Positions 1 through 64,000 of a stretch of DNA of 64,000 bases are shown piece by piece. This DNA comes from Porphyromonas vaginalis (GTDB lineage Bacteria > Bacteroidota > Bacteroidia > Bacteroidales > Porphyromonadaceae). The notes under the pieces were generated by a model. That model had not been told where the DNA came from, did no database searches, and was given only the letters and a program-made list of their open reading frames with translations. The translations under genes were made by a program, and so were the position numbers. The first letter of the stretch is position 1; each line of letters starts with the position of its first letter. Location of the stretch: NCBI RefSeq assembly GCF_958301595.1, contig NZ_CATQJU010000001.1, positions 1,364,001-1,428,000 on the forward strand, given 5' to 3'.

Positions 1-329
1 GCCATCTGACGCTCGGTGAGAATATCGCTGATCAGGGCGGTCTCCTAGTCTCTTACCTAGCACTCCAGAAGCAGCTCGAGGGCAAGAAGGTCGAGAAGAT
101 CGACGGCTTCACACCAGCACAGCGCTTCTTCATCGGTTACGCTCGTGTATGGGGACAAAACATCACTCCCGAGGAGGAGGTACGTCTGACCAAGATTGAC
201 CCACACAGCTTGGGCATCAACCGTGTCAATCAGGCTCTGAAGAACATTGATGCCTTCTATGAGGCATTCAACGTCCAGCCTGGCGACCCCATGTACATTG
301 CTCCTGAGGAGCGTGTCGTGGTCTGGTAA
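1..329 (+). CDS. M13-family metallopeptidase (neprilysin/endothelin-converting type), C-terminal fragment
   Basis: Only the last ~108 residues are in the window; the reading frame is open from the left edge and ends at TAA 327-329. The fragment opens with the motif GENIADQGG. In M13 peptidases the Glu of this motif is the third zinc ligand, and the HExxH pair must lie upstream of the window. Downstream there is the usual FFIGYARVWGQN segment and a C-terminus ending in ERVVVW, where family members carry a conserved terminal Trp. These enzymes are normally exported, zinc-dependent oligopeptidases acting in the periplasm or at the surface. A strong hairpin terminator follows 21 bp after the stop, so the gene ends its own transcript. 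Family assignment is firm; substrate is unknown. Confidence 0.9.
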   Translation, partial: HLTLGENIADQGGLLVSYLALQKQLEGKKVEKIDGFTPAQRFFIGYARVWGQNITPEEEVRLTKIDPHSLGINRVNQALKNIDAFYEAFNVQPGDPMYIAPEERVVVW

Positions 330-350
330 TCTAGACACCATATCAACGTA

Positions 351-396
351 AAGCGACGCTCTCGTAGAGACAGTAGACTCTATGGGAGCGTCGCTT
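351..396 (+). terminator. Intrinsic terminator of the M13 peptidase gene
   Basis: Perfect 11 bp stem AAGCGACGCTC (351-361) / GAGCGTCGCTT (386-396), followed by CCTTTTCTATTT. The loop contains an ATG at 382 that would lengthen the next ORF by ten codons. Because that ATG lies inside the terminator, it is unlikely to be the translation start. Confidence 0.85.
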
Positions 397-411
397 CCTT
401 TTCTATTTGAG

Positions 412-1464
412 ATGACCAGCTCCATCTTCCTAGACTTTCGTGGTTTCGTGCTGCTCTTATTCCTCTTAGGCAGTGGTTGTTGCTTGGTAGCGCAGCAGAG
501 GTTTACCATTGTCTCATACAATGTGGAGAACCTCTTTGACACCATCCCCAGCACCCGCTGGGATGATCGCGAGTACCTCCCCACGGCCCGCAAAGGGTGG
601 ACGGCAGAGCGTATGAAGCGCAAGTGCCATCAGCTAGCCGAGGTGATCTCCTATGCGACCGCCTGGGATATACCCGCTCTCATAGCACTACAAGAGGTCG
701 AGAGCGTAGAGGCACTCGAGCAGCTGGCGCACTACACGCTCTTACGAGGGGGCAACTACAAGACCATCTGCGCCACAGGCTCCGACCGCCGTGGTTCTCA
801 CGTGGCTCTGCTCTATGACGCAGACCGCTTTGCCGTAGAGCAGACCGAGGAGTGGCCACTGTGCATCACGCCCGACAGCATCTACCCGACACGCAACCTG
901 CTCTTCGTCTCCGGTCGCCTCCCCTCCGCAGCGCCGCTCTCGCTCATCGTCTGCCACCTCCCCTCACGCCGAGGAGGTGCTACCGCCGAGACTGCTCGTG
1001 CTGCGCTCATCGAGATGCTCCGCACGCGTACCGATAGCCTGCTGAGGGCTAATCCTGAGCAAAGCATCGTCGTCGTGGGTGACTTCAACGCCACCCCAGA
1101 AGATGGCTTGACCGACAGCTGGGCTGCCTCCTACCACACCTACCTATCTCAAAACGATTCGTTAGCTATGGTAGACCTCACGCCCCCATTCACCGACGAG
1201 CAACTCAAGACGATGCCCCCAGGGAGCTACTATTACCGAGGCTACTGGGAGCGCATCGACCGACTCTTCGTCTCCCGCACGCTGCTCACCGAGACGCGCT
1301 ATCCGCGTCTAGAGCTAGAGACGGTACGCATAGCCCTGCCCCCGCAGAAGTACATGCACGAGAGCCCAGCCCCGTGGGGCCGTCCGCGACGAACGTACGG
1401 CGGCGACAGCTACCTCGCCGGCCCCAGTGACCACCTTCCGCTCGTCGCCACCCTCCTCTACTGA
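412..1464 (+). CDS. Exported endonuclease/exonuclease/phosphatase (EEP) family protein
   Basis: A 350-residue EEP-fold hydrolase (the DNase I / sphingomyelinase / inositol phosphatase superfamily). Visible motifs in order: SYNVENLFDT (~35-44), QEVE (~94-97, metal-binding Glu), GDFNATPED (~230) and PSDHLPL near the C-terminus (catalytic Asp-His pair). Residues 12-28 are a hydrophobic signal segment ending VAQQ, so the protein is probably exported to the periplasm. I chose ATG 412, not the in-frame ATG at 382, because 382 lies inside the upstream terminator hairpin and the ten extra residues precede a normal signal peptide. The gene stands alone, followed by a long repeat region. The actual substrate (nucleic acid, phospholipid or phosphoinositide) cannot be told from sequence. 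Confidence 0.85.
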   Translation: MTSSIFLDFRGFVLLLFLLGSGCCLVAQQRFTIVSYNVENLFDTIPSTRWDDREYLPTARKGWTAERMKRKCHQLAEVISYATAWDIPALIALQEVESVEALEQLAHYTLLRGGNYKTICATGSDRRGSHVALLYDADRFAVEQTEEWPLCITPDSIYPTRNLLFVSGRLPSAAPLSLIVCHLPSRRGGATAETARAALIEMLRTRTDSLLRANPEQSIVVVGDFNATPEDGLTDSWAASYHTYLSQNDSLAMVDLTPPFTDEQLKTMPPGSYYYRGYWERIDRLFVSRTLLTETRYPRLELETVRIALPPQKYMHESPAPWGRPRRTYGGDSYLAGPSDHLPLVATLLY

Positions 1465-2142
1465 GACTTTTGCAACAGTCTCACGATGCGTCACCCCTAG
1501 CGGATACCTCTTCTCAGGGCTGACGCATTATAATCGCCTTTTCAGACGAAACTCATTAGCGACAAGCGAGAGGATAGATGAGGTTACCATATATAATGTG
1601 TCCGCCATGGATTAGCTATTGGCTGTTAGCTATCGGAGCCATCGGAGCTATCAGAGTGATCGGATCTCTAATCTCTAACTTCTAACCTCTAATTTCTATT
1701 TACATATCTTTACGGGGAAATTCGTCCGATTCTCTCCTTTCTCGAATATCCACGTGGTGAATCTCAAATATCCACGTGGATGTTTTTTATTTTCCACGTG
1801 GGCGTGATTCATTTCTTCCGAAGTTTCATTTGATTCTTCCGAAGTTTCATTTCATTCCTCCGAAGAATTTTTTATTCTCCACGTGGGGATTTCGAAATAT
1901 CCACGTGGAAATCACTTTTCCCCGACACAGCGCCGTTTCGATATGTAGTCAGCTCTAAATTATTGTAACGACTTAGCGTTGGATTTGCCCAGCCCGTGTC
2001 GACGCCTCATAATCGCTCCGTCAGGAGCTACACATGAGCGATAAGCGAGGAATAGAGCGGTAGATGAACTCATCGTATATAATGCGTCACCCCTGACGGA
2101 TTCCTCTTCTAACTATCAGACTGTTATATTATTGAATAGTGT
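1465..2142. other. Non-coding, repeat-rich intergenic region
   Basis: No credible gene. It begins with an interrupted palindrome GAGACT-tttgcaac-AGTCTC (1463-1482), whose core word recurs near 14330 and at both ends of the element at 28423-28597. A 28 bp segment starting TGCGTCACCCCT at 1487-1514 is repeated almost exactly at 2083-2110. The stretches just downstream of the first (about 1522-1595) and upstream of the second (about 2008-2082) also resemble each other (ATAATCGC...AGCGA-AAGCGAG...TATATAATG), so a ~100 bp unit brackets the region. Between them lies the periodic palindrome element listed separately. Confidence 0.7.
1664..1973 (+). repeat. Palindrome-array element, CACGTG type, copy 1
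   Basis: Eight short palindromes with a 21-22 bp period: CCACGTGG at 1750, 1772 and 1794; CTTCCGAAG-type words at 1815, 1836 and 1857; CCACGTGG again at 1879 and 1901. The flanks (CTCTAACCTCTAAT...GGGGAAATTCGTCCG on the left, CCCCGACACAGC...TTATTGTAACGA on the right) are conserved with the copy at 28003-28310, which is the reverse complement of this one. The element is therefore ~300 bp with a palindromic core and unique arms. There is no ORF and no transposase. Because 22 bp steps break the reading frame, the array is not coding. Confidence 0.85.
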
Positions 2143-2262
2143 TACCTTTGTGAGGCAAGGGCGGGGAGGAACGACTGCTATTGCGTTTCAGCAGGATGTA
2201 CCCCCCCTTCCTCTTTGCTTTGCGCAACGATTGAAAGTGTCATAGAGAGATAATCTAAAGAG
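2143..2262 (+). promoter_or_regulatory. Promoter and conserved 5' leader of the first kinase-LRR gene
   Basis: TACCTTTG (2143-2150) fits the Bacteroidota -7 consensus TAnnTTTG; no clear -33 box is visible. The ~112 nt leader that follows is nearly the same as the one before the second paralogue (6483-6592). In both, a GAGGC segment can pair with a downstream segment (GTTTC here through G-U pairs, CGCCTC in copy 2), so the helix survives the sequence differences. Confidence 0.5.
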
Positions 2263-5200
2263 ATGCAGTACCCATTATTGTCGGAGTATGTCAGTGCGAT
2301 CACGCATGCGAATGAAAATCTAGACCAGTTGAAGCATCTAGAGGTGGTGCAGGACGAGCATGGTGAGCCGTACCGCAGTAGCGGAGCCTTTGCCGTGGTC
2401 TTTAAGATGCGCGATCCTCACACGGGGCAGCTCTATGCGCTCAAATGCTTTACCGAGGAGCAGGAGGGACGTGCAGAGGCTTATCGTAAGATCGAGGAGG
2501 AGCTGGAGGTGGCTGGCACGACCTACTTCACCTCAATGCGTTACTACGAGCGTGAGCTCTTTGTCGATAGCAGCGTGAGTAGCGAGTCGGAGTTCCCTGT
2601 GCTGCTGATGGATTGGGTCGAGGGGAGTACGATGGAGCTGTACATCCGTGAGCATTATCATGACTCGTACGCTATGGAGATGCTCTGCTACCGCTTCTGC
2701 CGACTAGCAGCTTACCTACGCAGTCAGCCCTTCGCCCATGGCGATGTGAAGCCGGACAACATTATGGTCTCCGACACGGGTACGCTCACGCTGATTGACT
2801 ATGATGGGATGTTTGTGCCCAGCATGCAGGGCGAGAGTTCGCCAACGCTAGGCACGGAGGAGTTTCGTCATCCGCTTCGCACTCCTGAGCTCTTTGACGC
2901 TACGATCGATGACTTTGCGCTAGCCTCCATTGCGCTCTCGCTACGAGCCATCGCCTTAGACTCGCAGTTGCTCGACCAGTACGGAGCTCCCGACCGTCTC
3001 CTCTTCAGTGCCAGCGACTACCGCGACTTAGCACAGAGCCAGGTGATGCAGGCGATCTGGCGACTCGTTGGAGACAAGGATCTCTGCAAACTTGTGGGGC
3101 TCTTCGTCTTAGCGCACGCAGAGCAAAGCCTCGCCAGCACCTCCTTCCAGCTCCTCTCCACGACCCGCCCCGAGAAGCCCGTTGTCGTACCACTCTCCAC
3201 CAAAGTCACAGACGAAGATCGAGCCGAAGCCTACACCGATGAGTATGGCGTCAAATTCAGCCCCGACCGCAAGCGCCTACTATGGGCCCCTAGAGATCTA
3301 GTCTCCTATACGATACCAAGTACTGTCACGGCAATCTGTGATGGAGCGTTCTATTCTTGCGAGAGTCTTACCTCGCTGACGATACCCAACTCTGTCACGG
3401 CCATTGGAAATGATGTATTCTATCATTGCGAGAGCCTCACCTCGTTAACGATTCCCGAGTCCGTCACAACAATTGGATCTAATCCATTTATAGAGTCAAC
3501 TCTTCAGTTAGATAATCGTTCTCCACACTTTTACGTGGAGAATAATACCCTCTTTACAGCTGATAAGAGCCAACTCATAGCCTATTGCTCCACCCAAGCT
3601 TTTTATAGTATCCCCAACTCTGTCACATCCATTGAAAATGAGGCATTCAGGGGATGTTCGAGTCTTATCTCGTTGACGGTTCCTGACTCTGTCACTTCCA
3701 TTGGCGATAGGGCATTCTGTGGGTGTTCTCTTCTTACCTCGGTAACGATTCCCAACTCTGTTACCTCCATTGGGCACTGGGCATTTGAAGGTTGCTCTAG
3801 TCTTACCTCGTTGACGATTCCAAAGTCTGTTACAATGATTGGAGTCAATGCTTTTAGGAACCGAACCCTTCAGTTAGAAAATCAGTCTCCACACTTTTAT
3901 GTGGAAAACAATGTTCTCTTTACAGCAGATAAGAATCAACTTATAGCCTACTACTCTCCTCAAACTTCTTACCGCATTCCCGACTCTGTCACCTCCATTG
4001 CTTACGGAGCATTCTCTTGGTGTTCTCGTCTTACCTCGTTGACAATTCCTGACTCAGTCACCTCCATTGAAGATGGTGCTTTCTATTGGAGCTCTATTAC
4101 CTCGTTGACGATTCCTAACTCTGTCGCCTCCATTGGCGATAGTGCATTTGCGTGTTGCAGTAGTCTTACCTCGTTAACGATTCCTAACTCTGTTACCTCC
4201 ATTGGCGATAGTGCATTTGAAGGTTGCCTTAGACTCACCTCGTTGACAATCCCCGACTCTGTTACCTCCATTGGTAATTCGGCATTCTCTTGGTGCGATA
4301 GTCTTACCTCGTTAACAATCCCCAGTTCTGTTACCTCCATTGGCGACAGGGCATTTGAGAGTTGCTCTAGTCTTACTTCGTTGACGATTCCTGACTCTGT
4401 TACCTCCATTGGTGATAGGGCATTCTGTGGTTGCTCTCGTCTTACCTCGTTAACAATCCCCAGTTCTGTTACCTCCATTGGCGACAGGGCATTTGAGAGT
4501 TGCTCTGGTCTTACCTCGTTAACGATTCCAAGCTCTGTCACCTCCATTGGCGACAGAGCATTTGAAGGTTGCCTTAGACTTACCTCGTTAACAATCCCCA
4601 ATTCTGTCACCTCCATTGAAGACAGAGCTTTTAAGAATTACTCTGGTCTTACCACGCTGACTATTCCTGACACTGTTACAACGATTGGAGACTGCGCATT
4701 TGAAGGTTGCTCTAGTCTCATCTCGTTGTCGATTCCGAAGTTCGTTACGACGATTGGAGCTAATCCATTTAGAGGACTAAAACTACAGTTAGATAATCAC
4801 TCTCCACACTTTTATGTGGAGGACAATGTCCTCTTTACAGCTGATAAGAGCACCCTTATAGCATATTGCTCTACCCAAACTTTTTATATGATCCCCAATT
4901 CTGTTGCATCTATTGGTGAGGGGGCATTTTTTGATTGCAAGAGTCTTACCTCGTTGACGATTCCTAACTCTGTCACCTCCATTGGAGATGGTGCATTCTA
5001 TAGGTGCAGTAGTCTTACCTCGTTGACGATTTCTAACTCTGTCACCGCCATCGGAGACAATGCATTTCGGGAATGCTCGAGTCTTACCTCATTGACAATT
5101 CCCGACTCTGTCACCTCCATTGGAAACTGGGCATTTAAGTATTGCTCTAGTCTCACCTCTTTGACGATTTCCGATTCAGTCTCATCCATTGGTGATAGTG

Positions 5201-6324
5201 CATTCGAAAGTTGCTCTAGTCTTACCTCGTTGATAATTCCCGACTCTGTCACCTCCATTGGAAATGGTGCGTTCAAATATTGCGAGAGACTTTTCTCGTT
5301 GACGATTCCTAACTCTGTCACTTCCATAGGAGATGGTGCATTCTATAAGTGCAGTAGTCTTACCTCGTTGACGATTCCTAACTCAGTCACCTCCATTGGC
5401 AACAGCGCGTTCTTCGGTTGTTGGCGTCTTACCTTGTTTACGATTCCCGACTCTGTCACCTCCATTGGCGACAGTGCATTTAAAGACTGCCCTAGTCTTA
5501 CCTCGTTGACAATTCCGAACTCTGTTACAACCATTGGAGATGGGGCATTCTCAAGTTGTAGAAATCTTACCTCATTGACGATTTCTAACTCTGTCACTTC
5601 CATTGGAGATAGAGCATTTTTTAATTGCGAAAATCTTACCTCGTTGACGATTCCCGACTCTGTTACCTCCATTGGTAATTCGGCATTCTCTTGGTGCGAT
5701 AGTCTTACCTCGTTGACGATTCCCAACTCTGTCACTTCTATTGGAGAATGGGCGTTCTCTAGGTGCTTGAGTCTTACCTCGTTGACGATTCCCAACTCTG
5801 TCACCTCCATTAGCAACAGTGCATTTGAGTATTGCAAGAGTCTTACCTCGTTGACGATTCCAAACTCTGTCACCTCCATTGGAGACTGGGCATTTGGGTA
5901 TTGCGAGAGTCTTACCTCGTTGACGATTCCCGAATCTATCACCTCCATTAACAATAGTGCATTCTCAGGTTGCTCTAGTCTTACCACGTTGACAATTCCC
6001 AACTCTGTCACTTCCATTGGAGACAGTGCATTTGGGGATTGCTCTAGTCTTACCTCGTTGACGATTCCCAACTCTGTCACTTCCATTGGAAATTATGCAT
6101 TTGAGTATTGCTCTAGTCTTACCTCGTTGACGATTCCAGACTCTGTTACCTCCATTGGAGACATGGCATTTTATGGTTGCTCGAATCTTACTTCGTTGAC
6201 GATTCCCGACTCTGTCACCTCCATGGGACAAGGAGCTTTGTATGGATGCAAAAATCTTAATCAGTCCACTAGAGAAGAGCTAAGAAATAGATTTGGTGAG
6301 CGAATCTTTTGGTACGTGTGTTGA
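2263..6324 (+). CDS. Protein kinase-like domain fused to 39 BspA-type leucine-rich repeats
   Basis: 1353 residues with no signal peptide, so predicted cytoplasmic. Residues ~30-300 resemble a eukaryotic-type Ser/Thr kinase: glycine-rich loop SSGAFAVVFK (39-48), putative ATP Lys61 in ALKCF, catalytic loop HGDVKPDN (159-166, HGD in place of HRD) and IDYDG (178-182) in place of DFG. The key Lys, Asp, Asn and Asp are all kept, so activity is possible. From ~residue 350 I count 39 LRR_5/BspA units of ~23 residues (consensus LTSLTIPxSVTSIGDxAFxxCSS). Three spacer modules of the type SPHFYVENNxLFTADK interrupt them. The C-terminus (REELRNRFGERIFWYVC) is shared with the next gene, a tandem paralogue. 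BspA-type LRRs usually mediate protein binding at the surface; coupling them to a kinase domain without an export signal is unusual. Substrates are unknown. Confidence 0.85.
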   Translation: MQYPLLSEYVSAITHANENLDQLKHLEVVQDEHGEPYRSSGAFAVVFKMRDPHTGQLYALKCFTEEQEGRAEAYRKIEEELEVAGTTYFTSMRYYERELFVDSSVSSESEFPVLLMDWVEGSTMELYIREHYHDSYAMEMLCYRFCRLAAYLRSQPFAHGDVKPDNIMVSDTGTLTLIDYDGMFVPSMQGESSPTLGTEEFRHPLRTPELFDATIDDFALASIALSLRAIALDSQLLDQYGAPDRLLFSASDYRDLAQSQVMQAIWRLVGDKDLCKLVGLFVLAHAEQSLASTSFQLLSTTRPEKPVVVPLSTKVTDEDRAEAYTDEYGVKFSPDRKRLLWAPRDLVSYTIPSTVTAICDGAFYSCESLTSLTIPNSVTAIGNDVFYHCESLTSLTIPESVTTIGSNPFIESTLQLDNRSPHFYVENNTLFTADKSQLIAYCSTQAFYSIPNSVTSIENEAFRGCSSLISLTVPDSVTSIGDRAFCGCSLLTSVTIPNSVTSIGHWAFEGCSSLTSLTIPKSVTMIGVNAFRNRTLQLENQSPHFYVENNVLFTADKNQLIAYYSPQTSYRIPDSVTSIAYGAFSWCSRLTSLTIPDSVTSIEDGAFYWSSITSLTIPNSVASIGDSAFACCSSLTSLTIPNSVTSIGDSAFEGCLRLTSLTIPDSVTSIGNSAFSWCDSLTSLTIPSSVTSIGDRAFESCSSLTSLTIPDSVTSIGDRAFCGCSRLTSLTIPSSVTSIGDRAFESCSGLTSLTIPSSVTSIGDRAFEGCLRLTSLTIPNSVTSIEDRAFKNYSGLTTLTIPDTVTTIGDCAFEGCSSLISLSIPKFVTTIGANPFRGLKLQLDNHSPHFYVEDNVLFTADKSTLIAYCSTQTFYMIPNSVASIGEGAFFDCKSLTSLTIPNSVTSIGDGAFYRCSSLTSLTISNSVTAIGDNAFRECSSLTSLTIPDSVTSIGNWAFKYCSSLTSLTISDSVSSIGDSAFESCSSLTSLIIPDSVTSIGNGAFKYCERLFSLTIPNSVTSIGDGAFYKCSSLTSLTIPNSVTSIGNSAFFGCWRLTLFTIPDSVTSIGDSAFKDCPSLTSLTIPNSVTTIGDGAFSSCRNLTSLTISNSVTSIGDRAFFNCENLTSLTIPDSVTSIGNSAFSWCDSLTSLTIPNSVTSIGEWAFSRCLSLTSLTIPNSVTSISNSAFEYCKSLTSLTIPNSVTSIGDWAFGYCESLTSLTIPESITSINNSAFSGCSSLTTLTIPNSVTSIGDSAFGDCSSLTSLTIPNSVTSIGNYAFEYCSSLTSLTIPDSVTSIGDMAFYGCSNLTSLTIPDSVTSMGQGALYGCKNLNQSTREELRNRFGERIFWYVC

Positions 6325-6474
6325 CAGAAAGATTACAGCGACATGATTATTGTAGCGAATAGGCGCAGGAAGCAAGAGAAGCTACTGCAGGAGTACCCAG
6401 GGGCGATTGTTGAGGGCATAAAACGCAAGACGGAAAGGCATTTATTGTATACCCCCCTTATAGGCCAAATGTGT

Positions 6475-6592
6475 TACCTTTGTGAGGCGAGGGCGAGGAG
6501 GGACGACTGCTATTGCGCCTCAGTAGGATGTACCCCCTTCCTCTTCGCTTTGCGCAACGATTGAAAGTGTCATAGAGAGATAATCTAAAGAG
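6475..6592 (+). promoter_or_regulatory. Promoter and conserved 5' leader of the second kinase-LRR gene
   Basis: TACCTTTG (6475-6482) is the -7 box. The 110 nt leader is almost identical to 2151-2262, including the last ~50 nt before the ATG. The hairpin GAGGCG (6484-6489)/CGCCTC is fully Watson-Crick here. Duplication of the leader together with the gene suggests both copies are under the same control. Confidence 0.5.
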
Positions 6593-9394
6593 ATGCAGTA
6601 CCCATTATTGTCGGAGTATGTCAGTGCGATCACGCATGCGAGTGAAAACCTAGACCAATTGAAGCATCTAGAGGTGGTGCAGGACGAGCATGGGGAGCCG
6701 TACCGCAGTAGCGGAGCCTTTGCCGTGGTCTTTAAGATGCGCGATCCTCACACGGGGCAGCTCTATGCGCTCAAATGCTTTACCGAGGAGCAAGAGGGAC
6801 GGGCAGAGGCTTATCGCAAGATCGAGGAGGAGCTGGAGGTGGCTGGCACGACCTACTTCACCTCGATGCGCTACTACGAGCGGGAGCTCTTTGTCGATAG
6901 CAGCGTGAGTAGTGAGTCGGAGTTCCCTGTGCTGCTGATGGATTGGGTCGAGGGGTGTACGATGGAGCTGTACATCCGTGAGCATTATCGTGACTCATAC
7001 GCTATGGAGATGCTTTGCTACCGCTTCTGCCGACTAGCAGCTTACCTGCGCAGTCAGCCCTTCGCCCATGGCGATGTGAAGCCGGACAATATTATGGTCT
7101 CCGACACGGGTACGCTCACGCTGATTGACTACGATGGGATGTTTGTGCCCAGCATGCAGGGCGAGAGCTCGCCAACGCTAGGCACGGAGGAGTTTCGTCA
7201 TCCGCTTCGCATCCCTGAGCTGTTTGACGCTACGATCGATGACTTTGCGCTAGCCTCCATTGCGCTCTCGCTACGAGCCATCGCCTTGGACTCGCAGTTG
7301 CTCGACCAGTACGGAGCTCCCGACCGTCTTCTCTTCAGTGCCAGTGACTACCGTGACTTAGCACAGAGCAAAGTGATGCAAGCGATCTGGAAGCTCGTCG
7401 GGGACAAGGATCTCTGCAAACTTGTGGGGCTCTTCGTCTTAGCGCATGCAGAGCAAAGCCTCGCCTCCACCTCCTTCCAGCTCTTCTCCACAACCCGCCC
7501 CGAGAAGCCCGTCGTCGTGCCACTCTCCACCAAAGTCACAGACGAAGACCGAGCTGAAGCCTACACCGACGAGTATGGCGTCAAGTTCAGCCCCGACCGC
7601 AAGCGCCTACTAAAAGCCCCTAGAGATCTAGTCTCCTATACGATACCAAGTACTGTCACGGCAATCTGTGATGGAGCGTTCTATTGGTGCCACCGTCTCT
7701 CCTCGTTAACGATTCCCAACTCAGTCACAACAATTGGAGACAGAGCGTTTTCAAGGAGCTATCATCTTACTTCGTTGACGATTCCCAACTCAGTCACCTC
7801 CATTGGAGATAGTGCATTTGAGAGTTGCTCCAGCCTTACTTCGTTGACGATTCCTAACTCTGTCACCTCCATTGGAAACGCAGCGTTCTGGGGTTGTTCT
7901 AGTCTCACCTTGTTAACGATTTCCGACTCTGTTACCACCATTGGCAACAGTGCATTTGAGAGTTGCTCTAGTCTCACCACACTGACGATTCCCGCATCTG
8001 TTACAACGATTGGGGCTAATCCATTCTCAAAGCTAAATCTTCAGCTAGACAATCGATCTCCACATTTTCATGTGAAAGATAATGTCCTCTTCACAGCAGA
8101 TAAGAAGAAACTCATAGCTTATTGCTCTACCCAAACTTCTTATAGCATTTCCGACTCTGTCACCTCCATTGGAGACAAAGCATTTTGTGGTTGCGATAGT
8201 CTTACCTCGTTGACGATTCCCGACTCTGTCACCTCTATTGGCTACAGTGCATTCTGGGGTTGCTCTAGTCTTACCTCGTTAACGATTCCCTCCTCTGTCA
8301 CCGCCATTGGCAGCGGTGCATTCGCAAGCTGCTTGAGTCTTACCTCGCTGACGATTCCCAACTCTGTCACTTCTATTGGAGAATGGGCGTTCTCTAGGTG
8401 CTTGAGTCTTACCTCGTTGACGATTCCCAACTCTGTCACCTCCATTAGCAACAGTGCATTTGAGTATTGCAAGAGTCTTACCTCGTTGACGATTCCAAAC
8501 TCTGTCACCTCCATTGGAGACTGGGCATTTGGGTATTGCGAGAGTCTTACCTCGTTGACGATTCCCGAATCTATCACCTCCATTAACAATAGTGCATTCT
8601 CAGGTTGCTCTAGTCTTACCACGTTGACAATTCCCAACTCTGTCACTTCCATTGGAGACAGTGCATTTGGGGATTGCTCTAGTCTTACCTCGTTGACGAT
8701 TCCCAACTCTGTTACCGCCATTGGCGATTCAGCATTCGTAAGTTGCTCGAGTCTTACCTCGTTGACGATTCCTGACTCTGTCACCTCCATTGGAGACTGG
8801 GCATTTGGGCATTGCGAGAGTCTTACCTCGTTGACGATTCCCGGCTCTGTCACTTCCATTGGAGACTTCGCATTTGGGCATTGCAAGTGTCTTACTTCTT
8901 TGACGATTCCCAACTCTGTCACCTCCATTGGAAATAGTGCATTTGAGTATTGCAAGAGTCTTACCTCGTTGACGATTCCAAACTCTGTCACCTCCATTGG
9001 AAATAGTGCATTTGAGTATTGCAAGAGTCTTACCTCGTTGACGATTCCCGAGTCCGTCACAACAATTGGATCTAATCCATTTAGAGGGCTAACTCTTCAG
9101 CTTGATAATCAATCTCCACACTTTTATGTGGAAGACAATGTTCTCTTTACAGCTGATAAAAGTCAACTTATAGCCTACTGTTCCAGCCAAACTCCTTATA
9201 TCATTCCCAACTCAGTTACCTCCATTAGAGATGGTGTATTCTATAATTGCTTTAGTCTTACCTCGTTGACAATTCCTGACTCTGTCACCTCCATGGGACA
9301 AGGAGCTTTATATGGGTGCGATAATCTTAATCAGTCCACTAGAGAGGAACTGGAACATAGATTTGGTGAGCGAATCTTTTGGTACGTGTGTTGA
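6593..9394 (+). CDS. Protein kinase-like domain fused to 22 BspA-type leucine-rich repeats (tandem paralogue)
   Basis: 933 residues. The N-terminal ~350 residues are almost identical to those of the gene at 2263-6324, with the same kinase motifs (SSGAFAVVFK, ALKCF, HGDVKPDN, IDYDG). The repeat section is shorter: 22 LRR_5/BspA units and two SPHF-x-V spacer modules. A stretch of 364 bp (8349-8712) is identical to 5714-6077 of the first copy, which points to recent gene conversion. The shared C-terminal cap ends GERIFWYVC. The 3' flank (about 50 bp past the stop) is also shared, so the duplicated unit runs from the promoter through the stop. No signal peptide. The repeat number difference suggests the LRR part evolves by slippage or recombination while the kinase part is held constant. 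Confidence 0.85.
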   Translation: MQYPLLSEYVSAITHASENLDQLKHLEVVQDEHGEPYRSSGAFAVVFKMRDPHTGQLYALKCFTEEQEGRAEAYRKIEEELEVAGTTYFTSMRYYERELFVDSSVSSESEFPVLLMDWVEGCTMELYIREHYRDSYAMEMLCYRFCRLAAYLRSQPFAHGDVKPDNIMVSDTGTLTLIDYDGMFVPSMQGESSPTLGTEEFRHPLRIPELFDATIDDFALASIALSLRAIALDSQLLDQYGAPDRLLFSASDYRDLAQSKVMQAIWKLVGDKDLCKLVGLFVLAHAEQSLASTSFQLFSTTRPEKPVVVPLSTKVTDEDRAEAYTDEYGVKFSPDRKRLLKAPRDLVSYTIPSTVTAICDGAFYWCHRLSSLTIPNSVTTIGDRAFSRSYHLTSLTIPNSVTSIGDSAFESCSSLTSLTIPNSVTSIGNAAFWGCSSLTLLTISDSVTTIGNSAFESCSSLTTLTIPASVTTIGANPFSKLNLQLDNRSPHFHVKDNVLFTADKKKLIAYCSTQTSYSISDSVTSIGDKAFCGCDSLTSLTIPDSVTSIGYSAFWGCSSLTSLTIPSSVTAIGSGAFASCLSLTSLTIPNSVTSIGEWAFSRCLSLTSLTIPNSVTSISNSAFEYCKSLTSLTIPNSVTSIGDWAFGYCESLTSLTIPESITSINNSAFSGCSSLTTLTIPNSVTSIGDSAFGDCSSLTSLTIPNSVTAIGDSAFVSCSSLTSLTIPDSVTSIGDWAFGHCESLTSLTIPGSVTSIGDFAFGHCKCLTSLTIPNSVTSIGNSAFEYCKSLTSLTIPNSVTSIGNSAFEYCKSLTSLTIPESVTTIGSNPFRGLTLQLDNQSPHFYVEDNVLFTADKSQLIAYCSSQTPYIIPNSVTSIRDGVFYNCFSLTSLTIPDSVTSMGQGALYGCDNLNQSTREELEHRFGERIFWYVC

Positions 9395-9468
9395 CAGAAA
9401 GATTGCAGCGACATGACTATTGCCGAGAACAGGTGCAGCAAGAGAAATTATTACAAGTCTAGAAGCAT

Positions 9469-10431
9469 ATGGGTGTTGATTTAAGCTTAATACTACCGAA
9501 CGAGTGCTACAACATAGATGACAATAAGCTAGCTCTCGAGGTGTTTAACCAAACTATAGATAGAGTCATCAGTTACTTCGGAGGTCGGAAGCAGTTTGTC
9601 TCTGAGATTACTATCCGTAACTCGGACTCGGACGATTGGGCTGAGCATTTAGATCCAGAGGATGAGTATCCCGACTATAGTTTTGAAATACCACTGCTTA
9701 ATGCTACTTGTCTTATGGAGCAAGGCTTCTGGGATATTTGGATCAACGCTAGATACAGCCATTACTTCTGGCCTATGGAATTTGACAAGCATGGCTATCC
9801 CTACTTATGGGCTCGCAACGACTCCTTTGATGCAGCTAGGATATTTGGCTTTACTGAGGGATGGGTCTGCGATGAGTATCACTCGTGGAATAGTCGCCTC
9901 GTAGAACTCAAGGACAGAAGCTTCGCTTCTTGGCTAGCATTCGGAAAGAATGAAGAGGACGCTAAGGTTCATGAGTTTGACATCAGCATGTTCGGAGGAA
10001 AGGCTGATTTAGCAGATTATGAGACTAAGTATCACGACTCGTTCAAAGAGTGCTTTGCACTGGTTGAGGAGTTTGAGCAGCGGTTCCCTCAGTACAAGCT
10101 CCTCACGCTAGGATGTCCTAGTACCCCTTGGAGTCTAGTCGCAAAGGGCGAAGAGCTATTTGTAATTAATCGAGCGACAGGTCAAAGCCTTACAGACTTC
10201 CCGATAGACAATTGTGAGGCTTGCTATAATGGTGCTGGCTTTACCATATTCAAGGGAGAGGCTAGTGCCTTCTTTAGTCCATCAGGAGAGCAGCTGACAG
10301 ACTACCGAGTAGGACCTTTCAAGTGGAGTTGGAGCAAAGGAGAGATCTTCAGACAGGTTATTACGGATGTGGCATCAGGCGCACAGTTTTACAATGATGG
10401 CACTGAGGCTGACGAAGAGCTACAATCTTGA
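9469..10431 (+). CDS. Hypothetical acidic protein downstream of the kinase-LRR pair
   Basis: 320 residues, no signal peptide, no membrane segment, rich in Asp/Glu and aromatic residues (for example YSHYFWPMEFD and WSWSKGEIF). I do not recognise a family. The C-terminal third has short beta-rich, repeat-like segments (GEELFVINRATGQ, GEASAFFSPSGEQ) of the kind seen in KWG/WG-repeat proteins, but this is too weak to name. It starts 75 bp after the second kinase-LRR gene with no visible promoter box, so it may be read through from it. The start ATG 9469 is the first in frame. A functional link to the kinase-LRR proteins is only suggested by position. Confidence 0.6.
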   Translation: MGVDLSLILPNECYNIDDNKLALEVFNQTIDRVISYFGGRKQFVSEITIRNSDSDDWAEHLDPEDEYPDYSFEIPLLNATCLMEQGFWDIWINARYSHYFWPMEFDKHGYPYLWARNDSFDAARIFGFTEGWVCDEYHSWNSRLVELKDRSFASWLAFGKNEEDAKVHEFDISMFGGKADLADYETKYHDSFKECFALVEEFEQRFPQYKLLTLGCPSTPWSLVAKGEELFVINRATGQSLTDFPIDNCEACYNGAGFTIFKGEASAFFSPSGEQLTDYRVGPFKWSWSKGEIFRQVITDVASGAQFYNDGTEADEELQS

Positions 10432-10456
10432 TAAGAAATAGAAGAATTGGAGTAGT

Positions 10457-10966
10457 ATGAGTAAGCAAACGAAGAGTCAGCGGCTCGGGGTCATCGCCGA
10501 CCTGCTGAGGACCCACGAAGTAACAGACCAAGCGATGCTCCTCGAGCTATTGCGAGGACGTAACATCTCCATCACGCAGGGGACGCTCTCGACCTACCTC
10601 TCTGAGCTGGGTGCCACCAAGGGGGTGCGCCCGGGCTCCTTCAAGTCGTGCTATCAGCTCCCCCTGATGCCGCAGGCTGACGCTGTCACGACGCAGCCCA
10701 CGGGACTAATCTCTCCGACGGTCGGCTTCCGCTCGTATGCCCTCTCGGGGCAGATGCTGGTGATCCGCACGGAGCCCGGCTTTGCGCAGTCTATAGCGAC
10801 CATCCTCGACAGCTCCTTGTCGTCGCTCACGCTCGGTAGCGTGGCCGGGTACGACACCATCATCGTAGCGCTTGCCGAGGAGGCGACCGATGGCGAGGTG
10901 ATCGACTGGCTACACCAGATCATCCCCGAGTCTATCCTCGCAATAGGGAGGGGAAGGCGTGGTTGA
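10457..10966 (+). CDS. argR: Arginine repressor ArgR
   Basis: 169 residues. The N-terminal ~70 residues form the winged-helix DNA-binding domain (QRLGVIADLLRTHEV, then ITQGTLSTYLSELGATKG, where ArgR has the conserved TQAT-S-RD helix). The C-terminal ~80 residues are the hexamerisation and arginine-binding domain (SIATILDSSL...GSVAGYDTIIVAL...IDWLHQIIP). ArgR is a cytoplasmic arginine-dependent regulator of arginine biosynthesis and catabolism. The ligand motif is usually AGDDT; here it reads AGYDT, with one of the two Asp residues changed, which may alter arginine binding. No arg genes lie nearby. It starts 25 bp after the preceding unknown gene. Confidence 0.88.
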   Translation: MSKQTKSQRLGVIADLLRTHEVTDQAMLLELLRGRNISITQGTLSTYLSELGATKGVRPGSFKSCYQLPLMPQADAVTTQPTGLISPTVGFRSYALSGQMLVIRTEPGFAQSIATILDSSLSSLTLGSVAGYDTIIVALAEEATDGEVIDWLHQIIPESILAIGRGRRG

Positions 10967-11018
10967 CTTGACAAAATCGTTCTTTCTTATGACATATTCC
11001 ACCAGCAGACCTCTTCTT

Positions 11019-11040
11019 TAGTGTAGAAACACTACATTTG
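11019..11040 (+). promoter_or_regulatory. Promoter with overlapping palindrome, cytochrome bd operon
   Basis: TACATTTG (11033-11040) matches TAnnTTTG and lies 22 bp before the first ATG. The palindrome TAGTGT-AGAA-ACACTA (11019-11034) overlaps the start of this -7 box. That is where a repressor or redox-responsive regulator would act; the regulator is unknown. Confidence 0.45.
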
Positions 11041-11062
11041 TCACGAATTTCAGATAGTATCA

Positions 11063-11344
11063 ATGAGTATGGATACAGAATCTACTGGTACAGCGCGCAA
11101 GTCCCGTGGGGTGCTTCGCTGGTTTTACGACCTTTATCGTGACGGACTGCGGAGTCAAAGCCGCACGAGCCGTCTGCTGTGGATTATTGTAGCCATTAAG
11201 CTCTTTATCATGTTTGCCATCTTGCGTCCTATCTTCTTCCCGCGGGTTATTGCGGAGCAGGGAGACCGGGAGGCGCAGATAGAGTTCGTGCAGCATCAGC
11301 TTACGGCACCTGTCATTGACACGCTCCATCACGACAATCACTAA
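11063..11344 (+). CDS. DUF4492 small membrane protein, first gene of the cyd operon
   Basis: 93 residues with one transmembrane helix (~36-57, LLWIIVAIKLFIMFAILRP) flanked by basic residues. In Bacteroidota a DUF4492 protein commonly sits directly before cydA, as it does here (17 bp gap), so it is probably an accessory or small structural partner of cytochrome bd. Its biochemical role is not established. The N-terminal half is basic (FYDLYRDGLRSQSRTSR), giving an N-in topology by the positive-inside rule. Confidence 0.8.
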   Translation: MSMDTESTGTARKSRGVLRWFYDLYRDGLRSQSRTSRLLWIIVAIKLFIMFAILRPIFFPRVIAEQGDREAQIEFVQHQLTAPVIDTLHHDNH

Positions 11345-11361
11345 CTTAACTATATAGCATA

Positions 11362-12993
11362 ATGAATGTAGATGCTTTACTCCTCTGGTCTAGATTGCAA
11401 TTTGCTCTGACCGCATGCTATCACTGGCTCTTTGTGCCGCTCACACTCGGACTGGGTGTGATCATGTCGATAGCCGAGACTAAGTACTATCGCACCAATC
11501 GCCCCGAGTGGAAGCGTTGGGCTATGTTTTGGCAGAAGCTCTTTGGTATCAACTTTGCCATCGGCGTCGCCACGGGACTCATCCTCGAGTTTGAGTTCGG
11601 TACCAACTGGTCTAACTACAGCTGGCTCGTGGGTGATATCTTCGGAGCTCCGCTAGCTATCGAGGGTATCCTAGCTTTCTTTATGGAGGCGACCTTCATC
11701 GCAGTCATGTTCTTCGGGTGGAATAAGGTGAGCCGTGGCTTTCACCTAGCCTCTACCTGGCTAACCGTCATCGGTGCGACCATCTCGGCTGTCTGGATTC
11801 TTGTTGCCAATGCCTGGATGCAAGACCCTGTCGGTATGACCTTCAACCCCGCTACCGTACGTAGCGAGATGGCCGACTTCTGGGCTGTGGCATTCTCTAG
11901 CTCAGCGGTCAATAAGTTCTGGCATACGACCATCTCCTCTTGGGTGCTCGGCTCTGTCTTTGCGCTGGGTATCTGTGCCATTTACATCCTTCGTGGCAAG
12001 CACAAGGAGTTTGCACTGGCCAATAGTCGTATCATCGCTCCCTTCGGACTCGTCGCTGCCTTGCTCACGGTCTTCACGGGAGATACCTCTGGCTACAACG
12101 TGGCTCAGCGTCAGCCTATGAAGCTCGCTGCTATGGAGGCTCTCTACGATGCTGGCGAAAGCACCCCCGAAGGTAAGACTGCTGACGGCAAGGGCCTAGG
12201 GCTCAGTGCTATCGGTCTGCTCGACTGTGACAAGCTCACGCCACTCGCTGAGGAGCACCAAGATCCATTTGTCTTCAACATGAAGATGCCTTCTATGCTC
12301 TCATGGCTTGGCACCCGCTCTACCGATGGCTACGTGCCTGGCATCAACAACATCCTAGAGGGTGGTTACTATGATCAAAATGGCAACCAAGCACTCTCTG
12401 CTGATGAGCGTATGCGTCGTGGCAAGGTAGCTATCGAGGCCCTAGCTGCTTATGGTGAAGCGCAGAAGGCTGGTGATGCTGCCGAGATGGAGCGTCAGAA
12501 TGCGATCATACAGGAGAACTTTGACCACTTTGGCTATGGTTATGTCCAGGACAAGGCAGACCTCGTGCCTAACGTACCGCTCATGTACTACGCCTTCCGT
12601 ATCATGGTCGGCTGCGGCTTCCTCTTTATTCTTGTCCTCCTCCTCATCTCGATCTTGCAGCGTAAGAAGAGTGCTGAGGAGTTTGCACGTTATCGCTGGC
12701 TACACATCATCACGGTCATCTGCATCCCGCTAGCGTGGATCGCCAGTCAAGCCGGATGGGTCGTCGCCGAGATGGGTCGTCAGCCATGGGCTATCCAGGA
12801 TATGCTCCCGCTGAATGCCGCTGTCTCTAAGCTCGCACCCGCCAATGTGATGACCACGTTCATCATCTTTGCCGTACTCTTTACGATCCTCCTCATCGCA
12901 GAGGTGAGCATCATGGTCAAAGCGATCAAGCATGGCCCTGAGTCTCATCTAAATGATGTGGAGCAGCTCTTTAGCAAGCGTGAGAGTAAGTAA
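11362..12993 (+). CDS. cydA: Cytochrome bd quinol oxidase subunit I
   Basis: 543 residues, inner-membrane haem-bearing subunit of the bd-type terminal oxidase, which oxidises quinol and reduces oxygen to water. Visible landmarks: N-terminal ACYHWLFVPLTLG with the axial haem His (residue 21), MEATFIAVMFFGW with conserved Glu residues, a long periplasmic Q-loop (~250-400, rich in charged residues), and the GRQPW signature (EMGRQPWAIQDMLP) that closes the quinol site. About nine hydrophobic helices are apparent. The length is close to E. coli CydA (522), so this is the long-Q-loop type. With DUF4492 and cydB it forms an operon. In an otherwise anaerobic organism it serves oxygen scavenging and nanaerobic respiration. 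Confidence 0.97.
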   Translation: MNVDALLLWSRLQFALTACYHWLFVPLTLGLGVIMSIAETKYYRTNRPEWKRWAMFWQKLFGINFAIGVATGLILEFEFGTNWSNYSWLVGDIFGAPLAIEGILAFFMEATFIAVMFFGWNKVSRGFHLASTWLTVIGATISAVWILVANAWMQDPVGMTFNPATVRSEMADFWAVAFSSSAVNKFWHTTISSWVLGSVFALGICAIYILRGKHKEFALANSRIIAPFGLVAALLTVFTGDTSGYNVAQRQPMKLAAMEALYDAGESTPEGKTADGKGLGLSAIGLLDCDKLTPLAEEHQDPFVFNMKMPSMLSWLGTRSTDGYVPGINNILEGGYYDQNGNQALSADERMRRGKVAIEALAAYGEAQKAGDAAEMERQNAIIQENFDHFGYGYVQDKADLVPNVPLMYYAFRIMVGCGFLFILVLLLISILQRKKSAEEFARYRWLHIITVICIPLAWIASQAGWVVAEMGRQPWAIQDMLPLNAAVSKLAPANVMTTFIIFAVLFTILLIAEVSIMVKAIKHGPESHLNDVEQLFSKRESK

Positions 12994-13021
12994 TCACTAA
13001 TCCCATAGACACACTATCATA

Positions 13022-14194
13022 ATGGACTACGCATTTCTACAGCAATACTGGTGGTTTCTAGTCTCACTGCTGGGAGCCCTGCTTGTCTTCCTGCTCTTTG
13101 TGCAGGGCGGACAGACCTTTATCTTTGCAGCGCGTCGTGACGAGCCGCTGCAGCGCATGCTCGTCAATTCGACGGGTCGTAAGTGGGAGTTTACCCTCAC
13201 GACGCTAGTCACCTTCGGAGGTGCCTTCTTTGCCTCCTTCCCGCTCTTTTACTCGACTAGCTTCGGTGGAGCTTACTGGGTATGGATCTTGATCTGCTTG
13301 ACCTTCGTCATACAGGCTGTATCGTACGAGTATCAGTCTAAGCATGGCAACGTATGGGGCAAGAAGACCTTCCAGACCTTCCTCTTTATCAATGGTGTCT
13401 TGGCTCCGGTACTCCTAGGTGCTGCAGTCTCGACGCTCTTCACGGGCGGTAACTTCATCGTGGACAAGAGTGCTATCTACGACCTCGGAGCCTCGATGCA
13501 GACCATCTCCGTCTGGCAGCCAGACCCACTCACAGGGCTACAGCTACACGGACTGGAGGCGATCTTCAACCCCTGGAATGTGGTACTCGGTGTGACGCTC
13601 CTCTTCCTGGCACGCACCACGGCGCTCCTATACTTCATCAACAATATCGAGGATGAGGTTGCCTATGAGCGTGCTCGCAAGAGCTTGCTACCCAATGCGG
13701 CTATCTTCGTTGTCCTCTTCGTCGCTTATGTGGTCTTCCTCTTGGTAACCAAGGGATACGATGTAGACCCCAGCACGGGAGCTGTCAGCCTCGTGCAGTA
13801 CAAGTACCTGCACAACTTCCTCGCTATGCCCGTAATCCTCGTCCTCTTCCTCGTGGGCGTGGTACTGGTTCTAGCTGGCGTAATCCTCACGCTGGTCAAG
13901 AAAGGCTTTCGCAAGGGTATCTGGCTCGAAGGTGTCGGTGTCGTCCTCGCTGTCCTGAGCTTGCTCCTCATCCTCGGGTACAACAATACCGCTTACTACC
14001 CCTCGATAGCAGATATCAATAGTTCGCTGACGATCCAAAACAGTAGCTCCAGCCCCTACACGCTGAAGGCTATGAGCATCGTATCGCTACTGATCCCGTT
14101 TGTCCTCGCCTACATCTTCTACGCTTGGCGCGCCATAGACCGCAAGAAGATCACCCGTCACGAGATGGGTCAAGACGAGGAGATCAAGTACTAG
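13022..14194 (+). CDS. cydB: Cytochrome bd quinol oxidase subunit II
   Basis: 390 residues with eight or nine hydrophobic helices; partner of CydA in the inner membrane. The N-terminus (LQQYWWFLVSLLGALLVFLLFVQGGQT) has the family's conserved first helix with the GGQ motif. The length is near E. coli CydB (379). It starts 28 bp after cydA and is followed 47 bp downstream by a strong terminator, so it closes the operon. No CydX-like small ORF is evident after it. Assignment is firm. Confidence 0.96.
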   Translation: MDYAFLQQYWWFLVSLLGALLVFLLFVQGGQTFIFAARRDEPLQRMLVNSTGRKWEFTLTTLVTFGGAFFASFPLFYSTSFGGAYWVWILICLTFVIQAVSYEYQSKHGNVWGKKTFQTFLFINGVLAPVLLGAAVSTLFTGGNFIVDKSAIYDLGASMQTISVWQPDPLTGLQLHGLEAIFNPWNVVLGVTLLFLARTTALLYFINNIEDEVAYERARKSLLPNAAIFVVLFVAYVVFLLVTKGYDVDPSTGAVSLVQYKYLHNFLAMPVILVLFLVGVVLVLAGVILTLVKKGFRKGIWLEGVGVVLAVLSLLLILGYNNTAYYPSIADINSSLTIQNSSSSPYTLKAMSIVSLLIPFVLAYIFYAWRAIDRKKITRHEMGQDEEIKY

Positions 14195-14241
14195 TCACGG
14201 TGACTGATCCCGCCTAGTAGGGTCAGCAAACGAACCTTAAT

Positions 14242-14287
14242 AAAGGGGGCGGCACTTAGACCAAGGAGTCTAGGTGTCGCCCCCTTT
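14242..14287 (+). terminator. Intrinsic terminator of the cyd operon
   Basis: Long GC-rich stem: AAAGGGGGCG at 14242 pairs with CGCCCCCTTT ending at 14287, with a second inner helix TAGAC/GTCTA and loop CAAGGA. The closing TTT GCTTT is only moderately T-rich. Confidence 0.8.
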
Positions 14288-14381
14288 GCTTTGCGAGCAA
14301 ATCTCACGTTGTGTGACTGTTGACTTTTGCAACAGTCTCGTTGTACTACAGCGATACGTGTAGTCCCTACGGAGAACGGGG

Positions 14382-14623
14382 TTACAGCGTTTGATGAGTG
14401 GAATTGTTGTGCTGACGTAGCTTGTGTAGGGGCGGACCTGCGTGTCCGCCCGCAGAATAGACTGCGCTCAGGTGAGGACGGGCGGACACACAGGTCCGCC
14501 CCTACGGTGGGAGACCCCACCCCGCCGAGCGGTTCACCAGAAGAGAGGTCGACCGAGCTTCCGAAACGAGAAAAACTTCGCATTTTACTTGCATATGAAC
14601 TTAGAAAGCATATCGTTACTCGT
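14382..14623 (+). repeat. ~242 bp dispersed repeat with GTAGGGGCGG hairpin, left copy
   Basis: Homologous along its length to 17946-18188 in the opposite orientation. The core is a large imperfect hairpin (14426-14505): GTAGGGGCGGACCTG at 14426 pairs with CAGGTCCGCCCCTAC ending at 14505. The shared outer parts run from TTACAGCGTTTGATG (left edge) to CTTAGAAAGCA...GTTACTCGT (right edge). There is no coding capacity. GTAGGGGCG-type hairpins are dispersed in many bacterial genomes. Together the two copies bracket 3.3 kb holding the IS30-type transposase, the FHA protein and the cysteine desulfidase. Confidence 0.8.
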
Positions 14624-14671
14624 GAGACTTCTGAATTTTGCGCTTTGGACTAACTGTCAGTGCATGAGGCT

Positions 14672-14787
14672 GAAACTTTAGTTTTACCTAGGTGAAACTC
14701 TAGTTTCATAGGTATGAAACTCCAGTTCCATAAGTATGAAACTCCAGTTCCATACGGAAGAAACTCTAGTGTCATAGGTAGGAAACC
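14672..14787 (+). repeat. Periodic short-palindrome array, GAAACT type
   Basis: The word GAAACT (last copy GAAACC) starts at 14672, 14694, 14716, 14738, 14760 and 14782, exactly 22 bp apart. Between them lie AGTTTC/AGTTCC-type complements, so each unit is a small inverted repeat (GAAACTctAGTTTC, GAAACTccAGTTCC). The spacing is the same as in the CACGTG arrays, but the word is different. Confidence 0.85.
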
Positions 14788-14794
14788 GTATTTT

Positions 14795-14923
14795 CCACTC
14801 CAAAATGCAATTTGGAGTGGAGCTCGCCCTGCTCCGGACGCCCCCTCCTCTCCTAGGAGGGCGGGAGGAGCAGGTAGCGAGCTGCCGAGACGAAAAAAGG
14901 GACGATGCGCTCACCGTCCCTTT
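14795..14923. other. Cluster of three hairpins upstream of the IS30-type transposase
   Basis: (1) CCACTCCAAA-atgcaa-TTTGGAGTGG (14795-14820), perfect 10 bp stem. (2) A long interrupted stem, AGCTCGC-CCTGCTCC pairing with GGAGCAGG-GCGAGCT (about 14821-14883). (3) AAAGGGACG/CGTCCCTTT (14896-14923), a 9 bp stem resembling a terminator. There is no gene here. These may shield the transposase from read-through. Confidence 0.65.
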
Positions 14924-14928
14924 AAGGT

Positions 14929-15947
14929 TAATGCAGTATATTTGCTGTGGAAACAAAAACTTAGCTATATACAAGTATGCATCTAACCCAAGCGCAAAGA
15001 TACGAAATTGCTGCTCTTCTGAAGACTAACACGCCTCAAAAAAAGATCGCAGAGGTCATAGGAGTACACCCTAGCACCATCTGTAGAGAGATTAAGAGGA
15101 ACTTGACACCCGCTGGCAACTATAGCCCTACTCAGGCTCAGATGTTTGCCAAAGAGCGACAAGACTGGAAGAACAAGGCAAGAGCTAAATTGACGAATGC
15201 TATGAAAGCTGATATTGTCCAGTGCATTGTAGAGCATAAATGGTCTCCAGAGCAAATTGCTGGAAGGCGAAAGCTGGAGGGCAAGCCGATGGTCGGTAAG
15301 ACCTCCATTTACAAGTTCCTGCATCAAGACAAGAAAGCTGGAGGCAAGCTTTACAAACACACAAGGCATGGGCTAGCTTATCGCAAGCGACGCCTGGCCG
15401 TACCAATAAAAACAGACTGGCCTAAGCGAAAGTCCATAGAGACTCGTCCTGAGTGCATTGACCAGAAGGCACGAGTAGGAGATTTTGAGATGGATACCAT
15501 TATAGGCAAAGAGCAGAAAGGAGCAATTTTAACGCTTGTAGAGCGTGTTACAGGCTTTACTATCATACGACTTCTGGAGCATGGCAAGGATGCCAAAGCT
15601 CTCGCCAGAGAGGTGAATAAAGCTCTGAGGTACTACAAGAAGATGGGACTGCTACACTCGATCACAACCGACAATGGAAGTGAGTTTGCCAAGTTTAAGA
15701 CCATAGAGAGGTCTCTCAAAACGCCCGTCTACTTTGCCCACCCCTATCAATCCTGGGATAAGCCTCATATTGAGTACCTAAACAAACTGCTACGCCAGTT
15801 TATTCCTAAGGCCTCTACTTTCGAAGACTTAACTGACGCTGACCTTAGACGCTTTCAGAACCTACTAAACAATAGACCCCGTAAAAACCTAAACTATAAG
15901 ACACCCAATGAAGTCATCAAAAACATCATTCTTGAGAAATTGCATTA
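14929..15947 (+). mobile_element. Probable IS30-family insertion sequence
   Basis: TAATGCA at 14929-14935 and its complement TGCATTA at 15941-15947 bracket the transposase, giving an element of ~1.02 kb, the usual IS30-family size. The inner bases of the two ends match only partly, and I see no clear target-site duplication, so the exact ends are uncertain. The right end overlaps the transposase stop codon. Confidence 0.5.
14937..14944 (+). promoter_or_regulatory. Putative transposase promoter (-7 box)
   Basis: TATATTTG, fitting TAnnTTTG, 32 bp before the transposase ATG and just inside the proposed left end of the IS. Confidence 0.45.
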
Positions 15948-15948
15948 G
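14977..15948 (+). CDS. IS30-family transposase
   Basis: 323 residues, full length for the family. The N-terminal helix-turn-helix region (LTQAQRYEIAALLKTN...IAEVIGVHPSTICREIKRN) is typical of IS30. The DDE catalytic domain shows Asp173 in DFEMDTIIG, Asp232 in TTDNGSEF and Glu266 in PHIEYLNKLLRQFIPK. The last motif usually reads E-N-x-N; here it is E-Y-L-N, a small deviation. No frameshift or internal stop, so it may be active. It catalyses cut-and-paste or circle-mediated movement of its own element. Neighbouring hairpins and dispersed repeats mark this as a permissive insertion region. Confidence 0.95.
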   Translation: MHLTQAQRYEIAALLKTNTPQKKIAEVIGVHPSTICREIKRNLTPAGNYSPTQAQMFAKERQDWKNKARAKLTNAMKADIVQCIVEHKWSPEQIAGRRKLEGKPMVGKTSIYKFLHQDKKAGGKLYKHTRHGLAYRKRRLAVPIKTDWPKRKSIETRPECIDQKARVGDFEMDTIIGKEQKGAILTLVERVTGFTIIRLLEHGKDAKALAREVNKALRYYKKMGLLHSITTDNGSEFAKFKTIERSLKTPVYFAHPYQSWDKPHIEYLNKLLRQFIPKASTFEDLTDADLRRFQNLLNNRPRKNLNYKTPNEVIKNIILEKLH

Positions 15949-16000
15949 CGGGTGGAATGTACGAACTGCGAGCGGCTCCGCGCGAAGTGAGCTTAGCTGG

Positions 16001-16019
16001 TATATTTGTGGTAAATTTG
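16001..16019 (+). promoter_or_regulatory. Two overlapping -7 boxes before the FHA gene
   Basis: TATATTTG (16001-16008) and TAAATTTG (16012-16019) both fit TAnnTTTG, 31-50 bp before the GTG start at 16051. Confidence 0.45.
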
Positions 16020-16050
16020 TAGGCAAGAACGAACTTTCGCACACATCTCC

Positions 16051-16590
16051 GTGAACTATATCCTCTGTCCTCACTGTACGACTAAGATCTCTGAAGAGAC
16101 GATCCTCGCCAATGCTGACTGCCGTGGTAAGGTTGCTATGCTCTGCCCGACCTGCTCCGAGAGCTTACGCTTTCGCCTTAGGGGTGCGACGCTAGAGCAT
16201 CTCAACGCGCGCTATGATGACCTCTCTCCCGAGGGGGAGCCAGTGCGGGCTTACCTCCAGTTGATCGCCAACGACTTTGCCTACGCAGCTTTGCTGCCAC
16301 TCTACGAGGGGTGCAACACGATAGGTAGCTACAACGGACGTGGCACCTCGGTCACTACACCGATACATAGTAGCGACCCCAGCTTGGGGCGCAACCATTG
16401 CCAGATCACGATAGAGCCTGATGGGCAGGCGATCATACAGGACTTGGATAGTATGACGGGTACTTTCGTCGCTGGTGTCGAGTACCTGCCAGACACCTTC
16501 CGTGAGCTGCAGTCGGGCGATGTGATCACGCTCGGCGCTACCTCGCTGATCTATGTGACACGGAGCGATTACGAAGCGACAAATCCTTAA
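16051..16590 (+). CDS. Zinc-ribbon plus FHA-domain protein
   Basis: 179 residues, GTG start. The N-terminus has two Cys pairs (CPHC at 6-9, CPTC at 32-35) making a small zinc ribbon. Residues ~75-175 resemble a forkhead-associated domain: GSYNGRGTS, then SLGRNHCQITIEPDGQAIIQDLDSMTGTFV. FHA domains bind phosphothreonine peptides. The canonical G-R and S-x-x-H residues are partly replaced (GSYNGRG, GRNHC), so binding may be altered. It is cytoplasmic with no membrane segment. It starts ~100 bp after the IS30-type transposase and lies 22 bp before the L-cysteine desulfidase gene, so the two may be co-transcribed. No partner kinase is adjacent, though two kinase-like proteins are encoded ~7-14 kb upstream. 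Confidence 0.75.
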   Translation: MNYILCPHCTTKISEETILANADCRGKVAMLCPTCSESLRFRLRGATLEHLNARYDDLSPEGEPVRAYLQLIANDFAYAALLPLYEGCNTIGSYNGRGTSVTTPIHSSDPSLGRNHCQITIEPDGQAIIQDLDSMTGTFVAGVEYLPDTFRELQSGDVITLGATSLIYVTRSDYEATNP

Positions 16591-16612
16591 CTAGCATATT
16601 CCTCCTTACATT

Positions 16613-17929
16613 ATGAAGACGACCAATAATTTGACTCCAGCTTTACGCCAGGAGATCATTTCGCTCATCCACCAAGAGGTGGTCCCCGCTACAGGCTGTA
16701 CGGAGCCAGTAGCTGTATCGCTCTGCACCGCCTACGCTAGTGCTACGCTGGGCAACTTTACACCAGATAGCGTATCGGTATTGCTGAGCCCCAACGTACT
16801 CAAGAATGCGCTCGGTGTGGGTATACCAGGCACGGGCATGATAGGACTACCCATAGCAATCGCTCTCGGCATCGTCATCGCACAGCCGGACAAGGGACTC
16901 ACACTCCTAGACAGCTTTACGCCTGAGCAACTAGCTGAGGCTAAGCGGCTGGTAGAGGCTAAGATAATCACCATCGGCACGAAGCCGGAGCCTGTCGACA
17001 AGCTCTATGCTGAGGTGACGATCCAGACGACTAGTGGCGAGCGTGCCACAGCGATCATCAGTGGCAAGCATGACCATCTGACTTACCTTGCCAAGGGTGA
17101 TCAGGTCCTAGAGGATCATCCGATAGGGCAGCAGGAGGAGCAAGATAGCGACGATGAGGAGCTCGCGCTCAACTTCTCTCTCGTCTACGACTTCGCTACG
17201 ACGGCTCCGCTGGAGGAGATAGAGTTTATCCTAGCTGATGCGGAGGTTAATGCGGAGGCTAGTCGCCTCTCGATGAAGTCTAACTACGGGCACGCCGTGG
17301 GGCGTATGGTGCAGAGTGACTTGGGTCGTAAGTATCTAGGTAATTCGGCCCTGACGCAGATCATCTCGGCGACGAGTGCTGCCTGCGATGCCCGCATGGA
17401 CGGAGCACCTGTGACCGTGATGAGTAATTCGGGCAGTGGTAACCAAGGTATCACGGCGACGATGCCAGTGCTGACCTTTGCCAAGGAGCAAAAGAAAGGG
17501 CACGAAGAGACTGTCCGTGCCCTGATGCTGAGTAATCTGATGGTGATCTATATCAAGCAGAAGCTGGGACGCCTCTCGGCACTCTGCGGCTGTGTCGTCG
17601 CCTCGACGGGCGCTGCTTGTGGCTTGACCTATCTGCTCGGTGGTAATAAGCAGCAGGTGAGCTATGCGGTGAAGAACATGGTGGGCAATATCACGGGTCT
17701 CCTCTGCGACGGTGCTAAGCCGAGCTGTAGTCTGAAGGTGTCGAGCGGTGTGAGCACGGCTATGTTCTCTGCCTTGCTGGCGATGGAGCAGAAGGTGGTC
17801 ACGGGTAGCGAGGGCATCGTGGACGATGATGTGGATCAGACGATAGACAACCTAACCAGCATAGGTCGTGTGGGTATGAATGAGACAGACCGTCTCGTGC
17901 TCAACATCATGACCTCCAAAAAGCACTAG
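16613..17929 (+). CDS. L-cysteine desulfidase / UPF0597 (YhaM, CyuA) family, iron-sulfur enzyme
   Basis: 438 residues, matching the UPF0597 family, whose characterised members degrade L-cysteine to pyruvate, ammonia and hydrogen sulfide using a [4Fe-4S] cluster. Landmarks: VPATGCTEPVAVSL near the N-terminus (Cys29), SNSGSGNQGITATMP in the middle, and the paired cysteine segments LCGCVVASTGAACG and LCDGAKPSCSLKVSSG towards the C-terminus, which include likely cluster ligands. The fold is related to the serine dehydratase alpha/beta subunits. Cytoplasmic. It fits an asaccharolytic, amino-acid-fermenting, sulfide-producing lifestyle. The right-hand inverted repeat starts 17 bp after its stop. 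Confidence 0.85.
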   Translation: MKTTNNLTPALRQEIISLIHQEVVPATGCTEPVAVSLCTAYASATLGNFTPDSVSVLLSPNVLKNALGVGIPGTGMIGLPIAIALGIVIAQPDKGLTLLDSFTPEQLAEAKRLVEAKIITIGTKPEPVDKLYAEVTIQTTSGERATAIISGKHDHLTYLAKGDQVLEDHPIGQQEEQDSDDEELALNFSLVYDFATTAPLEEIEFILADAEVNAEASRLSMKSNYGHAVGRMVQSDLGRKYLGNSALTQIISATSAACDARMDGAPVTVMSNSGSGNQGITATMPVLTFAKEQKKGHEETVRALMLSNLMVIYIKQKLGRLSALCGCVVASTGAACGLTYLLGGNKQQVSYAVKNMVGNITGLLCDGAKPSCSLKVSSGVSTAMFSALLAMEQKVVTGSEGIVDDDVDQTIDNLTSIGRVGMNETDRLVLNIMTSKKH

Positions 17930-17945
17930 TTTCGGAAGGATTGTA

Positions 17946-18188
17946 ACGAGTAACCCTTTGCTTTCTAAGTTTATATGCAAATAAAAAGCGAAGTTTTTTC
18001 TCGTTTCGGAAGTTCGGTCGACTGCTCTTCGGGTGAACCGCTCGTCGGGGTGGGGGCTTCCATCGTAGGGGCGGACCTGTGTGTCCGCCTGTCCTCACCT
18101 GAGCGTAGTCTATTCTGCGGGCGGACACGCAGGTCCGCCCCTACACGAATCACATCAACACGACAAATCCAGCCATCAAATGCTGTAA
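17946..18188 (-). repeat. ~242 bp dispersed repeat with GTAGGGGCGG hairpin, right copy
   Basis: Reverse-complement homologue of 14382-14623. The hairpin core is at 18065-18144 (80 bp, the same length as in the left copy), GTAGGGGCGG...CCGCCCCTAC. The outer sequences (ACGAGTAACCC...CTTTCTAAG on the left, CATCAAATGCTGTAA on the right) match the left copy's opposite ends. Non-coding. Confidence 0.8.
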
Positions 18189-18221
18189 TATCAGCAGCAT
18201 AATAGACAGACACACACAGAA

Positions 18222-18467
18222 GGACCTCGCAAGAGGTCCGACGAATCATAGCCGTGGGTCGGAGGGGCAAAGCCCCGAACGACCCACGGACGCTAGACGT
18301 CACCTGATTTATCGACCCCTTGTGGGTCGGACTAGACGAATCTACAGCTCCAGTCCGACCTCCCGCCAGGGGAGGTCGTCCCCCCTTTATACGCCCTGTG
18401 TCCCCCAGTCGTTCGGAGCTTTGCTCCTTCGACTGGGGGCTATGATTCGTCCGACCGCAAGCGGTCG
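18222..18467. repeat. Series of five GC-rich hairpins
   Basis: GGACCTC/GAGGTCC (18222-18239); CCGTGGGTCG/CGACCCACGG (18252-18289); GACCTCCC/GGGAGGTC (18357-18377); CCCCCAGTCG/CGACTGGGGG (18402-18439, loop containing GGAGCTTTGCTCC); CGACCG/CGGTCG (18452-18467). A relative of the fourth hairpin is at 27962-27989. No gene is visible between 17930 and 18545. The series lies between the cysteine desulfidase and tadA, which run towards each other, so it may serve as a bidirectional transcription end. Confidence 0.7.
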
Positions 18468-18545
18468 CTTCCTCCGTCACCTGCACTCGTCTTATTGGAA
18501 CGCACGTCTAGTGCCTAGTCGGATGGCGTCCGTCCCCGTTAAGGG

Positions 18546-19010
18546 TTACACGCGTCTCTTTCGTCTGAAGTAGGAGACCATCAGCTCACGGCACTCCTCC
18601 TCGCAGACGCCCCCCACGACGACACTCTTGGGGTGGGGGAGCGCGTCACTATAACGCATATAGCCGCCCTTGGGGTCGGTCGTGCCATAGACGATGCGTC
18701 CTATCTGTGTCCAGCGTAAGGCACCCATGCACATCGGGCACGGCTCGACGGTCACGTAGAGTGTGCACTGCGGTAAGTACTTGCCGCCGATGGCTGCTGT
18801 CGCCTGCGTGATGGCAAGCATCTCGGCATGAGCCGTGGGATCATTGAGCAGCTCGACTTGATTATGACTTTTTGCTAAGATGCGTGTGCCTACCGCTATG
18901 ACCGCCCCGATAGGCACTTCGTCGGCTTCGTAGGCGATGAGAGCCTGCTGGAGTGCTAGCTGCATCATTCGCTCGTCTAGGCGTGGGTCTATGGGCGGCT
19001 GCGAGATCAT
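18546..19010 (-). CDS. tadA: tRNA-specific adenosine deaminase TadA
   Basis: 154 residues, cytidine-deaminase fold. The zinc site is visible as HAEM (with the catalytic Glu) and PCPMCMGAL, the exact spacing of TadA. It deaminates the wobble adenosine of tRNA-Arg(ACG) to inosine. The substrate-recognition residues around NDPTAHAE are present. It lies 2 bp after the thioredoxin-like lipoprotein gene and is the last gene of a long minus-strand run. The C-terminus (SYFRRKRRV) is basic, as usual. Free cytosine or guanine deaminase is the alternative, but PCPMC and the length favour TadA. Confidence 0.92.
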   Translation of the reverse strand: MISQPPIDPRLDERMMQLALQQALIAYEADEVPIGAVIAVGTRILAKSHNQVELLNDPTAHAEMLAITQATAAIGGKYLPQCTLYVTVEPCPMCMGALRWTQIGRIVYGTTDPKGGYMRYSDALPHPKSVVVGGVCEEECRELMVSYFRRKRRV

Positions 19011-19012
19011 AC

Positions 19013-20131
19013 TTAGCCAAAGATCGAGTCTAGCGTGTCGAAGAGCTCGGCTCCTCTCAGCGAGCGTGCTGCTATCGTTCCGTCGGGTGCTATCAGCATG
19101 ATCTCGGGAATGCTATAGATGCCGTAAGTGATAGAAGTTTGGGCGGTTGGGTCGTAGAGTTGCGTCCATGGCAGCTGATAGTCACACAGCAACATTTCTA
19201 GATTGTACGCTTCGTCCCAGAGGAAGATACCGACCATGTTCAATCCTCGCTCATGGTATGTGTTGTAAGCTTTGATCAGGTTGGGCATCTCGTTGAGACA
19301 AGGCCTGCACCAACCAGACCAGCAATGTACGAGGGTGTAGCAGCCTGGTACCAGGTGCTCCGAGAGCTTGGTCGTATCCCCTTGGAGCGTCTCTAGAGTC
19401 AGGTCTACCATAGGCGATCCAGGAGCGGTTTCGTAGAAGTTGTCTACGGTGCGTAGGTACAGCGCTACCTCGCGATTGTTCAGTACGACAGGTCCCATAG
19501 AGCTGCGCACGAAAGGCACCATCTCGAGGAGGCTCTCATAGTTGATCGTCAGGAGCATCACAGTGGCGATGATCCCCACTGGGTCGTTGGGGTGGCGCAG
19601 GCAGTAGTCCTTAGCGAGGACGATGTAGTCATCGATAGAGGTCTTGAAGTCCTCATCGAAGGCATCATAGAGTGCACTATCAGGGGGTATGACTGCGAGC
19701 TTTAGCTTGAAGACATTGCCTAGGCTGTCGAGAGAGTCATAGAGACGGTTTAGCTCTTTGTTGAGATAGTCGCCCTCGAGTAGTTTACGCTGGGTGAAAT
19801 CAATGGTGAGCGGTTCCGTCGTGAGGATGACTGGGATAGGCTCTTCGCCAGGCAGATCAAGGTAGGCTAAGTTTTGGCTCATGCTGTCCACATAGTTGCC
19901 CTTGAGGGTAACCCTCCCTTTGTGCACATAGCTACTATCGATAGCTTTGCCATCGAGCAGTAGCTTGATCATTGGCGGGTCGGCACCCCCCTGTACATTG
20001 GTGTATACTGATATATGGTACCGCTCCTGCTGCTGGCAGCTACAGAAGAGATTCATGGCAACGAAAGAGAAGAGCAACAGCAACCTCGTGAGATGCTGCC
20101 TAGAGAGCTGTGGTGACATGTGGGTGGACAT
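19013..20131 (-). CDS. Thioredoxin-fold lipoprotein, DUF4369/TlpA-like
   Basis: 372 residues. The N-terminal hydrophobic segment ends in LFCSC, a plausible lipobox, followed by QQQER, so it is probably a periplasmic lipoprotein. The N-terminal half resembles the DUF4369 beta domain common in Bacteroidota (ISVYTNVQGGADPPMIKLLLDGKAID). The C-terminal ~135 residues are a TlpA/AhpC-like thioredoxin domain with redox motif WCRPC, then NLIKAYNTYHERGLNMVGIFLWDE and the cis-Pro region SIPEIMLIAPDG. It likely reduces or exchanges disulfides in envelope proteins. It sits 17 bp downstream of the sirtuin gene in the same operon-like run. Confidence 0.85.
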   Translation of the reverse strand: MSTHMSPQLSRQHLTRLLLLFSFVAMNLFCSCQQQERYHISVYTNVQGGADPPMIKLLLDGKAIDSSYVHKGRVTLKGNYVDSMSQNLAYLDLPGEEPIPVILTTEPLTIDFTQRKLLEGDYLNKELNRLYDSLDSLGNVFKLKLAVIPPDSALYDAFDEDFKTSIDDYIVLAKDYCLRHPNDPVGIIATVMLLTINYESLLEMVPFVRSSMGPVVLNNREVALYLRTVDNFYETAPGSPMVDLTLETLQGDTTKLSEHLVPGCYTLVHCWSGWCRPCLNEMPNLIKAYNTYHERGLNMVGIFLWDEAYNLEMLLCDYQLPWTQLYDPTAQTSITYGIYSIPEIMLIAPDGTIAARSLRGAELFDTLDSIFG

Positions 20132-20148
20132 GAGGTGAAGTGGGGTTA

Positions 20149-20868
20149 TTACGACTTGGGCATCAAGATCTCTAGTAGCTCCTGGACCCCTTGTGTGGCT
20201 ACCTTCTGGATATGTGTGACATGAGCGATGCCGTGCGTATTGACCTCTTTGGGATCAATGAGGTAAATGGGGGTGCCGTTGGGTACGTAGGCGAGGAGGC
20301 TCGCGGCGGGGTAGACGTTGAGCGAAGTGCCCACGACCACCATGATGTCTGCCTGGCTAGCCTCACGAATGGCTGGCTCGATCATCGGGACCGCCTCGCC
20401 AAACCATACGATAAAAGGTCTCAGCTGCGACCCGTCGGGAGCGAGATCGCCCACATGCAGGTCGGGGTGCTCGGGGTCTACGGGATAAGTCTTCTGGGTA
20501 TTGCGCACGGAGCAGTTTTTCATCAGCTCGCCATGAAGGTGGATCACCTTGCTGCTGCCAGCGCGTTCGTGGAGGTTGTCCACATTCTGCGTCACGACAG
20601 TTACGTCGTACTGACGCTCCAGCTCGGCTAGCCCGTAGTGTGCCGCATTGGGTTCGCAGCCCACATAGTCGCGGCGACGTGCATTGTAAAAGTCTAGCAC
20701 CAGCTTGGGGTTGCGGATGAAGCCCTCGATAGAGGCTACGTCCTGGACGGGGTAGTTCTCCCACAGTCCGTCACTATCTCTAAAGGTGGATATGCCACTC
20801 TCGGCACTGACGCCAGCGCCGGTGAGGATGACTAGCTTGCGCTTCGCTTGATTGCTTGGGTTATTCAT
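20149..20868 (-). CDS. Sirtuin-type NAD-dependent protein deacylase
   Basis: 239 residues, CobB/SIR2 family. Motifs: LTGAGVSAESGISTFRDSDG (NAD site), TQNVDNLHERAGS and the catalytic His in IHLHGEL, then PFIVWFGEAVP and VVVGTSLNVYPAASL. It removes acyl groups from lysines using NAD, in the cytoplasm. The region after HGEL (KNCSVRNTQKTYPVD...) holds only one Cys, so the usual four-cysteine zinc site is missing. The protein otherwise keeps all catalytic elements. It lies 41 bp downstream of rnhB in the same direction. Confidence 0.9.
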   Translation of the reverse strand: MNNPSNQAKRKLVILTGAGVSAESGISTFRDSDGLWENYPVQDVASIEGFIRNPKLVLDFYNARRRDYVGCEPNAAHYGLAELERQYDVTVVTQNVDNLHERAGSSKVIHLHGELMKNCSVRNTQKTYPVDPEHPDLHVGDLAPDGSQLRPFIVWFGEAVPMIEPAIREASQADIMVVVGTSLNVYPAASLLAYVPNGTPIYLIDPKEVNTHGIAHVTHIQKVATQGVQELLEILMPKS

Positions 20869-20909
20869 GATGTCTCTCTTCTTTATAGTGTATGCCTGAG
20901 GTACGAAAC

Positions 20910-21524
20910 TTATTGCTCAAGGTCAAATAGAGGCTCGGGCTGCAAGAGCTGAAAGCCCTGTCGGTGCAAGGGGCAGGAGCCGTACTGGCGTATCCCCTCA
21001 CGGTGCTGCGCTGTCGGGTAACCTTTGTTTTGCTCCCAGCCGTAGTGCGGGTATTCTTGCGCCTGCAGGGTCATATACTCGTCTCGGTGCGTCTTGGCCA
21101 GGATAGAGGCAGCGGCGATGGCTAGGTAGCGGTCGTCGCCCTTGACGATGGTGTGGTACTCGACCTCGTCGGGGCGTGGATCGTAGTAGTTACCGTCGAT
21201 GAGCAGACGTTCGGGTGTGCAGGGCAAAGCCTCGATAGCGCGTTGCATGGCGAGCATAGAGGCGTGGAGGATGTTGATCCGCTGGATCTCCTGAACGGTT
21301 GCCACGCCTACTGCCCACGCTGTGGCATGCTCCTCGATGAAGTGGCGCAGCTCTTCGCGCTGCTTTGCTGTGAGCTTCTTACTATCTCGCAGATGCGGAT
21401 GGTCTAGCGTGTCGGGCCAGACGACTGCTGCCGCATAGAGGTCGCCAGCGAGGGCTCCTCGTCCAGCCTCGTCACAGCCGCACTCGATGAGTCCGTCCGA
21501 TGCGTAGCGATGTAGTAAGGGCAT
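20910..21524 (-). CDS. rnhB: Ribonuclease HII
   Basis: 204 residues, full length. Catalytic acidic residues are visible in GCDEAGRGALAG (DE pair), LRDSKKLT, LIDGNYYDPR and AAASILAKTHRDEYM. It cleaves RNA in RNA-DNA hybrids and single ribonucleotides in DNA. The C-terminus GYPTAQHREGIRQYG is also typical of bacterial RNase HII. It is separated from the upstream sufS gene by 7 bp, so the two are very likely co-transcribed. Confidence 0.96.
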   Translation of the reverse strand: MPLLHRYASDGLIECGCDEAGRGALAGDLYAAAVVWPDTLDHPHLRDSKKLTAKQREELRHFIEEHATAWAVGVATVQEIQRINILHASMLAMQRAIEALPCTPERLLIDGNYYDPRPDEVEYHTIVKGDDRYLAIAAASILAKTHRDEYMTLQAQEYPHYGWEQNKGYPTAQHREGIRQYGSCPLHRQGFQLLQPEPLFDLEQ

Positions 21525-21531
21525 GGCACCT

Positions 21532-22758
21532 TTAGCCTAGCATGGTGAGGGCACGTCGTAGTGCTTTTGCAAAGATCTCTAGATCCTCGTGCGTGTTGTA
21601 CAGCCCGAGGGAGGCACGGATCGTAGCGTGGTGTCCCATCCCCTCGATGAGCGGGATAGCGCAGTGATGCCCCGTGCGGAGTGCTACGCCCTGCTGGTCT
21701 AGGAGCAGACCGAGGTCGTAAGCGTGCGCCTGATGGCTGATGAAGGTGACGACGGCTCCCTTGCCAGGGGCGGTGCCAAGTATCTCGAGCGACGACTCCT
21801 GACTGATGATCTGCGTGAGATGCTCTAGGAGCTCCGTCTCGTAAGCGTGGATGCGATCCAGGCCGATAGCGGAGAGGTACTCAACGGCCGTGGCAAAAGC
21901 GTGCGAACCGATGAAGTCGGGCGTACCAGCCTCAAACTTGTACGGCAACTCGTTGAAGGTGGTCTCCTCAAAAGATACATGCTCGATCATCTCGCCGCCA
22001 TACTGGTAGGGCGGTATCTGCTCGAGGAGCTTACGACGTCCCCATACGATGCCGATGCCTGTGGGACCGTACACCTTGTGCGAGGAGCAGACGTAAGCAT
22101 CGATGCCCAGCTCCTGCACATTGACCGACATGTGGGGCGCAGACTGCGCTCCGTCGACGATGATGATAGCACCCTTGTCGTGAGCCAAACGGGCTAGCTG
22201 TGCGACGGGATTGACCGTGCCGAGGACGTTGCTCACATGCGCCACGGAGACGATCTTGGTGCGGTCGGTGAGTAGTGCCTCAAAGGCGGGTAGGTCTAGC
22301 GAGCCGTCTGCTAGAAGCGGAGCAACACGTAGATGCGCTCCCTTGCGGAGGCAGAGCTGTTGCCATGGTACGAGGTTAGCGTGGTGCTCCATGGCAGTGA
22401 TCAGCACTTCGTCGTCGGGGTCGATGAGCGTTTCGCCAGCCGTAGAGGCTAGCAGGTTGAGCCCCTCGGTGGTGCCGCGTGTGAAGATTACTTCGTTAGG
22501 GTCGGAGGCTCCGATGAAGTGCGCCAGCGTGGCGCGCGCCGCTTCGTGGCGGTCGGTCGCCTCACGGCTGAGCTGGTAGACGCCTCGGTGGACGTTGGCA
22601 TTGTATCGTGTGTAGCCCTCGGTGATGGCGTCGATGACCACTTGGGGCTTTTGTGTAGTGGCACCGCTGTCTAGGTAGACCCAGCCAGGCTGCGCGGAGG
22701 CGTAGTGCTGTATGAGTGGGAAATCTAGACGATATGAGGAGAGGTCTGTAGAAGACAT
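21532..22758 (-). CDS. sufS: SufS-type cysteine desulfurase
   Basis: 408 residues, class V aminotransferase fold, PLP enzyme that moves sulfur from L-cysteine to a SufE/SufU partner for Fe-S cluster assembly. Visible: the N-terminal YLDSGATTQKPQVVID, the PLP-Lys motif SSHKVYGPTGIGIVWGR, and the active-site Cys in RTGHHCAIPLIE, a group II (SufS/CsdA) signature. No other suf genes are next to it, which is unusual because sufS is often clustered with sufBCD. It sits between menA (23 bp upstream) and rnhB. Confidence 0.93.
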   Translation of the reverse strand: MSSTDLSSYRLDFPLIQHYASAQPGWVYLDSGATTQKPQVVIDAITEGYTRYNANVHRGVYQLSREATDRHEAARATLAHFIGASDPNEVIFTRGTTEGLNLLASTAGETLIDPDDEVLITAMEHHANLVPWQQLCLRKGAHLRVAPLLADGSLDLPAFEALLTDRTKIVSVAHVSNVLGTVNPVAQLARLAHDKGAIIIVDGAQSAPHMSVNVQELGIDAYVCSSHKVYGPTGIGIVWGRRKLLEQIPPYQYGGEMIEHVSFEETTFNELPYKFEAGTPDFIGSHAFATAVEYLSAIGLDRIHAYETELLEHLTQIISQESSLEILGTAPGKGAVVTFISHQAHAYDLGLLLDQQGVALRTGHHCAIPLIEGMGHHATIRASLGLYNTHEDLEIFAKALRRALTMLG

Positions 22759-22781
22759 AAGGATAAAGGGGAAATGTTCGA

Positions 22782-23663
22782 CTAAAGCAACAGCCCGTCA
22801 ATCAGATAGGCTGCTATATGTACGACGGCTAGCAAGACGACACCCATAGAGGTGCGCCTGAGCACAGCGTTGAGCTGGCTGCCGGTCACATGGATCATCT
22901 GACGGTATACGGATAGCGCGTAGAGGAGGTAGGGGAGCAGTAGGACGATGCCCCAGATGTTCCCCTTGAAGGCGACGATGGAGAGGAGCCATGCGAGGAG
23001 GATGTTGGCCAAGTAAAACTTTGGGGCGAACTCTTGACCCAGACGCACGATGCTCGTTCGCTTATTGTTCTTGCGATCCTCCTCGTAGTCTCGGTAATTG
23101 TTGACCACAAGGATATTGACTGCCACGGCACCCATAGCTGTTGCCACGAGGAAGCTCTGTGTCGTGACCGCTCCCGTCAGGAGGTAGTAAGTGGTCATCA
23201 CGGCGACCCAGCCGTAGAAGGTCATCACCGCCACATCGCCTAGCCCTAGGTAAGCAAGCGGAAAGGGGCCACCTGTGTACATCCAGGCGAAGAGTATGAT
23301 GAGCCCCCCAAGGAGGAGGAGCCACGGGTTGGTCTGCAGGCAAAGGGTCACCCCCGCTACGGCTGCAATGAGACCCCAAAAGAGTGCCACCCCGATGATG
23401 TCACGCTCTCGCAATTGACCCGAGGCGAGTGGGCGACTAAAGCCCACGCGTCCCGCTCCGTCAGCACCACGCTTGAAGTCGTAGTAGTCGTTGCAGCAGT
23501 TGGAGAAGGATTGCGCTGACAGTCCCACAACTAGGCAGAGCGTCGCTATGAGCCAGTTAGAGCCACCCTGTAGCCAAGCCAAAGCGATGGCTGCTGCTAT
23601 CGGTGCTAGCGATGCTGGCCAACTGTATGGTCGTGAGACCGATATGAATTGCTTGAGGGTCAT
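22782..23663 (-). CDS. menA: 1,4-dihydroxy-2-naphthoate polyprenyltransferase
   Basis: 293 residues, UbiA-superfamily integral membrane prenyltransferase with eight or nine helices. The first Asp-rich motif is NDYYDFKRGADGAGRVG (the NDxxD type with the extra residues seen in MenA), and the second is NYRDYEEDRKNNKRT. It attaches the polyprenyl tail to DHNA in menaquinone synthesis. The quinone made here would serve the cytochrome bd oxidase encoded at 11362-14194. The first helix sequence FISVSRPYSWPASLAPIAAAI is characteristic. Other men genes are not in the window. Confidence 0.93.
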   Translation of the reverse strand: MTLKQFISVSRPYSWPASLAPIAAAIALAWLQGGSNWLIATLCLVVGLSAQSFSNCCNDYYDFKRGADGAGRVGFSRPLASGQLRERDIIGVALFWGLIAAVAGVTLCLQTNPWLLLLGGLIILFAWMYTGGPFPLAYLGLGDVAVMTFYGWVAVMTTYYLLTGAVTTQSFLVATAMGAVAVNILVVNNYRDYEEDRKNNKRTSIVRLGQEFAPKFYLANILLAWLLSIVAFKGNIWGIVLLLPYLLYALSVYRQMIHVTGSQLNAVLRRTSMGVVLLAVVHIAAYLIDGLLL

Positions 23664-23699
23664 AATGTAGCGTGCCTGTCTCGAGCCTACACCTTATTA

Positions 23700-25076
23700 T
23701 TATAGCACCTCTGGACCTGGTGTACGCAGATGTGCGAAGAGGTGATCCGAGAGATAGATCATCGCACGCTTTTTCTCTTCCGTAGCGATGACTAGGTCAA
23801 TGCTGTTACCACTAGTTCCGTAGCAGATGAGCCGCACGGCTACATCGTCTACCGCCTCGAGGATACGCGCCTCAAAGCCTATGCGATGCCACCCCATATC
23901 GCCTACGATCGCGAGGATCGATAGGTCGCTTTGCACAGAGCCCTCAGCCCAGGGCGTCATCTCCTCGATCAGCGTGGAGATCGCCTCCGAGTCTTCCTCT
24001 GCGACGATGACGTAACCATCGCCCGAAGCCATCAAGATGTCTGGCTCTATGTGTAGGCGGTGCATAGCCTCCGTCAGCGTCACGAGGAACTGCCCCGTAG
24101 AGACGTCGCTATTGCTCAGATGCTTCAGCAGGAGCGTTACAACACACATCCCGTCCTTAGCCGAGATCGCCTTGATCATATCTCTGTTTGTCACATGAGA
24201 TATGAGCGTGCCAGGAGCCGACGGGTCGAGCGTGTTGAGCAGTCGCACAGGGATGCCCGCACGTCGTGCCGGCTCGATGCAGGCGGGGTGCAGGATCTTA
24301 GCTCCGCAGCGTGCTAGCTCAGCTGCTTCGCCAAAGCTCAGACGACGCACAGGCGACGTCATATTGACTACTCGCGGATCATTGTTGTGCAGCCCATCAA
24401 TGTCGGTCCATATCTGTATCTCCTCAGCTTGTACCGCCTCGCCAATGAGCGTAGCACTGTAGTCGCTACCGCCACGACGCAGGTTGTCCACCTCGCCGAA
24501 AGCGTTGCGACAGATGTACCCCTCCGTGAGGAAGAGTGCCTCCGCATCGCGTACCTCCTCGACCATCGGGCGCAACCGCTGAGCAATGTACTCGATGTCC
24601 GGTCGCCCCTCGTGGGTGATGCGCATGAAGTCTAGAGCCAGTAGCTTGTGCGGTGTGATCCCCTCGTAGAGCTGTAGCGTGAGTGCCATCAGGGCGGTAC
24701 ACATCATCTCGCCACAAGCGAGGATCTGCTTCTCATCGTTGTGGGTAAAAGCCTCGTTGAGCGTCTGAAGTAGGAGACTGTCCAAGATCGGAGTCAAAGC
24801 CTCCTCTGCCAACTGCTGGTGTAGCTCATGCCCCGCGAATAGCTCTGGTACTACATTGTCTATGTAGCGACTACGGAGCATCTCCACATGACGAGTCGCA
24901 CGATCACGCTCGCCAGAGGTGATCAGCTCCGTCAGCGTCACGAGGTCGTTCGTCGTGCCAGCCATAGCCGAGAGCACCAGCGTCTTGCGCCCTGGTATAC
25001 TCGCCACTAGATGCGCTACCGAGCGTATGCGATCGGGTGAACCGACAGAGGTGCCGCCAAACTTCAGTACGATCAT
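23700..25076 (-). CDS. Aspartate kinase (monofunctional)
   Basis: 458 residues. The amino-acid kinase domain starts with VLKFGGTSVG, and RGGSDYSATLIGEAV plus TDIDGLHNNDPRVV mark the nucleotide and aspartate sites. The C-terminal ~140 residues form two ACT domains (VTLLLKHLSNSDVS..., LSILAIVGDMGWHRIG), the usual lysine or threonine feedback sensors. It phosphorylates aspartate as the first step towards lysine, diaminopimelate, threonine and methionine. dapB lies at 62405. The start codon overlaps the FtsE-like gene by 4 bp (ATGA), so translation is probably coupled. Confidence 0.95.
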   Translation of the reverse strand: MIVLKFGGTSVGSPDRIRSVAHLVASIPGRKTLVLSAMAGTTNDLVTLTELITSGERDRATRHVEMLRSRYIDNVVPELFAGHELHQQLAEEALTPILDSLLLQTLNEAFTHNDEKQILACGEMMCTALMALTLQLYEGITPHKLLALDFMRITHEGRPDIEYIAQRLRPMVEEVRDAEALFLTEGYICRNAFGEVDNLRRGGSDYSATLIGEAVQAEEIQIWTDIDGLHNNDPRVVNMTSPVRRLSFGEAAELARCGAKILHPACIEPARRAGIPVRLLNTLDPSAPGTLISHVTNRDMIKAISAKDGMCVVTLLLKHLSNSDVSTGQFLVTLTEAMHRLHIEPDILMASGDGYVIVAEEDSEAISTLIEEMTPWAEGSVQSDLSILAIVGDMGWHRIGFEARILEAVDDVAVRLICYGTSGNSIDLVIATEEKKRAMIYLSDHLFAHLRTPGPEVL

Positions 25077-25810
25077 AGTGCTACTTCAATAGGGTCTGTA
25101 GAAGGCTCCTCGATCTCCTCTAGGGTAGGGGGTAGGTCAATACGCTCCAGCGTACGACTCTCCAGATCGATATGGTATCTTGTGGCGGGTAGCTCCTGTA
25201 TGAGCGTCTCATTGTGCGTGCTCATCAGCACCGCCACACCCTCCTTAGCCAGTGATTGGATCAGCTGACCGATCAGTAGTGACGTCTCACTATCTAGTCC
25301 CGTCGTAGGCTCATCGAGTAGGATCAGTCGTGGACGTACGACCAGGGCTCGCGCTATGCAGATACGCTCAGCCTCGCCACCGCTCAACTCGTGTGGGTAC
25401 TTGTAGTGCTTGCCCTCCATACCGACCTGTGCTAGTGCCTCCTCGATACGCGTAGCACGCTGCTCCCGCTTTTTCACCCCCACGGCACGAAGGACGAAGT
25501 CTAGGTTGCCCTGCACCGTATAGTTATATAGGAGCTGCGCCTGTGACTGGAAGACGATCCCCAGCGAGCGTCTCAAGGCTTGTCGCTGGCGTACAGACAT
25601 GCGGTGCAGGTTGTAGTCGAGCACCTTAGCGACGCCACCCTTAGGGGCCAGCTCGCCATAGAGTATCTCTAGGAGCGAACTCTTGCCACTCCCCACGGGA
25701 CCCGTAAGGTAGGCAAAGTCCCCCGCTTCGAGCGATAGTGTGACGTCTCGCAGTAGCTCATGCTCATTGCGTGATACCGTGACGCCCTGTAGGTCAATGA
25801 TCGTACTCAT
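25073..25810 (-). CDS. FtsE-like ABC transporter ATP-binding protein
   Basis: 245 residues. Walker A GPVGSGKSS, Q-loop VFQSQAQLL, signature LSGGEAERICIARAL, Walker B LILLDEPTTGLD and switch His in MSTHNE are all intact. Size and sequence fit the FtsE/LolD class. In Bacteroidota this protein is usually annotated FtsE, the ATPase that with FtsX signals to cell-wall hydrolases at division. No ftsX gene lies next to it, so the partner is elsewhere or the name is approximate. It is the gene immediately upstream of aspartate kinase. Confidence 0.85.
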   Translation of the reverse strand: MSTIIDLQGVTVSRNEHELLRDVTLSLEAGDFAYLTGPVGSGKSSLLEILYGELAPKGGVAKVLDYNLHRMSVRQRQALRRSLGIVFQSQAQLLYNYTVQGNLDFVLRAVGVKKREQRATRIEEALAQVGMEGKHYKYPHELSGGEAERICIARALVVRPRLILLDEPTTGLDSETSLLIGQLIQSLAKEGVAVLMSTHNETLIQELPATRYHIDLESRTLERIDLPPTLEEIEEPSTDPIEVAL

Positions 25811-25835
25811 AGTGGCTAACGTCTAGATTCATTGG

Positions 25836-26363
25836 TTACTGAAGTGCAAAGCGCAGATACGCCTCACAGTTTGCCGGTAGCCTCTCGGCGACCGTATCGC
25901 TATACGTGTCGTAAAAGGCGTGATGCCCTATATAGTCAGCTCGTGCGAAAGCGGCTAGCCCCTCGTAAGGTGTAAGGAAAGTCGCTAGCGTATGCTTTTG
26001 CGATCCGCCCTCGCAGAAGTTTGCCTCAGCACTACCACAAGAGACAGCGACACCCAGCTGGCGACCCACCCATGCGTCGCCCCCTTCGCCGAAGGCCCAG
26101 CCCTCGCCAAAGACCTCGTCAGTCCACTGCTTCAGGATGGCCGGAGCGGAGTACCAGTAGAGGGGGAATTGTAGTATCACACGATCGTGACGCTCCACGA
26201 GCGCACGCTCATGCGCCACGTCTATGGGCGTCCCTGCAGGGTAAGCGTCACAGAGGCTATGTATCGTAGCGTGTCCCGTGAGTGCCTCCATCCAAGCTTT
26301 GTTGATGACAGAGTGCTCCAAGTCGGGATGCGCTACGATGATCAGCGTGTTATGTCTCTCCAT
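25836..26363 (-). CDS. Flavodoxin-fold NAD(P)H-dependent oxidoreductase
   Basis: 175 residues from ATG 26363; an alternative GTG at 26369 abuts the stop codon of the upstream gene. The sequence matches the KefF/MdaB-type quinone reductase family: LIIVAHPDLEHSVINKAW, then ILQFPLYWYSAPAILKQWTDEVFGEGWAFG (flavin and substrate loops) and VSCGSAEANFCEGG. A cytoplasmic flavoenzyme reducing quinones or acting as a regulatory subunit. No potassium efflux gene is nearby. It lies between the outer-membrane protein gene and the FtsE-like gene in the same run. Confidence 0.85.
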   Translation of the reverse strand: MERHNTLIIVAHPDLEHSVINKAWMEALTGHATIHSLCDAYPAGTPIDVAHERALVERHDRVILQFPLYWYSAPAILKQWTDEVFGEGWAFGEGGDAWVGRQLGVAVSCGSAEANFCEGGSQKHTLATFLTPYEGLAAFARADYIGHHAFYDTYSDTVAERLPANCEAYLRFALQ

Positions 26364-26369
26364 ATTCAC

Positions 26370-27056
26370 TTAGAAAGTAAAGCCAGCACCGAGGTAGAAG
26401 GAGGTATTGCGCATAGCCTTCTGACCAAACTTCTCTAGCTTAGGATCATTCTTCTCAAGCTTCAGCTCATCGACGAAGCCCATGTCAGCGCCTAGCATAC
26501 CATACCACGAGCCGAAGGTTACCTTAGCCTTAGCACCCAGACCGATGTCGTAGCGCTTGAGCTTGGCACCATCCATCCCGAGGATGCCGTCCTTGTAGAC
26601 GTTGTAAGTCTTCTGGATATCGTCTAGGATTTTACCCTGGCTTACGGTAGCTCCCAGTGCGTAGGCGAAGTAAGGACCAGCCTCTACGGAAGCACCGATA
26701 GTAGGCGTCAAGTTCAGACGTACACCCACATTTATGGGGATCTGCATGTAGTGGCTGTAAATCTTTATGTCGCCCTCACCCTTTGGAGAGAGGAAAGTAT
26801 ATTGATTTCCCTTCATCGCAAAGGTCAGTCCTGAGCCGATGTACATCATCTTGCCCACATTGACGTCTACTCCAGCGCCTAGGCGGTAGCCAACGAAAAG
26901 CTTGTTTTCAGAGACATCCTGAAGCGTCTTAGCATGCGAAAGGTTAAAGAGTGGAGCTGCGTCAACGTAGATACGCAGAGGCATCTGAGCCTGAGCTGTG
27001 CCACCGAGCGCGCAGAGTGCTACGAGAGAAAGTAGTAGTGTACGTAGTCTTGTCAT
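26370..27056 (-). CDS. Outer-membrane beta-barrel protein (porin family)
   Basis: 228 residues. A clear signal peptide ends GGTAQAQ (about residue 24). The rest is alternating-hydrophobic, aromatic-rich strand sequence ending in AGFTF with a C-terminal Phe, the signal for outer-membrane barrel assembly. It resembles the small OmpW/OMP_b-brl_2-type barrels abundant in Bacteroidota (GAGVDVNVGKMMYIGSGLTFAMKG). The cargo, if any, is unknown. First gene of the ten-gene minus-strand run that ends at tadA. Confidence 0.85.
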   Translation of the reverse strand: MTRLRTLLLSLVALCALGGTAQAQMPLRIYVDAAPLFNLSHAKTLQDVSENKLFVGYRLGAGVDVNVGKMMYIGSGLTFAMKGNQYTFLSPKGEGDIKIYSHYMQIPINVGVRLNLTPTIGASVEAGPYFAYALGATVSQGKILDDIQKTYNVYKDGILGMDGAKLKRYDIGLGAKAKVTFGSWYGMLGADMGFVDELKLEKNDPKLEKFGQKAMRNTSFYLGAGFTF

Positions 27057-27093
27057 AGTAATATCTGTATAAGGTAAAGTTGTAATTACTCCT

Positions 27094-27101
27094 CAAAAGT
27101 A
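27094..27101 (-). promoter_or_regulatory. Putative promoter (-7 box) of the outer-membrane protein run
   Basis: On the minus strand TACTTTTG, fitting TAnnTTTG, 38 bp before the start codon. It would drive the gene run from 27056 down to 18546. Confidence 0.45.
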
Positions 27102-27165
27102 CAACAATCTTGCGAGATGAGCCGGTTCGAGCGTCCGTGCGTCCCTGCGGGCTACTCGTGGGGTG

Positions 27166-27810
27166 CTAGTCAACGTGTATCACATAGCGATCCTTGCGGG
27201 GTGCTGGCTCGGGACTCTCATCTGGGTAGCCGATGATGCAGCAGGCGACACCCACGAGGTCTCCCTCCAGTCCCCACTCCTTGAGAAGTGCTTGACCCTC
27301 CTCCAGCTCGAAGATCCCCTTAGCCGCATTGATCCAGCAAGTGCCGAGACCGAGCGCGTGAGCTGCGTTCTGCATGTTGCCTACCACCAGAGCGCCATCT
27401 TGTAGGTAATTGCTCGATAGCGACTTGTCCGCCAGCACGACGAAGACCGCTGGAGCACCGTAAAACTGATCCTCCTCTCCACCGCGAGCTTTGTTAGCCA
27501 GCTGCGAGAGCTGGTTGCGCACAGTACGATTGGTCACAGCCACGATCGTGACAGACTGCTTGCCCATCGCCGAGGGCGCATAGGTGCCCGCCTCGAGTAC
27601 CTTGTCTAGGAGCTCCTGAGACGGTAGTTCAGGCTTATACTTACGTATACTCCTGCGTGTTAGGAAGATGTCCATTTTCTCTTGAGTTGTCATACGCATA
27701 GTCTCTTCTGTAGTATTTGATTGATCTGTTGTTGTAGCCTTCTGACAAGCGACAGCTCCCACGAGGAGCAGTATCATCGTCATCGTCATCGGCATCCATT
27801 TACGTAGCAT
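27166..27810 (-). CDS. Nitroreductase-family protein with a lipoprotein-type signal
   Basis: 214 residues. The N-terminus has a hydrophobic segment ending VGAVACQK, a possible lipobox. The nitroreductase domain starts at ~50: FLTRRSIRKYKPE (FMN-phosphate-binding Arg/Ser), GTYAPSAMGKQ, then NMQNAAHALGLGTCWINAA and GYPDESPEPAPRKDRYV. Family members are FMN-dependent NAD(P)H oxidoreductases, normally cytoplasmic. An exported, lipid-anchored version is unusual because FMN and NAD(P)H are scarce outside the cytoplasm. Alternatively the real start is the internal Met near residue 39 (MRMTTQEKMDIFL), which would give a standard cytoplasmic enzyme. Confidence 0.85.
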   Translation of the reverse strand: MLRKWMPMTMTMILLLVGAVACQKATTTDQSNTTEETMRMTTQEKMDIFLTRRSIRKYKPELPSQELLDKVLEAGTYAPSAMGKQSVTIVAVTNRTVRNQLSQLANKARGGEEDQFYGAPAVFVVLADKSLSSNYLQDGALVVGNMQNAAHALGLGTCWINAAKGIFELEEGQALLKEWGLEGDLVGVACCIIGYPDESPEPAPRKDRYVIHVD

Positions 27811-27896
27811 AGTCGGTTAGTCTCGATTCGTTAGTATATAAGCCCTTTATAAGCCCTTGCCTCTTGCGGCAAAAGCCCTCTACCCACAAATATACG

Positions 27897-27904
27897 AAAA
27901 GCTC
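27897..27904 (-). promoter_or_regulatory. Putative promoter (-7 box) of the nitroreductase gene
   Basis: TATATTTG on the minus strand, 87 bp before the start codon. Confidence 0.4.
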
Positions 27905-27961
27905 TCCACAGCAGAAGCTCCCCACCCACCCGCCCCGCTCCCGCTCCAGACCGCCCCCTCT

Positions 27962-27989
27962 AGTCGTCCAGGGCTTTGCCCCTCCGACT
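27962..27989. repeat. AGTCG-GGGCTTTGCCC-CGACT hairpin
   Basis: Small two-tier hairpin closely related to 18402-18439 (AGTCG...GGAGCTTTGCTCC...CGACT). The outer stem is the same and the inner stem is changed in a paired manner (GGG/CCC against GGAG/CTCC). Confidence 0.55.
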
Positions 27990-28002
27990 GGGGGTTGGCT
28001 CG

Positions 28003-28310
28003 TTACAATAATTTAGATCTGACTACACATCGATACGGGGCTGTGTCGGGAAAAAAGTGATTTCCACGTGGATATTTCAAAATCTCCACGTGGAGAATAA
28101 AAAATTCTTCGGAGGAATGAAATGAAACTTCGGAAGAATGAAATGAAACTTCGGAAGAAATGAATCACGCCCACGTGGAAAAAGAAAAATATCCACGTGG
28201 AGATTTGAGATTTTCCACGTGGATATTCGAGAAAGGAGGGAATCGGACGAATTTCCCTGTAAAGAGATGTAAATAGAGATTAGAGGTTAGAGGGTAGAGA
28301 TCAGAGGTTA
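28003..28310 (-). repeat. Palindrome-array element, CACGTG type, copy 2 (inverted)
   Basis: Reverse complement of 1664-1973 including both flanks. Palindrome starts: CCACGTGG at 28064 and 28086; CTTCGGAAG-type at 28107, 28128 and 28149; CCACGTGG at 28171, 28193 and 28215. All steps are 21 or 22 bp. Confidence 0.85.
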
Positions 28311-28422
28311 GAGGGTAGGGGAGAGACATTATATACAATGAGCTTAGCTATGATCGCTTGTCCCTACGAATCGCTACTCGTGTGGCGGGGACTGGGCTGG
28401 CGAGATCGATGGAGTATAAATG

Positions 28423-28597
28423 GAGACTGTTGCAAAAGTCAACAGTCTCACAATCTTGCTTGCAAGATTGTCCTGACTTTGCAGAAAGGATGAAGCGCAA
28501 GGCGCTGAGGGTGAGGTCTGAAGGGAGCATACCTCCGTATGTGACCGAAGCCGAATCCCGAAAGCAACACAGCGATTCGCCTTTATGCAACAGTCTC
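28423..28597. mobile_element. MITE-like element, 175 bp, 12 bp terminal inverted repeats
   Basis: GAGACTGTTGCA (28423-28434) and its exact complement TGCAACAGTCTC (28586-28597) bracket 151 bp with no ORF of any size. A second inward copy of the right-end word (CAACAGTCTC) lies at ~28441. Single copies of the same end word occur at 1463-1482 and ~14328-14339. The inner sequence contains CAATCTTGCTTGCAAGATTG, itself a palindrome. No matching target-site duplication is evident. Probably a non-autonomous derivative of an IS not present in the window. Confidence 0.6.
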
Positions 28598-28602
28598 AAA
28601 CG

Positions 28603-28640
28603 CAGGGCTCGGACGCACCGACTGGTGTGTCCGAGCCCTG
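28603..28640 (-). terminator. Strong hairpin, probable terminator of the transglutaminase-like gene
   Basis: Perfect 12 bp stem CAGGGCTCGGAC (28603-28614) / GTCCGAGCCCTG (28629-28640), 76 bp past the stop of the minus-strand gene at 28716. There is no long T-tract, so termination strength is uncertain. Confidence 0.55.
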
Positions 28641-28715
28641 TTCGTGTCGAGCAGCACGGCGGGGATGCCGTGCGCGGGGTGTTGTGAGAGGCGCGTGGGG
28701 TGTTGCGCGGTGCGA

Positions 28716-31169
28716 CTACAATTGCTTGAGTACCTTCACGAGATGCTCACCGATGTTGATGGTGTAGCCCTGCTGGATGTAGACGACTCGATTGAATGTG
28801 TCGCAGATGAGGAAGATGGGTAGCGAACTGGAGGTGAGCTTCATCTCCTCGCGGATCTCCTTGAGTATAGCACCCTCTGAGTCTATGCCCCAGACTACCT
28901 GAGCGGGTAGGTCGAAGCCTTCGTCGACAAATCGTGTAGCGGCGTCTTGGCTCTCAAAGAGTAGTACGACCGACTGGCTCCACTCCTCGAGAGAGGACTT
29001 ATAGATGGCGATGTCTCGTAGCGTATGATTGCTCGGCTCGTGATTTGGCGCGATCAAGCCTAAGATGTAGTAGCCACGTCCGGTGGTCGAGATGAGGCTC
29101 TTGGTGGTCTGTGTGGCGAGGTCGTAGTAGAGGTTCTCCGCATTAAAGCTGCCGATGACCTGTACCCCCTCATTGCTCTCTCGCATGGTGAGCTGTACGG
29201 TCGTGGTCTCCCCACGCTTGATCTCAAAAACTTCGCTATGGGTGAGCACGGCACCGCTGGCCATACGTGTGCCAGTGGTCAGGAGATAGCGGCCCTCGTC
29301 TAGGGTGATGCCCTGGGCAAAGTCACGACTCCAGGTAGCCTCCTCGTCGAAGGTCAGTAGCGAGGTCTTGCCATCGACGATGCGACTGATGGTAAAGTGC
29401 GCATAGTACTTAGGATCGCTGATATACTTCGAGGGGGTATAGCTTAATAGGAGTGTACCCTGAGGGGCGGTGGCTATGGGGCTAGCTTGGTCGTGCCAGA
29501 GGACGTCGACCCAGTGATCGTCTGTGTAATACTGCAGCTTGCCATTGATCTCGTTGATGCGTGCGGGCCATCCGAGACTACGGGCTGCTGCTACGAAGAA
29601 GATGTTTCTGCCTAGCTCATCGGTCTGTCGCTCGCGGTAGACGCTCATGGGCTGCATTCTGAGGCGCTGCGGGTTCTGGTCCGTTACGAGCTTAATATTG
29701 GCGAGCGTCCAGTCGATCAGCTCTTGTGGTGAGCGGAGGGCTGCTAGCTGCTCACGGAGGAAGTGCTTGTACGGTGTGAGCCACTCCAGCTCTACGCGGG
29801 GATTGAGGACGTACTTGCAGTAGATCTCCGACTGATTGGTCTCGGCAGTCTCACTGTCTTGTAGGACTTCGAGGGCGATGTCTCGCAGATCTTTCTTCGT
29901 TAGGACGGAGAGGAGCTTCTCGGCCATCTCTTTGTTGCCTGCTTGTGCTATGAATTGCTGAATGGTGGCGTGATTGCCTCGTGACTCATCGACCATCGTC
30001 GCCTCGTAGGCTTGCCGGATGCTATCCTCGTAAGCTAGACGCTCGTTGTTGACGCGTCGCATCTCTTCGGAGACTGGAGGCAGGGAGCCTGATATGCTAG
30101 GCGGTGTAAGGGTTTCGTCAAGAATCTTCGGCAGGCTCTCGGACGATAGGATCACGGTCTCCACGGGCTTGGCACCGAAGGTGACTTTCTTCAGGGCTAT
30201 GGCGCCGTCCTTTTCGACCCACACCATCATATCCCCGCGCCCAGCCGTGAGTTTGGCTCTTCCTAAGGCGTCGGTAAACTTAGAGGCTACGGTGAAGTAC
30301 TCGGCATAGTTGTACAGCTTGAAGTCTACGCGGGCATTGGCTACTGGCTCGCCCGCAGGCGTCTTCACCTCGATGGTGAGGTCGGAGCTGGGGGCGTAGT
30401 GGTCGATCACATTGATCTCGGTGAAGAAGGACGTCTGGCGGATCACTTCTTCGGGTCCGTCGTACGCTCCAAACACTTTGGTGTGCATGAGCATACCGCG
30501 CGAAGCACTCTCGTTGAACCACCCTAAGTTGAGCACAGGCTCAGGCTCGCAGGCACCTAAGAAGTACCACTGGCCATCGACCCACGCCTCGACCCACGCA
30601 TGATTATCGTCCGTATGCGCCCAGCGGGGCGTGTAGACCTGCCTGGCGGGGATACCCACAGAGCGGAGCGCCGCGACGAGCAGTGTGCTCTCCTCGCCAC
30701 ACCGTCCGTAAGCTGTACAGACGGTCGCTAGTGGGCTACTGGTGCGGGCGTCTGTGGGGCGGTAGGTGACCTTCTCGTGGCACCAGTGGTTGACCTCTAG
30801 CACAGCGTCGTACATAGACATGCGGCTGACACGATCTTTGAGCTCTTTGTAGAAGACCTCTCGGCTATTGTCCAGGTTCTCATTATTGACCCTAATCGGT
30901 AGGACGAAGTGTCTGAACTCCCGCTCGGGTATCTGCTTGCCCCAGGGCATCTCCTGGCGAGTCTGTAGTGAGAGTCGCACATTGTGCTCGTAAAAGGCTC
31001 TGCTATAGTCATAACGATCGGTGAGCGGTAGGTACTGATAGAGGAAGTCTAGGTACTGCTCGACCTGATCGCTACTCGTTGAGGTAGCGGTTGGCTTCGT
31101 TTGTGCTAGAGCCAGCGACCCGCTTAGGAGCATCACTGTGATGAGGTAAAGGAGAGCTTTTCGTGTCAT
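28716..31169 (-). CDS. Exported transglutaminase-like domain protein
   Basis: 817 residues with an N-terminal signal peptide (LLYLITVMLLSGSLALAQ). Residues ~110-215 form a transglutaminase-like core: the Cys in TAYGRCGEES, the His in DDNHAWVEAW, and a downstream WYFLGACEPEP, where an Asp usually completes the triad. A carboxypeptidase-like beta domain follows (~265-310, LTIEVKTPAGEPVANARVDFKLYN), then a second transglutaminase-like segment near 500-560 (AARSLGWPARINEING...DDHWVDVLWHD) without an obvious Cys. The C-terminal region looks thioredoxin-like but lacks CxxC. It is probably periplasmic and acts in peptide cleavage or crosslinking; the exact reaction is unknown. It is transcribed alone. 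Confidence 0.85.
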   Translation of the reverse strand: MTRKALLYLITVMLLSGSLALAQTKPTATSTSSDQVEQYLDFLYQYLPLTDRYDYSRAFYEHNVRLSLQTRQEMPWGKQIPEREFRHFVLPIRVNNENLDNSREVFYKELKDRVSRMSMYDAVLEVNHWCHEKVTYRPTDARTSSPLATVCTAYGRCGEESTLLVAALRSVGIPARQVYTPRWAHTDDNHAWVEAWVDGQWYFLGACEPEPVLNLGWFNESASRGMLMHTKVFGAYDGPEEVIRQTSFFTEINVIDHYAPSSDLTIEVKTPAGEPVANARVDFKLYNYAEYFTVASKFTDALGRAKLTAGRGDMMVWVEKDGAIALKKVTFGAKPVETVILSSESLPKILDETLTPPSISGSLPPVSEEMRRVNNERLAYEDSIRQAYEATMVDESRGNHATIQQFIAQAGNKEMAEKLLSVLTKKDLRDIALEVLQDSETAETNQSEIYCKYVLNPRVELEWLTPYKHFLREQLAALRSPQELIDWTLANIKLVTDQNPQRLRMQPMSVYRERQTDELGRNIFFVAAARSLGWPARINEINGKLQYYTDDHWVDVLWHDQASPIATAPQGTLLLSYTPSKYISDPKYYAHFTISRIVDGKTSLLTFDEEATWSRDFAQGITLDEGRYLLTTGTRMASGAVLTHSEVFEIKRGETTTVQLTMRESNEGVQVIGSFNAENLYYDLATQTTKSLISTTGRGYYILGLIAPNHEPSNHTLRDIAIYKSSLEEWSQSVVLLFESQDAATRFVDEGFDLPAQVVWGIDSEGAILKEIREEMKLTSSSLPIFLICDTFNRVVYIQQGYTINIGEHLVKVLKQL

Positions 31170-31200
31170 AAGATTTAGATAGAGAGTTGTATTTGCTGTG

Positions 31201-31208
31201 CAAAGATA
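31201..31208 (-). promoter_or_regulatory. Putative promoter (-7 box) of the transglutaminase-like gene
   Basis: TATCTTTG on the minus strand, 32 bp before the start codon, just past the cutC stop. Confidence 0.45.
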
Positions 31209-31213
31209 AGTGT

Positions 31214-31933
31214 TTAGTGAATAGCTTTTAGGAAGTCGCGAACGATATCTGCCGAGGTCTCCTGCCTGCCGTCTGGTAGACGTTGAGATGCTGAGCCATG
31301 TATCTCCTGAGCACCCGTCTCGGTGAGTATGCGCCGGATGTTGCTCGCCGTCACACCGCCCCCAGGGAGTATCGTAATGGCTCCTGCAGCTCGCTCGATG
31401 AGCTGACGAATGATCGGGATGCCCAGTTCGGCAGTCTCCCGAGTACCAGAGGTGAGGATACGGGTGCAGCCCAATGTGCAGATCGTCTCCATATCCACTA
31501 GCGGGTTCTGCGACTGATCAAACGCCCTGTGAAACGTGAAGGAGACTCCCTGAGACCGCTCCACGAGTCGTCTTGTAGCGACCTCATCGACAGTGCCAGC
31601 GGGCGTCATAGCACCACTGACGATAGCATCGACGTAGGGTAGTGCCGCCTCGATGTCTCGCTCCATGACGCGTAGCTCCTCCTCGGAGTAGACGAAGTCT
31701 CCCTCTCGCGGGCGGATCAAGACATGGATGCGAAGCTCGGGATAGAGGGCGCGCACCTCTCTGAGGAGTCCTAGGGAAGGTGTCAGTCCCCCTACGGATA
31801 GTGCGGAGCATAGCTCTATACGCTTAGCTCCTCCCGCCACAGCGGCCTGCACACTTCTCAAGCTGGCTGTGCACACCTCTAGCGTGTAGTCTCTTACCTC
31901 GCTGCGGTTGTCAAAAGTCTCTTCCTGCGTCAT
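31214..31933 (-). CDS. cutC: CutC family protein
   Basis: 239 residues, TIM barrel. The start of the domain (LEVCTASLRSVQAAVAGGAKRIELCSALSVGGLTPS) and RPREGDFVYSEEE, TFHRAFDQ, LTSGTRETAELG and ILPGGGVTASNI are all characteristic of CutC. It has been linked to copper homeostasis, but the biochemical role is still debated. Cytoplasmic. It has its own putative promoter box upstream and no metal-transport genes nearby. Confidence 0.92.
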   Translation of the reverse strand: MTQEETFDNRSEVRDYTLEVCTASLRSVQAAVAGGAKRIELCSALSVGGLTPSLGLLREVRALYPELRIHVLIRPREGDFVYSEEELRVMERDIEAALPYVDAIVSGAMTPAGTVDEVATRRLVERSQGVSFTFHRAFDQSQNPLVDMETICTLGCTRILTSGTRETAELGIPIIRQLIERAAGAITILPGGGVTASNIRRILTETGAQEIHGSASQRLPDGRQETSADIVRDFLKAIH

Positions 31934-32011
31934 ACTATATTATAGTAGGTTGTCTCTTAAGTTTAGTGGTTTTTGCTTCTTTAGTCAAGTGGTTTTGCTG
32001 CTTAGCCACGA

Positions 32012-32019
32012 CAAACTTA
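32012..32019 (-). promoter_or_regulatory. Putative promoter (-7 box) of cutC
   Basis: TAAGTTTG on the minus strand, 79 bp before the start codon. The ~225 bp gap to thiF (31934-32159) shows nothing else I can support. Confidence 0.4.
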
Positions 32020-32159
32020 CTAAAAATGACTCGTAATAGACACGCTCTAGCCTCAGTGCCACATGTCATACGAGTGGGCGGATGTAGGAAGTGGCATACC
32101 TGCTATTAGCTATGATCTTCCTTTGCAGCAGGTCAATGGGGGCAGATGGTGGGGGCGTG

Positions 32160-32894
32160 TCAGGCGAGGTCGAAGGTGTGCCACGAGCCGTGCCAGAGGT
32201 CGACGGTGAGGAGCTTGCCGAGGAGGGAGGGCGTCTGCCCTAAGGCTAGCTGGAGCGTTTGACTCGCTTGGATGCTGCCGATGACGCCAGCGGTGGCACC
32301 GATGACGCCGGGCGGTACGATCTCCTCTGCGCTGTGCGGCTCGCTGTACAGGTCGCGGTAGCGTAGAGTACTAGAGGACGCAAAGATGGTACATTGTCCT
32401 CGCCACCCTTCGATAGCACCATGGACAAGTGGCTTGGCGGCGCTGCGGGTGTAGTCGTCTAGGAGATAGCGTGTGGGGTAGTTGTCCGTAGCGTCGACGA
32501 TGATCTGATAGTCGGCTAGTAGGGTCGCCACATTGGTCTCATTAAGTCGCTCAGTGATGGCTTCGATCTGGAGGGTACTATTGAGCGCGGTGAGACGCTT
32601 TTGCGCCTGGATAGCTTTGGGGTGTGCGAGGTCGGCCTCACAGTAGAGGATTTGACGCTGGAGGTTGGAGGGGGAGACAACATCGCAGTCGATGATGGCG
32701 ATGCGCCCGATGCCTGCAGCTGTGAGGTAGTAGAGTATAGGTGCTCCCAAGCCCCCAGCGCCAACGACTGCCACGCTCGTCTGAGCGAGTAGTCGCTGAC
32801 CCTCGGGACCTATCTCGGGGAGCTGTAGCTGACGCGCATATCGTGCGCCGTCAGTGATGCCAGCGTTGTCGTGGGGCGTGCGGGTTACATCCAC
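32160..32894 (-). CDS. thiF: ThiF/MoeB/HesA-type adenylyltransferase
   Basis: 244 residues. It activates the C-terminal Gly of ThiS by adenylation so that sulfur can be added. The nucleotide-binding GAGGLGAPILYYLTAAGIG, then IIDCDVVSPSNLQRQILY and VDATDNYPTRYLLDD are all classical. The paired zinc cysteines of the MoeB/ThiF C-terminus are not seen. Placement as the last gene of the thi operon, overlapping thiH by 10 bp, supports ThiF over MoeB. It probably works with the ThiS encoded at 38666. Confidence 0.92.
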   Translation of the reverse strand: MDVTRTPHDNAGITDGARYARQLQLPEIGPEGQRLLAQTSVAVVGAGGLGAPILYYLTAAGIGRIAIIDCDVVSPSNLQRQILYCEADLAHPKAIQAQKRLTALNSTLQIEAITERLNETNVATLLADYQIIVDATDNYPTRYLLDDYTRSAAKPLVHGAIEGWRGQCTIFASSSTLRYRDLYSEPHSAEEIVPPGVIGATAGVIGSIQASQTLQLALGQTPSLLGKLLTVDLWHGSWHTFDLA

Positions 32895-33991
32895 TGGTCC
32901 CAGTCTTTCCAGATGACTTCGTAACCCTGTGCTTTGATAGCAGCGATCATCTCTTCGGGAGAGCGTGAGTCGTTGATCGAGAACTGCTCTAGCTCAGGAT
33001 TAGGATCGACATAACCGCCAGGCTGCGTGCTACTGCCAGCACTCATAGAGTTGGCACCGATGCGTACCGCCATATCTCTGAAGGCACTGCTCTCGCGAGT
33101 GGATAGGGAGATCTCGACCTCGGGATCGAAGATGCGGTAAGCGCAGATGAGCTGTACCATCTGACGGTCGTTGATCGGGTCTGCAGGCATATAGGAGCCT
33201 ACGTGCGGACGCAGACGGGGCAGCGAGATTGAGTACTTGGTCTGCCAGTGGTGGCTCTCAAGATAGTCTAGGTGTAGCGCGGTAAAGAAAGCATCCGTGC
33301 GCCAGTTGTCTAGTCCTAGGAGGGCTCCAATACCGACCTTGCGAAAGCCTGCCTCGGCGGCTCTGTCGGGCGTCTCTAAGCGGAAACGGTAGTTGGCCTT
33401 GAGCCCCTTGGGGTGAAAGCGTGGATAGCTCTCCTCGTTGTAGGTCTCCTGATAGACGCAGACGTAGTGAGCGCCCGCCTCGACGAGAACTTTGTAATCC
33501 TCGACAGACATAGGCTGTACCTCGATGGATATTTGCGCAAACATGGGGCGTATGAGCTCGATGACCTGACGGTAGTACTCGACTCCGGCATGCTTTGGAG
33601 ACTCGCCCGCCACGAGAAGGATATGGGTGAAGCCCATGTCGGCGATAGCTTTTGCCTCAGCCTGCACCTCCTCCATGGTGAGTACCTTGCGGACGATTTT
33701 GTTCTCCTGATTGAACCCACAGTAGACGCAGTGGTTGTGGCAATAGTTAGAGAGGTAGAGAGGCTCGTACATGCGTATGGTTTTGCCAAAGCGCTCGATG
33801 CTGAGCTGCTGTGCTTTGGTCGCCATAGCGTCTAGGTAAGCATCTCCTGCGGGGGAGATGAGTGCCTTGAAGTCGCGTAGCGTAGGCGTAGCTGTGGCGA
33901 TGGCGTGCTCTACATCTTGAGCAGTAAAGGTGTCAAACTCAGCACACTCCTGCTCCCAATTGTACTGCTGCTTATAATCGTAGAATGTCAT
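32885..33991 (-). CDS. thiH: 2-iminoacetate synthase ThiH
   Basis: 368 residues, radical-SAM enzyme that cleaves tyrosine to 2-iminoacetate (dehydroglycine) and p-cresol, supplying the glycine-derived part of the thiazole. The cluster motif is CHNHCVYC (Cx3Cx2C). Further marks are LLVAGESPKHAG, YQETYNEESYPRFHP and the C-terminal SAGSSTQPGGY. It is the tyrosine-dependent, anaerobic alternative to ThiO, as expected in an anaerobe. The stop overlaps thiF, and the start touches thiG (33991), so translation is likely coupled. Confidence 0.96.
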   Translation of the reverse strand: MTFYDYKQQYNWEQECAEFDTFTAQDVEHAIATATPTLRDFKALISPAGDAYLDAMATKAQQLSIERFGKTIRMYEPLYLSNYCHNHCVYCGFNQENKIVRKVLTMEEVQAEAKAIADMGFTHILLVAGESPKHAGVEYYRQVIELIRPMFAQISIEVQPMSVEDYKVLVEAGAHYVCVYQETYNEESYPRFHPKGLKANYRFRLETPDRAAEAGFRKVGIGALLGLDNWRTDAFFTALHLDYLESHHWQTKYSISLPRLRPHVGSYMPADPINDRQMVQLICAYRIFDPEVEISLSTRESSAFRDMAVRIGANSMSAGSSTQPGGYVDPNPELEQFSINDSRSPEEMIAAIKAQGYEVIWKDWDQWM

Positions 33992-34773
33992 TAGTCAAAG
34001 AATCCTTGGAGTGGTGAAGTGGCGGTGGCGGTCATATCGGTGGCGGGCTGGTGCAGACCCATCTCGTAAGCTGAGCGACCAGCCTCGACAGCTTTTCTAA
34101 AGGCGGTGGCCATAGCTACTGGGTCGGCAGCGGTAGAGATAGCGGTATTGACGAGTACCGCATCGGCACCAAGCTCCATAGCCTCGGCAGCGTGTGAGGG
34201 GCGACCGATGCCAGCGTCTACAACTACGGGGACGGTGCTCTCTGCGATGATAATACGTAGCATATCTCGCGTGGTGAGTCCCATATTGCTACCGATCGGA
34301 GCGCCGAGGGGCATGACGCAAGGTGCACCGACCTCCTCGAGTCGCTTACAGAGCACAGGGTCTGCCTGTATGTATGGCATGACGATGAAGCCCTCCTTGA
34401 CGAGTTGCTCGGTGGCGCGGAGCGTCTCCATAGCATCGGGGAGAAGGTACTTAGGGTCAGGGTGTACCTCTAGTTTGATCCAGTTGGTCTGTAGTGCCTC
34501 ACGGGCTAGTTGTGCGGCGTAGACCGCCTCGTCGGCATTGCGTGCACCAGAGGTATTGGGTAGGATGATGACATTGGGGCGTGTGATGCTCTCAATGAGT
34601 GTATCGTGGAGGCCTGCAGAGGTCTCTACTCGGCGAAGCGCGACGGTGATAAGCTCGCTGCCAGAAGCGTCGAGGGCGTCTGACATAAGTTGATTGTTGG
34701 CAAATTTGCCAGTTCCGATGAAGAGGCGCGAGGTGAAGTCGTGGTCTCCGATTTTCAATGACTTAGTCTGCAT
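33991..34773 (-). CDS. thiG: Thiazole synthase ThiG
   Basis: 260 residues, TIM barrel forming the thiazole phosphate from deoxyxylulose phosphate, dehydroglycine and ThiS-thiocarboxylate. Seen: [12 protein letters not shown] at the N-terminus, [12 protein letters not shown], the active-site Lys in [28 protein letters not shown] and [24 protein letters not shown]. Full length. It sits between the ThiE-ThiD-ThiE fusion gene and thiH. Confidence 0.96.
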
Positions 34774-34798
34774 GTATATAGTAAATTAGAATGTATGT

Positions 34799-36829
34799 CT
34801 ATAGAATATATTTAGGAAAGCTTGATCTGTGATGCCGTAACTGCGATACGACTTGGGCCATATCGGTGGCATGCTCGATGGCACCGCTCACGGCGATGCC
34901 GTCAATGTTTTCGTTGCCTAAGAGCGTCTCAGCATCTTCCGGCTGTATGCCTCCGATAGCCACGATCAGAGGAAGGGTGTAGCAGCGATCTCTCTCTAGA
35001 GCTTGCTGAGCGATCTGCGAGATCCCCTCTAAGCCCAAGATAGGAGCGAGGAGAGCTTTGGTCTGTGTGTCTCGATAGGGACCCACGCCGATGTAGTCAA
35101 TGTCGGCTGCCAAGGCAGACGGTAGGTCGTCGAGGCTATTGACCGTATAGCCGATGATGTACTCGTCGCCCAGGATGCGTCGCGCCTCTTGTGGAGGGCA
35201 GTCTCGCTTGCCGAGATGCACCCCGTCAGCGTCTACCGCGATGGTGGCGATGATGTCGTCGTCGATGAGCAAGCAGGCATGGTAGCGATCGGTCAGTGTG
35301 CGCAGGCGCAGGCCCATCTCGATGCGCTCCTCGGTGGTCGCCTCCTTGAGTCGTAGTTGCACCCAGCGTCCGCCCGCCTCTAGGTATTGGGATACCTTGT
35401 TATATAGTGTGTCGGGGTCTGACTCGTTGGTCACATATTGCAGGGCAAAGTGTGAGTACAGATGCTGCTTCTTCCAATTCCCTGAAAGGAACTTGGGGTA
35501 AAGTAGCTGTCGCCCAGGACGGTTTGGTTGCCCCGCAAAGATAGTGGCGAGGTAGTGGCAAGCCCGCTGCACAGAGCTTACGAGGCTGTACTCCATGGCC
35601 CAGTAGCTGGCGATTGCTGCGGAGAGCATACAGCCAGTGCCGTGGATCGACTTGTCGTAGCGATGCGTGTAGTAGGGGTGGATGCCGTCACGGGTGATCA
35701 GATGGTTGATCACAAGATGTGGCGAAGAGGTGTCGTGTCCACCCTTGAGGAGGATAGCCACGCCGTGCTCCTGAGCGATGCGCTGAAGCTCTGCGGGATC
35801 GTCTGTGCCAAAGAGCGCCTGAGCCTCAGGCTTGTTGGGTGTGACGAGGCTTACCTCATTCAGTAGGGTAGCGAGCTGGTCCTGCTCCTCTGTCCAAAGG
35901 CGGGACTGCGTCTCCTCGGCGGCTGTGGGCTGGAGGATAGGGTCCCAAATGATTCGCTTGACGCCTAGCGCCTTCATCTGCGCAACGATCTGCACCGCCT
36001 GCTGTAAGTCCTGCACCATACCGAGCTTAGCCACGGTGACTGGGTGGTCGGTGAGAAGCGTCGTCAGCGACTCCTGAAGTTGGTCGGACGGTGTAGCGGT
36101 AGCGGAGACGAAGCGGCGGAGGCTCTGTGCCGTGAGTGTAGAGATAACGCTGTAGCACTGCACGCTCAGATTATTTGCGATGCGGGTGTCTATGTTGATG
36201 CCAGCTCCCGATGTGGGGTCGTGACCCGCAACGGTCAGAATGGCGGGCGTTTGGTATTGATCCAGCCGCTCTTGTCGTTGCTCCTGCGGTTGCGACCAGA
36301 TGTCTCCTAGTACGGCGACCCCAGCGTAGCCCGCCTTTGCGACGGTCTCTTGCCGCTCGGGGGTGATGCCCCCAAGAGCGTAGACAGGGTAAGGGAGCTT
36401 GAGCAATTCCTCCCGACACGAAAGTAAGGCGGGATTGCCCTGATAGCCCTCCTTGCTAATGCTATCAAAGAGCGGGCTGAGCAGGGCGTAGTCTGGTGTG
36501 AAGGGCAGCTCCAGTAGCTCTTGGATCGAATGCGCCCCGACCGCTATCGTCTGGTGAGGAGCGAGAGGGATATCCCTCCACTCCGCCACACGACGATAGG
36601 GTAGGTAGACGCCCGCCACGTCATACTCCGCCAGTAGCGCATAGTGATCACACAGCACGACATACTGGTGATAGGTGGGCTCTAGATTGTCTAAGACCTT
36701 TCTAAAGTCAGCCTCAGAGGCTCCCGGCATGCGCAGGTGTACCTTACAGATGCAACTTCTTACGACATCAAAGATATCGCCAGCTACATCTTCTACATAC
36801 TTACGTTCGGGCGGCGTGATGATGATCAT
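34799..36829 (-). CDS. Three-domain thiamine enzyme: TenI/ThiE-like + HMP(-P) kinase ThiD + ThiE
   Basis: 676 residues. Residues ~1-190 are a TenI/ThiE-like barrel (LLSPLFDSISKEGYQG, VYALGGITPE). Residues ~196-440 are ThiD (LTVAGHDPTSGAGINIDTR...KGGHDT...HGTGCMLSAAIAS), phosphorylating hydroxymethylpyrimidine twice. Residues ~460-670 are ThiE, thiamine-phosphate synthase (WVQLRLKEATTEER, LIDDDIIATIAVDADGVHLGKRD, IGVGPYRDTQTK, VAIGGI). The C-terminal copy keeps the full ThiE catalytic set. The N-terminal copy lacks the QLR-K motif and probably acts as TenI (thiazole aromatisation) or is structural. Such a triple fusion brings the last three steps together in one chain. Fourth domain-bearing gene of the thi operon. 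Confidence 0.93.
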   Translation of the reverse strand: MIIITPPERKYVEDVAGDIFDVVRSCICKVHLRMPGASEADFRKVLDNLEPTYHQYVVLCDHYALLAEYDVAGVYLPYRRVAEWRDIPLAPHQTIAVGAHSIQELLELPFTPDYALLSPLFDSISKEGYQGNPALLSCREELLKLPYPVYALGGITPERQETVAKAGYAGVAVLGDIWSQPQEQRQERLDQYQTPAILTVAGHDPTSGAGINIDTRIANNLSVQCYSVISTLTAQSLRRFVSATATPSDQLQESLTTLLTDHPVTVAKLGMVQDLQQAVQIVAQMKALGVKRIIWDPILQPTAAEETQSRLWTEEQDQLATLLNEVSLVTPNKPEAQALFGTDDPAELQRIAQEHGVAILLKGGHDTSSPHLVINHLITRDGIHPYYTHRYDKSIHGTGCMLSAAIASYWAMEYSLVSSVQRACHYLATIFAGQPNRPGRQLLYPKFLSGNWKKQHLYSHFALQYVTNESDPDTLYNKVSQYLEAGGRWVQLRLKEATTEERIEMGLRLRTLTDRYHACLLIDDDIIATIAVDADGVHLGKRDCPPQEARRILGDEYIIGYTVNSLDDLPSALAADIDYIGVGPYRDTQTKALLAPILGLEGISQIAQQALERDRCYTLPLIVAIGGIQPEDAETLLGNENIDGIAVSGAIEHATDMAQVVSQLRHHRSSFPKYIL

Positions 36830-36851
36830 GGGGCGTCAGGCGGTTTACTGA

Positions 36852-38636
<1,785 letters not shown>

Positions 38637-38665
38637 TTAAGTGTGTTTGGAAGAAGAGGAGTGTT

Positions 38666-38866
38666 TTAGCCACCCATTGCTGCGGTAATGATCGTGACAG
38701 CATCACCCTCGCAGAGCTGGTGCGTAGGCCAGGCGTCACGTGGTATGACACGATGGTTGACCGCTAGCGCCGTGTGGTCGAGCGTCGCGACGACAGGCGA
38801 TACCGCCTCTAGTAGCGAGGTACCTGCCGGCAGGTCGTGGGGAGTCTTATTGATCGTTACTTGCAT
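38666..38866 (-). CDS. thiS: Sulfur carrier protein ThiS
   Basis: 66 residues, beta-grasp ubiquitin-like fold, ending in the essential Gly-Gly (TAAMGG), which is adenylated by ThiF and converted to a thiocarboxylate. Residues VTINKTPHDLPAGTSLLEAV and AVNHRVIPRDAWPTHQLCEGDAVTII match the family. It is the first gene of the operon, 14 nt after the leader terminator. Confidence 0.95.
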   Translation of the reverse strand: MQVTINKTPHDLPAGTSLLEAVSPVVATLDHTALAVNHRVIPRDAWPTHQLCEGDAVTIITAAMGG

Positions 38867-38879
38867 AAGCCATATAAAA

Positions 38880-38925
38880 AGAAAAAGAGCCTACATACCT
38901 TCATCAGTCTGGTATGTAAAACTCT
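38880..38925 (-). terminator. Riboswitch-controlled attenuator terminator of the thi operon
   Basis: In the transcript: GAG...TACATACC (from ~38924 downwards), loop AGACTGATGAA, GGTATGTA...CTC, then TTTTTCTTTTT. This is an intrinsic terminator just before thiS. The first arm begins with CUAAGAGU, which is the exact complement of ACUCUUAG at the 5' end of the TPP aptamer, giving an alternative antiterminator helix. Confidence 0.85.
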
Positions 38926-39006
38926 TAGTGTGTACTGTCCAGCCAATGAGGCTTGACAAGTAGGGTGTCCCAGTATGAGAGTCTGCACGGTCAGCGTGTA
39001 GTCGTT

Positions 39007-39092
39007 CTCTTTGCCTACGCCAGTATTATCTGGATCAGGTCGAGGGTCTCATCTCAGCCACCATGCAGTCGCACTGTGGCACCCCTAAGAGT
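39007..39092 (-). promoter_or_regulatory. TPP (THI-element) riboswitch
   Basis: The minus strand has the conserved THI-box sequence blocks GGGGTGCC, GGCTGAGATGAGACCCTC, GACCTGATCCAGATAATACTGG and CGTAGGCA, in the right order. P1 is closed by CTCTT (5' end, near 39091) with AAGAG (39007-39011). It binds thiamine pyrophosphate and controls the six thi genes downstream through the terminator at 38880-38925. Confidence 0.96.
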
Positions 39093-39098
39093 CACCCA

Positions 39099-39129
39099 CA
39101 AAGGTAGTAAAAAATATCAGAGTAGCCAA
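39099..39129 (-). promoter_or_regulatory. Promoter of the thi operon
   Basis: Minus-strand TTG (39127-39129) and TACCTTTG (39099-39106) with 20 bp between them, a good -33/-7 pair for Bacteroidota. It places the transcript start only a few bases before the riboswitch. Confidence 0.75.
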
Positions 39130-39306
39130 CCCTCCTGCAACTCCTCGATCCGGTGGAGGCCGTTAAACGCCGAGTCGTTGTCGGGCGTATCTTGCAACAA
39201 TGCCCTCCCCTCGCTAACTCTTATCTAGGAGTATCCATAAAGCGCGGAGGTAGTTTGCGTTCTTTGTATTGTGCTGATTTCGTTATATATGCGAGTTCCA
39301 AAAGTT

Positions 39307-39430
39307 GTTCCCCTTTTGGAACTAAAAAGTTCCAAGGAGGAACTTTTTAGTTCCAGCGGAGGAACTTTTCAGTTCCAAGGGGGGAACTTTTTAGTTCCAA
39401 GGGAGGAATCAGAAATTTCCTAGGTAGGAA
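39307..39430. repeat. Periodic short-palindrome array, GGAAC/GTTCC type
   Basis: GGAAC at 39318, 39339, 39361, 39383, then GGAAT at 39405 and GGAAA at 39427; GTTCC at 39307, 39329, 39350, 39372, 39394, then TTTCC at 39416. All steps are 21 or 22 bp. Each GGAAC-tttttA-GTTCC unit is a small palindrome. The word differs from the CACGTG and GAAACT arrays but the period is the same. No gene in 39130-39557. Confidence 0.85.
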
Positions 39431-39474
39431 AACTCTCCTCTTGACGAAAAGAGCATATCGGGAAGGGGGGGACG

Positions 39475-39516
39475 AAAAAGTCACGCCCAGGAGTGCGGTC
39501 GCTCCTAGGCGTGACT
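39475..39516 (-). terminator. Intrinsic terminator of the RND efflux operon
   Basis: Minus strand: AGTCACGCCTAGGAG / CTCCTGGGCGTGACT stem (one mismatch), loop of 8 nt, followed by TTTTTCGTC. Located 42 bp past the RND pump stop codon. Confidence 0.85.
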
Positions 39517-39557
39517 AAGACAAAGTAAACTTGAGGCAGGTTGCGACCCCGTGCGGG

Positions 39558-42500
39558 TTACTCTTGCATCAGTGCTTCTATATCGACCTTTGGCTTGCTG
39601 CTGGTGCGCTGCCTAGCGTGGAAGGCTTTGTAGAGGGCGGGTACGACAATCAGCGTCAGCAACGTGGAGAGCGCCATACCGCCGATGATGACCCACGCCA
39701 TACCGGTACGTAGCTCGGCACCCGATCCACGTGAGAGCGCTACGGGGAGCATACCGATGATGGTCGATAGTGCCGTCATAAGGATCGGGCGGGTACGGAG
39801 CTTGACCGCCTGAATAAGTGCTTCGTCCACGGACAAGCCTTCGCCACGAGCTTCGTTGGCAAAGTCCACCAGTAGGATCGCATTCTTGGCGACCAGTCCC
39901 ACCAGCATCACCATGCCGAGCATGGCGTAGATGCTCATAGCGGTATTGCTCATAGCCAAGGCTAAGAGCGCCCCCACGATGGATAGTGGGATGGCGACCA
40001 TGACGACGAGCGGATCCGTCCAGTTGTTGTACAGTAGGACGAGGGCTAGGTAGATGAAGAGTAGGGAGAGCAGGATAGCGGTGGTGAGGACGCTCATCGA
40101 GTCGGCCATCTTCTTCATATCTCCAGCGGTCTGTATCTGTACGCCTTGGGGCATCTGCGCCTCGCTGAGCTGCCCCATAAACTGCTTGGCGATGGCTCCT
40201 GCAGGTACGCCGTAGGCTTGTGCACGCAGGGTCACGGAGCTGTTGCGGTTGAAGCGCTCCAAGCGACTAGGCCCGATGCCGAGCGTCACATCGGCAAACT
40301 GCGACAACTGTATCAGGTCGCCTTGCGGATTGGCGACGGTGAGACTTGCCACATCTTCGATGGAGCGACGAGAGAGCTTGTCGGCACGTATATTTATCGC
40401 ATACTCGTAGTCCCCCTGCGTGTAGCGGAGCTGGTCATTGCCCTGGAAGAGGGTCTGCATCATACCCCCCACATTGTCTAGCGTTAGTCCCAGATTGGAC
40501 ATCTTATCACGATCCACTCGCACGAGGATCTCGGGGGTAGCGTTTTCGACCGAAAGGGTAGGCTGTATGACTCCCGGAATGGTGCTCAGGAGCGCCAAAG
40601 CCTTGTCCGCAAAGAGCGCCACCGAATCCTTGTCCGCACCTGAAACGATGTACTCGACAGCCGCCTTGGAGACGGTGCCAGTCATGCTCACACTATAGAC
40701 GTTGACACGCGCATCAACGAGGTAGTCGGTCAGAGGTTTGCGGATACGAGCCACGTAGGCTTCGGTACCTTCGGGCGTCTTCCGTAGCTTGACATCTAGC
40801 TCGGCGAGGTAGGGGGTACCTTTGCTGCTCTGGCTGTTGTCACTCGTTAGTCCGACCATGGTCACCACTTTCTCCACCTCGGGGCGCTGCATGAGCCACG
40901 TCTCAGCCTTGCGCACGAGCTGGTTGGACTCAGCCATAGAGATGTCCTTGGGCATCTCGAGCTGTATGATACACTCTTGGCGGTCCATGTAGGGCTGGAA
41001 CTCAAAGTTGATAAAGCCCAAGGGGAAGAGGACCAGCACCGCAGCCATCAGCGCGACGACGATGCCTGCCAAAGCCCAGCGGTGGCTTAGTCCCCAGCGT
41101 GTGAGCGACGAAATGCCCTCGGCAAAGCGGCTGATGCCACGCTCGAAGCTCGTGAGCATACGACCCAGCGGACGGTCGTTACGTAGTGGCTGTATGTTGC
41201 CCAGCCTAGATGTGAGCAGAGGCACCAAGGTGAGGGCAGCGAGTAGGCTAAAGAGGATGGCGATGACGATCACAGCGCAGAACTGACGCAAGATGTCCGA
41301 CACCAGCGAATTGGTAAAGATGATCGGGAGGAAGACCACCACGAGGACGAGCGTCACGGAGATGACCGTGAGCCCGATTTCGCTGAGTGCGTCCCAAGTG
41401 GCTCGGACACGGTTCTTGCCCATCTCCATGTGGCGGTAGACATTCTCGATGACCACGATGGCATCGTCAACGAGGACCCCGATGACCAGTGAGAGGGCTA
41501 GGAGCGACATCATATTGAGGGTGAAGCCGAAGATGCGCATCCCGATGAAGGAGGAGATGAGCGATACGGGCACCACGACCATCACGATGAGCGCATTGCG
41601 CACGTTGTGCAGGAAGAGCAGTATCACGAGCGATACGAGTAGGATCGCTAGGAGCAGGTCGGTCAGCACGGAGCTGATGGCGTTGCGCGTGAAGGTGGTT
41701 GTGTCTTGTGCTACCTCCACTTTGAGTCCCTCAGAGGCGTACTGCTCCTCAAGGCTTTGGATCTGCTTGCCGACAGCTTCGCTCACCTGGAGCGCATTGG
41801 CATCGGACTGCTTGAGGATATTGAGCAGGATCGCCTCCTGACCATTGACGCGTCCCATCTTGACAGGGTCTTTGACCCCGTCTACTACCTCAGCGACATC
41901 CTCTAGACGTATGGGTGCGCCAGAGACATTGCGCAGGATGATCTGGCGTAGCTCCTCGATAGAGGTTATTTTGCCAGAAAGACGTACGGCCATCTGCGTT
42001 TCGTCGCTCTGCAGGTAACCTGTCGGGAAGTCGAGGTTGGACGCTCTGATGGCACCCTGCACCATCATCGGTGTGATGCCAAACTCCTGCATGCGTCCCT
42101 TGTCAAGGTTGATCTGTATCTCACGTTCTACACCACCGACGAGGTCTACATTGGCGATGCCCTTGATGTGCGATAGCTCGGGGACGATGCGCTTGTCCAC
42201 AAGGTCGTAGAGCTCTGTGGAGCCGATGTCGGCTCTGGCGGAGAGGATCAGGATAGGCTTCTCATCTACTGACACCTTAGATATACGAGGGGCAAAGACT
42301 TCGCGAGGAAGCTCGGCACGCTTGGCAGCAAGACGGTTTTGCGCCTCGGTCATAGCTTTGTCAATGTCGGTACCAAAGTCAAAGGAGACCATGATCATCG
42401 ACATACCCTCGAAAGAGTAAGACTGCATCTGATCAATGCCCTCCATGCTGGAGAGCACCTCCTCGGCCTTTTGCGTTAGCGAGTTCTCCACCTCGCTAGG

Positions 42501-42665
42501 CGATGCGCCTGGGTAGATGATCTGTACGTTGAGCAGAGGCGGTGTAAACTTAGGCATCAACTCTGCACTCAAGCTCTTGAAGCTCAAGTACCCCAGCACA
42601 GTCAGCAGTATGAAGAGTACTGTGACGTAGATGGGGCGTTGGATAGATAACTTTACGATTTTCAT
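39558..42665 (-). CDS. RND efflux pump, inner-membrane transporter (HAE1/AcrB-like)
   Basis: 1035 residues, the normal size for the hydrophobe/amphiphile efflux RND family, with 12 predicted transmembrane helices and two large periplasmic loops. The N-terminus (LSIQRPIYVTVLFILLTVLGYLSF) and the repeat at ~330-490 (SLVIGVLVDDAIVVIENVYRHM, carrying the two proton-relay Asp residues; PIIFTNSLVSDILRQF) are family signatures. The C-terminal half ends LLTLIVVPALYKAFH. It exports lipophilic compounds such as bile acids, dyes or antibiotics across both membranes with the adaptor and TolC proteins encoded upstream. The substrate cannot be told. Last gene of the operon. Confidence 0.95.
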   Translation of the reverse strand: MKIVKLSIQRPIYVTVLFILLTVLGYLSFKSLSAELMPKFTPPLLNVQIIYPGASPSEVENSLTQKAEEVLSSMEGIDQMQSYSFEGMSMIMVSFDFGTDIDKAMTEAQNRLAAKRAELPREVFAPRISKVSVDEKPILILSARADIGSTELYDLVDKRIVPELSHIKGIANVDLVGGVEREIQINLDKGRMQEFGITPMMVQGAIRASNLDFPTGYLQSDETQMAVRLSGKITSIEELRQIILRNVSGAPIRLEDVAEVVDGVKDPVKMGRVNGQEAILLNILKQSDANALQVSEAVGKQIQSLEEQYASEGLKVEVAQDTTTFTRNAISSVLTDLLLAILLVSLVILLFLHNVRNALIVMVVVPVSLISSFIGMRIFGFTLNMMSLLALSLVIGVLVDDAIVVIENVYRHMEMGKNRVRATWDALSEIGLTVISVTLVLVVVFLPIIFTNSLVSDILRQFCAVIVIAILFSLLAALTLVPLLTSRLGNIQPLRNDRPLGRMLTSFERGISRFAEGISSLTRWGLSHRWALAGIVVALMAAVLVLFPLGFINFEFQPYMDRQECIIQLEMPKDISMAESNQLVRKAETWLMQRPEVEKVVTMVGLTSDNSQSSKGTPYLAELDVKLRKTPEGTEAYVARIRKPLTDYLVDARVNVYSVSMTGTVSKAAVEYIVSGADKDSVALFADKALALLSTIPGVIQPTLSVENATPEILVRVDRDKMSNLGLTLDNVGGMMQTLFQGNDQLRYTQGDYEYAINIRADKLSRRSIEDVASLTVANPQGDLIQLSQFADVTLGIGPSRLERFNRNSSVTLRAQAYGVPAGAIAKQFMGQLSEAQMPQGVQIQTAGDMKKMADSMSVLTTAILLSLLFIYLALVLLYNNWTDPLVVMVAIPLSIVGALLALAMSNTAMSIYAMLGMVMLVGLVAKNAILLVDFANEARGEGLSVDEALIQAVKLRTRPILMTALSTIIGMLPVALSRGSGAELRTGMAWVIIGGMALSTLLTLIVVPALYKAFHARQRTSSKPKVDIEALMQE

Positions 42666-42681
42666 GCTGTGGTCCGCTCAG

Positions 42682-43743
42682 TCACTCGTTGATGGTCTTG
42701 ACGGGTAGTCCGTCCGATACGTTGATGAGTCCGGCTACGATGACGCTTTCGCCAGCTTGTAGTCCGCTCAGCACCTCAATGCGGTCACCGATGAGAGAAC
42801 CCGCGGTGATCGCCTTCTGCTTAGCTACGCCCTGCTCTACGACATAAACGTGAGCGTCCTTGACGCTGCCGACGATAGCGCGGCGGGGAATCAAGATACC
42901 ATGTGTCTCCTGCTGATTGCCGAAGGATACGGAGACATACATCCCAGGGCGCAGTCCGTCGGTGCTCTGCTTGTCTAGCGTTACATCCACGGGGAAGGCG
43001 AGCGCATGGTTCGCCTTGTCACCTACCATTGAAATCTTGCCCGTGATCGTCTGACCAGGGTAAAGCTCGCTCTCCACGGAGACTGTCTGTCCCTTGGTGA
43101 GTTGTAAACGCTGGCGCTCGGTCACGAAGCAACTAGCCTTGAGCTGTGAGTCATCAACGATGTCAAAGAGCTTCGTGCCTGGGTTGACATAGCTCCCGAC
43201 CTCTACGTAGCGCTTGTAGATCTCTCCCGAGATAGGCGCCTTGATAGAGGCATCGGTAAGGCGACTGCGACTAGATATGTACCGTCCCTGGGCTGCGACC
43301 ATCTGCGTGTGCATCGTCGAGAGCTGCTGGTCGGTGACACCGCCCTGACTGTGCGCCTGCTGAAAGCGCTCGTAGTCCTTCTTGGCTGCTTCGTAAGCTA
43401 CACGACTAGACTCGGCATCGGCTCGGAGCGTCTCGGCATCGAGCTGTACGAGTAGCTTGCCCTTGGAGACATGGTCGCCCTCGTCGGCATAGAGCGAGAC
43501 GACGCGTCCGCCGAGACTGGAGACGAAGGATAGATCTTGCACACCCTCCACGAGTCCATTGGCGGTGAAGTCTGCGGTATAGTCGCTCTCGCTGACTACC
43601 TCTGTGCGTACAGCCACGGCCGACTCCTCAGCGAGGAGGGCTTGTGTCTTGGCGGTGGTGGATTGCTTGTTCAGTACTAGGACTAGTACGATGAGTCCGA
43701 TAGCTAGCACGATGGTTATCGGTAGATAGACTTTTCGTTTCAT
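42682..43743 (-). CDS. RND efflux periplasmic adaptor subunit
   Basis: 353 residues, membrane-fusion protein family. It starts with an uncleaved or signal-type hydrophobic helix (YLPITIVLAIGLIVLVLVL). The lipoyl-like half (VSSLGGRVVSLYADEGDHVSKGKLLVQLD), a short alpha-helical hairpin (~100-165), the second lipoyl half (ASIKAPISGEIYKRYVEVGSYVNPGTKLFDI) and a beta-barrel (~185-270) follow in the normal order. It bridges the RND pump and TolC. Gap to the pump gene 16 bp. Confidence 0.93.
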   Translation of the reverse strand: MKRKVYLPITIVLAIGLIVLVLVLNKQSTTAKTQALLAEESAVAVRTEVVSESDYTADFTANGLVEGVQDLSFVSSLGGRVVSLYADEGDHVSKGKLLVQLDAETLRADAESSRVAYEAAKKDYERFQQAHSQGGVTDQQLSTMHTQMVAAQGRYISSRSRLTDASIKAPISGEIYKRYVEVGSYVNPGTKLFDIVDDSQLKASCFVTERQRLQLTKGQTVSVESELYPGQTITGKISMVGDKANHALAFPVDVTLDKQSTDGLRPGMYVSVSFGNQQETHGILIPRRAIVGSVKDAHVYVVEQGVAKQKAITAGSLIGDRIEVLSGLQAGESVIVAGLINVSDGLPVKTINE

Positions 43744-43776
43744 AACTATATAAGTGTGATGCTATTGAGTTGTTCT

Positions 43777-45159
43777 TTAATTCATTAAGTCTCTGATCTC
43801 GCCTTTGCTCTTCTTGAGATCGATGTAGGCTTTGATATAGTCGCCGAGGGCGTTGGCGTAAGACATCTGCGCCTGCACGAGCGACTGACTCGCATTGAGC
43901 ACATCTGAGAGCGAAGCTACACCGAGGGTGAAGTTTTGCTGTGCTAGGTCGAAGACCTGTGCTGCGAGGGTTTGGTTTTCCTTTTGCAGTGAGATCGTCC
44001 GCTGAGTGTCTTGTAGCTTGAGCGAAGCGTTGAGATGCGCCATGCGTAGCGACTGATCGAGAGAGCGCAGATCCTCCTGCGCCTTGAGCAGATCCATGTG
44101 ACTCTCGCGCACCTTGGAGAGATGAGAGAGACCACTAAAGATAGGTACCCGCAGGCTCAGCCCCAGCATCGCTGTCGGGTAACTGTACTGCGTGTTGCCA
44201 CCGCCAAAGAGCTTGTCGCTCGTATAGTTGTACTGAGCATTGAAGGCAAGAGATAGGGTAGGGATGTAGTCATACCGCTTAGAGCGCTCCTGTAGCTGCG
44301 CCATCTTCTCACGCTCTTGCAGCTGCTGGTAGGCGATATGCTGCACGGGGTCAAAGGTTGCTGAGCCACTCTCGGCGATCTCCTGCTGAGCTAGCTGGTC
44401 TAAGTCTAGCGGAGCGATCACGATCGGCTCTGTGACCTCTAGACCCATCTGTAGCTTGAGGAGGTTTTTCTGCACCTCCAGTCCGCTCTCGATAGCTGCT
44501 TGCTGTGTCTTGAGGTTGGTCAGGTTGACCTTGAGACGATCCACGTCTACCTTCTTGATCAAGCCACTGGAGTAGCTAGCCTCCATCGTGCGGAGCATCT
44601 TGTCCACTAGCTCTACACTATGCCCCATCTGCTCGGCCGCATACTGCGTGACCTGAGCTCCATAATACAGTGTTGCCGTCTGGGCGATCACATCCTCCTC
44701 GGTCGAGGTCGCAGCTAGTGTCGCCATGCGCTCAGAGACCTTGGCAATGTCGAGCGTGTTAAAGAGCGACATATTGAGTATCTGCTGATTGACAGCGACT
44801 CCAGCGTTGGCACTGTACTGCGTACCCATCTCGATGGTCATATACTGTGAAGCGTTGGGGTCGCGCATCTTCTCGGGGAGCATATTGTTCATAAAGTTCG
44901 GCATGATGAACTTAGCCTTCTTTACGTTGTCATTTAGCGCAGCCGACCCGCTGATCTGAGGCATCAAAGCTCCGATCACCTCTTTGCGAGCCTGCTTCGC
45001 TTTCTCCTGATCGTAGGATGATTTCTTGACATTACTGTTGTGCTGCACAGCATAGTTGAGACATTGCTGTAGCGAGTAGCTCTCCTGAGCATAGCCTGAG
45101 GCTACGAGCAGGAGCAGGCTGATGAGGAGCAGCCCAGTGCGACGATTAGATTTTATCAT
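43777..45159 (-). CDS. TolC-family outer-membrane efflux protein
   Basis: 460 residues with signal peptide (GLLLISLLLLVASGYAQ). Two repeats of long coiled-coil-like helices (~165-260, ~370-450) and beta-strand segments match the TolC fold, with SYSLQQCLNYAVQHNSNVKKS at the start, the usual OEP family opening. Forms the trimeric exit duct for the RND pump. Encoded 17 bp after tetR and 33 bp before the adaptor gene. Confidence 0.92.
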   Translation of the reverse strand: MIKSNRRTGLLLISLLLLVASGYAQESYSLQQCLNYAVQHNSNVKKSSYDQEKAKQARKEVIGALMPQISGSAALNDNVKKAKFIMPNFMNNMLPEKMRDPNASQYMTIEMGTQYSANAGVAVNQQILNMSLFNTLDIAKVSERMATLAATSTEEDVIAQTATLYYGAQVTQYAAEQMGHSVELVDKMLRTMEASYSSGLIKKVDVDRLKVNLTNLKTQQAAIESGLEVQKNLLKLQMGLEVTEPIVIAPLDLDQLAQQEIAESGSATFDPVQHIAYQQLQEREKMAQLQERSKRYDYIPTLSLAFNAQYNYTSDKLFGGGNTQYSYPTAMLGLSLRVPIFSGLSHLSKVRESHMDLLKAQEDLRSLDQSLRMAHLNASLKLQDTQRTISLQKENQTLAAQVFDLAQQNFTLGVASLSDVLNASQSLVQAQMSYANALGDYIKAYIDLKKSKGEIRDLMN

Positions 45160-45175
45160 GATTGTGGTGTGTAAA

Positions 45176-45757
45176 CTAATTCCCTTGTGTCGAGACGATA
45201 GCTCGTAAGTGATACTGTAGTATGGAGGCGAAGTAGCTACCCGAGGGTAACGGCTTACTGCGAATCACTGCCTGTATGTAAAAGCCAAATATCGAGTAAG
45301 ACATATACTCGCATACGAAGGGGATGTCTAGATCGGCCCTATAGAGACCCGTCTGGACGCCCCGCTGTAGATTGGCCGTCATCTTCTCGCCGAAGTAGTT
45401 AGACCCCATGACATGCTCCAGCATCGCCTGGTCGGGATTGCTACGCATCAGGTCGGAGAAGAAGACGGGGTTCAGCGTTACGAAGAGCTCGTCTAGCTGT
45501 GCGAAGCACTTTGTCAAGCTCTCTATGGCACTCACCTCCTCGTCATCGAGTATCGAGAGCACACGCTGGAAGTCTCCCGAGATAGCGTGCACGCACTCCT
45601 TAAGCAGCTCCTCCTTGGAGCTGAAGTTATTGTAGAGGGTCTTCTTCGTGATCCCCATCTTGGTAGCCATCTTATCGAGCGATAGTCTGAAGCCCTCCTG
45701 CTTGAGTATGCTGATCGCCTTGGCTACATAGTTATCCTTGCGACTATTTGTATTCAT
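45176..45757 (-). CDS. TetR-family transcriptional regulator of the efflux operon
   Basis: 193 residues. The N-terminal ~50 residues are a TetR helix-turn-helix (AISILKQEGFRLSLDKMATKMGITKKTLYNNFSSKEELL). The rest is a variable ligand-binding domain. It is the first gene of the operon with tolC, adaptor and pump downstream. A palindrome overlapping its own promoter suggests autoregulation with ligand-induced release, but activation is not excluded. No sequence clue to the inducer. Confidence 0.92.
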   Translation of the reverse strand: MNTNSRKDNYVAKAISILKQEGFRLSLDKMATKMGITKKTLYNNFSSKEELLKECVHAISGDFQRVLSILDDEEVSAIESLTKCFAQLDELFVTLNPVFFSDLMRSNPDQAMLEHVMGSNYFGEKMTANLQRGVQTGLYRADLDIPFVCEYMSYSIFGFYIQAVIRSKPLPSGSYFASILQYHLRAIVSTQGN

Positions 45758-45818
45758 ACGGTCTATATTTGAGACGTTTCTATTTGCAACTAGAACTGTT
45801 TCGTCTTACATTACGACG

Positions 45819-45850
45819 CAAAGGTACACTTTTTCCAATACAAAAGTGTA
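45819..45850 (-). promoter_or_regulatory. Promoter and probable TetR operator of the efflux operon
   Basis: -7 box TACCTTTG (45819-45826, minus strand). The palindrome TACACTTTT-tccaatac-AAAAGTGTA (45825-45850), with 9 bp perfect arms, overlaps it, a classic position for a TetR-type repressor site. The start codon lies 61 bp downstream. Confidence 0.65.
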
Positions 45851-45969
45851 ATCTGTGTAGTTTATTCTCGGATATTTGGTGAAAAGGCTGAGAAATAGTC
45901 GGACAAGATCGTCCTGTCAAGTGACGAAAAGCCTGTATTAAGGCGCATCTAGGTCGAAAAAGAGAATCC

Positions 45970-46128
45970 CCACGTAGGAAATCGAAAATCCCCACGTGGA
46001 GAAGAAAAAATTCTTCGGAAGAATGAAATGAAACTTCGGAGGAATGAAATGAAACTTCGGAAGAAATGATTCGCATCCACGTGGAAAAAGAAAGATAGCC
46101 ACGTGGGGATTTGATGATTTCCACGTGG
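45970..46128 (-). repeat. Palindrome-array element, CACGTG type, copy 3 (core only)
   Basis: Palindrome starts at 45970 (CCACGTAG), 45992 (CCACGTGG), 46013, 46034 and 46055 (CTTCGGAAG-type), 46077, 46099 and 46121 (CCACGTGG). All steps are 21 or 22 bp, with the same 2-3-3 order as copy 2. The unique arms of copies 1 and 2 are not found, so only the array core is shared. No other feature is visible in 45851-46276. Confidence 0.85.
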
Positions 46129-46276
46129 CTATTTCTATTAGAGGTGTACTGGTGATAGAGTAACCCGCTTTGCACGGTTCTCTTTAGCCACTCTGTCAAG
46201 AGGGCTCTCTGCTAGTCACCGATTATTGTCAAGGGGACTTGCCCCTGTCTAGATCTTAAGTCGCGACTACTTGTGA

Positions 46277-48754
46277 TCACTCACGAGTCATAAGCTTGTA
46301 AGTGATGCCGTTTAGTAGCAGTATGTAGCATTTGCTCGGCTCAAGTGTGAGCTGGCTCATAGCAGGGTAATCACCGTGAGCCACCATCGTACCATCTACT
46401 GTGTAGAGTGTCAGAGAGCTATGGTCCGTAAGTATCAACTTGACTCCATCAATTGTGTAGGCAGGCGCTGTGACGACATCTTGCAGTGATGTGATTTGGC
46501 TTACCTTGACATTGTCTACCTGATAGGTTGTGGTTCGCTTGCTTTGAGAGCTATCATCGCCTTCGTACTCGAAGAGGATGAAGCTATTGCTGATGCCCTT
46601 AGGCAAGACGATAGTCTCTGTGGTAAAGTTGTCAGCATATCCCTGCTCAGACTCCGTGGCGGTGAATGTCTTAAGCTCCTTAGTCAATTGTCCCTGAGCA
46701 TCGTAGAGGCAGACTTTGAGGGTTGCACCATTGCAGAATCCGCTCTTGAGGTCAAACTGCAGCTCGTACTCCTTGGCAGCGTCTATCGCTACAAGAGGCG
46801 TAATAAGTCCTACGGTCAGTTGCTCTCCACTCTTAAATGCTGAGAACTGGGCATACTGATTACTGTTGTACTCCTTGATAATCCATTGGCGAGTACCGAC
46901 TAGTGCCTGTGAGCTCCACCCCTCGGGTAAGGAGCCCGACTCAAAGTCCTCATTGAGAGAGATAGGTGTTGCCGTTGTGTCAAAGTGGTAGGAGGCTGGG
47001 GTCGGATCATCGTCATCATCGCCCTCGTTACCCTCTACGGTAGCTAGTACGGGAATCGCGAGAGATGCCTCGCCACTCTTCACTAGGATCTTGGTTGTAA
47101 ATGATCCCGACTTCTTAGCATCAAAGGCGATTGTTATATCTCCACCCTCCTTGGGTAGGGTCGTGGGGCTGATGGTAAAGCCTTCATCACCCTCTAGCGA
47201 TATAGTCATATCCTCGCTTAAGTCCTCTCCAGTGAGCGAGATCTGATACTCATCTCTCTCTCCAACGAGAAACTCTCCAAAGTCCACACGAGACTCACTC
47301 GCCTTGATGCTACCCGATGAGGGCTGGTCGCTCTCAGCATACACCTTAACATTGTCTAGTCGATAAGCCGTCGTGCGTTTTAGGCTCTTGTCGTCACTGT
47401 CCAGCCCCCTGTACAAGAAGGTGATAAAGCTATCATCACAGCCTGAGGGCAACAAGATCTCCATTGGAGTGAAGTCATCCCTCCACAGTACATTGTCGGT
47501 GTGGGAGAGTGTCGTGAGCTCCTTGACAACCTTGCCCGCCTTGTCTAAAAGTAGGACAGATAGCTCAGCTCCATTGGCAAAGCCCCAGTTGTAGTCGAAG
47601 GATAGCGTGTAGCTCTTTGTCGGATCCATATCGATCAGAGGTGTCGTTACGGCCGTCTCGACCTCTACACCTAGACCAAAGGGATTGATCTGTAGGAACA
47701 TATTATTGTTGTAATCTCGAACCTCCCACGCTAAACGACCTTTGAGAGGAATCTGACTCCACCCCTTGGGTAGATTGTAGCCAGAGTCGTCCCATCCGTA
47801 TGGCTCAAAGTCCTCATTGAGAGCTTGCGGAGTCATAGTGACGTTCACATTGTAGGGATTAGAGGGGTCCAAACCACGTCCGTAGAGCATAATCCCCTCA
47901 TAAAGATCTCCAGCCGTTGCGGAGAGAGAGGCTGAGTGACTGCCGCCCTCTGTGGGATGATAAGTGATGACCAGCTCACCACCCTCCTTAGGTAGGGTGG
48001 TGGTGCTCAGGGTAAATACTTTGCTGCTGTCAGTGAGTGAGAGCTGTATGTCCTCAGGGAGGTTGCGCCCGAGGAAGGTGATAGTGTAGGTGTGATCCTC
48101 GTTGATCGCACGACTATAGAAGTCGTAGCTACTTACGGAGGCGGTGAGCTCTTGCTCAGCGTTGGCAGGCTCTATGACGATGTCATCGATCTCGTAGGTC
48201 GTGGTCATGATAGGTCCTTGCGTGTTGTCGTCATTGCCGATGTACTCAAAGCATATATAGCCTGGCTCTGTCGTGTCAGGTAGGTAGAGTGTGTGCTCAT
48301 CCCAAAAGGGAGCCCAGTCTGGATGACTTTCTTTGATGAACTCCTCGAGGACTTGTACCACATTGCCATTGCGATCGAGTAGTTTCGTCACGAGCTTTGC
48401 TCCATTGGCATAGCCTGTATGACTCCAGAAGTTTAGCTGATAGCCCCGCCCCTCATTCGCAGGGAACTCAATCAGAGGGGATACGAAAGCTGTGGTACAC
48501 TTGCTCCCCGATTGGTAAGCTGTCATACGTAGAGCCGTATTCTCGTCAAAGGTCTTAAGGACCCACTGGCGTGATCCCTCTAGAGATACATTGAGCCAGT
48601 CAGTAGGGAGTTGCCCATCTTCGAAGTCTAGATCTATCGTCGTGCAGGCGATAGGGGTGGCTGTCGGATCTACTCCGTAGGGATTGCTCTGAGCGTGTGA
48701 GGAGCTCAGTAGTCCTAGGAGTAGTAAGGTGAAGAGGTAAAGTCTTTGTCTCAT
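46277..48754 (-). CDS. T9SS cargo protein with three choice-of-anchor J (adhesin-like) domains
   Basis: 825 residues. Signal peptide ending SSSHAQS. Three ~160-residue beta-rich modules begin with similar segments (LDFEDGQLPTDWLN ~45, LNEDFEPYGWDDSGY ~315, LNEDFESGSLPEGWSS ~600), typical of the choice-of-anchor J / cleaved-adhesin family of Porphyromonas gingipains. Ig-like linkers separate them (TLPKEGGELVITYHP and TLPKEGGDITIAFDA). The C-terminal ~75 residues (AYTIDGVKL...LTLYTVDGTMV...CYILLLNGITYKLM) look like the type IX secretion C-terminal signal. Thus probably exported across the outer membrane and surface-attached. No protease domain is present; binding to host or partner polymers is a guess. 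Confidence 0.85.
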   Translation of the reverse strand: MRQRLYLFTLLLLGLLSSSHAQSNPYGVDPTATPIACTTIDLDFEDGQLPTDWLNVSLEGSRQWVLKTFDENTALRMTAYQSGSKCTTAFVSPLIEFPANEGRGYQLNFWSHTGYANGAKLVTKLLDRNGNVVQVLEEFIKESHPDWAPFWDEHTLYLPDTTEPGYICFEYIGNDDNTQGPIMTTTYEIDDIVIEPANAEQELTASVSSYDFYSRAINEDHTYTITFLGRNLPEDIQLSLTDSSKVFTLSTTTLPKEGGELVITYHPTEGGSHSASLSATAGDLYEGIMLYGRGLDPSNPYNVNVTMTPQALNEDFEPYGWDDSGYNLPKGWSQIPLKGRLAWEVRDYNNNMFLQINPFGLGVEVETAVTTPLIDMDPTKSYTLSFDYNWGFANGAELSVLLLDKAGKVVKELTTLSHTDNVLWRDDFTPMEILLPSGCDDSFITFLYRGLDSDDKSLKRTTAYRLDNVKVYAESDQPSSGSIKASESRVDFGEFLVGERDEYQISLTGEDLSEDMTISLEGDEGFTISPTTLPKEGGDITIAFDAKKSGSFTTKILVKSGEASLAIPVLATVEGNEGDDDDDPTPASYHFDTTATPISLNEDFESGSLPEGWSSQALVGTRQWIIKEYNSNQYAQFSAFKSGEQLTVGLITPLVAIDAAKEYELQFDLKSGFCNGATLKVCLYDAQGQLTKELKTFTATESEQGYADNFTTETIVLPKGISNSFILFEYEGDDSSQSKRTTTYQVDNVKVSQITSLQDVVTAPAYTIDGVKLILTDHSSLTLYTVDGTMVAHGDYPAMSQLTLEPSKCYILLLNGITYKLMTRE

Positions 48755-48851
48755 AGTAAAGTGATAAGGTTTATGATGATCAGGCTTGATGATGCGCAGT
48801 CTCTATCTAGAGCGCACCACAAGGTACTGCCCACTAGAGCAGTTGCGGAGA

Positions 48852-48859
48852 CAAAGGTA
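48852..48859 (-). promoter_or_regulatory. Putative promoter (-7 box) of the T9SS protein gene
   Basis: TACCTTTG on the minus strand, 97 bp before the start codon. The gap to the next plus-strand gene (48860-48956) shows nothing else. Confidence 0.45.
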
Positions 48860-48956
48860 TGCTGATGATGTGAAGGGACTGTTACTACGGGTGCAATCTA
48901 GTACTAAGGATCCCCCCATGTCGTAGAGTTATGGAGTCTCTATTGATAGCTTTTCG

Positions 48957-48964
48957 TACATTTG
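48957..48964 (+). promoter_or_regulatory. Putative promoter (-7 box) of the left DUF4190 gene
   Basis: TACATTTG, 30 bp before the ATG; the same box is at 59461-59468. Confidence 0.45.
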
Positions 48965-48994
48965 ACATCGCAAAACATTATCAACTAGCTCCCT

Positions 48995-49342
48995 ATGGAA
49001 GTCAATACTCCTCCTCCTTACGAAAGCCGAAATGAGGAGCAACAGGACAAGCCAGTTACAAATGACTATGTCCAGAACGTGGTGCCGAGTCCGTGCAAGA
49101 ACCTTCTAGGGACGACGGGCTTTGCCTTGTCGTTGGTCGCCCTAGTCGTAGGTTGGTTCCCCGTCGTAGGTTGGATTGTATGGGTCTTAGGAGCCATCTT
49201 CTCTACTATTGGCATCTTTCGTAAGCCACGAAGTCTAGCCATTGCAGGGGCCTGTATCTCTTTCTTTTGGCTTATAATCTTCGTCCTAATCTTCGGCGTC
49301 TTTATGACGGCGGTTGTGGCCGATGGCTACGCTAATCCCTAG
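48995..49342 (+). CDS. DUF4190-type small membrane protein, left copy
   Basis: 115 residues. The first ~45 are polar and Gln/Asn/Pro-rich; then two hydrophobic helices (LGTTGFALSLVALVVGWFPVVG, and ISFFWLIIFVLIFGVFM) separated by a small basic loop with the GxxSTIGIFRKPRSLA pattern typical of DUF4190. Function unknown. Nearly identical to the protein at 59499-59846, with differences concentrated in the N-terminal polar part. Its stop overlaps the convergent wbqC copy by 4 bp. Confidence 0.8.
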   Translation: MEVNTPPPYESRNEEQQDKPVTNDYVQNVVPSPCKNLLGTTGFALSLVALVVGWFPVVGWIVWVLGAIFSTIGIFRKPRSLAIAGACISFFWLIIFVLIFGVFMTAVVADGYANP

Positions 49343-49851
49343 AGAAGCGAGATGCCCGATAGCTGGTCGTGGAGCTGTCGCAAGACGAGGAGCGACTCGG
49401 GTCCCATATTGAAAAGCAGGTCGAAGATACTGAGATTGGCGACGAAGCCGAGCGACCCGGCGAAGACTTGGTAGTACGGAACGGAGGCGATAGCCTCTTC
49501 TGTCGCTGTGCTGGCGGTGGAGATGGGCGGCAGGAGCTGTGAGCACACGTCAGCTGAGGTGCCGACATATTGCTCCGTCTCTTGCCACTGGTAGGGATGG
49601 TGGATGAGTTGGCAGATGCGCGAGATGAGCCGTTGGTTGTGCTGATAGAGCGATGTGGATCGGTGCGCTTTGTCGAGGTAGAGTGGCACTAGGTCGGGAG
49701 CGTAGTACTCGTAGTAAGGTGATGCGCCGTAGCAGGTCTCTATGGTGTACCAGTGCTTGTGTCGCCAGTTGTCATGCTCAGCGATCTGCACCGACTGGAT
49801 AGAGCACTGCTGTGAGGAGCCCGCGAGGACGGGGATAGAGAGCTTCATCAC
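49339..49851 (-). CDS. 5'-truncated WbqC-family protein (probable pseudogene)
   Basis: 170 residues homologous to residues ~48-217 of the intact protein at 59843-60496. The missing part is the N-terminus with the VLPTAYAPSVAYMSYLL segment. The ORF opens with a Met that is internal in the full gene (VMKLSIPVL), and homology ends within ~35 bp upstream of it at the island boundary. WbqC-like proteins are linked to polysaccharide biosynthesis, but the role is poorly defined. The truncated copy lacks its native start and promoter, so it is probably not functional. The edge coincides with the left island junction. Confidence 0.75.
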   Translation of the reverse strand: MMKLSIPVLAGSSQQCSIQSVQIAEHDNWRHKHWYTIETCYGASPYYEYYAPDLVPLYLDKAHRSTSLYQHNQRLISRICQLIHHPYQWQETEQYVGTSADVCSQLLPPISTASTATEEAIASVPYYQVFAGSLGFVANLSIFDLLFNMGPESLLVLRQLHDQLSGISLL

Positions 49852-49983
49852 CCCCTCGGCACCTACGATGGCGCAGCGATTGCGTATTGTCCGCTTCGGG
49901 GGGGAGGGAGGGGTTCCTTTCTCTCTGACAACAAGAGTGTAAATCAGCTACTGTACTATTAACAGTCTTTATCTCGTCTCAAA

Positions 49984-52323
49984 TTATTGTCTAAGAAAAG
50001 ATTTCAAGGAGAGAGTTTTGAACCCAAGAATTTTCGATTTGAGCTGTAATCCATTGTCCGATGTTAGCATGATAGGGTTTTGATCTTTATATTTTAATGC
50101 TACTGATATAATCATGTTATCAGGTGAACGCTTGTCAAAGTCTTCTGGCAAGAGAGCGGTGTTGGCAAACTCGTAGATAATCTCATGTTGTGTCTCGTTG
50201 TTCAGATTACGAAGAGCTTTCTCTGCATTGCGTTTACCTTCGTCACTCAACTTTATCTTCATCTTATCGAGTTCATCTGTGACCTTGGCAGACAAAATGA
50301 TAGGATATTTCTTATCAATCTTACTGATGATGTCCGGACAATTTACAAAGACATTCGTGTCTATGATGTAATAGTTCTTCTTGTTCGAGCTTAGCTCTTT
50401 TTTAGTGCGTTCAAACTTTGATAAGTCAATCTTTCCGACTACTTTTACTCCAATTGTTGGAGTAGAAACTTCTGATTTAGTCGTTTCCTCCATAGTTTGG
50501 CTTGGTTCTGTAATTTGAGTGGCTTCAATCTTGTTATTGGGAATAACCTTTATGCCTCCATCATACTTGTCGCAGTTATCAATAAATTGTAAGACTGTTG
50601 GTGATACTGTATGGAATTCGTGTAAAGGGATGTCAGAAATGATGAGTGTGGTGCTAAGCGAACGGCTCGTTGCGACATTGAAGCGACGGTCTTCAAGCGC
50701 AAATCCAGGGTTGCGCCCAGGGATATAAAAAACTGCATAATCAACTGTCATGCCTTGGATCCGATCAATGGTCTCAATGGTTATGTCCAACTCTATGTCA
50801 GATGTGCAAAATCGTTTTTGCAACTCTTTGACAGATTCACGAAATGGTGTAATAATCGCCAATGATCGTGTTGGATAATGACTCTCCATCGTATCAATCA
50901 CACTTTGGATGATTAGATTTGCTTTATCGGAATACACCCCATTGCGAGCATCAAAAGTACAATGGTATATGACACCTCCTCTAGTTGGAAAAAGAGGACT
51001 ATTAGCATCTGAAAAGTCAAGGTATTCTTTCTTTACTGACACAAAGCGGTTGCCGTAGAAAAGCTTGGTAAGAGTAGCTGAACGACTTGTAAGACGAAAT
51101 GTCGTAATAATACGATATGACGTAATCTGAGACCCTAACGCCACCGTTTTTAATCCTTCCACTTGAGTTGAGATATTCCACGAATTATATTGTGGATTGT
51201 TTAGTTTCACAATAGGTGGCAACTGCATAGGGTCGCCCACAATCAAGCAATTTATGCCTAACTGCTTAAAAGCCACGATAGTTGTAAGGAAGGCCTGAGA
51301 GGCCTCTTCTATGACTACTAGATCATATTGTGGTAATCCGTACAGGGCCTTCTTCTTCTCACTATAAACGCTCGCCAATTGATAATTTGTGGCACAAAGC
51401 AGTTCGCCTCTTGGAACTTGTAAATCAGCAGTAGCCTCTTTTATTCCAGGTACTTGCTTTCGCTCGTCAATAGAGAGGTTTGTCTTACTGACACGGCCTT
51501 GCTTGACATGCTTCTGGAGTGGCTTCTGTTTAATAAGCTCTATGAGACCTTTGTTCGCCATAGTGGTGACACAAACAGCTTTACTAGCATCAAGGTATGA
51601 AGAAATAATCGACGCTATGGTATAACTCTTACCAGTGCCTGGAGGACCTTGTACGATACAGCAATGTTCATTGGCGAGTGTATCTATGATAGTGTCAGAG
51701 ATACTTGTTGGCTTCTGCTCATCAAATGCAAGTTCCTCGGGATCCCACTCTTCATAATTGATAGTTGGTTCAAGGTTAAGTTCCTTGTTTGAAGAGAACG
51801 CATCTATATAGTTGGATAGGTCGCGATAATACTCTACAGGAGGAAATGGGTTGTGAACTATAAGTGAAAGACTTTTACCATCAGCCAATGCCTTTGATAA
51901 TATGTCATACAACTTAAAGCTAAATCCAGAGCATGCAACATAGTCATAATCGGGGTCACCAGTATGCATATAGTACATCGGGGTCATGTCAGAACCGGGA
52001 GAATGGAAGTCCTTATTGCTTACGAACTCCTCCCAGCGGCATGTCCACTCTGTAACGTGCACACCTAATGCCTGCTTTGCACCTTTCTTTATTATGCACA
52101 CACCTTTTTGGACTTTCAAGCGAGGAGCCATACAATGGGGGCATTTAAGGATAATCATACCTGTCTCGCTCTGAATGGAGTCTACATAAGCAAGAGACAG
52201 CTCGCCTTTTTTGAACAGGTCTCGCATCTGCAAGCGGTTTATCTTTTGTTGCTCCTCGATTGCCTCCTTTACTTGGTCTGCAAAGAATGACTTATAGTTG
52301 GAAAGCTTGATATTGTCTGTCAT
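49984..52323 (-). CDS. SF1 (DNA2/NAM7-like) helicase with C-terminal PIN nuclease domain
   Basis: 779 residues. The helicase core is split AAA_11/AAA_12: Walker A GPPGTGKS (226-233), DEAS-like VVIEEAS (336-342), GDPMQLPPIV (363-372), then ETIDRIQGMTVDYA (517-530) and NVATSRS (549-555). From ~645 a PIN_4-like domain follows: IIDTNVFV (Asp655), VTDELDKMK (Glu684), SPDNMIIS (Asp735) and LTSDNG (Asp756), which together give the four acidic residues of a PIN RNase. The N-terminal ~200 residues, with CPHC at 61-64, are unrecognised. The combination suggests an ATP-driven translocase feeding a nucleic acid to a ribonuclease. It starts 2 bp after the stop of the giant sacsin-like gene, so the two form one transcript. 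AT-richer than its chromosomal neighbours. Confidence 0.85.
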   Translation of the reverse strand: MTDNIKLSNYKSFFADQVKEAIEEQQKINRLQMRDLFKKGELSLAYVDSIQSETGMIILKCPHCMAPRLKVQKGVCIIKKGAKQALGVHVTEWTCRWEEFVSNKDFHSPGSDMTPMYYMHTGDPDYDYVACSGFSFKLYDILSKALADGKSLSLIVHNPFPPVEYYRDLSNYIDAFSSNKELNLEPTINYEEWDPEELAFDEQKPTSISDTIIDTLANEHCCIVQGPPGTGKSYTIASIISSYLDASKAVCVTTMANKGLIELIKQKPLQKHVKQGRVSKTNLSIDERKQVPGIKEATADLQVPRGELLCATNYQLASVYSEKKKALYGLPQYDLVVIEEASQAFLTTIVAFKQLGINCLIVGDPMQLPPIVKLNNPQYNSWNISTQVEGLKTVALGSQITSYRIITTFRLTSRSATLTKLFYGNRFVSVKKEYLDFSDANSPLFPTRGGVIYHCTFDARNGVYSDKANLIIQSVIDTMESHYPTRSLAIITPFRESVKELQKRFCTSDIELDITIETIDRIQGMTVDYAVFYIPGRNPGFALEDRRFNVATSRSLSTTLIISDIPLHEFHTVSPTVLQFIDNCDKYDGGIKVIPNNKIEATQITEPSQTMEETTKSEVSTPTIGVKVVGKIDLSKFERTKKELSSNKKNYYIIDTNVFVNCPDIISKIDKKYPIILSAKVTDELDKMKIKLSDEGKRNAEKALRNLNNETQHEIIYEFANTALLPEDFDKRSPDNMIISVALKYKDQNPIMLTSDNGLQLKSKILGFKTLSLKSFLRQ

Positions 52324-52325
52324 AA

Positions 52326-55300
52326 TCAGTAGTCGTTGTCGTCGTAATCATCATTGCCGTCCTCTGCTTCTGCCATAGCACCAACATAGTGAGCGAATAC
52401 GGCATCCATATTTGTACGTGAAGCAACACGTATTAAGGTATACGCAGTACCCTTGACACCTTCGAGCAATCCTCCGTAGAGAGCCTTGATGACAGCCACT
52501 TTCTCCTTACCGGTAATCTTGATAACAACATCGTCTTTTTCTACGAGTTTCAGGAATTCCTCGGCGTTGTTGATGAAGTGGAAATTCTTGCCTTGTCCAT
52601 CAAGATAAACGCAAATACTCCACCTACCATTGACTACGTTATTCCATACTGAGGGAGAAACGTACATTACGCCACGAGCCGCACTACAAGTATGAATGTA
52701 TCTACCATCTTTAAGTTTGTGTACAGTTACATCACTCGCATTACGCACGAACTCTTCCATCGTCTCCTCAGGCTCTGCATGCATCTCATTTTTGAGGTTC
52801 TGGTACAGACGCAACTGAGCAAGATAGTTGGTGTCGGCAATCTGATCTGGCTTGATGTTACATTGAGCCAAGAGGTCAATTTCTTCCCTTGTTGGCCGTA
52901 ATGACTCAAGTTCGAGAGGTGTACCATGCGAACGAAGACGCTCAATTTCCTCGTGGGTGAAATTCTTCAGATGCTTACGAGTGCGAGGCTTGTAAGGTCT
53001 GTCTCCGACTGGCTGATAGTCCTTATCCTTATCAACAGACCCCATGTAACCATTTCTATCAGGATCGTAATCTTTATGAGGCTTATTCGAAGGAGAGTGA
53101 GATGTGCCAGAAGTTTGATTCTGGGCAGACCTTGCTTCCTCCTTATCCGTCGTGTCAACATCATCGTCAACTTCTACATCTTCCGTTTCATCTACTTCTT
53201 CATAATCATCGTTATCAATTTCACCTTCATCAACCTGCTCGTAAGTATCATACTGTTCAAGATCATCATCTGCCTCATCCTCTGTTGTAGATGAAGTTGC
53301 ATAACCAGCAGGTGAGTCTGTACGTTGCTGTTGTAGACGAGAGTCAGAAGCAGGTCGCTGCGATTCGGCTTGGGTAGGAGCTTGTGATGTTGGCGTTGTT
53401 TCTGCATCATCTTCTTCTTCAACTTCTGGCTCGTCTGCAGGTCTTGCCATTACATCAGTATTTGAAACGGATGGATTATCATTCACGCTAACGACTTTTG
53501 TTGAGTCAATTTGCGGGTCTTCTGTTAATGTGTCGGCCGTTTCTTCTGTAGCGAGATTTGCAGAATCATTCGTAGTATCACTATAGTAGTCTGTTTCGGT
53601 ATCGACAGGTTCTGCTTTCTCCGGCTCTATATTAATGGTCAAACCCAAGGACTTAAGACAAGCGCGGAATTTTTCATCGTATGTGAGTGAAGAGCAATAC
53701 TTTTCGATGCATGCTTCTACAGTAACACTATCATCAAGAACGTCTTCACATACATTATCATACACGTCAAAACCTACCAGTTGCTTCAATCTACTACAGA
53801 ACTTTGTAAAGGTACGATTATGCTTCCATGAGCTTACATAATAAAGGTGGTTGTCATCGTTATAGATACGCTCCACATCATTATGTATCGTGTCATAACC
53901 TAGGTCTATCCTTTCACATACAACAAAATGATACTGCGACAGCTTTGTATTATAGCGTTCGTAGAGTTCTTGAAATCGAACTGGGTTCTCGATAGCCGAC
54001 AAGATAAGCAGACGAGGTCTAAGTATGGCAACCATCTCCTCAGTTTCATCTTGTTTGCCTATAGGTGTTGCCACAAAATCAGAACTTGTCAGACATTTTA
54101 TCTTCAGCATGTCGCAAACTTTCACAAAGGGATCACTGTCTGTTGGAAATGCGCTTGTTCCCATAACAAACTCATCACCACGGAAGATGTTCCTTTCCTG
54201 CGTTGCATCTGGATGAATAGCATAAAGTTCCGTAATATGCTTCTTCTGCCCCTTGCCATTACGCCATTCTGCAGTTGGCGTTTTACGATAGTTGTCAACT
54301 AATGTCTCATCTTGATTAGGCGAAGAAAGCATCCAATTTATCACAGTTTTACGGAAATAAGACTCCTTATCTCTTGGATGTGTAACCCGTGCAAGGTAGT
54401 AAAGGCAATCTTCAAAAGAGAGAGTTTTAAGGAAGTTGATCTTTTCAAATAATTCGCGAGCATCACGATTATCAATAGAGTCGATGATCGCTTTGCAAGG
54501 AACCTTCTCTTGCCATTGAGGTGCCTTGGCACGAACAGCATAACCAGCTATGTGAGGTGCATACAACAACTCCGGCTTCTGGACAGAATTCTCTGTTGGG
54601 ATGCATACAACATTATTGAAGGCCCCTTTCTCTATCCAAGTTTCGTATTCTGACCAGCGACGAGAGAAGCATTCTGCCCAGAAGTAGCATGCAAATGTGC
54701 GATTATCAAGGAACTTCAAATCATCAAGCGTCATATTCTGATGCAAGCCTTCTGCTTTGAAGTATGACTTGATGATATCCTTATTATCCTCAAAGATATA
54801 TGCGTCAGAAAGATATGATAGCTCTGCCACACCATTCCCCTCAAAGTCACACGTTGGAGAATAAGCAGATCCAAGTGTCAGTTCATTAGCAAACTTGTAG
54901 GTTGTCTCTGTAGACTTTACAAGATATTTGATCTGTTTCCGAAGGTCCTTGTCGATGTTGTACTCATTCTGTATTTTGGCAACCTCACGCACAAACTGGA
55001 TATGAATGTCGGAAATACTACTTTCATCGTCAGCAAATTTAGCAAGATAATCCTTCACCTTCGCTTCAATCCACCTTTGCTTTGTAGTGATAAGATTGCG
55101 ATTATTGTATTCCTCAGAGATAAGCAGTAACAACTCTTTGTTTTTCTTCGCGATGTCTGGATGCACCTCGTCGGATAGGGTAATATACTTGAATGGTTCA
55201 GAAATAGAGGCTTCATCCACATGAACGATTAAGGCTTGTTTGAGAGTCTTATACTCGCCAGATTGAGTGCGTACTCGAAGTTGGACAATTTGCTGTCTTC

Positions 55301-58300
55301 TTTCTTCCCAGTTGTCCTTTAAATCCTTTAGATGCTTGGTCATCATCGCAATAACCGAATCCAAAGACTCTGCCTCAAGCGAAGCAAGATTAGGCAGAAT
55401 GTCAGAGAATAAGATGTCCTTATTATCAGATTTAAGACCTAATGTCTTGAAGAGCTTCAACCACTCCACCTTCTCACTCTCGTTGTTAGTTCCAATGTAT
55501 GCTGAAGACACAAACTTGGCTGTCTTTACATATTTGGTTACTAAATCCTCTATCTGTTCTTTTTGATATGAGTCAGAGATATAAAGCGATGTGTTGGCAG
55601 TTATGACATCGTTTGTGTCGAGCAAAGGAATCGCCTCGAACTTGTCAACCGCAGCAATCTGCTTTTGGTTTGTTTTTACCCAACGCCAGAAATCAATGTT
55701 GTTTGCCACATCGTTTATTGATTGGCGCAAGTGTGCACTCCGTGCGAGAATGTCGGTTATCGCATTGATGTCAAATTTTGCGATCTTAAAAAATTGAAGT
55801 ACATCTTGTGAGAAGTCATCTGTGTAGCTCTGAGCGAGTACAACATACGTCTTTGGGCACCAGGCTTTTTCATACAGTGTTTTAGCATCTTCGTTATATT
55901 CAAGATACTGGATATCTGCTTCTCTTGATTTTATTACGCTTCCATTATAGGCAAGCAACGGCATATCCTTGATGTTGTTGAAGCTCATACTGCCATCAAA
56001 AATCCTATCTGCATCTCGCTTCAAATACTTCAAGAAGGTCAGCATCGTAGCTTCATCTACAAGAGTAGGGTAGATACCCTCCTTATTCTTGATAACAACA
56101 TCTGTAAAGAAAGATTTGTCCGTAAAAGTTTTTACACCAAACTGCTGACGCAAGAATGACTCCAATTTCTTTGCGTCTTCCTTTTCATAGCCATCAAAAT
56201 ATGCATTCGAAAGCGCATACATCATACTTTCTTGCATCCATATATGACTTATATTATCTGCATAGGAGCTATTCTGTTCGAGTGCCTCTTGATTGAAGTA
56301 GCGCACCTTATCGTTACAAAGGTAAATATCGTTGCCCTTAATATCAGCACAAAGCAAGACGTAATCTTTGAAACTGTTTCCTTTCAGCTCTGCATCACCA
56401 TGAAACACGTAATCAACAAAAGCCTTGTTGGCTCCATAGTTATTCTCTATAGTAGCATTAACTTTTGCTTGGAAATTAGTATCGCTAACAATTACATCAG
56501 TGATGAATGATTCCGTAGTGAATTTCTTGAATCCGAGATAATCAAAAATGGTGGCTAGCTTCTCTTTCTCTTCAACAGACAAGCCCTCAAAATAGATGTG
56601 AGACAGAATGTTGACAATATTATCGCCCATCCAAACTTCTTGAATCAGGTCGTAAGCATCGTCATTGAAGAAATAACGATAATTGGTGTAGTCGGTGCTC
56701 ACTTTGCCATCCTCTGTGATATATGGGACTTTTCTGCCATCAGCCTTTAGATTCACATCATTTGCTGATAGGTAACGATAGAATGCTACCGAGTTCTCTG
56801 GCACGGTGAGCCGTTCCATGGCATCTTTATCGGAAAGAATGAAAGTAGTAATCATTGAAGCTGCAGAGAATGCCCGGAAATACTCATCAGCAAATGCCTT
56901 CCAGTTGCAATCTTCTTCAAAACTAATTCTTGAAGCATCGCAAAGATGTGGAATAAACCTGCGCAGAAATCCTATTCCACTACAATTAGCGTCGAAATCA
57001 TAGTAGAGACTTCCTGCTGTAAACAAATTGCCTTTGTATTCAATAAATATATTTTTCTTTGCAAACTCGTTTAGTTCATCCTCACTCAACCAATGTCTTA
57101 TAAATCGTGTATTGTTCTCGGGAACTGTCAACCATGTCTGGAAATTAGTTTCCTCACATTTCTTTACAACAGCATCAACCTTTACATCAAGGCTTGAAGG
57201 AGAATGCTTGTACAAGAAATCCATGAATGCCTCCGATTGTCTTAACTCATCAACTGGCAAGGAGTAGTCACCCAACTCCATAAGAATTATGAAGTCTTTG
57301 TCAGAAATGACTCCGTTCGCTGTCATGCCAGTCATGTCGTTAATAATATTGTCGATGCATTCAAAGGTTTGTTCACCATTCTTGTCCACGCATGGAACAA
57401 AAGGCTCTTCTTTTATGAGCTTTTCAAATTCTTCCTGGAACTCCTCTATAAACGTCTTATACACGCGTCTCTTCTTGCACTCATCAAAGTCTGGGATAAG
57501 TGCAAAGATAGAGTCAAGGTCGTATTTTTTGCTTTCAATAAGTTGCTTGATCCAATAAAAGAACTGTTTACCGGCAATACGAGCAATAACGTGATTGAGT
57601 TCGATGTCCTCAATATCATCACGTTGGCCATTTGGCACCATATCGGTGTTCATTAGGAAATTGAAGCCCCAATCAGCACGCTTCGCTGGAAGGTAGCAAT
57701 ACAATATGGCATCATCAACGGGCATTAACTTGCGTCCGTCTTTCCTGCAGGCAAACTTTACCGCGGTCTTACGGAAGTTTCTATACTTCTCTGGGATTTT
57801 CTCATAACCATCAGAACGAAGTGAATCGGGATTTGCTAAAACATCGTTTATCTTATCGGTGATTTCCTCTGGTATATCATCAACAAGAGCATCCGAAACA
57901 CACCAGTCTTTATTGTCTTTTTCGCGTATAATCGGCTCTTGCTTACCTTCAATAAAGATGCTTACCTTCTTGATGTTTGGGATGAATAATATGACACGTT
58001 CTGAGTCGAACACATCTGTGAATAAATCGACATAGTTATCGTCTCTATCTTCGTCCATTAGTATTTCCGCATCTCTTGGTCGAAGTGCAAACTTCACTCT
58101 AAACTCATCATTAGGATGCCGGAGAAATATCGACTTTATATCAGGGTCTATTTTATTATACTCTGTCCAAATAGGTAGTATCTGCCATGGGGTGTTGATC
58201 ACATCAGTAGCTGACTTGTCAAATCTAAAAGAATACTTACCTGAGTTTAGAAGCACGTAGTCGCTGTCAAGGAATACGGTCTTAAAGCCAATGCCTTTAT

Positions 58301-58991
58301 ATCCAATGACTTCTGAATTGTCTGCCTTTTCGCCATCATTTATATCGCAAATGGCTGCAATGTTCTTAGGATTGAAATAGTCGCCCGTATGCTGGAATAT
58401 TAGATACCGCTTTGTAATATGAAATTCCACTTCAACAGGTAAGGCTTGATACTCGTTATTATTAGTACGACGAGGATAGTCATTAGCATTCTGCAAAAGC
58501 TCATAGATGAACACTTCTTTGCCACTCTGTGTGAGCTGCTTTTTGAGAGTGTCTAGTGAACGAACAATCTTCTTCGCGGCACCTGCAGGATAACGCATTA
58601 TGCCATTGTAAAGGCTGCTCACAATCGCTTTCTGCCATACTGGCGTTACTTCTTTGTGCAAGTCAATACCAAACTTGAAAGGATCTGTCTCAAGTAGCAC
58701 CCATGTGAATTTGTAATAAGCAAAACGCTTAAAGTCTTCATCGCTTCTAAATGATATTGATAGATTTTTGATGCCACGTTCCTTGTCCTCAATCTTTATG
58801 AAGTCAGTATTACGGATGTCTCTTATCGTGTACCATCCTTCATGCTTTTGTGGTGCAAACTGACCAATAAACTGATTGTTTTCGAGACGCAATCTTCGTT
58901 TGACACTTTCTGCAGCTTTTGAATTTGCATACGTAATGCCCTTGCGTTGAGTGTTATGTCGTTTTGACTCTTTTATTGGATGATCCTGCAT
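52326..58991 (-). CDS. Giant (2221-residue) protein with sacsin/Hsp90-like GHKL ATPase domain
   Basis: No signal peptide or membrane segment. Residues ~140-330 resemble the sacsin-type GHKL ATPase: N-box IYELLQNANDYP (162-173, Glu164, Asn168), CDINDGEKADNSEVIGYKG with the glycine-rich GYKGIGFKTVF (230-240) that corresponds to GxGxG/GIGF motifs. Residues ~330-1830 are long, mostly alpha-helical, without motifs I know. ~1840-2000 is acidic and low-complexity (long runs of Asp/Glu, Thr, Ser), a likely flexible linker. A conserved-looking C-terminal domain (~2060-2221) contains DGRYIHTCSAARGVMYVSP. Large GHKL ATPases with helicase partners are typical of prokaryotic conflict systems. No named system is recognised. 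Upstream lies a -7 box at 59175. Confidence 0.8.
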   Translation of the reverse strand: MQDHPIKESKRHNTQRKGITYANSKAAESVKRRLRLENNQFIGQFAPQKHEGWYTIRDIRNTDFIKIEDKERGIKNLSISFRSDEDFKRFAYYKFTWVLLETDPFKFGIDLHKEVTPVWQKAIVSSLYNGIMRYPAGAAKKIVRSLDTLKKQLTQSGKEVFIYELLQNANDYPRRTNNNEYQALPVEVEFHITKRYLIFQHTGDYFNPKNIAAICDINDGEKADNSEVIGYKGIGFKTVFLDSDYVLLNSGKYSFRFDKSATDVINTPWQILPIWTEYNKIDPDIKSIFLRHPNDEFRVKFALRPRDAEILMDEDRDDNYVDLFTDVFDSERVILFIPNIKKVSIFIEGKQEPIIREKDNKDWCVSDALVDDIPEEITDKINDVLANPDSLRSDGYEKIPEKYRNFRKTAVKFACRKDGRKLMPVDDAILYCYLPAKRADWGFNFLMNTDMVPNGQRDDIEDIELNHVIARIAGKQFFYWIKQLIESKKYDLDSIFALIPDFDECKKRRVYKTFIEEFQEEFEKLIKEEPFVPCVDKNGEQTFECIDNIINDMTGMTANGVISDKDFIILMELGDYSLPVDELRQSEAFMDFLYKHSPSSLDVKVDAVVKKCEETNFQTWLTVPENNTRFIRHWLSEDELNEFAKKNIFIEYKGNLFTAGSLYYDFDANCSGIGFLRRFIPHLCDASRISFEEDCNWKAFADEYFRAFSAASMITTFILSDKDAMERLTVPENSVAFYRYLSANDVNLKADGRKVPYITEDGKVSTDYTNYRYFFNDDAYDLIQEVWMGDNIVNILSHIYFEGLSVEEKEKLATIFDYLGFKKFTTESFITDVIVSDTNFQAKVNATIENNYGANKAFVDYVFHGDAELKGNSFKDYVLLCADIKGNDIYLCNDKVRYFNQEALEQNSSYADNISHIWMQESMMYALSNAYFDGYEKEDAKKLESFLRQQFGVKTFTDKSFFTDVVIKNKEGIYPTLVDEATMLTFLKYLKRDADRIFDGSMSFNNIKDMPLLAYNGSVIKSREADIQYLEYNEDAKTLYEKAWCPKTYVVLAQSYTDDFSQDVLQFFKIAKFDINAITDILARSAHLRQSINDVANNIDFWRWVKTNQKQIAAVDKFEAIPLLDTNDVITANTSLYISDSYQKEQIEDLVTKYVKTAKFVSSAYIGTNNESEKVEWLKLFKTLGLKSDNKDILFSDILPNLASLEAESLDSVIAMMTKHLKDLKDNWEERRQQIVQLRVRTQSGEYKTLKQALIVHVDEASISEPFKYITLSDEVHPDIAKKNKELLLLISEEYNNRNLITTKQRWIEAKVKDYLAKFADDESSISDIHIQFVREVAKIQNEYNIDKDLRKQIKYLVKSTETTYKFANELTLGSAYSPTCDFEGNGVAELSYLSDAYIFEDNKDIIKSYFKAEGLHQNMTLDDLKFLDNRTFACYFWAECFSRRWSEYETWIEKGAFNNVVCIPTENSVQKPELLYAPHIAGYAVRAKAPQWQEKVPCKAIIDSIDNRDARELFEKINFLKTLSFEDCLYYLARVTHPRDKESYFRKTVINWMLSSPNQDETLVDNYRKTPTAEWRNGKGQKKHITELYAIHPDATQERNIFRGDEFVMGTSAFPTDSDPFVKVCDMLKIKCLTSSDFVATPIGKQDETEEMVAILRPRLLILSAIENPVRFQELYERYNTKLSQYHFVVCERIDLGYDTIHNDVERIYNDDNHLYYVSSWKHNRTFTKFCSRLKQLVGFDVYDNVCEDVLDDSVTVEACIEKYCSSLTYDEKFRACLKSLGLTINIEPEKAEPVDTETDYYSDTTNDSANLATEETADTLTEDPQIDSTKVVSVNDNPSVSNTDVMARPADEPEVEEEDDAETTPTSQAPTQAESQRPASDSRLQQQRTDSPAGYATSSTTEDEADDDLEQYDTYEQVDEGEIDNDDYEEVDETEDVEVDDDVDTTDKEEARSAQNQTSGTSHSPSNKPHKDYDPDRNGYMGSVDKDKDYQPVGDRPYKPRTRKHLKNFTHEEIERLRSHGTPLELESLRPTREEIDLLAQCNIKPDQIADTNYLAQLRLYQNLKNEMHAEPEETMEEFVRNASDVTVHKLKDGRYIHTCSAARGVMYVSPSVWNNVVNGRWSICVYLDGQGKNFHFINNAEEFLKLVEKDDVVIKITGKEKVAVIKALYGGLLEGVKGTAYTLIRVASRTNMDAVFAHYVGAMAEAEDGNDDYDDNDY

Positions 58992-59437
58992 ATTGTATCT
59001 TCGTGAATGATTTATTCTACTAATCCTTTAGGTGAAGTCTGGAGCAAATTTGATACTTTGAAGATTGTATCGAGACTTGGTCACTTGCGACTACACAACA
59101 TAAGCGTTGGTAATACTAAGACTAACACCTCAGCTAGTTGGCTCTATGGGGGCTGTTTATCTCAGTACTGACCACAAAGATACAAACTTGCAACAAGTCT
59201 GCTCTCTTTTGAGATTTGTACACCTTGGTGGCAACTATCTGAAACTTCTACGCAGAAAATCGAAAAAAATTCCATATGGAGGTTGGCGAATTTCCTCGTG
59301 GGGATCATCCTTTTCTAAGCAAATTCGTATCGTTGGCTTATGAGGGATTCTAATTTATAGTGGGCAGTGTGGCACTCCTCCAGCATCTCAAAAGTGGGTG
59401 TTGGCCTCAAAATAGGAATAAGTAGATAGACTCGCTA
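58992..59437. other. Right end of the island, non-coding, with a degenerate palindrome array
   Basis: 446 bp without a gene. At 59240-59305 there are imperfect palindromes (CCATATGG at 59272, CCTCGTGG at 59294, 22 bp apart, and TTCT-ACGC-AGAA at 59246), looking like a decayed CACGTG-type array. A -7 box lies at 59175-59182. Confidence 0.5.
59175..59182 (-). promoter_or_regulatory. Putative promoter (-7 box) of the giant ATPase/helicase operon
   Basis: TATCTTTG on the minus strand, 184 bp before the ATG of the 2221-residue gene. The -33 box is unclear. Confidence 0.45.
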
Positions 59438-59460
59438 GAGTTTCTGTTGATAGCTTTTCG

Positions 59461-59468
59461 TACATTTG
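59461..59468 (+). promoter_or_regulatory. Putative promoter (-7 box) of the right DUF4190 gene
   Basis: TACATTTG, 30 bp before the ATG. Confidence 0.45.
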
Positions 59469-59498
59469 ACATCGCAAAACATTATCAACTAGTTTCCT

Positions 59499-59846
59499 AT
59501 GGAAGTAAATACTCCTCCTCCCTATGAAAACCGAAATAAGGAGCAACAGGACAAACCCGTTACAAATGTATACGTTCAGAATGTGGTACCGAATCAGAAC
59601 AAGAATTCTCTAGGTACTGCAGGCTTCACCTTGTCGCTGGTCGCTCTAGTCGTAGGCTGGTTCCCCGTCGTAGGCTGGATTGTGTGGGTTCTGGGAGCCA
59701 TCTTCTCTACTATTGGCATCTTTCGTAAGCCACGAGGTCTAGCCATTGCAGGGGCCTGTATCTCTTTCTTTTGGCTTATAATCTTCGTCCTAATCTTCGG
59801 CGTCTTTATGACGGCGGTTGTGGCCAATGGCTACGCTCATCCCTAG
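59499..59846 (+). CDS. DUF4190-type small membrane protein, right copy
   Basis: 115 residues, same architecture as 48995-49342: polar N-terminus, two hydrophobic helices (LGTAGFTLSLVALVVGWFPVVG and ISFFWLIIFVLIFGVFM) and a basic GIFRKPRGLA loop. Differences from the left copy are nearly all in the N-terminal ~55 residues, showing selection on the membrane part or recent exchange. Function unknown. It converges with wbqC with a 4 bp overlap. Confidence 0.8.
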   Translation: MEVNTPPPYENRNKEQQDKPVTNVYVQNVVPNQNKNSLGTAGFTLSLVALVVGWFPVVGWIVWVLGAIFSTIGIFRKPRGLAIAGACISFFWLIIFVLIFGVFMTAVVANGYAHP

Positions 59847-60496
59847 AGAAGCGAGATGCCCGATAGCTGGTCGTGGAGCTGCCGCAAGACGAGGAGCGAC
59901 TCGGGACCCATATTGAAGAGCAGGTCTAGGATACTGAGATTGGCGATGAAGCCGAGCGACCCGGCGAAGACTTGGTAGTACGGAACGGAGGCGATAGCCT
60001 TTTCGGTCGCTGTGCTGGCGGTGGTGATGGGTGGCAGAAGCTGTGAGCACAGGTCAGCTGAGGTGCCGACATATTGCTCCGTCTCTTGCCACTGGTAGGG
60101 AAGGTGGATGAGTTGGCAGATGTGCGTGATGAGCCGCTGATTGTGCTGATAGAGCGATGTGGATCGGCGCGCTTTGTCGAGGTAGAGTTTTGCTAGGTCG
60201 GGAGCGTAGTACTCGTAGTAAGGTGATGCGCCGTAGCAGGTCTCTATGGTGTACCAGTGCTTGTGTCGCCAGTTGTCATGTTCCGCGATCTGCACCGACT
60301 GGATAGGGCACTGCTGTGAGGAGCCCGCTAGGACGGGGATAGAGAGTTTCATCACCCCCTCGGCACCTACGATGGCGCAGCGATTGCGGTAGGTCTGCTT
60401 CTGATAGTACTCGTGTGCCTCTATACGCGTGGAGCTGTCCAGTAGATAGCTCATATAGGCGACTGAGGGAGCGTATGCCGTGGGGAGTACTACCAT
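59843..60496 (-). CDS. WbqC-family protein, intact
   Basis: 217 residues, full length. The N-terminus (VVLPTAYAPSVAYMSYLLDS) and NRCAIVGAEGVMKLSIPVLAG match the WbqC-like family. It contains HWYTIETCYGASPYYEYYAPDL and NQRLI...YVGTSADLC. Family members occur in O-antigen/capsule clusters and are predicted to act as transferases, but the activity is not proven. In Bacteroidota a wbqC gene often lies next to signal peptidase genes, as here (overlapping the next gene by 7 bp). Probably co-transcribed with dapB, lepB and the degenerate S26 gene. Confidence 0.85.
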   Translation of the reverse strand: MVVLPTAYAPSVAYMSYLLDSSTRIEAHEYYQKQTYRNRCAIVGAEGVMKLSIPVLAGSSQQCPIQSVQIAEHDNWRHKHWYTIETCYGASPYYEYYAPDLAKLYLDKARRSTSLYQHNQRLITHICQLIHLPYQWQETEQYVGTSADLCSQLLPPITTASTATEKAIASVPYYQVFAGSLGFIANLSILDLLFNMGPESLLVLRQLHDQLSGISLL

Positions 60497-60975
60497 ATTA
60501 TGGTCGCTGTGATCTCTGAGCAGTGGATTGGTCCGAGGTGGCGCGAGTCTATCGTCTCTGCCGTGAGCGGGGGCTTGGCTAGAAGCCAGTATTCATCTGG
60601 AGCCAAGATCACTTCGTAAGTGCTTTGCTGTAAAGGCTGGGGGAGTGGCATGATAAAGGTTTGCCGGCCACGCTTGCCCAGGACCAGGAGCTTGCCCTCG
60701 GTAAAGCGCAGGGTATCGCTTGGCTCGCCCACAACTCGTAGCATGAGTTTGCTCCCAGCTAAGCTGTCGGCTGTTAGCGTGAGGAGCACATTGTCGCCTC
60801 GATGTGGCTGTGCGATGCGGCTCATCAGGTGGTAGCTAGTACCGCTAGGTGTGGGCTGGCGATAGACAAAGAAGAAGAGACGTCCGACGATGATGAGTCC
60901 TACCATGATCATCGGAAGTACCCAGCGTAGCCAGGTGGCTCGTCTCTTCGTCGCTATGTCAGAGTGGCTGGCCAT
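60490..60975 (-). CDS. Degenerate S26 signal-peptidase-like membrane protein
   Basis: 161 residues with one N-terminal transmembrane helix (WVLPMIMVGLIIVGRLFFFVY). The rest follows the S26 peptidase fold: RGDNVLLTL, then LMLRVVGEPSDTLRFTEGKLL, which aligns with the YVKRVIGLPGDTIEI motif, and DEYWLLAKPP...IDSRHLGPIHCSEIT, which aligns with the GDNR-xNSxDSRxxGPV box. The catalytic Lys position is Leu, and the catalytic Ser motif (PSMEPTL type) is absent. It is therefore likely catalytically inactive and may be a partner or scaffold for the active LepB encoded immediately upstream (17 bp overlap). Confidence 0.75.
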   Translation of the reverse strand: MASHSDIATKRRATWLRWVLPMIMVGLIIVGRLFFFVYRQPTPSGTSYHLMSRIAQPHRGDNVLLTLTADSLAGSKLMLRVVGEPSDTLRFTEGKLLVLGKRGRQTFIMPLPQPLQQSTYEVILAPDEYWLLAKPPLTAETIDSRHLGPIHCSEITATIIW

Positions 60976-62377
60976 GTATCGTGTGCATCATACGTCTCCA
61001 GCGTATCTTGCCGCCCCAGAGACCTAGATCCTTGTCTAGCGAGAGCCAGAGGAGAGCGGGGCGCCCTACGATATGATCCTCGGGGACGAAGCCCCAGTAG
61101 CGACTATCGGCAGAGTTGTGACGATTGTCACCCATCATATAGTAGTAGTCCATCCCAAAGGTGTAGTGCGTGGCAGGCTGTCCGTCGATGAGAATGGTGC
61201 CATCGGGACGCTGCTCGAGAGCGTGCCCCTCGTAGTTGTGTATGCACCGGCTGTAGAGTGCTAAGGCTTCGGGCGTAAGCTCGATGGTGAGCCCCTTGCG
61301 TGGTATCTGTAGTGGGCCGTAGTTGTCACGGGTCCAGCCGAGGTTGTAGCCTACGGGGTAGAGATTGGTATTGGGGTCTTGCGACACAACGATCTTAGCG
61401 ACACGGCTATCACTGGCTAGTTGCTGGCGCATAGTCTCCGTGAGGGGAAGCAGGTAGAGTGCCTGCAGATCGTTGGGGTCGACACCAGCTAAGCCCATCT
61501 CCTCGAGGTCGGCTGTCGTGAGCTGTGATGCGGAGACCACATGCTGGTCATCGAGGCTAATGCCTAGATGCTTAAGCTCCTCAGCGGAGAAGCGTCCTCC
61601 ACGGGTGCAGACCCAATAGTTGAGCTGCATCTGCTCGGGGCGCGCCTGTAGCTTGCCATTGATATAGATGTCGTTGTTGCGTATCTCGATAAGGTCGCCC
61701 GGTAGTCCCACACAGCGCTTCACATAGTGGTCACGACGATCCACGGGGCGGTAGACGATCTTGCCGAAGACCTCAGGCTGAGCCTCCAGGGCAGCCCGTC
61801 CGCCATACATCTCTTTGAGATAGTAGTAGTCGGGGTTGGTCACCTTGGTTGTTACGGTGTCGCCCGTGGGGAAGTTAAAGACAACCAGGTCGCCACGCTG
61901 TACCTTTCGGATGCCTTTGAGTCGCTTGTAGGATAGCTGTGGCTTGCTGAGGTAAGACTCACGGCCGAGGAAGCGGTTTTGCGTTAGTGGCACCTGCAGC
62001 GGCGTCATCGGCATACGGGGACCGTAGGTCACTTTGTCCACAAAGAGGTAGTCACCCACGAGGAGTGTCTTCTCCAGAGAAGAGGTGGGGATGGCAAAAT
62101 TCTGAATGAAGAAGATGCTGAGCAGATGCACGCCGATGACCGCCCAGAGGAGGTCTGCCAGTAAGGAGACGAAGCCCCGCAGCGTCTTGTTCTTGATGTT
62201 GCGATACCAAGACCAATTGATGAACTTGGTAAAGTAGTAGTCCAGGATAAAGGGGAGGAAGACCAACCAAAAGGGTCCCGCCCAGAGTATGCAGAAGAGG
62301 AGGTAGAGGATCGGTATGACGATGGCTACAATCTTCTGAAAGAGGGTCTTCTCTTGCCAGTGAAGCTTGATTTTCAT
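60959..62377 (-). CDS. lepB: Signal peptidase I
   Basis: 472 residues, S26 family, with three or four hydrophobic helices in the first ~95 residues, an extended form compared with E. coli LepB (324). Catalytic Ser100 is in AIPTSSLEKTLLVGD; the catalytic Lys is in YVKRCVGLPGDLIEI; the final box is MGDNRHNSADSRYWGFVPEDHIVG. A long insertion (~250-400) lies between the Lys motif and the last box, as in other Bacteroidota enzymes. It cleaves signal peptides at the periplasmic face of the inner membrane. It starts 27 bp after dapB. Confidence 0.95.
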   Translation of the reverse strand: MKIKLHWQEKTLFQKIVAIVIPILYLLFCILWAGPFWLVFLPFILDYYFTKFINWSWYRNIKNKTLRGFVSLLADLLWAVIGVHLLSIFFIQNFAIPTSSLEKTLLVGDYLFVDKVTYGPRMPMTPLQVPLTQNRFLGRESYLSKPQLSYKRLKGIRKVQRGDLVVFNFPTGDTVTTKVTNPDYYYLKEMYGGRAALEAQPEVFGKIVYRPVDRRDHYVKRCVGLPGDLIEIRNNDIYINGKLQARPEQMQLNYWVCTRGGRFSAEELKHLGISLDDQHVVSASQLTTADLEEMGLAGVDPNDLQALYLLPLTETMRQQLASDSRVAKIVVSQDPNTNLYPVGYNLGWTRDNYGPLQIPRKGLTIELTPEALALYSRCIHNYEGHALEQRPDGTILIDGQPATHYTFGMDYYYMMGDNRHNSADSRYWGFVPEDHIVGRPALLWLSLDKDLGLWGGKIRWRRMMHTIHGQPL

Positions 62378-62404
62378 AGCGTGAAAGGGGCTGTATGGGT
62401 AGGA

Positions 62405-63130
62405 CTATTTGTGTAGGATGAGGTCACGCATAGACCAGACGCCTACGGGGTGCTGTAGGAGATACTCAGCGGCGAGGGTGGCTCCTAGCGCAAAGCCCCG
62501 ACGGCTATAAGCCTCGTGGCGTAGCGTTATCTCATCGATATCAGAGTGGTAGATGACGGAGTGGATGCCAGGCACCTCGCCCTCACGGATTGCCTCGATG
62601 CCGAGAGAACCATCGTGCGTCTCTACGCCTAGATGCCAGTCGTGTAGCGAAGGGGTCTGCTCGATCAGTCCCTCAGCCAGTGTGATCGCAGTGCCGCTCG
62701 GCGCATCAAGCTTGTGTATGTGATGCGTCTCCTGAATGCGTGGCGTGTACTCGGGATAGGGAGCCATGAGCTGTGCGAGTTGCTCGTTGAGGATCATCAT
62801 CAGATTCATCCCGAGGCTAAAGTTGAACGCAGCAAAGAGTCCCCCACGGCCAGAGCTTTGCACCTCTGACTTGAGCTCCTCTAGTTGCTCCTTCCAGCCC
62901 GTACTGCCCGTGACTACGGGTAATCCCGCCTTTAGGGCGGCCTGGCAAAGCTGGTAGCCACTCTCAGGGGTGGAAAACTCAATGGCGACGTCGGCCTCTC
63001 GCAGAGAACCATCCTCCAGTAGGGCAGCGTCAGCCTTATCTATACGAGCGACCACCTGATGTCCGCGCTGGGTGGCGACCTCTTCGATCATGTGCCCCAT
63101 GCGTCCGTATCCGAGTATAGCGATTTTCAT
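62405..63130 (-). CDS. dapB: 4-hydroxy-tetrahydrodipicolinate reductase
   Basis: 241 residues. ATG 63130 is chosen: it begins MKIAILGYGRMGHMIEEVA, the Rossmann start. A longer frame from 63187 would start inside a hairpin and add 19 residues unlike the family. Landmarks: EFSTPESGYQLC, TGSTGWKEQLEEL, NFSLGMNLMM, ETHHIHKLDAPSGTAITLAE (catalytic His/Lys region). It reduces HTPA with NAD(P)H in the lysine/diaminopimelate route; the aspartate kinase at 23700-25076 feeds the same pathway. It lies between an OmpH-family lipoprotein gene and lepB. Confidence 0.96.
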   Translation of the reverse strand: MKIAILGYGRMGHMIEEVATQRGHQVVARIDKADAALLEDGSLREADVAIEFSTPESGYQLCQAALKAGLPVVTGSTGWKEQLEELKSEVQSSGRGGLFAAFNFSLGMNLMMILNEQLAQLMAPYPEYTPRIQETHHIHKLDAPSGTAITLAEGLIEQTPSLHDWHLGVETHDGSLGIEAIREGEVPGIHSVIYHSDIDEITLRHEAYSRRGFALGATLAAEYLLQHPVGVWSMRDLILHK

Positions 63131-63159
63131 AGTAGTTAGTAGCGGTTTGATAAGCCAGT

Positions 63160-63194
63160 GTGCGTGAGGAGCGATATGTCTCCTCACAGCACAC
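63160..63194. terminator. Hairpin between the OmpH-family gene and dapB
   Basis: GTGAGGAG (63164-63171) / CTCCTCAC (63180-63187) with outer TGTGC/GCACA pairs. No long T-tract, so it may be an attenuator or an mRNA-stability element rather than a full terminator. Confidence 0.5.
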
Positions 63195-63208
63195 GTAGTG
63201 TAGGTTTT

Positions 63209-63838
63209 TTACTTCTTAGCTTCCTTAGTCTCCTTAGACTTAGCTTGGTAAGCAGCGTTGAGGAAGTCGAGGACTTCTTGGGTAATGTCAAAGCCTTCGC
63301 CAGCGTACATAACCCCCTCCAGACCTACGGAGGTGAGGATTAGGTCATACTTCTTATCTGCGTTGAAAGCTTTGAGCTGAGCGGTTACCTCATCGTGTAG
63401 CGCCTTCTGTGCATCAGTTTGTGCTTTCATAGCCTCCTCGGCATAGCGTTGCTCCAGTTGAGCACCCTCTTGCTGCATAGCGGTGATGCGCTTCTCCTCG
63501 GCATCGACCTGAGCCTGAGAGGTGAAGAGCCCCTTCTGAGCCTTCTCCATATAGCTTGCATAGGCTTTTTGAGCCTGTTGCATCTTGTTAGCGAGAGTCT
63601 GCTGATTGCGCTTGAGCTGGGCCTCTATCTGCTTGTTTGCATCGACATAGTACTCGTAGTTCTTGTAGAGCGAGTCGAGAGATACGACGCCTATCTTGAG
63701 CGTATGATCGCCCGTAGATGCATTCTCAGTGAGTGCCTCTGAAGTAGCAGTCTGCCCATCGGACTGCTTCTTCTGGCAGCTACCGAATAGGAGAGACGCA
63801 ACGAGTAAGGAGAGTAGAAGGATTGATTTCTGATTCAT
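63209..63838 (-). CDS. OmpH/Skp-family lipoprotein
   Basis: 209 residues. The signal peptide ends LLFGSCQKK, a lipobox. The central part is a long coiled coil (~65-160, rich in Gln/Ala/Glu/Lys), the tentacle region of the Skp/OmpH fold. The C-terminal LILTSVGLEGVMYAGEGFDITQEVLDFLNAAY is the usual terminal beta/helix of the family. It probably acts as a periplasmic chaperone for outer-membrane proteins, here anchored by lipid rather than soluble. Located at the promoter-proximal end of the dapB-lepB run. Confidence 0.9.
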   Translation of the reverse strand: MNQKSILLLSLLVASLLFGSCQKKQSDGQTATSEALTENASTGDHTLKIGVVSLDSLYKNYEYYVDANKQIEAQLKRNQQTLANKMQQAQKAYASYMEKAQKGLFTSQAQVDAEEKRITAMQQEGAQLEQRYAEEAMKAQTDAQKALHDEVTAQLKAFNADKKYDLILTSVGLEGVMYAGEGFDITQEVLDFLNAAYQAKSKETKEAKK

Positions 63839-63880
63839 ATAAGTTGTAGTGTTGATTGACGAGTAGGATAGGAGAGAGGA

Positions 63881-64000
63881 TTATTGCGGGTCATCGGCTA
63901 GACGGTCGGCTAGGTTTTGCCTTGAGGCTAGCTCCGCCATCTGCTTGTTGGCGCATCCTATACCTCTCTTCTTAAGTGCTTTACTATCCTCTATATGCGA
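63881..64000 (-). CDS. C-terminal fragment of an unidentified protein
   Basis: Minus-strand frame open from the right edge to TAA at 63881-63883; the last 39 residues read ...DSKALKKRGIGCANKQ...ADRLADDPQ. The fragment is basic then acidic, with no recognisable domain. It is too short to name; the remainder lies outside the window. Confidence 0.5.
   Translation of the reverse strand, partial: SHIEDSKALKKRGIGCANKQMAELASRQNLADRLADDPQ

Follow-up and report, generated by a model that had tools for sequence, protein, structure and literature searches.

A sacsin-like giant ATPase of the Tiamat (TmtA) family and its adjoining UPF1-like helicase in Porphyromonas vaginalis

Two genes in an inserted low-GC segment

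The window analysed here, a 64,000-nucleotide stretch of Porphyromonas vaginalis contig NZ_CATQJU010000001.1, contains an inserted segment of 9,540 bp (49898-59437, unstranded) that carries two open reading frames on the minus strand, at 49984-52323 (779 aa) and 52326-58991 (2221 aa), spaced by 2 bp. All other reading frames there lie on the opposite strand, measure 89-124 aa and were taken as spurious. GC content within the segment is 39.5-43.6% in 2-kb windows compared to about 48-57% directly outside; dips to about 45% also occur elsewhere in the window. An earlier note on this DNA had described an AT-richer, two-gene, one-strand segment of about 9.55 kb, and this description held. The limits of the segment were corrected: the noted start at 49885 gave way to a unique insert spanning 49898-59437, and a flanking duplication had been overlooked. 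The left copy of the duplicated flank (48934-49897, unstranded) consists of a 115-aa membrane ORF and a 5'-truncated WbqC-like gene, and the right copy (59438-60401, unstranded) continues into an intact WbqC-like gene at 59843-60496 (Pfam WbqC, 110.8 bits). The two copies form a direct duplication around the insert, with 893 identical of 965 aligned positions. Beyond these flanks, the window copy is surrounded by housekeeping genes, with no defence island.

The assignment of the segment as an insert relies on the drop in GC content and on an empty site in a same-genus genome (G636, locus L122), where the flank is single-copy. We conclude that the insertion event produced the second copy of the approximately 965-bp flank. 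Pair-type helicases are patchily distributed, occurring in 10 of the 393 genomes surveyed for the order (a count that includes the window genome and one fragment), and the three same-genus genomes listed in this survey gave no match. Taken at the level of sequence, the gene pair is horizontally acquired and appears to be mobile.

The giant protein and the TmtA family

The larger gene (52326-58991, minus strand) encodes a giant, TmtA/sacsin-like GHKL protein. As the earlier note had proposed, it contains a sacsin/Hsp90-type ATPase domain, at about residues 156-347 (57951-58526, minus strand), with the N-box ELLQNAND, including Glu164, and the motif GYKGIGFK. The NCBIfam model NF047352 (sacsin N-terminal ATP-binding-like domain) scored 65.9 bits on the window giant, above its cutoff of 50. 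Pfam SACS stayed below cutoff on this protein (25.4 vs 32.8) and was matched at E<=0.01 by 12 of 14 paired giants, that is, giants adjoining a pair-type helicase. The top PDB sequence match for the giant family profile is sacsin (E 2.7e-9), and all 13 paired giants with a preserved N terminus carry the N-box ELxQNAxD; the L016 giant lacks this terminus.

Nine PADLOC models of TmtA (PDLC03964-PDLC03972) were encountered in our searches. The N-terminal third of the window giant matched PDLC03972 with an E value of 1.4e-91, the best stretch covering profile positions 4-420 of 1302; a further stretch (817-1191) appeared in the genome search, and the length of this match is partial. Longer coverage was found in paired relatives, with positions 1-1138 of 1302 of PDLC03972 in L024 and positions 3-1538 of 1552 of PDLC03970 in L021. 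Because TmtA (Tiamat) profiles match the giant, its family is already known, and the earlier note's statement that the genes match no named system does not stand for this protein. Its description of an undescribed module survives for the helicase, which is a new part: the novelty sits in the partner gene. Tiamat, which is said to go back to Millman et al. 2022, is defined as one gene. Here, by contrast, 13 other loci as well as the window have a helicase abutting the giant. In PMC12926258, Tiamat is listed as a reported defence system, with its mechanism entered as unknown.

Comparison of the L031 and L029 giants showed 23-52% identity over residues 1-700 (100-residue bins), followed by 82-96% identity over residues 701-1800. 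This single case suggests that the ATPase-bearing N-terminal unit of about 700 residues (56892-58991, minus strand, in the window giant) is exchangeable. Among relatives, an RNA-binding S1 domain was found in the L019 giant and in the ORF upstream of the L022 giant, and a TerB domain in L031. An OST-HTH match in L030 fell below cutoff (13.2 vs 23.8 bits), was not found in L029 and is a lead rather than a finding. The window copy is without the N-terminal extension of about 80 aa present in L029 and L030.

The helicase partner and the C terminus of the giant

Pfam, PDB profile matches and a tree identified the smaller gene (49984-52323, minus strand) as an SF1 helicase of UPF1/IGHMBP2-like type with a C-terminal PIN domain at about residues 650-779 (49987-50376, minus strand). 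We recovered Walker A Lys232 and the four PIN acids D655, E684, D735 and D756, in agreement with the earlier reading of this protein. PIN_4 (69.3 bits, cutoff 21.9), AAA_11 (56.6, cutoff 27) and AAA_12 (41.3, cutoff 27), the profiles that the earlier note had named along with the sacsin domain, all exceeded their Pfam cutoffs, as the sacsin domain did its NCBIfam cutoff. Against PDB sequences, the helicase family profile matched SMUBP-2 (E 1e-26), SEN1 (2.8e-22) and UPF1 (6.4e-19). The SF1 motifs GPPGTGK, EASQ of [DE]EASQ, GDxxQ, QGxT and NVxTSR are invariant in the 13 aligned rows, and a 100/100 branch separates these pair helicases from 9 other SF1 helicases. PADLOC defence models matched the window helicase only through pieces of the helicase core.

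The PIN domain is present in 8 of the 13 aligned pair helicases, with D655, E684 and D735 retained in 8/8 PIN-bearing rows and D756 in the 7/7 that are untruncated. Because the other five helicases lack it, PIN is not an obligatory effector, and its candidacy as the universal effector was ruled out. The helicase-PIN composition put forward earlier was accordingly kept for the constant helicase and relaxed for the optional PIN. Between the window and L019, the helicase cores are 25% and the PIN domains 79% identical, and the corresponding values for L017 and L026 are 27% and 78%. AU tests on the core and PIN data sets rejected the opposing grouping in each, with groups picked after the identities had been seen; the PIN tree is weakly resolved, with no starred branch among its 8 rows and a long L022 row. 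These comparisons imply that the PIN domain moved between divergent helicases and hence is exchangeable.

A giant lies directly upstream in 14 of 16 pair-type helicase loci, the window included, at gaps of -14 to +8 bp, which answers in the affirmative the question of co-occurrence raised by the earlier note. The two exceptions are L032, which runs off its contig, and L028, a 312-aa fragment with no giant. Between the window and L029, dN/dS values were 0.09/1.58 for the helicase core and 0.11/0.81 for the giant, which points to purifying selection on both. By these comparisons, the giant and a dedicated UPF1/IGHMBP2-like helicase form one overlapping or abutting pair, and the module is a real, conserved two-gene unit. 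A mirror-tree correlation (r 0.80, 3 of 9999 permutations as high) was rejected as proof of co-evolution: the signal depends on the close copies L029 and L030, and r fell to 0.23 when they were removed (844 of 9999 permutations as high).

At the C terminus, a NOV_C (DUF3883) domain was absent from all 14 paired giants and present in 13 of the 26 partnerless ones (Fisher p 0.001, with no correction for kinship). The 26 exclude L101, L148 and L149 (contig-end or broken fragments), L147 (601 aa, HtpG-like) and short-frame matches to the C-terminal end of the profile. The L084 contig ends 141 bp downstream, too early to tell whether a partner follows. NOV_C is also missing from half of the partnerless giants. 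DUF3883 is named as a novel REase domain, a predicted nuclease activity (PMC3710099, Table 1). Pfam detected NOV_C in 0/10 C-terminal pieces of paired giants at E<=10 and in 0/14 whole proteins at E<=0.01, and a remnant was visible by profile-profile comparison only. In hhalign, two C-terminal slices of alignment A2 matched NOV_C with P 1.1e-4 and 1.9e-4 (probability 48% and 57%), compared to P 0.057-0.96 for 22 other slices of paired giants used as a control, and a separate C-terminal alignment (A3, without the badly aligned L026 C terminus) gave P 0.0021 (probability 13.5%). The putative, diverged remnant in the window giant covers about residues 2059-2139 (52575-52817, minus strand), and its ExK glutamate is absent by eye. 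The C-terminal alignment had one match among PDB sequences, MJ0882 (E 0.0053), and an AlphaFold model of this region from 4 input sequences had a mean pLDDT of 40.8 and was set aside. The hhalign matches suggest that the paired giants' own C-terminal nuclease-like domain has decayed.

We think it probable that the locus is a mobile two-gene immune module of Tiamat type (TmtA), in which the effector role, once exerted in cis by a nuclease domain, now lies with a coupled helicase that often bears PIN. If instead the locus were plain Tiamat, the giant alone would defend and the helicase would be an accessory or passenger, as might be read from the TmtA profiles that match paired and partnerless giants alike. 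We consider this quite unlikely given the tight adjacency at 14 of 16 loci, which holds across divergent helicases, the purifying selection on the helicase, the confinement of NOV_C to partnerless giants, and the fusion of an SF1 helicase onto two of the 26 partnerless giants (L089/L090). Against the immune-module reading itself stand the housekeeping surroundings of the window copy, its missing N-terminal extension, the five helicases without PIN, the lack of NOV_C in half of the partnerless giants, and the position of the L089/L090 helicases outside the pair-helicase clade.

Genomic neighbours, proposed mode of action and known systems

Defence genes adjoin the pair in four of the five relatives scanned (pAgo, type I R, DUF1016 nuclease, type II MTase and a split type IIG enzyme), in line with the neighbourhood expected by the earlier note. 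Restriction-modification genes lie beside the pair in L020, L022, L026 and L030, and L020 combines the split type IIG enzyme with DruE-like and DrmD-like helicases. Since IGHMBP2/UPF1-like helicases handle both DNA and RNA, the pair might act on phage DNA with restriction systems, in the manner of a DISARM-type operon, with PIN nicking single-stranded DNA. This variant is unlikely in our estimate: PIN domains are known chiefly as RNases, S1 domains occur at the N termini of two relatives, and no methylase was seen by eye near the pair in L017, L021, L024, L025 or the window.

Neither protein had a match in phage records or, by single-protein scans, in viral contigs, and the helicase profile (A1) found, among the matches listed, one weak SF1 match in viral contigs (23% identity). 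Plasmids held no helicase match spanning 80% of the query among the matches listed, and no match to the L021 giant; three DUF3883 sacsin-type genes were found there, none with an annotated helicase adjoining. The phage and viral results would suit a stress or RNA-quality-control machine of chaperone and RNA helicase/RNase that is not mainly anti-phage, as would the chaperone role of sacsin and the part that UPF1-like helicases and PIN nucleases play in RNA decay. The patchy presence in the order, the horizontal insertion, the exchange of PIN and N-terminal cassettes and the defence neighbours make this the least probable alternative, and a very improbable one.

Under the immune-module reading, the N-terminal unit of the giant would recognise a phage product, probably nucleic acid, as suggested by the S1 domains in or near the N termini of two relatives. 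Closure of the Hsp90-like domain, driven by ATP, would license a helicase docked on the C-terminal region of the giant, and the licensed helicase would translocate along the target nucleic acid, which PIN, where present, would cut. Where a cis-acting nuclease domain once served as effector, a helicase(-nuclease) would now do so in trans. The division of labour suggested earlier, with the giant sensing or loading and helicase-PIN degrading nucleic acid, is compatible with this scheme. Defence activity and either an RNA or a DNA target are presumed; family knowledge and the two S1-bearing relatives make RNA the likelier substrate.

A bolder reading, to which we give somewhat less than even chances, sets the pair apart from Tiamat as a two-component architecture of its own. 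A sacsin-type giant whose N-terminal recognition/ATPase cassettes (S1, TerB, perhaps OST-HTH-like) can be swapped would drive a UPF1-like helicase that is translationally coupled to it and carries an interchangeable PIN RNase. The architecture would have arisen through inactivation of NOV_C as a cis nuclease, the helicase taking over as effector. Recognition of the target and the chemistry of the effector would then evolve as plug-in modules. A Tiamat subset with a constant, separable partner, a decayed NOV_C and natural domain exchanges offers a handle on the role of each part, and a one-gene Tiamat call would probably overlook the second half of such loci. The sacsin/UPF1/PIN combination also parallels eukaryotic chaperone and RNA-decay parts and may be useful for tracing their origin.

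Animal sacsin shares the GHKL ATPase type, and the giant profile finds its best PDB sequence matches there; however, one ATPase module was detected here, and DnaJ or HEPN of animal sacsin had no Pfam match in the 14 (E<=0.01). Mokosh MkoA resembles the pair in its SF1 helicase core (79 bits in three stretches), but the match is limited to that core and the pair's companion is a GHKL giant. No DISARM helicase or methylase was found among the window neighbours (ORFs by eye and four neighbours scanned), and related genes lie beside the pair only at L020 and, by eye, L023. UPF1, IGHMBP2 and SEN1 share SF1 motifs and PDB matches with the pair helicase, which differs in its own N-terminal region, its PIN domain in 8/13 and its position directly behind the giant. 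A four-gene operon of helicase, PIN protein, approximately 210-aa protein and AAA protein (L027, L099 and L100; in L003 the final three genes are visible) has a PIN 39-56% identical to the window PIN in three genomes and 44% in L003, with an SF1 helicase beside the PIN protein in L027 (by eye), L099 and L100; in contrast to the pair, the stretches inspected contain no sacsin giant, and the L027 and L100 helicases fall outside the pair clade. Closest is Tiamat itself, likewise a very large protein with an N-terminal ATPase of sacsin/Hsp90 type and with clear profile matches, from which the pair is distinguished by its two genes, its degenerate NOV_C and its dedicated SF1 helicase, often with PIN.

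Two genes in an inserted segment

The earlier note had proposed from the sequence alone that two adjoining genes in the window form a defence module, and its two ORFs were borne out: both are as long as stated, lie on one strand 2 bp apart, and carry the motifs given. The giant (2221 aa) matches the NCBIfam sacsin N-terminal ATP-binding-like domain above the curated cut-off; its Pfam SACS score is below cut-off. PIN_4, AAA_11, and AAA_12 all exceed their curated cut-offs in the SF1 helicase (779 aa), whose PIN domain is C-terminal. The segment is also AT-richer, as described (39.5-43.6% GC in 2-kb windows inside compared to about 48-57% immediately outside).

The segment is bracketed by a direct duplication, with 893 of 965 aligned positions identical between the copies. 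The left copy (48934-49897) contains a 115-aa ORF and a 5'-truncated WbqC-like gene, and the right copy (59438-60401) contains the same 115-aa ORF and continues into an intact WbqC-like gene. In same-genus genome G636 (locus L122), positions 1297-7191 align with window 44001-49897 at 95% and 6231-10746 with window 59438-63991 at 91%. Because these stretches overlap in G636 by the duplicated flank, the extra DNA in the window amounts to 9,540 bp and a second copy of the flank. Only the window's genome has two matches to the WbqC-like gene; the 24 other same-genus genomes with a match (25 others searched) have one each. Compared with four empty-site relatives, the two flank copies show about the same similarity, so either may be the native one. 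No integrase gene was seen among the ORFs of the insert. The duplicated-flank pattern is consistent with single-crossover uptake of flank-carrying DNA.

In one same-genus genome (L123, 7196-8790), the empty site carries the 115-aa ORF region twice. By eye, the window also contains tandem paralogues (2263-6324 and 6593-9394, + strand) in which a Ser/Thr kinase-like N terminus precedes long arrays of BspA-type leucine-rich repeats, and an IS30-like transposase gene (14977-15948, + strand).

Relatives of the pair and their neighbours

Searches with the window helicase matched 3 of 296 phylum genomes at 1e-20 (the window's included; one by PIN only) and 11 of 393 order genomes at 1e-30 (one, G422, by PIN only). 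A 13-row helicase profile matched 17 of the same 393 order genomes, and 10 of the 393 have a pair-type helicase (the window's and one fragment included). The weakest pair-type fragment scored 350 bits, and the next matches, to other helicases or PIN proteins, scored at most 160 bits. In a tree with nine further SF1 helicases from the order, a 100/100 branch sets the 13 aligned pair helicases apart. Four close relatives came from a named-contig scan: Phocaeicola massiliensis (L029), Candidatus Cryptobacteroides (L030), Muribaculaceae (L031), and a Bacteroides MAG (L032).

The pairing also occurs outside the window. A giant lies directly upstream in 14 of 16 pair-type helicase loci (window included), at a spacing of -14 to +8 bp; the exceptions are L032, which is cut by its contig, and L028, a fragment without a giant. 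Blastp linked neither the L021 nor the L025 giant to that of the window; both possess the N-box and match models of TmtA, the Tiamat profile family in PADLOC. A giant without the ATPase N terminus (L016), a split helicase (L031), and a truncated PIN (L022) look like decayed copies. Upstream of its paired giant, L021 carries a second, smaller GHKL-like ATPase gene (2988-4442; 484 aa, by eye), to which neither PADLOC nor Pfam gave a match at the thresholds applied.

Nine of ten chosen proteins from five relatives matched in a PADLOC scan; the L021 neighbour gene scanned gave no match. In L026, a prokaryotic Argonaute (pAgo) gene (3059-5137) ends 26 bp upstream of the pair's giant, and type I R and DUF1016 nuclease genes are near the pair. 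A type II methylase and a type I R gene lie beside the pair in L022 and L030, respectively. In L020 (101-18523), the pair is within a same-strand gene row with a split type IIG methylase/enzyme and DruE-like and DrmD-like helicases. By eye, the L029 neighbours include HsdS, integrase, and mobilisation genes, and those of L024 are for the most part unrelated; the genes adjoining the window copy are non-defence. The L023 arrangement resembles that of L020 by eye.

Loss of a nuclease-like domain and exchange of parts

At 1e-10, a TmtA profile matches 46 of 393 order genomes and 0 of 14 control genomes. Paired giants were compared with 26 giants that have no recognised partner of the pair type (the TmtA survey gave 23, plasmids 3), counting L084, whose contig stops too early to judge a partner, and excluding fragments and short C-terminal matches. 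NOV_C (DUF3883), given as a novel REase domain in Table 1 of PMC3710099, is present in 13 of the 26 partnerless giants compared to 0 of 14 paired giants (Fisher p 0.001, uncorrected for kinship). Within TmtA subfamily PDLC03972, L082 and L083 are partnerless and have NOV_C; L024 is paired, and its match ends at profile position 1138 of 1302.

In profile-profile comparisons of giant and helicase slices with NOV_C rows, the paired giants gave P values of 1.1e-4 and 1.9e-4 (probability 57% and 48%) for their two C-terminal slices, which aligned over 76-78 columns with matching positions; the 22 other slices gave 0.057-0.96. A separate C-terminal alignment (A3) scored lower (P 0.0021, probability 13.5%). 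By eye, the ExK-motif glutamate was seen in no paired row. From these C-terminal matches and the absent glutamate, paired giants seem to retain an inactive NOV_C remnant.

Two of the 26 partnerless giants (L089 and L090) have AAA_11/AAA_12 helicase domains at the C terminus, and this fused helicase falls outside the pair-helicase clade. These single proteins (L089 4705-9495; L090 348-5141) join a sacsin/TmtA N terminus to an SF1 helicase that matches MkoA profiles.

Of the 13 aligned pair helicases, 8 carry a PIN domain, and its pairwise identity is out of step with that of the helicase core: 79% compared to 25% for the window and L019, 78% compared to 27% for L017 and L026, and 64% compared to 50% for the window and L017. 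With groups picked after the identities were known, AU tests on core data rejected the PIN-like groupings (p 8e-36 and 4e-171), and those on PIN data rejected the core groupings (p 8e-5 and 2.5e-4). The 8-row PIN tree has no starred branch. At 1e-8, a window-type PIN occurs in 7 of 393 order genomes: in four, the window's among them, alongside pair helicases, and in the other three with a distinct four-gene operon. We conclude that the cis nuclease-like domain was lost and the PIN exchanged.

This distinct operon, conserved in L003, L027, L099, and L100, encodes a PIN protein (about 750-926 aa; PIN 39-56% identical to that of the window), a ~210-aa protein, and a ~540-aa AAA protein. The AAA gene is cut in L003, and an SF1 helicase gene lies upstream in the other three.

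The L031 and L029 giants are 23-52% identical over residues 1-700 and 82-96% over 701-1800, and this one comparison therefore points to exchange of an N-terminal unit. An S1 domain is N-terminal in L019 and also occurs in the ORF directly upstream of the L022 giant; TerB is an accessory N-terminal domain in L031.

Possible action and relation to Tiamat

The pair consists of abutting genes under purifying selection, with intact ATPase and nuclease motifs. The giant's N-terminal unit would be the sensor, with ATP driving a switch, upon which the helicase may dock and translocate and the PIN cleave a target, more likely RNA; the putative purpose is defence. We found no description of a sacsin-type giant paired with a helicase in the open-licence papers searched, and print elsewhere may have one. 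Tiamat itself is said to be a one-gene system. Tiamat is presented as a reported defence system of unknown mechanism (PMC12926258) and placed in genomic-island hotspots (PMC12629846). We conclude that the pair is genuine and mobile and represents a two-gene version of the Tiamat/TmtA type, with a putative function.
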